Of a stretch of 35,655 bases of DNA, positions 1 through 35,655 are shown piece after piece. Location of the stretch: contig JAUIKU010000021.1 of NCBI GenBank assembly GCA_030430675.1, positions 1 through 35,655 on the forward strand. The letters run 5' to 3'. This DNA is from Bacteroidia bacterium (lineage in GTDB: Bacteria > Bacteroidota > Bacteroidia > Cytophagales > Cyclobacteriaceae). The position numbers and the translations under genes were made by a program. The notes beneath the pieces are model-generated. The model did no database searches. It was given only the letters and a program-made list of their open reading frames with translations, and had not been told where the DNA came from. Each line of letters begins with the position of its first letter. Within the stretch, counting starts at the first letter, position 1.

Positions 1-1
1 A

Positions 2-1438
2 AAACCCCGATATAAACGAGTAGCACAACTTAAAACAGCAGACGATTTTCTGGAACACGTCGCTGGGTTGGGCATTCAGTTGCCTTTTAAAAGAACACTA
101 AGTGAGCCCGGTCAAACGTCGCTGGGACAATCAATCAGGTTGAATTCAGGTAAGACCATAGGAAACAGGTTCTGCATCCTCCCCATGGAGGGGTGGGATG
201 GAACTACCGATGGCTTTCCCTCGGAATTGACTACCAGACGATGGCACAATTTCGCCATCAGCGGTGCAAAATTGTTGTGGGGATGTGAAGCGGTGGCAGT
301 GCGCCCCGAGGGGCGGGCCAATCCCAATCAGCTAATGATGAATCCCAAAACACTGGATTCATTTAAAAAGCTATATCAGGAGGTAATGGACCTGCACCAG
401 GAGCGGTTTGCCACCAATTCTGATTTGGAAGTGGGACTTCAGCTGACTCATTCAGGAAGATTTGCCCGGCCCGATAAGGGCAAACCTGGACAACCGATCA
501 TACTGTATCGACATTCGGTGCTGGACCATAAGCTGAGTTTGCCGGAGGATTATCCCCTGATGACCGATGATGATATCGACAGGTTGGTAGATGATTTTGT
601 GGCCGCTGCCAAAATGGCGGCGGAGGCAGGCTTCCACTTTGTTGATATTAAACATTGTCACGGATACCTGGGCCATGAATTTTTGAGTGCATTTCGACGC
701 CCGGGTAAGTACGGTGGTGACCTGGAAGGAAGGACTAAATTTCTCAGATCAATAGTGGAAGGAATACAGGCCACTTCCGGCATTGCGGTGGGAGTGAGAT
801 TAAGCGCTTTCGACTGGATACCTTTTAAACCCGGTGATGAGGGCATAGGAGAACCCTATAACAATACCGGAACCTACAATGAGGGCTTTGGATGCGGGTC
901 TTCGGGTATGGAAGCTGATCTAAGTGAAGTATTTCAGCTGTTCGAAATCTTTAAGACCCTGGGGATTGAAATGGTCTGTGTCACCGCAGGAAGTCCCTAC
1001 TACGTCCCTCATATTCAGCGACCCGCATTATTTCCACCTTCTGATGGTTATTTACCACCGGAAGATCCGTTGGTGGGGGTTGCCAGACAAATCGATATTA
1101 CCAGTAAGATAAATCAGGAGTTTCCGGATATAAAAATTGTCGGTTCCGCATATTCCTATCTTCAGGAGTGGCTACCTAACGTGGCAGAGGCGGTAACGGA
1201 CGGGGGGCAGGCAGATTTTGTCGGTTTGGGACGAATGGTGTTGAGTTACCCCGATATGCCTGCTGATATTTTGGAAGGGAAGCCTTTGACCCGGGGAAAG
1301 ATATGCAGGACTTTTTCGGATTGCACTACCGGGCCCAGGCAGGGGATGATCTCCGGATGTTTTCCACTGGATCCATTTTACAAACAAATGCCCGAAGCAG
1401 CTGAACTCAAGGAAATCAAAAAACAATTGGAGTCATGA
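2..1438 (+). CDS. Old Yellow Enzyme-family NADH:flavin oxidoreductase, 5' end cut by window
   Basis: Family knowledge: FMN-dependent TIM-barrel enzymes that reduce activated C=C bonds or act as 2,4-dienoyl-CoA-type reductases; substrate here unknown, cytoplasmic. Seen: an early barrel strand with NRFCILPMEGWDG, then QLTHSGRF and VDIKHCHGYLGHEFLSAFRR, the usual active-site His region followed by the GRTKF helix, and near the end the FVGLGRMVLSYPD flavin-phosphate region. A TTG at 68 could start the frame, but the frame is open back to base 2 and the extra residues (KRVAQLKTADDFLEH, then LGIQLPF) read like the normal N-terminus of this family, so the real start lies upstream of the window. The stop overlaps the next ATG by four bases, so the two are probably translationally coupled. 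Confidence 0.85.
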   Translation, partial: KPRYKRVAQLKTADDFLEHVAGLGIQLPFKRTLSEPGQTSLGQSIRLNSGKTIGNRFCILPMEGWDGTTDGFPSELTTRRWHNFAISGAKLLWGCEAVAVRPEGRANPNQLMMNPKTLDSFKKLYQEVMDLHQERFATNSDLEVGLQLTHSGRFARPDKGKPGQPIILYRHSVLDHKLSLPEDYPLMTDDDIDRLVDDFVAAAKMAAEAGFHFVDIKHCHGYLGHEFLSAFRRPGKYGGDLEGRTKFLRSIVEGIQATSGIAVGVRLSAFDWIPFKPGDEGIGEPYNNTGTYNEGFGCGSSGMEADLSEVFQLFEIFKTLGIEMVCVTAGSPYYVPHIQRPALFPPSDGYLPPEDPLVGVARQIDITSKINQEFPDIKIVGSAYSYLQEWLPNVAEAVTDGGQADFVGLGRMVLSYPDMPADILEGKPLTRGKICRTFSDCTTGPRQGMISGCFPLDPFYKQMPEAAELKEIKKQLES

Positions 1439-2205
1439 GCGGTGCCGCACTGATTACCGGTGGAACCAGGGGGATAGGTTTGGGAGTCGCTCTACAGTTG
1501 GCCCAATCCGGCTTTGATCTGTTACTTAATGGCATGCGGGAGGCAAACCAGGTGTCTGAGGTGGTGAAGACTTTGAAGGAGCACAATGTGCGGGTTGACT
1601 ATTGCCAGGCCGATGTATCAACGGCACAAGGACGTGAAAAACTGGTTTCTTATGTCAAGGAAAAATTTACCACACTCAATGTTCTGATCAATAATGCCGG
1701 GGTGGCTCCCCTTAAGAGAAACGATCTCCTGGAGATGACCGAAGAGAGTTACGACAGGGTAATGACAATAAATTTAAAGGGGCCATTTTTCCTGACTCAG
1801 CAGATAGCCAGATATATGGTAGAGCAGAAAAAGTCAGATCCTGGCTACAGGGGCTGCATTGTTAATGTGGGTTCTGTTTCCGCAACCATGGTCTCAACAC
1901 CAAGGGGGCAATATTGTATTTCCAAAGCGGGCATGGGGATGATGACGCAGCTATTTGCAGTGAGATTGGGGGAGCATGGTATTCCGGTATATGAAGTGAG
2001 GCCCGGAGTGATCGAAACAGATATGACTGCGGCGGTAATGGAAAAATACCAGAAACTCCGAGATCAGGGTTTGTTCGTGGAGCCCAGGCTGGGAGTTCCC
2101 AGTGATATTGGGCAGGCAGTGGTGGCCCTGGCTCAGGGATCATTTCCTTATGCAACCGGTAACGTAATAATGGTCGATGGTGGTCTTACCATTGCAAGAT
2201 TGTAA
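1435..2205 (+). CDS. Short-chain dehydrogenase/reductase (FabG-like)
   Basis: A classical SDR of 256 residues, the normal length. Seen: the nucleotide-binding TGGTRGIG near residues 9-16, NNAG at 86-89, catalytic Ser147, and the YCISK motif giving Tyr160 and Lys164; the C-terminus ends in the usual VDGG segment. Known: such enzymes interconvert a carbonyl and an alcohol with NAD(P)H. The name 3-ketoacyl-ACP reductase is often applied, but the neighbours (OYE-type oxidoreductase, symporter) argue for catabolism of an imported small molecule rather than fatty acid synthesis; that is inference. The start ATG overlaps the upstream stop as ATGA, and the next gene begins nine bases after its stop. 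Confidence 0.9.
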   Translation: MSGAALITGGTRGIGLGVALQLAQSGFDLLLNGMREANQVSEVVKTLKEHNVRVDYCQADVSTAQGREKLVSYVKEKFTTLNVLINNAGVAPLKRNDLLEMTEESYDRVMTINLKGPFFLTQQIARYMVEQKKSDPGYRGCIVNVGSVSATMVSTPRGQYCISKAGMGMMTQLFAVRLGEHGIPVYEVRPGVIETDMTAAVMEKYQKLRDQGLFVEPRLGVPSDIGQAVVALAQGSFPYATGNVIMVDGGLTIARL

Positions 2206-2214
2206 ATACTAAGT

Positions 2215-2433
2215 ATGAAAAAGAGAAATAATATTTTGAAACTGACTGATTTGATATTTGTACTGATAACAGTTGCCAGTTTCACCGGAGTTCTTATTCC
2301 AGCGGGCAAATTTACTCCCAAACTGATGGGAGCACCTTATACCGCCTGGATGGGCGTGGTATTTTGCTTTGCATATATTTTATTGGCTTATATAGCCTCA
2401 AAATATCAGAAGGAGGGTCCCGATGATAACTAG
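2215..2433 (+). CDS. Small two-helix membrane protein, probable symporter accessory subunit
   Basis: A 72-residue protein with a Lys/Arg-rich start (MKKRNN), a first hydrophobic helix about residues 9-28, a short loop containing PKLMGAPY, and a second helix about 42-62 ending in a charged tail. Its last 11 bases overlap the start of the symporter gene, which implies coupled synthesis. Small membrane proteins such as DUF3311 and DUF997 (YhdT next to PanF) are known immediately upstream of SSS-family symporters, and the loop-Gly-x-Pro plus second-helix layout resembles DUF3311. Assignment to that family is inference. The coding call rests on position, overlap and the clean two-helix pattern. 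Confidence 0.75.
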   Translation: MKKRNNILKLTDLIFVLITVASFTGVLIPAGKFTPKLMGAPYTAWMGVVFCFAYILLAYIASKYQKEGPDDN

Positions 2434-3820
2434 CTTTATTATTGCCGGGATTATCTATGTTACCATATTGATATTTTTGGCCAGGCGCACCCGGTTAAAG
2501 GAAAAAACTACTTCCAATTATCTATTGGCAGGAGGAAACCTGGGAATGTTGTTGGGATTGTTTACCACTGCAGCCACCATCTTTAGTGCCTTTACCGTTA
2601 TCGGGATGCCCGATTTTTTCCGTATCCACGGAATAGGTTCTTGGATCTTTTTAGCGGTGGCCGATGCCATGCTGGTATACTTGCTTATCCGTGTTGGTAT
2701 GGTGATTCGATCCAGGGCCCGGTCACTGGATTACCAGGGAATGGCAGGCCTGCTAGCCAATGCATACGGCTATAAATTTGTGGGACTGATTGCCTTTGTG
2801 GGAGTGGTGATTTTCCTGGTGCCGTATATTTCGGTGCAGATAAAAGGAGTATCCACATTCTTAAGTGCGGCATTTCCGGAGGCACTTCCCCACTGGGGCT
2901 GGAAGACCATAATTGTGGCCATAATGATTGTATATAGTGAAGTGGGAGGGCTCCGGGCTATCATGTACAATGATACCTTACAGGGAATTGTGCTGTTTAT
3001 TGTGATCTGGGTTATCGGGTTAAATTGTATCAGTGAGTTTGGAAGTGTTGCCGGTATGTTCCAGCGGGTCGAGTCACTCAATGCGGATTTGTTGTCTGTC
3101 CCCGGACCCAATGGCTTGTTTACCGTTCAGTTCTACGTTATTTCCGCAATTTCCATTGCCATTCTGCCTTTCACACAACCGCAGATATCAACCAGGATAA
3201 TTATCATGAAAAGCAACAGTGCCTTGCGCAGGATGGCTATCGGGCTGGGTGTTTTTGCGGTATTGGTAATATTGCCGACAATGTTTATGGGTATGTACGG
3301 GGCCATCCTGTATTCCGATGTTCCCAGAGATGAATTTATCGGTCATGTATTGCTGTATGACCAGGCACCAGCTATTGCTGCACTGGGTTTAATCGGCCTC
3401 ATCGCGGCGGCGATTTCCACCTCCGACTCACAGATATTCGCACTGGGAACTGAACTCCGGTCATTACTCAGTTCCAGTGACAAGGAAGCCCTGGCCACTA
3501 CCAGAATATTCATTGCGGTGTTCGGAATTGCTGCCCTGGTATTTTCTATACTGAGTATTGAACACCTGGTTTCCCTGGCTCTCACCAGCTTTTCAGGAAC
3601 AGCACTGTTAGCGCCGTTGATCTTAACCGGATTGTTGAGTAAAAAGAAACCGGGTTTATTGATCCCCATTGCCACCATTCTGGCACTGGTGATTTTCATT
3701 CTTTCATTAATGAATTTCATACCGGGAAGATTCGGTACGGTAGACATCAGAATGATCTTGTTTGCCTCTTTGGCAATTGTAACAGGTATAGAAATAATCA
3801 GATTAAAAACCCAGCCCTAA
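2423..3820 (+). CDS. Sodium:solute symporter (SSS family)
   Basis: A 465-residue, very hydrophobic inner-membrane protein with about 12-13 predicted helices. Diagnostic segments of the SSS (SLC5-like) family are visible: the early SNYLLAGGNLGMLLGLFTTAATIFSA region, the EVGGLRAIMYNDTLQG loop after helix 5, and AAAISTSDSQIFALGTEL in the later sodium-site helix. Known role: sodium-driven uptake of sugars, organic acids, vitamins or amino acids; the substrate cannot be read from sequence. It follows the 72-residue protein with an 11-base overlap and sits with two oxidoreductases, so the inferred role is import of their substrate. The next gene starts one base after its stop. Confidence 0.9.
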   Translation: MITSFIIAGIIYVTILIFLARRTRLKEKTTSNYLLAGGNLGMLLGLFTTAATIFSAFTVIGMPDFFRIHGIGSWIFLAVADAMLVYLLIRVGMVIRSRARSLDYQGMAGLLANAYGYKFVGLIAFVGVVIFLVPYISVQIKGVSTFLSAAFPEALPHWGWKTIIVAIMIVYSEVGGLRAIMYNDTLQGIVLFIVIWVIGLNCISEFGSVAGMFQRVESLNADLLSVPGPNGLFTVQFYVISAISIAILPFTQPQISTRIIIMKSNSALRRMAIGLGVFAVLVILPTMFMGMYGAILYSDVPRDEFIGHVLLYDQAPAIAALGLIGLIAAAISTSDSQIFALGTELRSLLSSSDKEALATTRIFIAVFGIAALVFSILSIEHLVSLALTSFSGTALLAPLILTGLLSKKKPGLLIPIATILALVIFILSLMNFIPGRFGTVDIRMILFASLAIVTGIEIIRLKTQP

Positions 3821-3821
3821 G

Positions 3822-4289
3822 TTGGTGCTTAAAAACTATATTGATCAGCTGAACTTGATCTATTATGGGCTGATTGCTCTACCTTTGGTACTATTCCCAG
3901 TGGTATACCTGCCCATGAAGGAAGGCGTAGTGGTAGAATTTGGTGAAGACTCAGGAATCCTTTACTACCTGGCGGCGATATTGCTGTTTATGGTAATTGT
4001 ATTTGCCAGACGTCTTTTCCGTAGAAGCTTAAATACCATAGATATCTCCTGGCAGTTAGGGAAAAAACTAACAGCCTATCGCAAAGCATCGGTGGTATTT
4101 TATAGTTTGGGATTGTTTGCCTGCCTGGTTTCGGTTGGCTTGCTCATGTTTACCAGGCACCAGTTATTTGTGGCTACCTATCCTATCCTTCTGCTGGTAT
4201 TGTCGTTTTACAGGCCCACTATTGAAAGGTTGAAAAGAGACCTTCCTCTTACCAAAGAAGATTTGTCCGTGATCGAGGATCAGGACTAA
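3822..4289 (+). CDS. Four-helix membrane protein of unknown function
   Basis: Not recognised. Its 155 residues carry four hydrophobic segments, at about residues 12-32, 42-60, 88-106 and 113-130, with a charged C-terminal tail (RPTIERLKRDLPLTKEDLSVIEDQD region). The start is uncertain: TTG at 3822 directly after the symporter stop, or GTG at 3825; no ATG is suitably placed. It is the last gene before a strong terminator, so it most likely belongs to the transport operon and is co-transcribed with the symporter. No catalytic motif is visible. It may be an accessory protein to the transporter or unrelated. Confidence 0.7.
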   Translation: MVLKNYIDQLNLIYYGLIALPLVLFPVVYLPMKEGVVVEFGEDSGILYYLAAILLFMVIVFARRLFRRSLNTIDISWQLGKKLTAYRKASVVFYSLGLFACLVSVGLLMFTRHQLFVATYPILLLVLSFYRPTIERLKRDLPLTKEDLSVIEDQD

Positions 4290-4322
4290 ATAATTGAGTA
4301 TTAAATGTAGCATGATAAAAAG

Positions 4323-4350
4323 GAACAAGGACCAGGTGCGGTCCTTGTTC
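4323..4350. terminator. Bidirectional rho-independent terminator
   Basis: A perfect inverted repeat with 11-base arms (GAACAAGGACC and GGTCCTTGTTC) and a six-base loop lies between two convergent genes. On the plus strand it is followed by ATAAATTTTT; on the minus strand by CTTTTTATC. It can therefore end transcripts from both sides. Confidence 0.9.
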
Positions 4351-4358
4351 ATAAATTT

Positions 4359-5147
4359 TTAGTCAAGCTCAAATGTCAATGAATGCTCGCCTCGTGAAGC
4401 GATCGCTTTATTATCACATTCGCCTTCACCGTAGTTTACAGTGAACATTGGCCGGCCACTAAAGGTGGCATCGAATGTTCCTGATACCGCATATTCACAG
4501 CCGGAAACAACCAGAATGGGTTCTTTGATATTGGCTACATAGGAAATCCCTTCTTTGCCAATTCCGGTGATTAACCCGGTGACTCTCAGCTCAAAAACTT
4601 CACCATACTTAACATTGTAATTCAGGTCCTGCTCGTATGTGATCTCCTTACCATCGGGAAATATGACTTTCCCGTCGTTAACCACTACGTTATAAGAGAA
4701 GCTGCTTTCAAGATAGGTGAAATCTGAAACTGTAATACTTCCATCAAGTTCATGGTTGTCTACTTTATAACCGTCAAATGACACAGTGTAAACAAAATCA
4801 TTTGTTTCTAAAGCCCCGCTCCATTCGATTAGGAAACTGCCGGACCGGACCTTACCATCAACACCTTCGCAACTGGATTCGAAGGTGACCAACAACTGAT
4901 TTTCTGTCTGGGTTTCACTCACCGTGAAACACTGTTGAATCCGACCGTTCATCACTTCCTCATCTGAGATAATCTCATTGGATAGATTAACAGGGTCCAT
5001 AAAGACGATGTTTGCCTCATCGATGCTTGAAGCATTATTAGTATCCTCTGCGGTTATTTCCTCATTAACGTTCTCTGAGTCATCGCTACAGGCCCAAAAA
5101 CCTGCTAAAAGTAGCGCACAGAACCATACCTTTCCTTTAATATTCAT
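4359..5147 (-). CDS. Secreted lipoprotein of unknown function
   Basis: About 262 residues from the preferred ATG at 5147 (MNIKGKVWF); an upstream in-frame start at 5177 would put ten residues before an otherwise normal lipoprotein signal and would overlap the -7 promoter box. A hydrophobic stretch ends at FWAC, and the Cys is followed by SDDSEN. Acidic residues just after the lipobox Cys are a known surface-export signal in Bacteroidota. The mature part looks like a beta-rich domain with alternating Thr/Val/Phe strands and a few Cys residues. No family was recognised. It has its own promoter and ends at the shared terminator, so it is probably monocistronic. Confidence 0.8.
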   Translation of the reverse strand: MNIKGKVWFCALLLAGFWACSDDSENVNEEITAEDTNNASSIDEANIVFMDPVNLSNEIISDEEVMNGRIQQCFTVSETQTENQLLVTFESSCEGVDGKVRSGSFLIEWSGALETNDFVYTVSFDGYKVDNHELDGSITVSDFTYLESSFSYNVVVNDGKVIFPDGKEITYEQDLNYNVKYGEVFELRVTGLITGIGKEGISYVANIKEPILVVSGCEYAVSGTFDATFSGRPMFTVNYGEGECDNKAIASRGEHSLTFELD

Positions 5148-5174
5148 AATTATACTTTTGGTGCAATAAATACC

Positions 5175-5182
5175 CAAAACTA
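5175..5182 (-). promoter_or_regulatory. Bacteroidota -7 promoter element for the lipoprotein gene
   Basis: Minus-strand TAGTTTTG matches TAnnTTTG exactly, 27 bases before the ATG at 5147. No clear TTG is seen at the -33 position; a small CCCTG/CAGGG dyad (5203-5217) lies there instead. Confidence 0.5.
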
Positions 5183-5287
5183 CTGTGGAATTGGATGGAT
5201 TGCCCTGGATTGCAGGGTTTTACCAAACAGATGTAAGATTCTGCTCACTTTTACATGACCGGTAAAATCGTTTTATACTGCAGTAGG

Positions 5288-6418
5288 TTAAAGGATAATG
5301 CCAAAGCTAAATGCGTTGAGCTCTGGTCCTCTGCCTGAACTAAAGAGCTCATTCAGGTCGTAATTCATGAATAGATCGAGGCTTCTGATACCCATACGCA
5401 TCCTCACTCCGTAGCGCCAGTTATTTAAATAAAAACTGCTGTGTTCTTTATCCTTGTCGGTTTCGCCATCGGTGCGAAACTTTACTTTGGAGTGGCTGCC
5501 TAAGCGGTATCCTCCATAAACACCAACCCCAATTTTGAATCCCTGCTTTTTATAATTTTCGATCTTAACGCTGCCGCTTTCCAGGCTTTTTACCTTTCGC
5601 CGGTTCTTACTGAAGTCTATCATGGGTACAAAAGAAGCATTTAAGTATGAGGCGGTAAGCTTACTCTTTTTCCCATCATACTCCGATGGCAGAAGGTTGA
5701 ACTCTACCATTTCCGGGCCTTTGGTTGCGAATACCTGATCATCCTCAAATTTGAAGTTGTACCAGGTAAAGTTGCCCCCCCATTCCAGCAGAATGGTAGG
5801 AGAAACATAGTTGGTACGAGTCCAGCCCAAACCAACGTACCAGGACCCCCAGGGACGAACCGCATATGGCGCCCCGTTGGCATCGGGAAAATCTCCGTTT
5901 TCCAGATAATTATTCATCCCAATTTCAATAGCTGCTTTGCTAAAAGAACGTGGGCCTTCCTCAACCCGGGTCGATTTATTGAAATCCGGCCCATCTTCCC
6001 AATCCTCAAACTCCTCCTCATATTCGTCCCAATCCTTAACCTTGGCGGTAATACGGTAATTCCAGAGGTTGATTTTAAATTCCTCATTTCCTTCATGTTC
6101 ATAGGTCTTTATCCCACTGTCCTCGTTCAGGACCACGGTGGTATCACTGAGATAACTCTCCCCGCTTTCATCTTCGATCACCAGGTGCCGGGTATCCGCA
6201 TCGGAGGAATCAATTGAAAGATTCAGATCCCGGAGCATGGCATTCAGATCGTAGTTTTCCAGGTTCTTCAGCCCTTCCGCATCCTCCACATAAATGATGA
6301 TCCGGGTGTTGTTGTCAAGTTCAATAATCACGGTATCTGCCGGATTGGACAGTGCACTGGCCTGAACAGCCAAAGAACCTAAGATTATGGTTGCTATTAT
6401 ATATCGAAGTAGTTTCAT
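5288..6418 (-). CDS. Outer-membrane beta-barrel-type protein of an ECF operon
   Basis: A 376-residue protein with a signal peptide (about residues 1-22, ending AVQASA). Next comes an N-terminal domain with a VIIELDNNTRIIIYVED strand pair and a highly acidic linker (EYEEEFEDWEDG). From about residue 160 to the end there are alternating aromatic and polar strands, finishing in FSFGIIL, typical of an outer-membrane barrel. Its start lies two bases from the anti-sigma stop, so it is the third gene of a sigma/anti-sigma operon. Known: such barrels recur next to ECF sigma factors in Bacteroidota. Inferred: it is a target or partner of that regulatory pair. Confidence 0.8.
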   Translation of the reverse strand: MKLLRYIIATIILGSLAVQASALSNPADTVIIELDNNTRIIIYVEDAEGLKNLENYDLNAMLRDLNLSIDSSDADTRHLVIEDESGESYLSDTTVVLNEDSGIKTYEHEGNEEFKINLWNYRITAKVKDWDEYEEEFEDWEDGPDFNKSTRVEEGPRSFSKAAIEIGMNNYLENGDFPDANGAPYAVRPWGSWYVGLGWTRTNYVSPTILLEWGGNFTWYNFKFEDDQVFATKGPEMVEFNLLPSEYDGKKSKLTASYLNASFVPMIDFSKNRRKVKSLESGSVKIENYKKQGFKIGVGVYGGYRLGSHSKVKFRTDGETDKDKEHSSFYLNNWRYGVRMRMGIRSLDLFMNYDLNELFSSGRGPELNAFSFGIIL

Positions 6419-6420
6419 GG

Positions 6421-7152
6421 TTAATTCGGTTTAGTCTGCTTGTTCTTGTCCTTTTTATTGATAGCCAGTAATTCATCTTTTGTTGCGCGTATTGCAGCTA
6501 AGCTAATGTTTTGATAATCAACTTTTTGTGCTCTTTTCCACAATCTATTAAGTCCCTTGGCTTTTTTTTCTGGTTGCTCTTTTAAAGCCATTTGCGTCGG
6601 TGGAGGGGGTGTTGCTTTTTTGTAGGTTATGGTAACCTTGCCTCTTTTAACGGCTTCTTGCTCCACATTACCATTTGCCTCAGTCAACTCTATTGCGTCA
6701 TTTACAGGCTGCATTTGGGCTTCCGGTTCCGACGGGGAGTGAGTAGTGGTTTTATTTTTTTCCAGGCTGTTGCTTTCCTTTGGTTGAGGGGTTTCTCTCT
6801 TGGAAACCTCCGGCTTAACCTCAAGGGTGGGTTGACTTTCGATTACCGGAGCAGGCAGTTCGATGGTCTCAGGAACTAGCTGCTTATCCTCAATGGGAGA
6901 AATGGCTTGGGGTTGATTGTGGGCGATTGGGGATATTGGTTCCGCCAGCTGACCAGCACGCCAAATACTTACCAGGTAAACGCAGATAGCAATTACCACT
7001 AAGACTGCTGCCAAGCGGGAGAATTGCAACCAGGCACCCCGCCTTCGGTTTTTGAGCTTTTGTTCCAGTTTTTCGCTTAGTGCTGAAGGTGGTGTCTGCT
7101 GATAACCTGCCAGGTTATCCCTAAACAGCCTGTCAAAATCTTGTTCTTTCAT
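6421..7152 (-). CDS. Membrane-anchored anti-sigma factor-like protein
   Basis: A 243-residue protein. The N-terminal cytoplasmic part opens with FDRLFRDNLAGYQQTPPSAL, a pattern common to Bacteroidota anti-sigma proteins. One transmembrane helix follows at about residues 46-66, and then a long extracytoplasmic segment rich in Pro, Glu and Lys with low complexity. The C-terminal part is basic (KAKGLNRLWKRAQKV). The gene starts inside the stop of the sigma factor (ATGA overlap), which supports paired synthesis and a direct sigma-anti-sigma interaction. No zinc-binding HxxxCxxC motif is visible, so it would not be a ZAS-type anti-sigma; this is a call by context and architecture. Confidence 0.75.
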   Translation of the reverse strand: MKEQDFDRLFRDNLAGYQQTPPSALSEKLEQKLKNRRRGAWLQFSRLAAVLVVIAICVYLVSIWRAGQLAEPISPIAHNQPQAISPIEDKQLVPETIELPAPVIESQPTLEVKPEVSKRETPQPKESNSLEKNKTTTHSPSEPEAQMQPVNDAIELTEANGNVEQEAVKRGKVTITYKKATPPPPTQMALKEQPEKKAKGLNRLWKRAQKVDYQNISLAAIRATKDELLAINKKDKNKQTKPN

Positions 7153-7727
7153 GTCTTTCTCACCTTTGGTGTAATGGACTCCTCATCCTTCATAATTTGT
7201 TTCTGAAGCAGCCCCCGGGCCCTGCTAAGCTGACTTTTGCTGGTGCTTTCGCTTATTCCCAAAAGCTCTCCTATTTCCTTGTGACTGTATCCTTCTATTG
7301 CATACAGGTTAAAAACAGTTCTATATCCCAGCGGCAATGCCTGCACCAGTTTCATCATATCTGCTGCCTCCAGATGATCATAACTTTGAGAAATGTTTAA
7401 CCGATAATCAGCTGAGTCAAGATCAACCTCCAGGTACATGGTTTTGTTCTTGCGCAGATGCCCCAGCGCCTGGTTGATCATTATTTTCCTCAACCACCCA
7501 GCCAGGCTGCCTTTACCAGAAAAAGTATCAATTTTGTCAAACGCTTTCATAAAACCTGTGATCATAACATCTTCCGCTTCACTCACTTCTTTTACATATC
7601 GCAGGCACAGCGGATACATAACCGGGGCAAATCTTTCGTACAACAAGCGTTGTGCCCGTTGGTCTTGCTCACGGCATGCTTTAATTAGTGATTCTTCAGA
7701 TAAGGATTTGTACAGTTTCAATCCCAT
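7149..7727 (-). CDS. ECF-type RNA polymerase sigma factor
   Basis: 192 residues, normal for group IV sigma-70. Region 2 runs at about 25-95 (LLYERFAPVMYPLCLRYVKE, then EDVMITGFMKAFDKIDTFSG and WLRKIMINQALGHLR). Region 4 runs at about 125-180, with LPLGYRTVFNLYAIEGYSHK and the HTH LLGISESTSKSQLSRAR. It directs polymerase to an extracytoplasmic-stress or nutrient regulon and is probably held by the anti-sigma factor encoded just downstream with a four-base overlap. Autoregulation is likely but not shown; a candidate housekeeping promoter lies upstream. Confidence 0.92.
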   Translation of the reverse strand: MGLKLYKSLSEESLIKACREQDQRAQRLLYERFAPVMYPLCLRYVKEVSEAEDVMITGFMKAFDKIDTFSGKGSLAGWLRKIMINQALGHLRKNKTMYLEVDLDSADYRLNISQSYDHLEAADMMKLVQALPLGYRTVFNLYAIEGYSHKEIGELLGISESTSKSQLSRARGLLQKQIMKDEESITPKVRKT

Positions 7728-7751
7728 AGATATCCATCTATCTTATCGATG

Positions 7752-7785
7752 CAAATTTGCCGATAACCGTTGCATGGGGTACAAA
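7752..7785 (-). promoter_or_regulatory. Candidate promoter of the sigma-factor operon
   Basis: On the minus strand TTTG (7782-7785) is followed after 22 bases by CAAATTTG (7752-7759), which matches seven of eight positions of TAnnTTTG. The spacing lies within the 17-23 range described for Flavobacterium. The -7 box is also a palindrome, so chance is possible. Confidence 0.35.
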
Positions 7786-7806
7786 ATTTTATACGAGCGG
7801 TGTTCG

Positions 7807-9201
7807 CTAGATAGAATCAAATAGCTGGTACCATTCGAGGTAATCGGGTACCACCGGATGCCAGTCTTTTTGCCGGATTAGCTCCTGGGCCAGGGCCGTT
7901 GCTGCTTCGGGCTCTCCATGGGTAATAAAAACGTGTTTGGGACTTTCACTGAAATTGTCCAGCCATTTCAAAAGCTCAGACCTGTCGGCATGTGCCGAAA
8001 GTCCGGTTATCTGCCGCACATTACAGTTTAACGGAACATTCTGACCAAATATTCTTATGGTAGGTTCTTTGTCCAGAATTTTTCTACCCCTGGTACCGAC
8101 AGCCTGGTAGCCTACAAATAAAACGGTATCGGACTCACGGGGAAGCCTATGGTATAAGTGGTGTAGTATCCTTCCACCGGTACACATACCACTGGCAGAA
8201 ATAATTATTGCATTCTTCCTAATCTCATTGATGGCTTTACTTTCTTTTGCCGATTTACAATATTCGAGCCCTTTATAATCGAATACAGATTCCTCCAACT
8301 CGCTTTGACGCAACTTATGTTCCTTAAAGTGCTTTTTGTACAGGTCAGTTACGCTAATGGCCATGGGACTATCGATATAGACGGCCATCGGAGGTATTTT
8401 TCGTTCCTCCAGCAGTTCTTTCAAATAATAAATTACCAGCTGGGTACGGCCTAAAGCAAAAGCAGGTATCAGGATACATCCTCCATTCTGATAGGTTTCA
8501 TTCACAACCTCCGCCAATGCCTCTTTAGGTGAGGCTGATGGATTGTTCCTGTCTCCGTAGGTGGATTCCACAAATAAGACATCCGCCTGGGTTACAGTTT
8601 CAGGATCTCTTAATACCGGCTGATCATATCTGCCCAGGTCACCTGAAAATACAATGCGCTTGGTTTGAGACTGACCTTTAAGTTCCAACTCAATTATTGA
8701 AGATCCCAGAATATGGCCGGCATTTAGAAATCGTACCGTTATTTTTTCCGTAAGCTCAAACCAGGAGTTTGCAGGCCTCGATTCTATATATGAGAACAGG
8801 GCCTCAACATGCTCAACGGTATAGAGTGGCTGGGGATTGTCATGTCGGGAGTAGCCTTTTTTCCGGGCAAAAGCAGCCTCCTCTTCCTGAATCTTGGCGG
8901 AATCCAGTAACATGATTTCCATGAGGTCCAGTGTGACCGCCGTGCAGTAAACCGGGCCCCGGAAACCCTGTCTGAATAATCTGGGTAAATAGCCTATGTG
9001 ATCGATATGGCTGTGGGTAATCAGTACTGCGTCAACCTCTTCCGGATCCTGTGGAAAGTCCTGCCAGTTCCTGCTTCGCAGTTGCTTTGGTCCCTGGAAC
9101 AGCCCGCAATCTACCAACAGCTTGTAACCATCAATATCCAACAGGTATTTTGATCCGGTAACCGTTCTGGCCGCTCCTAAAAACCGAACCCGTACTGTCA
9201 T
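7807..9201 (-). CDS. Beta-CASP metallo-beta-lactamase ribonuclease
   Basis: A 464-residue member of the beta-CASP branch of metallo-beta-lactamase-fold RNases (TTHA0252/CPSF-73-like). Seen: motif 1 LLVDCGLFQG near 28-37, the zinc-binding HSHIDH at 63-68, the GHILGSSIIEL histidine, the SGDLGRYDQP aspartate, the beta-CASP core with SASGMCTGGRILHHL, then LSAHADRSELLKW and VFITHGEP at the end, which complete the zinc ligands. Known role: endo- or exonucleolytic RNA processing in the cytoplasm. It lies upstream of the sigma operon on the same strand with an 80-base gap, and nothing suggests a functional link to its neighbours. Confidence 0.92.
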   Translation of the reverse strand: MTVRVRFLGAARTVTGSKYLLDIDGYKLLVDCGLFQGPKQLRSRNWQDFPQDPEEVDAVLITHSHIDHIGYLPRLFRQGFRGPVYCTAVTLDLMEIMLLDSAKIQEEEAAFARKKGYSRHDNPQPLYTVEHVEALFSYIESRPANSWFELTEKITVRFLNAGHILGSSIIELELKGQSQTKRIVFSGDLGRYDQPVLRDPETVTQADVLFVESTYGDRNNPSASPKEALAEVVNETYQNGGCILIPAFALGRTQLVIYYLKELLEERKIPPMAVYIDSPMAISVTDLYKKHFKEHKLRQSELEESVFDYKGLEYCKSAKESKAINEIRKNAIIISASGMCTGGRILHHLYHRLPRESDTVLFVGYQAVGTRGRKILDKEPTIRIFGQNVPLNCNVRQITGLSAHADRSELLKWLDNFSESPKHVFITHGEPEAATALAQELIRQKDWHPVVPDYLEWYQLFDSI

Positions 9202-9289
9202 AAATCAACGGGTTGGTGAATAATCAAAGCAGGCACATAGAGCTGATTCAATGAACTAGGGCTATTTAAAAAAGGTGAATTTGAAAACA

Positions 9290-9679
9290 CTAATTCTTGT
9301 GGCTTCCGTCACAATAGGGGAAGTTGGCAGACTTGGTACATCGACAGAATGCTACATTTTTCTTTTCATATGCCTGCCCGTCTTCTGCTATTACCTCGCA
9401 TATTCCTTTCAGGACCAGTGGTCCTCCGGGCATCAATTGAACCTTGGTTTTTTCATTACCTGCTGCTTCCATATTATCGTCTTTAATGGAAAGCGCCCCT
9501 GAGGGGCATTTTCCGACCTGGGTTATTATTTCGTTACTGGAGGCCTGACTTACATCTATCCAGGGTTTTCTCTTTGGATCAAAAACATCTCCCAGTCCTT
9601 GAACACACTTCCCGGAATGAATACATAAATCGGGTTTCCACACTAAAGTTATTTCACCATTTGAATATTCCTTACGCAT
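9290..9679 (-). CDS. Ferredoxin-like (Fer4_19) plus CDGSH iron-sulfur protein
   Basis: A 129-residue two-domain protein. The N-terminal Fer4_19/YjdI-like domain has Cys19, Cys25 and Cys58 in the family context (WKPDLCIHSGKC, then RKPWID, then GKCPSGALSI). The C-terminal CDGSH domain has CRC at 112-114 and PYCDGSH with Cys123 and His127, the three-Cys/one-His ligand set of a [2Fe-2S] mitoNEET-like cluster. It likely handles redox or iron-sulfur transfer in the cytoplasm; the partner is unknown. Its ATG overlaps the stop of the DUF2807 gene by one base (TAATG), so the cytoplasmic redox protein is translated after a secreted adhesin-like protein, an odd pairing. Confidence 0.9.
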   Translation of the reverse strand: MRKEYSNGEITLVWKPDLCIHSGKCVQGLGDVFDPKRKPWIDVSQASSNEIITQVGKCPSGALSIKDDNMEAAGNEKTKVQLMPGGPLVLKGICEVIAEDGQAYEKKNVAFCRCTKSANFPYCDGSHKN

Positions 9680-10383
9680 TAGCCGATTTTTTTTATAGAG
9701 CCACTACCAGAACTGTAGTTGGACAATTTTTCCGGGTTTCCCTTATAGTACACATTTCCACTTCCACTAACACGTGATTCCAAACTATTGTCCACTTGTA
9801 CCCGGCAATTACCGGAACCACTAATTCGCACCTGACAATTTTCAGAGGCCAGGTTTTCCGCATTCAAGTTGCCGGAGCCGCTTATTTGCAGTGTAGTATT
9901 TCTGGCAGATCCCCGCAGTTGCATATTGCCGGAACCAGATATTTTGCTGTCCAGATCTACAGTTTTGATGGACAGGTTTACCTTGCCCGACCCGCTTACC
10001 GCCAGCTGCATGGATCTTGCTTCCAGGGTGTTTTCACCTTTAATATCTCCGGATCCGCTTACGGATACTTGCTCAAACCGGGGATTGGTAATATATATCT
10101 TGACATTTTTGCTGCTCCAGTTCCTCCACCATTTCCAGTCGCTATCCTGTTTGATTATCAGCACACCATCGCTGATTTTTGTTTCAATATGTTCCAGAAC
10201 CTGATCGGAGGCATCGATGACCACCGAGGAGTTATTTCCCTGGGTCAGATAGAGGTCAGCAGACATACCCAGGCTTACTCCCCTGAATTCCCCCACATTC
10301 AAGGTGGTTTTCTGTGCAGTGGCCAGGTGACCACACACCATTAAAAAAATCATTAACAGCGAATTTCTTATCAGTTGTTGCAT
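9679..10383 (-). CDS. Secreted DUF2807 (GIN-domain) beta-helix protein
   Basis: 234 residues from ATG at 10383 (MQQLIRNSLL); a longer frame to 10431 lacks a plausible start and would precede a good signal peptide (cleavage after LATAQ region). The mature protein begins with the GVSLGMSADLYLTQG segment typical of DUF2807, includes SDGVLIIKQD, and then has seven SGSG turns spaced 18-21 residues apart, which implies a regular parallel beta-helix with one turn per rung. It is expected in the periplasm or on the cell surface; the family has no firm biochemical role. It is followed by the ferredoxin-CDGSH gene with a TAATG overlap. Confidence 0.88.
   Translation of the reverse strand: MQQLIRNSLLMIFLMVCGHLATAQKTTLNVGEFRGVSLGMSADLYLTQGNNSSVVIDASDQVLEHIETKISDGVLIIKQDSDWKWWRNWSSKNVKIYITNPRFEQVSVSGSGDIKGENTLEARSMQLAVSGSGKVNLSIKTVDLDSKISGSGNMQLRGSARNTTLQISGSGNLNAENLASENCQVRISGSGNCRVQVDNSLESRVSGSGNVYYKGNPEKLSNYSSGSGSIKKIG
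9700..10059 (-). repeat. Seven-fold SGSG coding repeat
   Basis: Within the DUF2807 gene the encoded SGSG motif recurs with spacings of 21, 19, 19, 20, 18 and 19 residues. On the plus strand the repeats show as CCGGA/GCCGGA-type clusters about every 57 bases. The DNA between them is divergent, so this is a protein-level repeat rather than a recent tandem array. Confidence 0.85.
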
Positions 10384-10507
10384 AATTATAGTATTTAGGT
10401 ACACTATATTAGATAGGCAAGCAGCCTGCAAGGTTGCACCTTATTGAATTTATTTTCGCCTAAATCAATATACTGTTTTAAAATACGCTATCAAAATTGT
10501 TTGAGGC

Positions 10508-11650
10508 ATGATCAGTTACTGGGAACAGCAGAGTCTTACTAAGTTCCAATACGGTGTTATTGGTGGGGGACTGGTGGGGTTATCTACCGCATTGAGCATT
10601 AAAGAATTGCAACCGGAGGCCACAGTAGCGGTGTTTGAAAGTGGGGTTATCCCTGCCGGGGCCAGTACCAGAAATGCCGGGTTTGCCTGTTTTGGCAGTG
10701 TATCCGAACTTCTAACAGATAATGCCATCATGGGAGAGTTAAAAACTGTGGGGTTGGTACAAGATCGCTGGGCAGGGTTAAAACAGTTGAGGGGAAGGTT
10801 GGGAGATAAAGAACTGGACTACCAAAGAAATGGAGGATATGAATTGCTATTTGAATCGAACCTCCACTTTTTGGAACAAATGGAATACCTTAACGATATG
10901 CTTGAACCGGTATTTAAGCAACCGGTGTTTGCCCTTTGTAATGAAAAAATAAAGAAATTTGGCTTCGATCAATCCAGAGTAGCTGCCATGATTTCCAATC
11001 CCCTTGAGGGGCAGTTGGATACCGGTAAAATGATGAGATCATTGATCAACCTGGCCAAAACCAAGCAAATTGAGTATTTAACAGGGGCCCATGTATCAAG
11101 GTTAGATCCTGATTCCAGATCTTCCCGGGTGTTTGTGGAAAGCGTAAATTCGCAACAGGTGCAGTTTCAGTGTACCAAAGTGGCGGTGTGTACCAATGCT
11201 TTCACCACTAGTCTTCTGCCTGGTCTCGATATCCAGCCCGGACGCGGCACTATTCTGATTACCACACCGGTAGCCGGTTTAAAATTTAAAGGAGTGTTCC
11301 ACTATGACTGCGGATATTATTACTTCCGGAATTTGGGAAACAGGGTATTATTTGGCGGTGGGAGAAATAAGGATTTCCACACTGAGCAAACTATCGATAC
11401 CGGTATCAATCAGAAAATTGCGGACCATTTGCAGTATGAGCTTTCTACTCTGATCCTGCCGGAGCAGTCTGCGGAGATCGAACAGTACTGGTCCGGAATA
11501 ATGGCTTTTGGCGGGGACAAAAGACCTCTGGTAGGATTCTACCAACCTGGGATTGCTTATGCGGTAAGATTAGGAGGTATGGGTGTGGCACTGGGCACAC
11601 TGGTGGCGGATCAATTAGCCAACCTGATATGTTTTTCGGAAAATGATTAA
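10508..11650 (+). CDS. FAD-dependent DAO-family oxidoreductase
   Basis: A 380-residue flavoprotein of the D-amino-acid oxidase/glycine oxidase superfamily. Seen: the FAD-binding GVIGGGLVGLSTA near residues 16-28, an ESGVIPAGASTRNAGFACFG segment around 44-64 typical of DAO enzymes, KVAVCTNAFTT for the second nucleotide strand, and near the C-terminus WSGIMAFGGDKRPLVG followed by RLGGMGVALG. It would oxidise an amine or amino acid in the cytoplasm; the substrate is unknown. It starts a plus-strand run with the antiporter gene 22 bases downstream. The upstream 124-base gap is divergent from the DUF2807 gene and shows no clear promoter box. Confidence 0.88.
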   Translation: MISYWEQQSLTKFQYGVIGGGLVGLSTALSIKELQPEATVAVFESGVIPAGASTRNAGFACFGSVSELLTDNAIMGELKTVGLVQDRWAGLKQLRGRLGDKELDYQRNGGYELLFESNLHFLEQMEYLNDMLEPVFKQPVFALCNEKIKKFGFDQSRVAAMISNPLEGQLDTGKMMRSLINLAKTKQIEYLTGAHVSRLDPDSRSSRVFVESVNSQQVQFQCTKVAVCTNAFTTSLLPGLDIQPGRGTILITTPVAGLKFKGVFHYDCGYYYFRNLGNRVLFGGGRNKDFHTEQTIDTGINQKIADHLQYELSTLILPEQSAEIEQYWSGIMAFGGDKRPLVGFYQPGIAYAVRLGGMGVALGTLVADQLANLICFSEND

Positions 11651-11672
11651 ATTACCAGCTATCTGTTGACTT

Positions 11673-13154
11673 ATGCCCGATAAACCCAGGAAAGCCACTT
11701 TAGTCCAAGCCTTTTTTCCAGTAGTCGTCTTGATCGCCATGTTGGGCACTAATGTATACCTGTTTGGGTCCGGGTCCCTGGATGGCTCCAATCAAATTGC
11801 CCTGTTGCTTAGCGCATCGATTGCGGGAGGCATGGCCATAAAGCTTGGTGTAACCTGGAACCGGGTGATCAAGCATATAGTAAATAGTATCAGTTCTGCC
11901 ATGTCCTCAATCCTTATCTTACTGCTGATTGGGGCGCTGGCAGGTACCTGGCTAATCAGTGGCATCGTCCCGGTGATGATTTATTACGGGTTACAGATTC
12001 TGAACCCTACTATTTTCCTGGTGGCTGCCTGTATAGTTTGTGCCATGGTGTCGTTGGCTACCGGGAGTTCGTGGTCTACCGTTGCTACTGTGGGAATAGC
12101 TCTATTGGGGATAGGACAAACACTTGGGATGCAGGAAGGTGTAGTAGGCGGAGCAATTATCAGCGGAGCATACTTCGGGGATAAAATGTCACCCTTATCC
12201 GACACCACCAACCTGGCACCTGCCATGGCAGGCACGGATTTATTTACCCATATCAGATACATGGCTTATACTACCATACCAAGTATATTAATTGCCCTGG
12301 CAATCTATATGGGCATTGGGTTTTTTAGCGATGCCAGTGGTTCTGTAGATGACGTAAACGCAGTACTTGCCGCCATTGAAACAACTTTCAATATCAGCCC
12401 GTGGTTGTTCCTGGTGCCGCTGATTGTTATTGTTATGATCATAAAAAAAGTACCGGCGTTGCCGGCTCTATTAACCGGTGTTTTAAGCGGAGGACTGTTT
12501 GCTATAATTTTTCAACCCCATTTGATCAACCAGATTTCCGAAATAGATAACAGCTTTTTTAAATCAGCTTATGTGGCGGTTATGCAATCCATGTACGGTG
12601 AGATTGCCATTACTACCGATCACGAGTTGGTTAATGATTTGCTCACTACCGGGGGTATGTTCGGAATGCTGAACACTGTTTGGTTGATTTTATGCGCCAT
12701 GACTTTCGGAGGGGCCATGGAAGCGGGAGGACTTTTAAAGAGAATTGCCGCGGAAGTAATCAAAATGGCTAAGGGAACAGGCTCTTTGATCGCTTCAACT
12801 GTGGCGACCTGTGGGTTTTTTAATGTCACTGCTTCCGACCAGTATATGGCCATCGTAGTACCAGGCCGGATGTATGCCGATACCTACCGCGAAAGGGGGC
12901 TGAAGCCGGAAAATCTGAGCAGAACACTGGAAGATTCCGGAACAGTCACATCAGTATTGGTGCCATGGAATACTTGCGGAGCCACTCAGGCTTCGGTATT
13001 GGGAGTGGCAACCATGGTTTATGCTCCCTTTAGTTTTTTTAATATAATAAGCCCGTTTATGACCATGTTGGTAGGGTTTATGGGAATAAAGATCAGGTAT
13101 TTTGAACAACCTGAGGCCGAAGAAGAGCAACTAAAGCAGGTTCAGGCTGAATGA
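11673..13154 (+). CDS. nhaC: Na+/H+ antiporter, NhaC family
   Basis: A 493-residue inner-membrane protein with about 11-12 hydrophobic helices, the usual NhaC length. Family signatures seen: LATGSSWSTVATVGIALLG in the middle, the GAIISGAYFGDKMSPLSDTT loop, and later ATCGFFNVTASDQYMAIVVP followed by the EDSGTVTSVLVPWNTCG segment. Known role: exchange of sodium for protons for sodium and pH homeostasis, consistent with a marine habitat and with the sodium-driven symporter elsewhere in the window. Some relatives exchange malate/lactate or other ions, so the exact substrate is not certain. It ends in a four-base overlap with the exonuclease gene. Confidence 0.9.
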   Translation: MPDKPRKATLVQAFFPVVVLIAMLGTNVYLFGSGSLDGSNQIALLLSASIAGGMAIKLGVTWNRVIKHIVNSISSAMSSILILLLIGALAGTWLISGIVPVMIYYGLQILNPTIFLVAACIVCAMVSLATGSSWSTVATVGIALLGIGQTLGMQEGVVGGAIISGAYFGDKMSPLSDTTNLAPAMAGTDLFTHIRYMAYTTIPSILIALAIYMGIGFFSDASGSVDDVNAVLAAIETTFNISPWLFLVPLIVIVMIIKKVPALPALLTGVLSGGLFAIIFQPHLINQISEIDNSFFKSAYVAVMQSMYGEIAITTDHELVNDLLTTGGMFGMLNTVWLILCAMTFGGAMEAGGLLKRIAAEVIKMAKGTGSLIASTVATCGFFNVTASDQYMAIVVPGRMYADTYRERGLKPENLSRTLEDSGTVTSVLVPWNTCGATQASVLGVATMVYAPFSFFNIISPFMTMLVGFMGIKIRYFEQPEAEEEQLKQVQAE

Positions 13155-13741
13155 TCTTTCCCTCAGATATTACCAAAGAGCAGGTTAATAAACTGCCATT
13201 GCGGGAATACCGGGGACCAATTCAGATCATTGACTCCCAACGGGCATTGACCGGTGCACTAAAAAAATTGCGTCAGTACCCCTATGTGGGATTTGATACC
13301 GAAACTAAACCGGCATTTAAAAAGGGAGTTTATCATTATGTTTCCCTGTTGCAACTGGCTGTGGATGATATGGTGTTTCTGGTACGACTGAATAAGTTGG
13401 GTTTCCCCAATCTGCTAAAAGAATTGTTCAGGAATCAGGACTACCCCAAGATAGGCATAAGTATCAGGGATGACCTGGTGGATTTGAATAAGCTAAGTAA
13501 GTTCAGCCCCGGAGGAATTATTGAACTCAATGAAGTAGCCAAGGAACTGGGTGTGGTACGAGAAGGCGCCAGGAACCTGACTGCTACTTTTTTGGATTTC
13601 CGCATATCCAAATCACAACAGACCTCCAATTGGGAGAAAGAAAAACTGTCCTTAAAACAACAGCGTTACGCCGCCACTGATGCCTGGGTATGCTTCCGCA
13701 TCTACCAAAAACTTATTAATCAGGGATTTATTGAGTTATAA
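13151..13741 (+). CDS. DEDD-family 3'-5' exonuclease (RNase D/WRN-like)
   Basis: A 196-residue single-domain 3'-5' exonuclease. Seen: Exo I VGFDTETKPAF at about 48-58 with the catalytic Asp and Glu, Exo II within KIGISIRDDLVDLNKL at about 99-114, and Exo III QQRYAATDAWVCFRIY at about 175-190 (DEDDy-type Tyr-x3-Asp). There is no HRDC domain, so it is shorter than RNase D and matches the stand-alone exonucleases common in Bacteroidota. It acts on RNA or DNA ends; which is not visible. Its ATG overlaps the nhaC stop (ATGA), so the two are co-translated although no functional tie is known. Confidence 0.88.
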   Translation: MIFPSDITKEQVNKLPLREYRGPIQIIDSQRALTGALKKLRQYPYVGFDTETKPAFKKGVYHYVSLLQLAVDDMVFLVRLNKLGFPNLLKELFRNQDYPKIGISIRDDLVDLNKLSKFSPGGIIELNEVAKELGVVREGARNLTATFLDFRISKSQQTSNWEKEKLSLKQQRYAATDAWVCFRIYQKLINQGFIEL

Positions 13742-13755
13742 GCCATAGCTTATAA
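13736..13755. repeat. Palindrome spanning the exonuclease stop codon
   Basis: TTATAAGC and GCTTATAA form perfect eight-base arms around a four-base loop, with the TAA stop inside the left arm. It sits between convergent genes and may act as a weak terminator, but it is AT-rich and lacks a T-tract. Confidence 0.5.
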
Positions 13756-13766
13756 CCCATAACCCC

Positions 13767-15092
13767 CTATAGTACTTTGGTTTTTCCGGGGACGGGAATT
13801 TCATAAAGCCCGTCTTTGTCGGGTTTTACGGGGGGCTCGCTGTCCCAGGTAAGATTAGCAGGTACCAGGCTCATTTCAGAATTTAAGGCCTCATCCCAGG
13901 AAATAACCTGCCCGGAATAGGTTGCCATTCGTCCCATAATAGCCGTAAGCGTACTGTATGCTCCATTTTCAGCGTCACTAATTACTTCACCGTTCTGAAT
14001 AGAGGCGAACAACTTATCGTGTTCTACTTGATAAGGGTTGGGGTCTTTGCGGTCATTGTGCTTCAGTATCTCCTGGCCGTCCCAGGTGGTAATGGAGTTG
14101 GAAGACATATCGATAGTACCCTTGGTACCCTGGAACACTTCCGTTACCCTGCTCATGGTATTGGGCTGGTGTCGGCATTGACTGGCTATAATGGCGCCGC
14201 TGGGATAAACAAATTCAACGAAGTGATGGTCAAAGATCTCACCAAATTCAGGTCCTTTACGCACTTCGCGTCCACCCATGCCCTGAGCAGATGCCGGGTA
14301 TTCTCCCACGAACCAGTTGGCCACATCGATATTGTGAATATGTTGCTCCAGAATATGATCGCCGCATAACCAAACATAGTAATACCAATTGCGCATCTGG
14401 TACTCCAGCTCACTCTGTCCAGGTTGACGTTCTTTTACCCAAACACCGGCACTATTCCAGTAAACCTGTCCTGATGTGATCTTGCCAATGGCTCCTGCTT
14501 TCAGTTGATCATAAACCATGTTATAGCTGGTTTGGTAGTGTCTTTGTAAGCCAACAACCACATTCAGTTGCTTTTCCTTGGCAACCTGTGCTGCTTTCAG
14601 TACCCGTCTTACTCCCGGGGCATCAGTAGCAACAGGCTTTTCCATAAAAATATGCTTGCCCTGGCTCACTGCATATTCAAAATGCTCGGGACGGAAACCT
14701 GGAGGGGTGGTAAGGATAACCACATCTGCCTGATCTATCGCCGGTTTGTAGGCCTCAAAACCAACATACTTGTTCTTGTCTTTGACCTTTACCTTTTTCT
14801 TGTCTCCCTGAAATTCTTCGTTTATACTGTTCAGGCTTTTGTCCAACCTGTCCTGAAAAGCATCGGCCATGGCCACCAGTTGTACCGGAAACTCTGTGCT
14901 CAGTGCCTGAATGGCAGCTCCGGTACCTCTGCCTCCACAGCCTACCAGGGCAACCTTAATGGTATCGGAGCCAGCAACATGGGCACTAGCGGTTACCGGC
15001 AAGGTAGCGGCCAGCAGGCCCCCGCCTGCAAATGCAGAAGTTTTACAGAATTCTCTTCGGGTAAATATGGAATCTTTATGATTTAATTTCAT
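13767..15092 (-). CDS. Tat-exported Gfo/Idh/MocA-family oxidoreductase
   Basis: 441 residues. The N-terminus carries a twin-arginine signal (FTRREFCKTSAFAGGGLLAA), so the enzyme is folded with its cofactor and exported to the periplasm. The Rossmann motif VALVGCGGRGTGAA follows at about 47-60, then the family's EKPVATD motif near 150-160 and the C-terminal alpha/beta domain with GGREVRKGPEF and HHFVEFVYPSG. Known: these enzymes act on sugars, inositols or their derivatives with bound NAD(P). The sulfatase gene lies 128 bases upstream on the same strand, suggesting shared use in breakdown of a sulfated carbohydrate (inference). Confidence 0.9.
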   Translation of the reverse strand: MKLNHKDSIFTRREFCKTSAFAGGGLLAATLPVTASAHVAGSDTIKVALVGCGGRGTGAAIQALSTEFPVQLVAMADAFQDRLDKSLNSINEEFQGDKKKVKVKDKNKYVGFEAYKPAIDQADVVILTTPPGFRPEHFEYAVSQGKHIFMEKPVATDAPGVRRVLKAAQVAKEKQLNVVVGLQRHYQTSYNMVYDQLKAGAIGKITSGQVYWNSAGVWVKERQPGQSELEYQMRNWYYYVWLCGDHILEQHIHNIDVANWFVGEYPASAQGMGGREVRKGPEFGEIFDHHFVEFVYPSGAIIASQCRHQPNTMSRVTEVFQGTKGTIDMSSNSITTWDGQEILKHNDRKDPNPYQVEHDKLFASIQNGEVISDAENGAYSTLTAIMGRMATYSGQVISWDEALNSEMSLVPANLTWDSEPPVKPDKDGLYEIPVPGKTKVL

Positions 15093-15220
15093 GAGTATTG
15101 TGTTTTGGACAAAATTTTAAAAGGTCATGTTGGGTCTAACCGACTTTAAATTTGGCGATTAATTCTTTATATGCAAAACAGATGTATTACAATATTCCAC
15201 TAAATACTGATGATTTATGG

Positions 15221-16753
15221 TTATCCGGGCAAAGGGACTGCCTCCCCGGTTTCGCGATTAATGGGCATTTGAGCATCTACCTCCTTTAGATAATTGGCCA
15301 GGATGGCTGCCAATTCCATGCGTTTTTCGGGATGTTCCATTGCCAGGTTGCTGGCTTCAGCGATATCTGTCCGAATATTAAACAACTCGTATTGTTGATC
15401 GAAATGGTAGTATACCAGTTTCCAATCCCCTTGTCGTACCACACTGAAAGCACCCACTCCCGGCCCGCTGGGTCCCCAAACATTTGGAAAATGCCAAAAC
15501 AAGGGCCGGGACGCTGTTGATATCTGATCTCCTTTCAATAATGGTACAAAGCTTTGACCGTCGATAGTTTGTACCGCGTCGAACTGCTGGATACCGGCAA
15601 CTTCCAGTACGCTGGGAAAAAAATCTTCGATGATCAGATACTCATCAGTTTCTGATTCGGGTTGCACCACCCCAGGCCATCTAACCAGCATGGGCTCTCT
15701 GATCCCACCTTCGCGACAGGATCCCTTTCCGCTGGCCAGTGGTTTGTTATGGGTATGCGGCTCACCTCCCCGGGCAATGGCGCTGAGACCTCCATTGTCC
15801 GACATGAACAAAACCACGGTGTTTTCAGAAAGGTTATTCTCATCGAGGTAGTCCAGAATCCTGCCCACACTGTGATCCATGGTTTCAATCATGGTGGCAT
15901 AACTTGCTTCGATAGAATCCAAACCCAGGTCGAGGTAATGCTGCAGGTATTTTTTATTGGCCATGATGGGGCCATGAACGGCGTAATAGGACATATATAG
16001 AAAAAATGGTTGCTGGGTGCGATCCAACTCAGCGAGTGTCTCGTTGGTGAGGGCTTCTGTTAAATAAATGTCCTGCCCATGATATTTTTCTAACCCCGGA
16101 ACCGGCCAGGGTGAGTCACTGAATTCTGCAGTGTTTCCAAAATTTTTGGTGCCGTAATAGCTTTGTGGGGCACCAGCGGCATGCCCGGCAATGTTCACAT
16201 CAAATCCCAGGTTTTGAGGATCGGCTCCGGGAGTATTAATCGCGCCAAAATGTGCTTTACCAACATGAATGGTGCGGTAGCCGTTTTGACTGAGGATCAT
16301 AGGTAGAGGAGTGGCATGTACTGCGTTGGGAATTGCTTCTGGTGAAACCCCATTGACGTTCCACAGCGGGAATTCAAATTCCGGATGATCGGTCTCCCTG
16401 GGTTTTAATTCATTAGGCTGAAGGGTCCAATTGGTAACCCGGTGCCGGGCGGCATTCATTCCGGTAATCAGACTTACCCGTGTGGGTGAGCATACCGGCG
16501 TGGCATACGCCTGGGTAAACTTCATTCCTTCTGCCGCCAGGCGCTCCATATTGGGAGTCCTGTAGCGTTTGTTAAACTCCGTTGTTTCCGTCCAAAATGG
16601 AACGGAAGTATCTTGCCAGCCCATGTCATCGACTAAAAATAAAACGATGTTAGGGGTGGTGGACTTTGTTTCCGGTTCGGGTTGGGAACAGGCATGGAGA
16701 AATAAGCCGATAATTATAATGGGGAAAGAATATCTAATGAGATCTTTATTCAT
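15221..16753 (-). CDS. Lipoprotein sulfatase
   Basis: About 510 residues from the ATG at 16753 (MNKDLIRYSF); an ATG at 16762 adds three residues. The signal ends at the lipobox LFLHAC, so it is a periplasmic or surface lipoprotein. Seen: FLVDDMGWQD with the calcium-binding Asp pair, CSPTRVSLITG with the Cys that becomes formylglycine (C-x-P-T-R), GKAHFG, YYAVHGP, and FMSDNGG with late metal ligands. Length is normal for family S1. It hydrolyses a sulfate ester, probably on a carbohydrate, and needs a formylglycine-generating enzyme encoded elsewhere. The substrate is unknown. The Gfo/Idh/MocA gene follows on the same strand. Confidence 0.92.
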   Translation of the reverse strand: MNKDLIRYSFPIIIIGLFLHACSQPEPETKSTTPNIVLFLVDDMGWQDTSVPFWTETTEFNKRYRTPNMERLAAEGMKFTQAYATPVCSPTRVSLITGMNAARHRVTNWTLQPNELKPRETDHPEFEFPLWNVNGVSPEAIPNAVHATPLPMILSQNGYRTIHVGKAHFGAINTPGADPQNLGFDVNIAGHAAGAPQSYYGTKNFGNTAEFSDSPWPVPGLEKYHGQDIYLTEALTNETLAELDRTQQPFFLYMSYYAVHGPIMANKKYLQHYLDLGLDSIEASYATMIETMDHSVGRILDYLDENNLSENTVVLFMSDNGGLSAIARGGEPHTHNKPLASGKGSCREGGIREPMLVRWPGVVQPESETDEYLIIEDFFPSVLEVAGIQQFDAVQTIDGQSFVPLLKGDQISTASRPLFWHFPNVWGPSGPGVGAFSVVRQGDWKLVYYHFDQQYELFNIRTDIAEASNLAMEHPEKRMELAAILANYLKEVDAQMPINRETGEAVPLPG

Positions 16754-16881
16754 AGGTATCAAAATATGGTCACTAGTTTAAAAACGGAGTAAAACAGTTT
16801 AATTAAGGCGATCATTATATTCAAATCTTTAAGAAACAGAAATACCGGAGTAAATTCAAGTGTCAAGTAAGTTTCCATATC

Positions 16882-17844
16882 ATGAATCGCGTTGACCGGC
16901 TGTCTGCCATCCTGATCCAGTTACAAAGCAAGAGGGTGGTTAAAGCCAGGGAGATATCTCATCGTTTTGGTATTAGCCTGCGAACCGTTTACAGGGATAT
17001 AAAAGCCCTGGAGCAGGCAGGTGTACCAATAGGCGCAGAGGCCGGAGTGGGATATTTCATTGCAGATGGATATTATCTGCCTCCGGTAAAATTTTCCAAA
17101 TCAGAGGCTGGTGCCATCCTGATGGCCGCTAAGCTGGCGGAAAAGCAGACGGATAAGTCCATATGGCAGAATTTGAATAGTGCCTTGTTTAAAATAAGAT
17201 CGGCCTTGAAAGAAGAAGAAAAGGAATACCTGGAAACCATTGAGGATAATATCGAAGTGCTGCAATTGGTTAAGCCCCCGGAAACCGGTTTTCCAGACCA
17301 CTTCCTGGCTGATATTCAGCTGGCTCTGGCCACCAAAAAAGTAATCAATTTTGACTATTACTCTTCCTACCGGGACTCATTTACTAACAGGGACGTAGAA
17401 CCTGTAAATCTATGTTATTACTCGCGGCATTGGCATTTGGTAGGATTCTGCAAGTTAAGAAATGCATTGCGGGATTTTCGTTCCGACCGGATTATGAAAC
17501 TCACGATTAAAGAACAGACCTTTGATGCCTCCAAATACCATGAATTCCAATCACTTCAAGACCTTTATCTTCAGGGTGAGGGGCTTCAGGAGGTGGTTAT
17601 CCGTGTTACTAGCAGGGTAGCAGATTATATTTCGGAACAAAAATACTTTATGGGATTTGTGGAAAGTAAAAGAGAAAAAAGTTTTGAATTAATGAAGTTT
17701 ATGTGCGGGGATGTATCAGCTTTTGCTCACTGGTTGCTACAATTCAATGATGGGGTTACGGTAATTTCCCCTGACCTGCTTAAGGAGAAAGTATTCATCT
17801 TGGTGGAAAAAGCTTTTATCCATCATAAAAATTACCAAAGCTAA
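16882..17844 (+). CDS. WYL-domain transcriptional regulator (HTH_11)
   Basis: 320 residues. The N-terminal winged helix (about 1-60) contains REISHRFGISLRTVYRDIKA, a typical HTH_11 recognition region, followed by GVPIGAEAGVGYFI, the wing. A middle linker leads to a WYL domain at about 140-235, with VNLCYYSRHWHLVGFCKLR and RDFRSDRIMKL; the usual WYL triad is represented here by the WHL of RHWHLVGFC. WYL domains sense ligands, often nucleic acids or nucleotides. The downstream neighbour is a GyrI-like small-molecule-binding protein, with two inverted repeats in the 70-base gap between them, so autoregulation or regulation of that gene is likely (inference). Confidence 0.9.
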   Translation: MNRVDRLSAILIQLQSKRVVKAREISHRFGISLRTVYRDIKALEQAGVPIGAEAGVGYFIADGYYLPPVKFSKSEAGAILMAAKLAEKQTDKSIWQNLNSALFKIRSALKEEEKEYLETIEDNIEVLQLVKPPETGFPDHFLADIQLALATKKVINFDYYSSYRDSFTNRDVEPVNLCYYSRHWHLVGFCKLRNALRDFRSDRIMKLTIKEQTFDASKYHEFQSLQDLYLQGEGLQEVVIRVTSRVADYISEQKYFMGFVESKREKSFELMKFMCGDVSAFAHWLLQFNDGVTVISPDLLKEKVFILVEKAFIHHKNYQS

Positions 17845-17852
17845 ATACCTAT

Positions 17853-17868
17853 TGACATAGGGTTGTCA
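17853..17868. promoter_or_regulatory. Candidate operator dyad, TGACA-N6-TGTCA
   Basis: Perfect five-base inverted arms separated by six bases lie 46 bases upstream of the GyrI-like start. A lone TGTCA half-site also occurs at 16861-16865, just before the WYL start. It is a plausible site for the adjacent WYL regulator; binding is not shown. Confidence 0.45.
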
Positions 17869-17882
17869 CCTGGCCCCGTTTA

Positions 17883-17911
17883 CTTGGTGGATATAAATTA
17901 AAATCACCAAG
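17883..17911. promoter_or_regulatory. Inverted repeat abutting the GyrI-like start codon
   Basis: CTTGGTG (17883-17889) and CACCAAG (17905-17911) form perfect seven-base arms with a 15-base AT-rich loop, ending three bases before the ATG. It could act as an operator or as an mRNA hairpin occluding initiation. Confidence 0.4.
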
Positions 17912-17914
17912 AAA

Positions 17915-18523
17915 ATGAAAAAATTAGATCTGATAAAACTGGATAAAGGTTACTACACCGCCAACTCCAGTCCAAAATTGATGGTACCAAGAAAGTATCG
18001 CTACCTGATGGTTGGTGGGATATCTTCACCGGAAGCCCCAGTGTTTAGCCAGTCGATCACTGCCCTGTATGCGGTTGCCTACGCCATAAAGTTTCACTAC
18101 AAGTCTATCGATTTGGACTTTGTAGTACCAAAAATGGAGGGGCAATGGTGGGTGACCGGGGAGTTACCGTTTGAAGAAACTCCCAGGGAACAGTGGAATT
18201 GGAATATTATGATACCTATGCCGGATTACGTTTCAGAAGATATTTTCCAGCAGATGAGGTCTGTGAGCTACAAAAAGAAGCAATTAGCGCAGGTGTTAAA
18301 GGTGGAGTTTTCGGTACTGAATGAAGGATCTTCCGTGCAAATTCTACATCTTGGCAGCTACCAGGAAGAAAAGGCCAGTATTGATAAAATAATGTCATTT
18401 CTGGGACAAGAAGGGTTGGAAATTGCCGGTTATCACCATGAAATTTATCTCACAGACCCTACCAGAACACCAGAACACAAGTTGAAAACCATAATCAGAT
18501 ATCCTGTTACCAACAAAAAGTAA
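17915..18523 (+). CDS. GyrI-like small-molecule-binding domain protein
   Basis: 202 residues, single domain with no HTH. Seen: a start typical of stand-alone GyrI-like proteins (KLDLIKLDKGYYTA), the VPRKYRYLMVGGISSPEAPVF strand, the YAVAYAIKFHYKS helix, the WWVTGELPFEETPREQWNW segment, and the VLHLGSYQEE-type strand seen here as VQILHLGSYQEEKASI. The C-terminal HHEIYLTDPTRTPEHKLKT with an RYPV end is characteristic of this subfamily. Known: such domains bind small organic molecules, and some have hydrolase activity on toxic compounds. The WYL regulator is immediately upstream, and two dyads lie between the genes, so this pair probably senses and handles a small ligand. Confidence 0.85.
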   Translation: MKKLDLIKLDKGYYTANSSPKLMVPRKYRYLMVGGISSPEAPVFSQSITALYAVAYAIKFHYKSIDLDFVVPKMEGQWWVTGELPFEETPREQWNWNIMIPMPDYVSEDIFQQMRSVSYKKKQLAQVLKVEFSVLNEGSSVQILHLGSYQEEKASIDKIMSFLGQEGLEIAGYHHEIYLTDPTRTPEHKLKTIIRYPVTNKK

Positions 18524-18588
18524 TCGGGAAAGAGGCTGCCAGTATCTCAAACAACCTTACATAGAGTTGGAATAACTGAAAATAAATG

Positions 18589-18619
18589 CAAAATTGGTGA
18601 CAATTTTGGTCGCTTTTTT
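18589..18619 (+). terminator. Weak terminator-like dyad after the GyrI-like gene
   Basis: CAAAATTG and CAATTTTG are perfect eight-base arms with a GTGA loop; five bases later a run of six T follows. The stem is AT-rich, so termination would be weak; it could instead be a regulatory site just upstream of the haloperoxidase gene. Confidence 0.4.
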
Positions 18620-18636
18620 CAGCTTGAAAGAGAAAT

Positions 18637-20835
18637 ATGGGTAGATTTTTTACCGGATTATTGGTTGGCCTCTTATTCCTGATCTCCACTGTTGAGCTCA
18701 CTGGTCAGCATTCTGTGGCCAGGCAGTGGAATGAAGTATTATTGGAAGCAATACGGAATGATTTTGCCCGTCCTACCGTCCACGCACGTAACTTATTTCA
18801 TGCCTCAGTGCTGCTTTATGATGCCTGGGCTATTTATGATCCCACAGCCAGCCCCTATTTTATCGGTAATAACATTAGTGGCTACCGCTGCAGTTTTGGG
18901 CAGGTAGCAGCAGTATCTGATTTAAAGTCTGCTCAGGAAGAGGCAATGAGCTTTGCCATTTATCGATTGCTAACACACCGGTTTCAGGGATCACCGGGGG
19001 CAGCGGAAAGCCAGCAGCGTTTTGACGATTTAATGACATCGCTGGGGTTTGATACCGGAATTACTTCCACCGATTATATCGGCGGAGGTCCAGCTGAAGT
19101 GGGTAACTATCTGGCACAATGCATGATTCAGTTTGGATTACAGGATGGTGCAAACGAAATTGGTTCCTATGCAAACCTGTATTATGAACCGGTAAATCCA
19201 CCTTTAGTTATGTTGGATCCCGGTAACCCCGATATCGTGGACATGAATCGGTGGCAACCACTGACCCTGGATGTTTTTATTGACCAGGCCGGTAACCCTA
19301 TTCCGTTTAATACTCCGGCTTTTTTAAGCCCTGAATGGGGGAATGTAGTCCCCTTTGCACTGGACCAGACCGATTTAACCACATACCAGAGGGATGGTGC
19401 CGACTACCACGTATATCACGACCCGGGAGCTCCACCATTTCTGGATGTCTCTGATGGCAGTGGTACCAGTGACCAGTATAAATGGAATTTTGAGCTGGTT
19501 TCTACATGGTCTTCTCATCTGGATCCAAGCGATGGGGTGATGATAGATATTTCTCCTGCCTCAATTGGCAACATTGACCAGCTGCCAACTACCGATGAAG
19601 AGCAGCAGGAATTTTATGACCTCCTGGAAGGTGGTGATCCCAGTCAGGGACACAGCCTGAATCCAGTTACCGGTGAACCATATGACCCTCAGATTGTGCC
19701 TAGAGGGGATTACGGCAGGGTCCTGGCAGAGTTTTGGGCGGATGGCCCGGACTCGGAGACACCTCCCGGTCATTGGTTTGTTATACTAAATTATGTGAAC
19801 GATCATCCCATGTTAGAGAAGAAGTTTAAAGGTGAGGGGGCTATTGTTGATGACCTGGAATGGGACGTGAAATCTTATTTCATATTAGGAGGTGCCATGC
19901 ATGATGTAGCCATCAGTGCCTGGGGAATAAAGGGGTGGTACGATTATATTCGGCCTGTTTCAGCTATCCGGGGACTGGCGGAATTGGGTCAAAGCTCGGA
20001 TCCCGGGCTTCCCAGTTACCATGCGGCCGGAATAACATTGATCCCCGGTTATATAGAACTGGTAGCGTCGGGTGACCCTTTGGCAGGATCAGGCGATGAG
20101 CACGTGGGCAAGATCAAACTGTATGCCTGGAAAGGACCTGAATTTATTGATGATCCTGAGACCGACGTGGCTGGAGTTGACTGGATTCTGGCGGAAAACT
20201 GGTGGCCTTATCAACGTCCATCGTTTGTAACCCCACCTTTCGCGGGATACATTTCCGGTCACAGCACTTACAGTAGAACTGCTGCAGAAGTGCTGACGTC
20301 ATTGACCGGAGACCCATTTTTCCCTGGTGGTATCGGTGAATTTGAGGCTCCAATGAACGAATTCCTGGTATTCGAAGATGGACCCAGCGTTGATGTAACC
20401 TTGCAATGGGCTACCTACCGCGATGCTTCCGACCAGTGTAGCCTTTCCAGAATATGGGGCGGGATTCATCCTCCGGCCGACGATATTCCCGGCAGGTTTA
20501 TCGGTCAGCAGATTGGTGCCGATGCCTTTGCCAAGGCGGAGCAATATTTTCAGGGTGTGGTTACGGACCTGGAAGATGAACCCCTTGAAAAACTCAAAGT
20601 ATATCCGAATCCCGTTCAAAAAGGGAATACCCTATTTGTAACACTTCCCAGGACCAATGGACCCATTTCGGTACATTTGAGGGCAGTGGATGGAAGAACA
20701 GTATGGCATCGGTCTATCACCCCTGGTGGTTCAGATACCATTGAAATATCTGTTCCCACAAAGCTGCAGGGATTATTTTTTCTGACCGCAAGGGGCGCTT
20801 CATTGAACGTTACCCATAAAGTGCTGTTCAGGTAG
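18637..20835 (+). CDS. Vanadium-dependent haloperoxidase-family protein, T9SS-exported
   Basis: 732 residues with a signal peptide (about 1-23). The catalytic core matches the vanadium haloperoxidase/acid phosphatase (PAP2) fold: KGWYDYIRP gives Lys432 and Arg439 of the KX6RP motif, YISGHS gives Ser540, Gly541 and the acid-base His542, and SRIWGGIH gives Arg605 and His611, the SRX5H vanadate-ligand motif. Ile replaces the common Pro of PSGH. The C-terminus from about 645 is a type A T9SS sorting domain (KVYPNPV, then LRAVDGRTVW), so it is secreted or anchored at the surface. Function as haloperoxidase rather than phosphatase is inferred from the large N-terminal part and the family. It is probably monocistronic. 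Confidence 0.85.
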   Translation: MGRFFTGLLVGLLFLISTVELTGQHSVARQWNEVLLEAIRNDFARPTVHARNLFHASVLLYDAWAIYDPTASPYFIGNNISGYRCSFGQVAAVSDLKSAQEEAMSFAIYRLLTHRFQGSPGAAESQQRFDDLMTSLGFDTGITSTDYIGGGPAEVGNYLAQCMIQFGLQDGANEIGSYANLYYEPVNPPLVMLDPGNPDIVDMNRWQPLTLDVFIDQAGNPIPFNTPAFLSPEWGNVVPFALDQTDLTTYQRDGADYHVYHDPGAPPFLDVSDGSGTSDQYKWNFELVSTWSSHLDPSDGVMIDISPASIGNIDQLPTTDEEQQEFYDLLEGGDPSQGHSLNPVTGEPYDPQIVPRGDYGRVLAEFWADGPDSETPPGHWFVILNYVNDHPMLEKKFKGEGAIVDDLEWDVKSYFILGGAMHDVAISAWGIKGWYDYIRPVSAIRGLAELGQSSDPGLPSYHAAGITLIPGYIELVASGDPLAGSGDEHVGKIKLYAWKGPEFIDDPETDVAGVDWILAENWWPYQRPSFVTPPFAGYISGHSTYSRTAAEVLTSLTGDPFFPGGIGEFEAPMNEFLVFEDGPSVDVTLQWATYRDASDQCSLSRIWGGIHPPADDIPGRFIGQQIGADAFAKAEQYFQGVVTDLEDEPLEKLKVYPNPVQKGNTLFVTLPRTNGPISVHLRAVDGRTVWHRSITPGGSDTIEISVPTKLQGLFFLTARGASLNVTHKVLFR

Positions 20836-20841
20836 CTTTTG

Positions 20842-21984
20842 CTAATCCAAAGTTTTTACAATCAACCGGTGGGAGTATTTTTTGTCGGGAGCCGTTATTA
20901 CCACTTGATAGACTCCACTGGGAAACCCGTCGAGATCAAGACTGATTTGGTCCCTGGCCGTCCATGAGACCATTGGTAGTGATTGCTCCCGGCCCATTAG
21001 GTCTATTATAGCGATCGAATTAAAGGATCTCCCTATTCCGGCTATTTTTACCTGCCTGGTGGCCGGATTAGGAAAAATTGCAACACGTGTATCCGGCAGG
21101 TCGCCGGTAGCCACCACAAAATCCGTATTCAATCGCAACAGCTTGGCATCACCAAGGTCTGAGGACTCGGAAGTGAGCAGGTATTCCGATTCATTGATAG
21201 CTTCAATAGCTTCAATTTGAAATGATCCCTGAATATCAAAAAATAGTCTATTTGTTTTGGCTTGATTAAGCTGTATTGGATCGAAATCCGCTATTCTAAA
21301 AATGAATGGACCGGTAATTGTATATCCTGTCAGCATGACCTCCTGTGAAAGTATATTGTATACTGCACTGGTTATTAAACCACTGGTATTGATCCTGCCC
21401 ACTCTTTTTGCCTGATAATCCCCGGGTTCCTTTGGCAAGGAATAGATATTGGTGTGCTGATCACCCCAGTTTTTGGTAAATATATACAAACTGTCTCCCA
21501 GGGAAATGAGGGCCTCAGCATCAAAATTTGTGAAAGGATTTCCGCTGAAATCAATCTGGTCATGGTATTCGAAACGAATTGTATCAACTGAAACCAAATC
21601 GTCGCTGCTTTGAAAGTAATCTGAGATCGCCAGTCGATATATACGGAGATCGGTGCGGTCTCCGTTGTTGTTTCCAATGTCACCGATGTAGATATATTGC
21701 TGGTCAAATGCCAGGTCCTCCCAATCGATGTTCGTGCCATTACTTATGGTCACCTCCCTGGTAATCTCACCACTTTCGGGTTCGATTTCGTATAGGACAG
21801 GTTCACCTCCGGAATCATTATGAGTAACTACTCTGTCGTTGAGAAAAACTATTCCCGAGGTTTCCTGGATTTTTTCCGGCAGGAACAGCAGTGTTTCAAC
21901 TGAGAAACTCTGCGCATGGGAGCTCATCGTTGCTATAATCATCAGGTATAGCAGCAGTGTATTCCTTATTATTTGCTTTGCCAT
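20842..21984 (-). CDS. T9SS-exported protein of unknown function
   Basis: 380 residues: a signal peptide of about 24 residues ending MSSHAQ, a mature beta-propeller-like region (repeated strand patterns such as VLYEIEPESGEIT, YIYIGDIGNNNG, LRIYRLAIS, SLYIFTKNW), then a C-terminal sorting domain from about residue 300 opening with VAIFPNPATRQVKI and ending HRLIVKTLD. Asp- and Asn-rich loops such as GDIGNNNGDRTD could bind calcium. No enzymatic motif is recognised. Its stop lies six bases from the stop of the convergent haloperoxidase gene, with no visible terminator between. Confidence 0.82.
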   Translation of the reverse strand: MAKQIIRNTLLLYLMIIATMSSHAQSFSVETLLFLPEKIQETSGIVFLNDRVVTHNDSGGEPVLYEIEPESGEITREVTISNGTNIDWEDLAFDQQYIYIGDIGNNNGDRTDLRIYRLAISDYFQSSDDLVSVDTIRFEYHDQIDFSGNPFTNFDAEALISLGDSLYIFTKNWGDQHTNIYSLPKEPGDYQAKRVGRINTSGLITSAVYNILSQEVMLTGYTITGPFIFRIADFDPIQLNQAKTNRLFFDIQGSFQIEAIEAINESEYLLTSESSDLGDAKLLRLNTDFVVATGDLPDTRVAIFPNPATRQVKIAGIGRSFNSIAIIDLMGREQSLPMVSWTARDQISLDLDGFPSGVYQVVITAPDKKYSHRLIVKTLD

Positions 21985-22055
21985 CTTACGGGAATTGGAC
22001 CCTCGCTAAATTTAGGAAATTCGCGCAAGAAAAAAATATGCTTGTCTGGCGGACC

Positions 22056-23519
22056 TCATGCTAATATTTCTTTAACTACTTTCCCATGTACATCGGTCAA
22101 TCGAAAATCTCTTCCCTGAAAATGGTATGTTAGCTTCTCGTGGTCCAGACCCAGCTGGTGTAACAAAGTGGCTTGTAAATCATGTATGTGTATCCTTCCC
22201 TTTACCCCTTCGTAGCCTATTTCGTCTGTTTCCCCATAGGTTATTCCGGTTTTTACACCGGCACCGGTCATCCACATGGTGAATGCGTTTCCGTGATGAT
22301 CCCGCCCTTTAAAGGGATTGGTTCTGCCCTGGCGATTTTCCTGCATAGGAGTGCGTCCAAACTCCCCACCCCAGATTACCAGAGTATCATCCAGCATGCC
22401 TCGTTGTTTTAGATCCTTGATCAGGGCGGTCATGGGTCGGTCAACCTCGAAACAGCGTTTTTTGAACCCTCCGTGGAGATTTTCAAAGTCATTGCTTCCA
22501 TGGGAATCCCATCCACGGTGGTAAAGCTGGATGAATCTAACTCCCCGCTCTGCCAGTCTTCTGGCCAACAGACAATTGTTGGCAAAGGAAACATTCCCCG
22601 GATCCGTTCCGTACAGCTGGTGAATGTACTGCGGTTCCTCAGTTAAATCTGTTGCCTGAGGCACAGACATCTGCATTTTGAAGGCCATCTCGTATTGGGC
22701 CATTCGGGTGAGAATCTCGGGATCTCCCACTTCCTGATAAGCGCTCTCGTTGATTTGGTTGATGGCATCCGTAACTACTCTGCGTACATTTCTGGGTACG
22801 CCATCGGGGTTGGAGACATATAGTACCGGGTCTCCTTTGGATCTGAACTCCACCCCCTGATAAATTGAAGGGAGAAATCCACTGCCCCATAAGCTCTTTC
22901 CTCCACTGGGAGCTGATTGACCCGATACCAATACTACAAATCCCGGTAGATTTTCATTTTCGGAGCCCAAGCCGTAATTAACCCATGACCCAAATGAGGG
23001 TCGTCCTAACCTTGGACTGCCGGTATGCATAAATAACTGGGCAGGGGCATGATTGAACTCTTCCGTGTGAAGTGCTTTCATGAACAACACATCATCCACC
23101 ACCTCGGTAAAGTTGGGAAGCAATTCCGACACCCAGGATCCGGACGCTCCGTACTGTTGAAAGGAAAACTGCGGACCAAGCATTTCCGGGACCCCTGTTA
23201 TAAAGGCAAACCGCTTACCGTCTAATAGCGATTCGGGGCAGGGTTTGGCATCCAATTGGTGTAACAGGGGTTTATAATCGAATAATTCCAGCTGCGAAGG
23301 CGCTCCTGCCATATGCAGAAATATTATTCTCTTGGCTTTCGGTACGAGATTTGAAATGCCTGTTTCCGGAAAACCGGATGCTGAAACAGCAGGTACTTTA
23401 TCACACCCGGACATACAGGCCAGTGCCACCGCCCCCAGTCCCAGGGAGCCCTGTTTTAGAAAGTGCCTGCGCGTGAGGTATTCGCTTTCCCGGTAGATAA
23501 GTTCTTCCAGTAATCTCAT
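22056..23519 (-). CDS. DUF1501-family Tat-exported protein
   Basis: 487 residues. The N-terminal Tat signal reads TRRHFLKQGSLGLGAVALAC, implying export of a folded, cofactor-containing protein. The body is DUF1501 (alkaline-phosphatase/sulfatase-like superfamily): RIIFLHMAGAPSQLELFDYKP, LYHRGWDSHGSNDFEN, LVIWGGEFGRTPM and GRDHHGNAFTMWMTGAG, whose Asp/His residues resemble metal ligands of that fold. Known: DUF1501 genes occur in pairs with PSD1/DUF1553 cytochromes, especially in Planctomycetes and some Bacteroidota; biochemical function is not established. Its ATG overlaps the upstream stop by one base (TAATG), so the two are coupled. Confidence 0.9.
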   Translation of the reverse strand: MRLLEELIYRESEYLTRRHFLKQGSLGLGAVALACMSGCDKVPAVSASGFPETGISNLVPKAKRIIFLHMAGAPSQLELFDYKPLLHQLDAKPCPESLLDGKRFAFITGVPEMLGPQFSFQQYGASGSWVSELLPNFTEVVDDVLFMKALHTEEFNHAPAQLFMHTGSPRLGRPSFGSWVNYGLGSENENLPGFVVLVSGQSAPSGGKSLWGSGFLPSIYQGVEFRSKGDPVLYVSNPDGVPRNVRRVVTDAINQINESAYQEVGDPEILTRMAQYEMAFKMQMSVPQATDLTEEPQYIHQLYGTDPGNVSFANNCLLARRLAERGVRFIQLYHRGWDSHGSNDFENLHGGFKKRCFEVDRPMTALIKDLKQRGMLDDTLVIWGGEFGRTPMQENRQGRTNPFKGRDHHGNAFTMWMTGAGVKTGITYGETDEIGYEGVKGRIHIHDLQATLLHQLGLDHEKLTYHFQGRDFRLTDVHGKVVKEILA

Positions 23520-25831
23520 TATCCTTTGGTTATTACTTCATCCAGATTCAATATGACAGCTGCCAGGCTAATGGTGGCAGCCATCTCCGGAGTTTGAAAA
23601 CCGGTGCCTTCTGTTACCGCCAATACTTCCTGAGGATTTTCCCGATAAAGTTGTAAGGTTTTATCGAACATGCTCTTCATGCTCTGTAGCTCTGTATTCG
23701 ATGGAGGCCGGTAAAGTGCTTTTTGAAATCCGAATGCTATCTGCTCTTCCACCGACGATGAGGTATTCCGCATATGAGCAGCCAGTATTTTGGTGGCATT
23801 AAAAAACACCGGGTCGTTCAGGGTAACAAACGCCTGTAGTGGCGTGTTCGTACGGATTCTGCGCGATACACAGAATTCTCTGCTGGTGGCATCGAAAGTC
23901 AACATGGAGGGGTAAGGGCTTACCCTTCGCCAGAAAGTATACAGTGCACGACGGTTTTGCAGCTCAGGATCAGAAGGAGTTTCCCAACGGGCCCGGTGGC
24001 GAATGACATTCCACACTCCTTCCGGTTGAGGTGGCATTACACTGGGTCCGTAAAGGGCCGGATTCAGGGTTTCGCTGATGGCCAATATCTGGTCACGGAT
24101 TTGTTCCGCCGATAGTCGAACCCGTGGTCCTCTGGCCAATAGCCGGTTGTAGGGGTCCGTTTCCAGCAACTGCGGACTTATCTTGCTGGATTGCTGATAG
24201 GTGGCTGAAAGTACGATCTGTTTTAGCAGTGGCTTAAGTTTCCACTGATGTTCATGCATATATTGAATCGCTAACCAGTCCAGTAATTCGGGATATTCAG
24301 GCGGAGTGGATTGGCTGCCAAAATCCTCCAGGGTTTCCACCAGTCCCCGACCGAACATCTGCTCCCAGTATCTATTGACCATCACTCTGGCGGTAAGCGG
24401 ATTTTTATCATTGACCAACCACTGAGCCAGTTCCAGACGATTTTCCGGACTTCCCTGGATCGATAAGTTTAGGGCTTCGGGTACCGATGGTTCTACCTCT
24501 TCGCCTTGTACCAGCCAATTGCCGCGGACAAACACATGTGATTTCCTGGAAGAATCTGCCGGCAGCTCTTTCATCACCGGAACTTTCAAAGGTCTGATAG
24601 CCAGGTAGGCATTCAGCATTTTCCGGTAGTCCTCACTTATGGTGTCGTCTTTGATTTTATAATCTTCCATTTGCGCTTTGAGTTGTTTTTTCTTCAGCAA
24701 TTGTGGCTGAGATAACAACATGGCATTGGGCTCATCATTAGTTTGATCGTGGTCCTCTGTGTTGTTAAAGTAAGCGTAAAGACCGTAATACTCCTCGTGT
24801 TTGATGGGATCGTAAGGATGGGTATGGCATTGCACACAACTGATGGTGGTGCCCTGCCAAACTTCGAAAGTAGTATTTACCCGGTCCAATACCGCAGCTA
24901 CCCTAAACTCTTCGTCGTCTGTACCCCCTTCGTCGTTATTCATGGTATTGCGATGGAAAGCCGTGGCCAGTAACTGATTATCGCCGGCGTCTGGTAACAA
25001 GTCTCCCGCCAGTTGTTCAATGGTAAATTGGTCGAATGGCATGTCCTGATTAAAGGCTGCGATTACCCAGTCCCGGTACATCCACATAGTGGGCCTCAGA
25101 TTATCTTTCTGGTATCCCTGGGAATCTGCATAACGTGCCAGGTCGAGCCAAAGTGCTGCCCATTTTTCTCCGAAATGGCTTGAGGCCAATAGCTCATCTA
25201 CAATTTCTTCATAGCTCTGTGGGGAACTGTCCTGAATAAAACGATCTACCAGTATCTTGTCGGGAGGGAGCCCGGTTAGGTCAAAACTAAGACGTCTGAT
25301 TAACACATTAGGCTCAGCTCTTGGAGCGGGCGTAAGCCCTTTGGTTGTTAATTTATCCAGAACAAACCTGTCGATAGGGTTGTTCAAAAGTTGCATTTGC
25401 TCTCCGTCAGGTACTTCAATCTGGGTATCCGGAGGGGTATATGCCCAATGTTCTTCAAAAGTGGCACCCTGCCTGATCCATCCTGTCAGTATTTCAATTT
25501 CTTCGGTGCTTAGCCCCTCACCTTCCGGGGGCATTCTCAGTTCCGGATCCGTTTCCAGGATACGGGCGATAAGGGCGCTTTTTCCCACCGACCCTGGTAC
25601 AATGGCGAATTTGCCGGAATCAAGCGTATCCAAGGCGGTTTCCGGGAATAAGAAACTCAATCCCCCATTTTGCCTGACTCCACCGTGGCAACTCATACAG
25701 TTTTTATTGAGAATGGGCCTAACCTGGGTATTAAAATCGATCTCCGGTGGGGGTGAGCACGATGGTAAAAACCAGCTTTCACAAATTAAAACTGCTACTA
25801 TCAATAAGTGTCTCACCTCTTTGTTATGCAT
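23519..25831 (-). CDS. PSD1 protein: cytochrome c domain plus DUF1549 and DUF1553, lipoprotein
   Basis: About 770 residues from the ATG at 25831 (MHNKEVRHLL), which gives a clean lipoprotein signal ending LPSC; the longer frame to 25903 would overlap the glycosyltransferase stop and bury the signal. Order of domains: a PSCyt1 cytochrome with CMSCHG heme motif and the LRMPPEGEG Met loop; DUF1549, containing a second heme-type motif CVQCHTHPYDPIKHEEYYG; and DUF1553, with NPLTARVMVNRYWEQMFGRG and FGSQSTPPEYPELLDWLA. Known: paired with DUF1501 proteins; thought to be a periplasmic redox enzyme, possibly acting on carbohydrates, but without proven substrate. Confidence 0.9.
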   Translation of the reverse strand: MHNKEVRHLLIVAVLICESWFLPSCSPPPEIDFNTQVRPILNKNCMSCHGGVRQNGGLSFLFPETALDTLDSGKFAIVPGSVGKSALIARILETDPELRMPPEGEGLSTEEIEILTGWIRQGATFEEHWAYTPPDTQIEVPDGEQMQLLNNPIDRFVLDKLTTKGLTPAPRAEPNVLIRRLSFDLTGLPPDKILVDRFIQDSSPQSYEEIVDELLASSHFGEKWAALWLDLARYADSQGYQKDNLRPTMWMYRDWVIAAFNQDMPFDQFTIEQLAGDLLPDAGDNQLLATAFHRNTMNNDEGGTDDEEFRVAAVLDRVNTTFEVWQGTTISCVQCHTHPYDPIKHEEYYGLYAYFNNTEDHDQTNDEPNAMLLSQPQLLKKKQLKAQMEDYKIKDDTISEDYRKMLNAYLAIRPLKVPVMKELPADSSRKSHVFVRGNWLVQGEEVEPSVPEALNLSIQGSPENRLELAQWLVNDKNPLTARVMVNRYWEQMFGRGLVETLEDFGSQSTPPEYPELLDWLAIQYMHEHQWKLKPLLKQIVLSATYQQSSKISPQLLETDPYNRLLARGPRVRLSAEQIRDQILAISETLNPALYGPSVMPPQPEGVWNVIRHRARWETPSDPELQNRRALYTFWRRVSPYPSMLTFDATSREFCVSRRIRTNTPLQAFVTLNDPVFFNATKILAAHMRNTSSSVEEQIAFGFQKALYRPPSNTELQSMKSMFDKTLQLYRENPQEVLAVTEGTGFQTPEMAATISLAAVILNLDEVITKG

Positions 25832-25886
25832 TAAAAACACATTATTTAACATACAAGATACTTCATAGGTATATAAGTTGCCAATA

Positions 25887-27167
25887 TTATGGCTTAACCT
25901 CATCGCCTATCATCACCAATAAATCCTTCGACATCCCTTCACTGCTCATCTTTTGTTGAATCTCCCGGGCTTTTTTCTTGTATGCCGGATTTTCCCAAAG
26001 GTCCAGCAATAATTTTTCGACCGAAGATGTAGTAAGCCTGGATATAGCGATACCCCTGGGACCCAGACCCAGATCAGCTATACGCCTATTCCAGAAGTAC
26101 TGATCCACTATATGTGGTATGATCAAACTGGGGCAGCCGTATTTGCAGGCCGTATGGGTAGTGCCAGATCCACCATGATGCACCATAGCGTAGACTTTGG
26201 GTAATATCCAGTCGTACGGTATATTGTCGACAAAATAAATGTATTCAGGACAGTTTTCGATTTTTTGAAGACCACCCCAGGAAGTATTGATTATGGTGGG
26301 AATCCTGTATTTTTTCAGGATTCTCAACAGGGCCAGGGTTTTTTCCAAAGGAGCTTCGTTCTTCATGCTTCCAAAACTGATCAGTAGTATCTTCTCATGT
26401 TTGGACAGAAAAGACTGTAAAGTCTCCTCGGGTTGCCAGTGCATCTTTTTATTGCGTTCTACAAAACCCGTTACATAGAGATGCCGCGGCCAATAAGCAG
26501 GTCGTGGAAAAAGACTGGGAGAAATGGAGTAAAAAGATTTGGTGTCGAACACAATGGTTCGATAGATTGATCCGGCGGAAACCTTTATGTGGTTCAGATG
26601 GTCCTTCTGTTTTCTAAGGAGCCTGTAAAAGACCAGAGACCGTATCCAGTTCACAGCCTTGTAGCTCAGTTTATTCAAAAAAGGTCCAAAGTTTCCATTT
26701 CCTGTTAACCCTATGGTGGAATACTCCTTCACTTCGTGTACTACGCATGGGATCGGACAAACCAGGATGGTGCTACCGGGGTGAGCCATTTCCCAAAGTA
26801 TTGGGTAAACACATTTGGGGTGGTAGAAGATCTTATCGGGTTGCAGTTCGCGAATACATTGCTTTTGGGTGACAATTAACTGGTCTTGTAGTTTCCAGCT
26901 TGAACGGGCCAGGGACCTCATAGCCTTGATTTTTCTGATGAGGCCACCCGAACCGCCCATCAGGGTTTTGCCGGTTTGACTTTCCAGCAGTTCCAGAAAC
27001 TGTTTGTCAAATCCGTGGAAAGAAATGCTTGCTTGTTCTACCATATCCCGGAATTGTTCCGGAAAAACACAGGTTACTTCCCATCCATGGTTTTTAAGTA
27101 CCTCGGCCAAAGCCAGGAATGGCTCGGCATCACCCCGGGTACCAATAGAAAAAAATACGGCTCGCAC
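25887..27167 (-). CDS. GT1-family (UGT-like) glycosyltransferase
   Basis: 426 residues, GTG start at 27167 (no better ATG nearby). The N-terminal domain opens with FFSIGTRGDAEPFLALAEVL, typical of sterol and macrolide glucosyltransferases (YjiC/UGT80-like GT-B fold). The C-terminal domain has ILLISFGSMKNEAP and the donor-binding HHGGSGTTHTACKYGCPSL followed by IPHIVDQYFWNRR, close to the plant-type PSPG region. It would transfer a sugar from a nucleotide donor to a lipid or small-molecule acceptor; neither is known. It lies between ModA and PSD1 genes on the same strand, with gaps of 36 and about 55 bases, so an operon is possible but unsupported by function. Confidence 0.9.
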   Translation of the reverse strand: MRAVFFSIGTRGDAEPFLALAEVLKNHGWEVTCVFPEQFRDMVEQASISFHGFDKQFLELLESQTGKTLMGGSGGLIRKIKAMRSLARSSWKLQDQLIVTQKQCIRELQPDKIFYHPKCVYPILWEMAHPGSTILVCPIPCVVHEVKEYSTIGLTGNGNFGPFLNKLSYKAVNWIRSLVFYRLLRKQKDHLNHIKVSAGSIYRTIVFDTKSFYSISPSLFPRPAYWPRHLYVTGFVERNKKMHWQPEETLQSFLSKHEKILLISFGSMKNEAPLEKTLALLRILKKYRIPTIINTSWGGLQKIENCPEYIYFVDNIPYDWILPKVYAMVHHGGSGTTHTACKYGCPSLIIPHIVDQYFWNRRIADLGLGPRGIAISRLTTSSVEKLLLDLWENPAYKKKAREIQQKMSSEGMSKDLLVMIGDEVKP

Positions 27168-27203
27168 GCTATAAATTAGAAAATAAAAGCGACAAGTGTG
27201 ATA

Positions 27204-27944
27204 CTAGGTGCTGGATTCGTAACCGTATTTTTGCAGGATTTGCTGCCCTTCAGGAGATAACAAAAAATCATAGAAGTGCTTGGCCGGAACCTTATTTTCG
27301 GTGTTTAGGATAACAATACCCTGGGCGATAGGTTGGTGGAAGCGATGATCGATTTCAATCCATTCTCCCTGGTCTTTCATAGCTTTAGACAGCACTACTG
27401 ACTTGGCGGTAAATCCAGCTTCAGCAGCACCTGAAATCACGAACTGGTTTACCTGTGATATGCTTTCCCCATAAACCAATTTTTCGCTAACCCGATCCAT
27501 TACCTGATAATGTTCCATTATTTCCATGGCTGCCTGACCATAGGGTGCAAGTTGAGGGTTAGCCATGGCAATATGTTTAACCCTGGTTGACAGAAGGGCG
27601 TCAAACGATGGTGTGAAATCAACTCCTGTACTCCATAAAACCAGCCGGCCGTAGGCGTAAACTTTTGGTTCGGTTCGGGTTAATCCCTGCTGGTAGAGCA
27701 TTTGCGGATATTTCATATCTGCAGCAACCAGTAGGTCAAAAGGAGCGCCCTCTCTTATCTGTGCGCTGAGTTTGCCAGATGAACTTATTATCACTTCGCA
27801 CTGATACCCAAATTGCCGTTCGAAAGCATCTGTTATATCTTCAATGGCATATTGCATATTTGACGCTACCGCAATAGTGAGTGGCTGCTTCGGTGGACCT
27901 GTGCAAGCGGCTAGCAGAGCTATTATAACCGGAAACATTCTCAT
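27204..27944 (-). CDS. ModA-like oxyanion-binding lipoprotein
   Basis: 246 residues. The lipobox LLAACTG places it as a lipoprotein. Seen: the ModA start LTIAVASNMQYAIEDITDAF, the EVIISSSGKLSAQI segment with the conserved Ser cluster, GAPFDLLVAADMKYP, ANPQLAPYGQAAMEIM and EAGFTAKSVVLSK, all in family order. Known role: high-affinity molybdate or tungstate binding for an ABC transporter. No modB or modC gene is next to it; instead its ATG overlaps the stop of a DUF2490 outer-membrane-type gene (ATGA). The permease may lie elsewhere or the pair may use another route. Ligand may also be a different oxyanion. Confidence 0.87.
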   Translation of the reverse strand: MRMFPVIIALLAACTGPPKQPLTIAVASNMQYAIEDITDAFERQFGYQCEVIISSSGKLSAQIREGAPFDLLVAADMKYPQMLYQQGLTRTEPKVYAYGRLVLWSTGVDFTPSFDALLSTRVKHIAMANPQLAPYGQAAMEIMEHYQVMDRVSEKLVYGESISQVNQFVISGAAEAGFTAKSVVLSKAMKDQGEWIEIDHRFHQPIAQGIVILNTENKVPAKHFYDFLLSPEGQQILQKYGYESST

Positions 27945-28723
27945 GGTGCGGAACCCAATGCTTTGGTCAGATCCAGTTTGTGCCTGATGGCAAACCAGAG
28001 AATGTGATAATAGGTGTATTGAGAGGGCAGGTTCAAGGCACTAAATCTTCCCTGGTAAATCAGCGAGAAGGCAAGGTTTCTGTTCAGTTGAAATTCCGGA
28101 CCGATCAGCAGGCGATTTTGGTCAAATATATTGTACACAATCTCTTTCCCGGCATTGATGAACAACTCATCACCTATAAGGAATCGCAGCGCCCTGTCCT
28201 GTGTACCTGCAAATTGTTTTACCGGAACAGAGATTCCAATGTAGTAACGAAATCTCCAATTAAACCGACTGAATTGTCTGTCGTTGTTATCGTTTGCTTC
28301 GATAAATCGCTGTTCCAACCGTATTCTGCTGCTTATTCCCAGCTTGCTGGAAGCTCTTTTATATCTCAATTCCTGGTGGGGGCGCCATTCATCTACCGTT
28401 ATTTTGCTATTGGTGTAGGAACCCCAATAACCAAATCCTGCTGCTAAAGTGAGCCCACTGGCAATTTTATAGCCCCCGGCGATTCTGACCAGATATTGAG
28501 ATGCTTCCAAAAAGTCATTTTCCCAACGGTAACCGCCATCCAGCTGGATCGCCCATTTTTCAGCTACCTTGGTTTGGTTATAATAGTGGACCCACTGCCT
28601 ATTTCCCTTGGTCACGGTTTTTGATTGACCAAACCCATCACTACTGAAAGTAAAAGCAACCAATACCAGTAAGCCGATAACCTTTTTAAGATATATAATT
28701 ACCTGTACCAATGTCGATTTCAC
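27941..28723 (-). CDS. DUF2490 outer-membrane barrel-type protein
   Basis: 260 residues from a GTG at 28723, with a signal peptide of about 32 residues ending SSDGFGQ. The mature protein is all alternating amphipathic strands typical of a 10-12-stranded barrel: RQWVHYYNQTKVAEKWAIQL, GGYRWENDFLEA, AAGFGYWGSY, RIRLEQRFIEA and FSLIYQGRF. WRFRYYIGISVP is the family's recurring turn. It likely sits in the outer membrane. No function is established. Translational coupling with ModA suggests a role in passing the ModA ligand across the outer membrane (inference). Confidence 0.82.
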   Translation of the reverse strand: MKSTLVQVIIYLKKVIGLLVLVAFTFSSDGFGQSKTVTKGNRQWVHYYNQTKVAEKWAIQLDGGYRWENDFLEASQYLVRIAGGYKIASGLTLAAGFGYWGSYTNSKITVDEWRPHQELRYKRASSKLGISSRIRLEQRFIEANDNNDRQFSRFNWRFRYYIGISVPVKQFAGTQDRALRFLIGDELFINAGKEIVYNIFDQNRLLIGPEFQLNRNLAFSLIYQGRFSALNLPSQYTYYHILWFAIRHKLDLTKALGSAP

Positions 28724-28779
28724 TTAAGAATTCAATATAGCTTCTCTTTATCAATATCGTATTAAACACCATTTTGAGC

Positions 28780-29376
28780 TTATGGTTCCATCTCAATTCC
28801 CGGTATCGCTTCCAGCTTACCCATGATTAATGGCTGTTTTGACAAAGGGATATCCAGTTTTATTTTGCATGGATCATCGATCGCGTGCTCAATAATGTCA
28901 AGATCCTGTTGCTTCACCAAATTCAGGATGATATCCATTTTACTGTATGGATAGGTCAGTACCCAGGTATCAGTTTGTTCTTTTTTCACGATTTTTGCCC
29001 TATTGAGAGCTGATATTGCAGCATTTCGGTAGGCACTGATCAATCCGCCAATCCCCAGTTTGGTACCCCCAAAATATCGTACCACTACCAGTAAAACATT
29101 GGTGAGATCGCGAGCCCGCAGCTGTCCCATTATCGGGTCACCGGCGCTGTGTTTAGGTTCACCGTCGTCAAACACGCGATACTCATTGCCCTGAGGATTG
29201 AGAATGTAAGCGTAGCAATGATGGCGGGCTTTATGATGCTCCTTTTTCAACCTTTGAAGCAACCTCTGTATTTCCTCAACGGTATTCACCGGGAAGGCAA
29301 AGGCCAGAAACCTGCTACCTTTCTCTTTATAAATTCCTTCTGTGGCGGCAGTTATGGTGAGATAATTGGATTTCAT
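28780..29376 (-). CDS. yigZ: YigZ/IMPACT-family protein
   Basis: 198 residues from ATG at 29376; a TTG one codon earlier is less likely. The N-terminal UPF0029 (IMPACT) domain shows KEKGSRFLAFAFPV, HHKARHHCYAYIL, RVFDDGEPKHSAGDPIM and RYFGGTKLGIGGLISAYRNA, the hallmark motifs of the family. The C-terminal DUF1949 ferredoxin-like domain follows at about 130-198. Known: conserved in bacteria and eukaryotes and associated with translation regulation; exact bacterial role is unclear. The ATG overlaps the stop of the upstream TPR gene (TGATG), so it is co-translated with that secreted protein although likely cytoplasmic. Confidence 0.92.
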   Translation of the reverse strand: MKSNYLTITAATEGIYKEKGSRFLAFAFPVNTVEEIQRLLQRLKKEHHKARHHCYAYILNPQGNEYRVFDDGEPKHSAGDPIMGQLRARDLTNVLLVVVRYFGGTKLGIGGLISAYRNAAISALNRAKIVKKEQTDTWVLTYPYSKMDIILNLVKQQDLDIIEHAIDDPCKIKLDIPLSKQPLIMGKLEAIPGIEMEP

Positions 29377-30497
29377 CAACTATCACGAAGATAACTTTTT
29401 GCTTCATCTTTCACCTTGTCGTACTGGGCCAGTTTTAGGGCATTGCGGTAATAGTCCCTGGCTTCGTCAATTTTGCCCCTGGACACGGCTATCCTGGCCA
29501 GGCCCGCATAAGCCAGACTTTTTTTGTTATCTGCTCTTGCACCCAGCTCCTGGCCGGTAAGCAATGACTTTTGATACCATGACTGGGCTTTTTCCATGTC
29601 ATTGAGATGCTTTTCCATATAGATGCCATAAAATACTTCTCCGGACATCCGATAGAAATCCTTTTTATCACCAACCAAAGCCTGGATAGTGGTATAAGTC
29701 TTGGCATATTGTTCTGCGGCCAGTAGCGCCTCTACATTTATTATTTTAAAGAAAGTGTTCTTCGGAAACCGCTTGACCAAGCCCTCCGTATATTGCATTG
29801 CCTTGGTTGGCTGATCTTCGTACCTTAGATAGATGTGGGAAAGGTACATGGAGGCTTCGGCACGGGTGAACACCGCTTCTCTGCTAGCCCTGTCCAGTTG
29901 TGCCAATCCCAGTTTCTTATCACCATCTCTGAACACCCATACGAAGGGCTTATACACAGGGTTTGATTCCGGGTACTGTACCCGGTAGTAATTATACAAT
30001 CCGGTCGAAAAGTAAAATTCGGGACTTTTATCCAACATATCAAAACCAATTTTCATAAAGTGATAGGCCTTTTTGGCCGCCCCCAGGGCCTTTAATGTTT
30101 GCCCGTCTTCATCATAAAACTGTGCCAGCCAGCTGTGGATTGCCATGGCGAAAAATACCGCCTCCATGTCATTAGGGTCATCTTTCAGGTAGGTTTTGGT
30201 TCGTTCCAGAGAGATTTGAAGATTTCCGATCAGTTTTCTAAAATCCGCTGTTTCCGGTTCAATAGGGTTAGCGCTCCAATTGATGTTCAATGCTTTCATC
30301 ATGGGTGCTACCGGATGATGGGGCATTAACTGCTCTACCTGTTTAATGTATCGCTCTGCTTGGGAGGATTCGGTATTGTAAATACAGTATAATCCTTTTT
30401 TAACAATTTCCAGGGTTGCGGGCTGCTCCAGCAATTTCTGCTGGGGCCAGGCTGGTATTGAGGTTAGCGTGATGAAAAAAAATACCCAGTATTTCAT
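29376..30497 (-). CDS. Secreted TPR-like protein, paralog 2
   Basis: About 373 residues from ATG at 30497 (MKYWVFFFIT); an ORF extension to 30530 adds eleven residues before the signal peptide. A signal sequence ends near PAWPQQ. The remainder is helical repeats of TPR type, e.g. AAKKAYHFMKIGFDML, YFSTGLYNYYRVQYPE, and near the end IDEARDYYRNALKLAQ. It shares GLYNYYR, the GAAK(K/R)AY helix and the EAKSYL tail with the gene just upstream, so the two arose by tandem duplication. Function unknown; TPRs bind proteins, probably in the periplasm. Its stop overlaps the YigZ start. Confidence 0.8.
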   Translation of the reverse strand: MKYWVFFFITLTSIPAWPQQKLLEQPATLEIVKKGLYCIYNTESSQAERYIKQVEQLMPHHPVAPMMKALNINWSANPIEPETADFRKLIGNLQISLERTKTYLKDDPNDMEAVFFAMAIHSWLAQFYDEDGQTLKALGAAKKAYHFMKIGFDMLDKSPEFYFSTGLYNYYRVQYPESNPVYKPFVWVFRDGDKKLGLAQLDRASREAVFTRAEASMYLSHIYLRYEDQPTKAMQYTEGLVKRFPKNTFFKIINVEALLAAEQYAKTYTTIQALVGDKKDFYRMSGEVFYGIYMEKHLNDMEKAQSWYQKSLLTGQELGARADNKKSLAYAGLARIAVSRGKIDEARDYYRNALKLAQYDKVKDEAKSYLRDS

Positions 30498-30542
30498 TTG
30501 AGTAGACATCTGCTGTAAAACGTATAACATCCTGAAAATTGC

Positions 30543-31649
30543 CTAATTCAGGTAGCTTTTAGCTTCGTTTTTCTGGGCCTCAGTATAGGCTCTGTCCAGT
30601 GATTCTTTAAAATACTTACGCGCTTGAGGTGGATCATTCTTGTGCTGGTAGATTCGACCCAGTCCAAGATAGGCGATGGCCTCAAGGTATGCTCTCTCCA
30701 TATCATGAGCTTCACTCAACTGCAAAGTCTTACGGTAGAGTTTCTCTGCAGTATGATAGTTAAAGAATGATTTCTCTTCAATTACCCCCATAAACAGGTC
30801 ACCATAGATCCGAAAGTACGGATTTCGGTCCGACTGCAACTGTCTGGCGATGGGAGCGGCTGTTTGGTATTGCTGGTTGATTACCAGGCTTTCCAGGTAT
30901 ATGGCCTTGAAAAGGTGATTTTTAGGATAGGTCTCATACAGGTCCTTCCCCCTGCGTAGGGCCTGTACCGGGAGATACTCGTAACGCATGTAGATATAAC
31001 TCAAGTAATACTTGGCAATTACGTGAGAGATGGAGGTATTTCTGGCGGCATACTCCAACTGCCTGATACCTAGATCTTTATTTCCTTTCATAAAGAATGA
31101 CATGAAAGGGCGGTAGATGGGGTGTGCTTCCGGGTAATATTCCCTGTAGTAGTTGTACAAACCAGTCGAGAGATAGAACTCATTGTAATGATCCATCATA
31201 CTCATGCCATCTTTAACGTCATTATAGGCGCGTTTGGCAGCGCCAACCGCTTTAAAGCTTCTGCCAGATTCGGCATAACTCTCGGCCAGTAATCCTTGAG
31301 ATGCCATGGCTAAAAAAGTGGCTTCCGGGTTATTGGGGTCATTTTCCAACACCTGTAAAGATCTTGAGTAGGCGTTTTCCAGATGTTCCTGATAGGTGGA
31401 AAGTGCCGATTCTTTGGTAAAAATGGGAAAATGTCGCCAAAATACTTCCATGGCTTTCATCAAATCCGGTATGGCACTGCCTTCACTTTGCGATTCTATA
31501 TCTCGAATAATGGTATGAGCATGGTGGAATTCATAATTATATATGTGGTTCATGCCCTTTTTTACCATTTCCATGGTTGATTGCTGACACCAGGCCTGGA
31601 AGCTGAAAAGCAGGGTAAATATTATATTATATAACAGTTTTTTGCCCAT
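30543..31649 (-). CDS. Secreted TPR-like protein, paralog 1
   Basis: About 368 residues from ATG at 31649 (MGKKLLYNII), giving a signal peptide ending SFQAWCQQ; the longer frame to 31721 begins at TTG and would bury that signal. The mature part is helical repeats: GRSFKAVGAAKRAYNDVKDG, YLSTGLYNYYREYYPE, LYETYPKNHLFKAIYLE and PPQARKYFKESLDRAY. Close paralog of the next gene downstream with the same length and order, pointing to an old duplication. No catalytic motif is visible. It heads the long minus-strand run and has a perfect -7 promoter element upstream. Confidence 0.8.
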   Translation of the reverse strand: MGKKLLYNIIFTLLFSFQAWCQQSTMEMVKKGMNHIYNYEFHHAHTIIRDIESQSEGSAIPDLMKAMEVFWRHFPIFTKESALSTYQEHLENAYSRSLQVLENDPNNPEATFLAMASQGLLAESYAESGRSFKAVGAAKRAYNDVKDGMSMMDHYNEFYLSTGLYNYYREYYPEAHPIYRPFMSFFMKGNKDLGIRQLEYAARNTSISHVIAKYYLSYIYMRYEYLPVQALRRGKDLYETYPKNHLFKAIYLESLVINQQYQTAAPIARQLQSDRNPYFRIYGDLFMGVIEEKSFFNYHTAEKLYRKTLQLSEAHDMERAYLEAIAYLGLGRIYQHKNDPPQARKYFKESLDRAYTEAQKNEAKSYLN

Positions 31650-31738
31650 AGCTGGCTTGGATGAGTACCGATGCCTGAAAAATTTAAAGCTGGTATTGGA
31701 TTTTATTATGTTTACAAACAAACACTTGGTTCAGGCTC

Positions 31739-31746
31739 CAAAATTA
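31739..31746 (-). promoter_or_regulatory. Bacteroidota -7 element upstream of the TPR genes
   Basis: Minus-strand TAATTTTG matches TAnnTTTG exactly, about 90 bases before the ATG at 31649. No convincing TTG is present at -33. It lies in the divergent gap between the TPR genes and the glycan locus. Confidence 0.4.
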
Positions 31747-31786
31747 ACCACATAAATCCATATTACGGTCTGAAAAAATATAAGTT

Positions 31787-32215
31787 ATGAAGTTACCCAA
31801 TCAGCCATTCTACTTACCATTGGGTAATTGCCAGGATGCCAGGGGGTTACTGGGTGTTCTTGAATATAAACACCTACCATTTCAGGTGCAACGAATATTT
31901 TGGATCCGTAATGTACCCGCAAATACTACACGAGGAGGTCATGCCCATCGCACGTCAGAACAGGTGCTAATATGTATCAAAGGAATTGTTGAAGTTGAAT
32001 TGGAAGATATTGCCGGTAAAAAACAGCAATTCAGGCTTAGCCATGACAACCACAGGGGTTTGTACTTACCACCACTGTACTGGGGCTATTATAAATTTAA
32101 AAACCAGGCGGTGGCTTTATGTCTGGCCTCAGATTGTTTCGACGAGTCTGATTACATCAGAGATTATCACGAGTTTAAAAAAATGCAAGATGCAGGCCCG
32201 TCAGGAACGCTATAG
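31787..32215 (+). CDS. FdtA/QdtA-type sugar 3,4-ketoisomerase (cupin)
   Basis: 142 residues, the normal length for stand-alone WxcM/FdtA cupins. Seen: RIFWIRNVPANTTRGGHAHRTSEQVLICIKG split over the cupin strands, with the GGHAHR pair of catalytic His, VEVELEDIAG, and PPLYWGYYKFK. Known reaction: dTDP-4-keto-6-deoxyglucose to the 3-keto sugar, the step before 3-amino-3,6-dideoxy sugar formation. The usual aminotransferase partner is not in the window. It opens a plus-strand surface-glycan locus. Its last 26 bases overlap the next gene in another frame. Confidence 0.88.
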   Translation: MKLPNQPFYLPLGNCQDARGLLGVLEYKHLPFQVQRIFWIRNVPANTTRGGHAHRTSEQVLICIKGIVEVELEDIAGKKQQFRLSHDNHRGLYLPPLYWGYYKFKNQAVALCLASDCFDESDYIRDYHEFKKMQDAGPSGTL

Positions 32216-33122
32216 AGTGCTAACGGAGTTAGTTGATATTCCCTGCCAGATAGATTATGAGGAATGTCTATATCACAGGCAGGATTACCTGGCGAGCCAG
32301 GTTAATTCCAAACGGATTTCATTTTTTTTAGTTCTTCAGGATTCCAAACGGGTCACGGCAAAGATCCATTTTGACCAGGTGGGGGATTTGGCAATAAGCC
32401 AGTATTATGCGCCATTTGGTTCGCTTGATGGAGATCCCGGATCAGCTTCGGCCGCGGAATATCTGCTGACTTCTATTAGTAGCACACTTCGGTCGAGTGG
32501 TATACGTCAGGTAGAAATCCGCCATCCGGCATCTTGTTATTGGTCCAGTCCTCACTGGGAGCCGTTGTTACTGAAATCGGGGTTTACTTCGAGGGTCATG
32601 GTGAACCATCACCTGGTGGTAGATGAACAACCATTTGAGAAAAAGATCCATCCAATGGAAGTCAGGAAATTGAACAAATCTCAAAAATTCAGATTTAACG
32701 TTCATCAGGTGGGATCACTAAGGAAAATTTATAATTTTATCCGTGCCTGCAGGGAGGAAAGAAATCAGTCTCTATCGATGAACTATCAGCAACTGGCTCC
32801 GGTGGTGCATCGTGTGCCGAATAATTTTTTATTGGTTTCAGTGGGGTATGGACAGGAGCTGGCTGCCGCCGCTATAATTATAAAAGTGAATTCGGCCTGC
32901 TGGTACCAGTTTTACCCGGCGCATAGCGAAAAATTCAACCGAGAAAGTCCGTTGGTATATCTGATATCCGAAGTCTACAAGTATGCCTGCAACAGAGGTG
33001 TTAAAATCTTTGACCTGGGCACTTCTGAAGTACAAGGTAAAACCCTGGATGGGTTGATAAAATTTAAGACCCGGATGGGAGGTTCCCCAACTCAAAAGAA
33101 AATATTCTCAAAACCACTATAA
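32190..33122 (+). CDS. FemAB/GNAT-like transferase
   Basis: 310 residues from ATG at 32190 (MQARQERYRV), chosen because the open frame upstream (to 31986) runs through the FdtA gene in the wrong frame and reads like shadow sequence. The first half contains YYAPFGSLDGDPGSAS and VEIRHPASCYW; the second half is the typical GNAT/FemAB C-terminal fold: FIRACREERNQSLSM, ELAAAAIIIKVNSACWYQFY, and GVKIFDLGTSEVQG followed by LIKFKTRMGG. Known: FemAB proteins add amino acids from aminoacyl-tRNA, and relatives (CelD/BcsL type) acylate sugars. In this locus it could acylate an amino-sugar made with FdtA's product (inference). Confidence 0.7.
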   Translation: MQARQERYRVLTELVDIPCQIDYEECLYHRQDYLASQVNSKRISFFLVLQDSKRVTAKIHFDQVGDLAISQYYAPFGSLDGDPGSASAAEYLLTSISSTLRSSGIRQVEIRHPASCYWSSPHWEPLLLKSGFTSRVMVNHHLVVDEQPFEKKIHPMEVRKLNKSQKFRFNVHQVGSLRKIYNFIRACREERNQSLSMNYQQLAPVVHRVPNNFLLVSVGYGQELAAAAIIIKVNSACWYQFYPAHSEKFNRESPLVYLISEVYKYACNRGVKIFDLGTSEVQGKTLDGLIKFKTRMGGSPTQKKIFSKPL

Positions 33123-33135
33123 AAGTAGATTAAAA

Positions 33136-34059
33136 TTGACCAGCAAAAAGAGAAATACCATCACCAAAGCCCGTAAGGATATGCTGAAACAGCCGGGGGT
33201 GATCTATACAATAAGGTGCACGGAATCCGATTGTGACTGCAAACATTTCGGGGTTGATTGCCGTCGCGGATTTTTTTCACTTTGGATTCAGGCAGTTTAC
33301 GGTATTTATTTCGGCAACAACCTGAAGGTAGAAAACTATATCGATTTTGGCGATAAGCCCTATCTGTATTCGGATCCTGCCAGGTTTGATGGATCGTTGA
33401 ACTTTTGGAATTACTATTACATCCAAGAACGTCAGCAAGCCGGTCGTACCGTTCCAAATAACCATGTGGAAACTTACCCCCTGAGGATTTGGCAACGGGA
33501 TCATTTGAGGGCAATACACAATCAGGCGGTAAAGACCCTGCAGTTAAAACCTCAGGTAAAAGAACATATTGATTCTCTTTTGAACAGCTTTAGCAAATTT
33601 AGAACCCTGGGAGTGCACATCAGGGGTACTGATCACCCTGAAGAAGTGCCACGGGTACCCATCGAGCGCTACCTGGGAATACTGCATAAGCATCTTAAAA
33701 GCTATCAGAAGTTTTTTATCGCAACAGATGATCAAAGAATGCTGGAAACAATTATCAACGAATTTGGTCCTGAGCAGATTCTGTTTCAGGAGGCCACTCG
33801 TTCGAATACCGACCAGGCAGTGCACACTGATCTGCAGCACCAGGACCGTTACCAACTGGGGTTGCAGGTTCTGGCTGATTGCTACGCTTTGTCTTCCTGT
33901 CAAAAAGCAATTTTAGCCCACAGTAACGTAAGCTACGGAGCATTACTACTAAACCCCGAGCTCAGTTATTATTTAATGGAATCGAGCGAGTCATTGAGCA
34001 GTCGTTTAAAGACCGGTCTGCTATACTCACTTGATCGTTGGGGGATTAGAAAAATGTAG
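33136..34059 (+). CDS. Fucosyltransferase-like (GT23/NodZ-type) protein
   Basis: 307 residues from TTG at 33136; an ATG at 33181 (MLKQPGVIYT) is also possible. The first 60 residues are Cys-rich (CTESDCDCKHFGVDC). The C-terminal half has LGVHIRGTDHPEEVP, followed by IERYLGILHKHLK and FFIATDDQRMLE, then LADCYALSSCQKAILAHS, in the order of the alpha-1,6/O-fucosyltransferase superfamily (HxRxTD donor loop, then ATDD). That fold uses GDP-fucose, but substrate preference here is inferred only from motif. It lies between the FemAB-like and GT61-like genes with short gaps, so it is part of the glycan-building set. Confidence 0.6.
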   Translation: MTSKKRNTITKARKDMLKQPGVIYTIRCTESDCDCKHFGVDCRRGFFSLWIQAVYGIYFGNNLKVENYIDFGDKPYLYSDPARFDGSLNFWNYYYIQERQQAGRTVPNNHVETYPLRIWQRDHLRAIHNQAVKTLQLKPQVKEHIDSLLNSFSKFRTLGVHIRGTDHPEEVPRVPIERYLGILHKHLKSYQKFFIATDDQRMLETIINEFGPEQILFQEATRSNTDQAVHTDLQHQDRYQLGLQVLADCYALSSCQKAILAHSNVSYGALLLNPELSYYLMESSESLSSRLKTGLLYSLDRWGIRKM

Positions 34060-34073
34060 TGTAATTTGATGTT

Positions 34074-35300
34074 ATGTGGTCCCTGAAGCCATATAAAAGT
34101 CCACCAAGTATTTGCCCCGGTTGCCGGGAAGAGAACCCTGGCTTCGAAGAATATATACCCACCGGAATTCACATATTGGGGAAGGGGGCGTGTTCCGGTT
34201 GTGGATTGGAATACTATTACAACTGGCCCATCGGTCACGGGGCTCATTTTCCAGTATCCTTCGACGGCAACGGGATTGCAAATTATCCTCCGGAAGCGAA
34301 ACAGTGGTTCGCAATACCTTTGATAGATACCATCAAAAAGGGCAGGGAAGTAGCCTGTAAAATTAAAAGGACGGTTAGAAAGGAATTCTCCGAGGGTTTG
34401 TTGTTAAACTGTCTGGACCCCTGTTATGGCCATGTACTTTGGAAGCTGTTCAATGCATCCTTTTATCGGGACATCACCGCTCCCAGTGGTTTAATTGTAT
34501 TAATACCCGAAAATTTCCGTTGGCTGGTTCCCGATTATGCGGCGGAAATCTGGAGTGTGGAAGCCGGCTTGCCCGATTTGAATTTTAAGATCTCTTCACT
34601 GCCAAATTTCATCAAAGAAGCCTGCCGTAGCTATGGTTCATTGAAACTGCTTCCTGTTGACACCCATATCGACCATACCGCCCTTGACCTGCAGCAATTC
34701 TTGCCAGAAGCTCCTTTCAAGCTGGAGAATTTTTACCGGTTGCCCCTATGCATTACCGTTGTATGGCGAGAAGACCGGTTTTGGCTGCGATCATTATCGG
34801 AAAGCTGGCTTAGTCTGGTAGCTGCCAAATATCAGGTCAGTTGGATCCGGAACTGGCTGCTTTACCGACAAAGAAGCAAAATGATAGGTGTAATGAGTCA
34901 AATCAGAAAGCAGATACCGGGTGTATTGTTTAAGTTAACCGGACTGGGTACCAGCGGAAGTTTTCCCGACTTTGTGGATGACCTGCGTTCCGCCAGGCCC
35001 GATGTTGACAGAGAAAGAGCCTGGTGTCAATGTTATAGTAAAAGTCATCTGATAATAGGTGTCCATGGCTCCAATATGCTAATCCCCACTGCGCTGTCTG
35101 CCGGGTTTATCGAATTGTTGCCAAAACAAAAGATCTCATTTCTTTCAGAAGATATTTTAATGAGACACCCACCTCGATTCCAGACGTTCCTGGGTCGACA
35201 CCTGGATATTTTTGCCCCTACCAAGCTAGTGGCTAGACATGCAATTTCTATCTTGAAGGACTTTAAATATCTGTATCACAATACCTTGGCGGCACCATGA
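34074..35300 (+). CDS. GT61-like glycosyltransferase with zinc-ribbon-like N-terminus
   Basis: 408 residues. The N-terminus has two Cys pairs (CPGC at about 14-17 and CSGC at about 40-43), a zinc-ribbon-like knuckle usually seen in SAM methyltransferases of glycan loci. The rest resembles the DUF563/GT61 family: LLNCLDPCYGHVLWKLFNAS near 130, and a C-terminal SKSHLIIGVHGSNMLIPTAL with FIELLPKQ, corresponding to the family's GxHGAxL motif and El.P end. It would transfer a sugar in glycan assembly. Its stop overlaps the GT2 start (ATGA), so these two are translated together. Confidence 0.65.
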   Translation: MWSLKPYKSPPSICPGCREENPGFEEYIPTGIHILGKGACSGCGLEYYYNWPIGHGAHFPVSFDGNGIANYPPEAKQWFAIPLIDTIKKGREVACKIKRTVRKEFSEGLLLNCLDPCYGHVLWKLFNASFYRDITAPSGLIVLIPENFRWLVPDYAAEIWSVEAGLPDLNFKISSLPNFIKEACRSYGSLKLLPVDTHIDHTALDLQQFLPEAPFKLENFYRLPLCITVVWREDRFWLRSLSESWLSLVAAKYQVSWIRNWLLYRQRSKMIGVMSQIRKQIPGVLFKLTGLGTSGSFPDFVDDLRSARPDVDRERAWCQCYSKSHLIIGVHGSNMLIPTALSAGFIELLPKQKISFLSEDILMRHPPRFQTFLGRHLDIFAPTKLVARHAISILKDFKYLYHNTLAAP

Positions 35301-35655
35301 AATATCCTTGGGTTTCGATCATTGTAGTCAGTCATAACCACATTAAGTATGTAGCAGAAGCTATTCATTCGGCTTTGAACCAATCCTATCACAACGTGGA
35401 GGTTTTGGTGGTGGATGATTGCAGTACAGACGGTACAGCGGAGAAATTAAAATCCATGGGACAGGAGTTTCGGTTTGACAGCATACTGCTGGATGAGCCA
35501 ACCGGATACTGCAAGTCGTTCAATTTGGGTTTGGCGGCTGCTCGCGGTGATTATATTATTGATTTGGCAGGTGATGACGCATTGCTGTTTGATAGAGTGG
35601 AAAAGGGAGTAACTGGTCTTCAGTCCAGCCAGGCAGCAGTAGATTTTTGTGATGC
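35297..35655 (+). CDS. GT2-family glycosyltransferase, 3' end cut by window
   Basis: The visible 119 residues read as the N-terminal GT-A domain: VSIIVVSHNHIKYVAEAI at 6-23, VEVLVVDDCSTDGTAEKL with the nucleotide-binding Asp pair at about 35-52, SFNLGLAAARGDYIIDLAGDD with the metal-binding DxD-equivalent at about 75-95. The frame is open at the window's end. Known: inverting transfer of a sugar from a nucleotide donor for polysaccharide or O-antigen building. It starts inside the previous gene's stop (ATGA) and continues the glycan locus. Confidence 0.85.
   Translation, partial: MKYPWVSIIVVSHNHIKYVAEAIHSALNQSYHNVEVLVVDDCSTDGTAEKLKSMGQEFRFDSILLDEPTGYCKSFNLGLAAARGDYIIDLAGDDALLFDRVEKGVTGLQSSQAAVDFCD

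Follow-up and report, generated by a model that had tools for sequence, protein, structure and literature searches.

The 35,655-nucleotide stretch of DNA analyzed here (the window) encodes a 732-aa protein that, judged by its sequence and predicted fold, truly belongs to the vanadium haloperoxidase superfamily. We consider it likely that the protein is an exported vanadate-dependent haloperoxidase of the two-bundle kind, resembling chloroperoxidase, NapH and the Zobellia iodoperoxidase (VIPO), that is secreted by the T9SS and oxidizes halides with H2O2. The kind of enzyme is known; its branch is a variant with inserts and fusions of its own. The analysis shows the sequence and its conservation, the matches of the fold and of the sorting domain, and the T9SS genes; that the protein binds vanadate, works as a peroxidase and sits at the surface, and which halides and which biological role it has, is what we infer. 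The features are listed in Table 1.

Table 1. Features of the 732-aa protein gene in the window (residues are those of the protein) and its two paralogs in the same genome
Feature	Position	Strand	Basis
Vanadium-haloperoxidase-family gene, 732 aa, with signal peptide and T9SS-type C-terminal domain	18637..20835	+	ORF, ATG start, Pfam/NCBIfam, model
Probable signal peptide, residues 1-23, cleavage exposing Gln24	18637..18705	+	Read by eye
First helical bundle, residues 24-208	18706..19260	+	Model helices, fold match from 21-25, Pfam DUF6851 59-208
Conserved family insert I, residues ~247-357	19375..19707	+	Mostly without counterpart in the 489-aa paralog; 23/111 positions ≥97% conserved
KX6RP, residues 432-440, with K432 and R439 of the putative vanadate pocket	19930..19956	+	W429 just upstream; K432, R439 and W429 in 90/90
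Conserved family insert II, residues ~447-515	19975..20181	+	Extra relative to the 489-aa paralog; between KX6RP and SGH; 11/69 positions ≥97% conserved
F535 through SGH, residues 535-542	20239..20262	+	F535, S540, G541 and H542 in 90/90
SRX5H, residues 604-611, with R605 and putative vanadate ligand H611	20446..20469	+	90/90, L040 via an ambiguous codon
C-terminal beta-sandwich, putative T9SS type A sorting domain, residues 650-732	20584..20832	+	Profiles below cut-off; model fold and family matches
C64 paralog, 449 aa	L103:156-1505	-	Close to 4CIT, E 1e-161, 542 bits
C28 paralog, 489 aa	L101:397-1866	+	Nearest the 9ptr/XhnO11/NapH group, E 4e-56 to 9ptr

Motifs and conservation of the putative vanadate pocket

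The protein carries, in order, the motifs K432-GWYDYI-R439-P440 (KX6RP), S540-G541-H542 (SGH) and S604-R605-IWGGI-H611 (SRX5H), and shuffling the 732-aa sequence 100,000 times produced this ordered triple 4 times. Two Pfam families exceeded their cut-offs of 27 bits, DUF6851 over residues 59-208 (44.1 bits) and VCPO_2nd over residues 537-643 (32.3 bits), while PAP2 reached 15.4 bits, below its cut-off of 27.2. At E ≤0.001, DUF6851 was matched by 50, VCPO_2nd by 51 and PAP2 by 2 of 51 family members; in the 30 longest members, the first two were found in 30 and 29, respectively. An earlier note on this DNA had reported all three motifs and assigned the protein to the haloperoxidase family. The motifs are where it saw them, and the assignment is backed by the Pfam matches, by seven conserved pocket residues and by the fold matches of the model.

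To describe conservation, we used the query and 89 relatives (90 sequences), obtained by removing five duplicates from 95 ORFs with a length of 600 aa or more. The shorter pieces L016, L017 and L067 and the paralogs L018-L020 were omitted from this set, and the ORFs of L096 and L028 are truncated by the end of the locus. K432, R439, S540, G541, H542, R605 and H611 are jointly present in all 90 sequences, with R605 of L040 lying on an ambiguous codon that our script reads as R and the aligner as X. W429 and F535 are likewise invariant. The mean frequency of the most common residue is 0.85 and 0.84 in the pocket regions, 0.28 in the linker and 0.30 in the tail.

According to the available part of PMC9144378, the vanadate pocket of the Curvularia chloroperoxidase is formed by Lys353, Arg360, Ser402, Gly403, Arg490 and the ligand His496, His404 takes part in catalysis, and Trp350 and Phe397 are putative halide-site residues. 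W429 and F535 stand at K-3 and S-5, offsets identical to those of Trp350 (from K353) and Phe397 (from S402). The same text gives the equivalent of Phe397 as His in the Corallina bromoperoxidase, Phe in the Zobellia iodoperoxidase and His in another bacterial chloroperoxidase, and describes the bearing of this position on halide choice as unclear; because of this, we left the halide of the 732-aa protein unpredicted. The residues that set halide choice in haloperoxidases are largely unknown, as stated in the accessible text of PMC13198595.

The published consensus reads PxYxSGHA and LxxxxAxxRxxxGxHxxxD (PMC9144378, available part). The query fits it at Y538, SGH, R605, G609, H611 and D615 and differs at four spelled positions (P to A536, A to S543, L to A597 and A to S602). 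Because the solved 4CIT departs from this consensus too, we did not treat it as defining. The earlier note had found Ile in place of Pro before SGH worth remark. Position 539 is V in 50, I in 36 and L in 4 of the 90 sequences and Pro in none, while the corresponding residue is Thr in 4CIT and in the C64 paralog and Val in the C28 paralog; the consensus, in the part of PMC9144378 available, leaves this position free. We rejected Ile539 as a special trait and regard it as a trait of the family.

Predicted fold, first bundle and family inserts

An AlphaFold model of the 732-aa protein was built from 41 sequences (mean pLDDT 83.6, pTM 0.81). Its 14 best structural matches are all solved haloperoxidase-type entries, with Z scores of 20.9-29.1 and rmsd of 2.5-3.6 over 392-438 residues, spanning model residues 21-649. 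XhnO11 scored highest (29.1), followed by NapH1 (28.9), NapH3 (28.0), the Zobellia VIPO (25.9-26.1) and the Curvularia VCPO (20.9-21.4, with 3bb0 at 21.4); the structure matches listed do not include 9ptr, which by itself says nothing against a similar fold. Comparison of a predicted structure with known haloperoxidases, which the earlier note had proposed, therefore recovers the two-bundle fold, at the level of the fold and not of pocket geometry; the core loops 368-374 and 577-581 have pLDDT below 50. Beyond the top 14, matches cover residues 647-732 only, except for the Ascophyllum enzyme (1qi9, Z 10.0, residues 200-643). For the core, the matches listed comprise haloperoxidase-type entries; that another fold is missing from this list does not speak against it.

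The region of roughly 400 residues ahead of the catalytic core, which had been singled out as notable, is helical in the model and consists mostly of the fold's first bundle together with an insert shared by the family. DUF6851, which probably represents this bundle, covers residues 59-208, and the 14 best fold matches begin at model residues 21-25, so an unusual N-terminal extension was rejected. The Curvularia chloroperoxidase itself has about 350 residues ahead of its Lys (K353).

Two stretches set the family apart from the 489-aa paralog (inserts I and II, Table 1). The mean top-residue frequency is 0.66 in insert I and 0.70 in insert II, compared with 0.68 in bundle 1, and both inserts are less conserved than the pocket regions. 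The best structural match aligns 430 residues across model residues 25-647, a span of 623; part of the remainder, of low confidence, was dropped. The position of insert II, flanked by pocket motifs on either side, suggests that it may contribute to the mouth of the pocket.

Probable export signals

Gln24 is present in 62 of the 90 aligned members, and the putative cleavage before it fits the N-terminal glutamine rule for Bacteroidetes signal peptidase substrates, as given in the available part of PMC5837995. At the other end of the protein, the T9SS tail that the earlier note had claimed is supported, although the query itself falls below both curated cut-offs: TIGR04183, the NCBIfam profile of the T9SS type A tail, matches residues 655-730 with 21.6 bits against a cut-off of 23 (E 1.6e-4), and Pfam Por_Secre_tail scores 15.0 bits against 27. 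In favor of the claim, 47 of 51 family members, the query included, match TIGR04183 at E ≤0.001, and the domain folds as a sandwich in the model; 44 of 51 match Por_Secre_tail at the same threshold, the query not among them. The motif YPNP occupies residues 656-659. Model residues 651-732 match the mirolase sorting domain (8qb1) with Z 10.2 and residues 649-732 match PorZ (5m11) with Z 10.1, scores that unrelated beta-sandwiches also reach on this C-terminus; Foldseek matched the tail to that of NucA (8glk_D, E 8.2e-4).

We searched the genome of the window for SprA, PorU and PorV, and all three are present over cut-off (2532, 1328 and 443 bits, respectively). Taken together, sequence and model point to the T9SS as the most likely export route. 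Six members from KSB1, Caldithrix and Neomarinimicrobiota records (L023, L024, L025, L030, L039 and L064) align through the query tail, to residue 729-731, hinting at T9SS-type export outside Bacteroidota.

Family distribution and architecture

A scan of genome contigs returned at least 590 pattern matches, at least 577 of which encode a relative, and the best 80 of these relatives were retained for family analysis. By record name, the 80 belong to Cyclobacteriaceae, Saprospiraceae, Flammeovirgaceae, other Bacteroidota and Rhodothermia, and also to KSB1, Caldithrix, Neomarinimicrobiota, Ignavibacteriae and Gemmatimonadetes, with one Proteobacteria record; 72 of the 80 are MAG records. Members of the aligned sets are 56-75% identical to the query, and across Bacteroidota and neighboring phyla identity is about 60%. 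Matches better than 1e-100 were found in 17 of 59 genomes of the query's genus, family and order, and phylum-wide in 18 of 296, own genome included in both; at E ≤0.001 the former count becomes 39 of 59, which takes in distant paralogs and tail-only matches.

The 30 ORFs of at least 800 aa from loci L021-L100, the long ORFs of other loci being left out, were scanned against Pfam. MopE-type repeats were matched by 23, Por_Secre_tail by 24, FG-GAP with ASPIC/UnbV by 3, and LRR and Ig by 1 each; among the shorter members, MopE was matched by 1 of 51. In members read by eye (e.g., among L026, L031 and L062), these putative metal-binding MopE-type repeats stand between the haloperoxidase core and the tail, and 13 of the 23 MopE-matching long members come from Saprospiraceae records. 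About 650 aa precede the haloperoxidase within one ORF in L088:4078-8145, L089:4060-8136 and L092:4009-8109, and reading L089 by eye places FG-GAP and ASPIC/UnbV at its N-terminus. One contig carries two members in tandem (L073:1462-5367 and 5926-9165), each with a long C-terminal extension. From these sequences and the model, the family is a large, well conserved branch with inserts and fusions within a known enzyme superfamily.

Gene neighborhood

We compared ORFs of at least 120 aa (blastp, E 1e-10) at the 80 loci, up to 6 kb per side where the contig allowed. No conserved operon was found, since the largest cluster of flanking genes recurs in 5 of the 80 loci and the next in 4. Nor did these loci yield a conserved H2O2-producing neighbor, conserved biosynthetic neighbors or any family-conserved neighbor that would support signal halogenation or defense against competitors, the roles that the earlier note had offered. 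The haloperoxidase gene appears to work alone.

Shared flanking genes were confined to the two nearest relatives: of seven neighbors in the window that were tested, six have relatives beside the gene in L021 and four in L022. Directly upstream, on the same strand, lie a WYL/HTH regulator and then a GyrI-like small-molecule-binding protein (16882-18523, +), both of which recur upstream in L021. The convergent neighbor (20842-21984, -) encodes 380 aa and ends in a clear T9SS tail, which at 34.5 bits (cut-off 27) is its sole Pfam match at E up to 1; a relative 50% identical occupies the same place in L021, and none was found in L022. A DUF1501 and PSCyt1/PSCyt2/PSD1 gene pair lies at 22056-25903 (-); in L021 and L022 the haloperoxidase likewise has relatives of both genes nearby, with identities of 87-88% and 71-73%. 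Farther away, an FAD oxidoreductase is encoded at 10508-11650, 7 kb from the haloperoxidase gene, and an ECF-type sigma factor is encoded at 7149-7727, where the three ORFs that come after it gave no Pfam match at E up to 1e-4 (4359-7727, -).

Proposed function and alternatives

In the mechanism we propose, a Sec signal peptide would take the protein out of the cytoplasm and the T9SS, acting through the C-terminal sandwich, would carry it across the outer membrane. Outside the cell, vanadate would be held by the axial ligand H611, surrounded by K432, R439, S540, G541 and R605, with H542 as the acid-base residue. H2O2 would convert the bound vanadate into peroxovanadate, which would oxidize iodide or bromide, and possibly chloride, to hypohalous acid; this in turn would halogenate or oxidize nearby organic matter.

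We give little chance to the idea that the protein is instead an exported phosphatase of the same superfamily, cleaving extracellular phosphate esters, with haloperoxidase activity absent or incidental. Haloperoxidases and PAP2 acid phosphatases have pocket residues in common (PMC9144378, available part). It counts against the haloperoxidase reading that pockets of this kind can hydrolyze phosphate, the title of 3bb0 describing an apo-chloroperoxidase with a trapped phosphate intermediate. However, the PAP2 profile stays below its cut-off whereas DUF6851 and VCPO_2nd exceed theirs, and all 14 best structural matches are of the haloperoxidase type. All 90 aligned sequences have Trp and Phe at the offsets of the putative halide site. 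Moreover, 99 residues separate P440 from S540, and the phosphatase signature has a shorter spacing between these motifs. It is barely credible that the protein has degenerated, or serves a structural role at the surface, and keeps a haloperoxidase-like fold with no catalysis: fusions to MopE (23 of the 30 long ORFs), FG-GAP/ASPIC, LRR and Ig modules would suit a surface scaffold, but the seven pocket residues are kept in every aligned sequence while linker and tail vary.

We also think it unlikely that the protein is substrate-selective like NapH1, with the inserts closing off a pocket in which a single extracellular substrate is halogenated or rearranged. XhnO11, 9ptr and NapH3 are the best sequence matches among solved chains and XhnO11, NapH1 and NapH3 the best fold matches. 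The PDB title of NapH3, among the nearest solved homologs, names it as catalyzing a rearrangement, a point against the haloperoxidase reading, but NapH3 and XhnO11 lack the His of SGH that the window family keeps. In conservation both inserts come close to bundle 1, and insert II separates two pocket motifs, yet they are less conserved than the pocket regions, and the 80 loci hold no conserved biosynthetic neighbors. NapH1 K324 and S427 are taken as marks of selective haloperoxidases in the accessible portion of PMC12871659, and Ser427 occupies the place of the motif 2 His in that of PMC13198595; in the window family this position is His (H542) in 90 of 90 sequences, and the NapH1-type Ser was not seen.

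We prefer to read the protein as a haloperoxidase that is exported and oxidizes halides. Further points against this reading are the query tail below both curated cut-offs, the unrelated sandwiches that match it equally well, the two poorly predicted core loops, the four departures from the published consensus and the lack of a conserved H2O2-producing neighbor at the 80 loci. It is conceivable, though we hold this only tentatively, that the family forms a distinct and widespread class of surface-displayed haloperoxidases, which have a dedicated pocket formed with the help of the inserts and are located outside the cell through the C-terminus or fused modules. If so, the communities in which its members live would contain a bacterial source, so far overlooked, of hypohalite outside the cell or of one particular halogenated product. 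If active, the family would amount to a widespread source of hypohalous acid outside cells, with consequences for the cycling of iodine and bromine, the destruction of signals and competition on surfaces, and would offer new enzymes for halogenation chemistry.

The literature search found no characterized member of the 732-aa family, and among the matches listed, from full texts that included few subscription papers, none concerned this family or a T9SS-secreted haloperoxidase. A haloperoxidase with a T9SS tail goes unmentioned in the available portions of PMC11871015, PMC12188728, PMC12871659, PMC13198595, PMC9296495 and PMC9144378. The portions available describe underexplored haloperoxidase clusters in UniRef50 (PMC12871659) and one Zobellia iodoperoxidase, vIPO3, that is upregulated on a brown alga (PMC9296495). 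In such excerpts, assayed or solved bacterial haloperoxidases are few, namely those of Zobellia, the Streptomyces NapH group, Acaryochloris and Rhodopirellula. Public databases presumably already label such proteins vanadium-dependent haloperoxidases.

Comparison with known enzymes

The genome of the window holds two further haloperoxidase-type genes, on contigs C64 and C28 (Table 1), whose products have a lipobox-like Cys near the N-terminus when read by eye. The window protein is 25% identical to the C28 product over 627 columns and aligns with the C64 product in short stretches only (best 39 bits). By these pairwise sequence comparisons, it is a third haloperoxidase type in its genome.

Compared with the vanadium chloroperoxidase of Curvularia inaequalis (1VNC), the window protein shares the fold, the pocket residues and the Trp/Phe offsets. 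Unlike it, that enzyme is fungal; identity is 16-17% over 419-431 residues, and even at E up to 10 the sequence profile did not pick the enzyme up. Its fold match ends at model residue 649, ahead of the tail. With T9SS type A cargo (TIGR04183), the protein has in common a C-terminal beta-sandwich, the YPNP motif and a fold match to the tails of PorZ, mirolase and NucA, but its tail scores under the curated cut-off.

The Zobellia galactanivorans vanadium iodoperoxidase (4CIT, 4USZ) resembles the window protein in its two-bundle fold, its pocket motifs, the Trp at K-3 and Phe at S-5, the non-Pro residue (Thr) before SGH and an SRX5H motif with GGIH. The 4CIT chain differs in having 458 aa and 25 residues between RP and SGH, so that insert II is absent. 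By sequence profile, the window protein and 4CIT are related with 31 bits, the best stretch covering 34 profile positions, compared with 542 bits for the C64 paralog over 4CIT, and a full-length relationship was not seen.

XhnO11 (9l8x), 9ptr/9pts, NapH1 (3w35, 3w36) and NapH3 (8cxl) are among the best sequence matches of the window protein, and all but 9ptr are among its best fold matches. These enzymes differ from it in having chains of 478-548 aa. As the printed alignments show, 9l8x, NapH3 and 9ptr carry another residue where SGH has its His, whereas the window family keeps H542 throughout.
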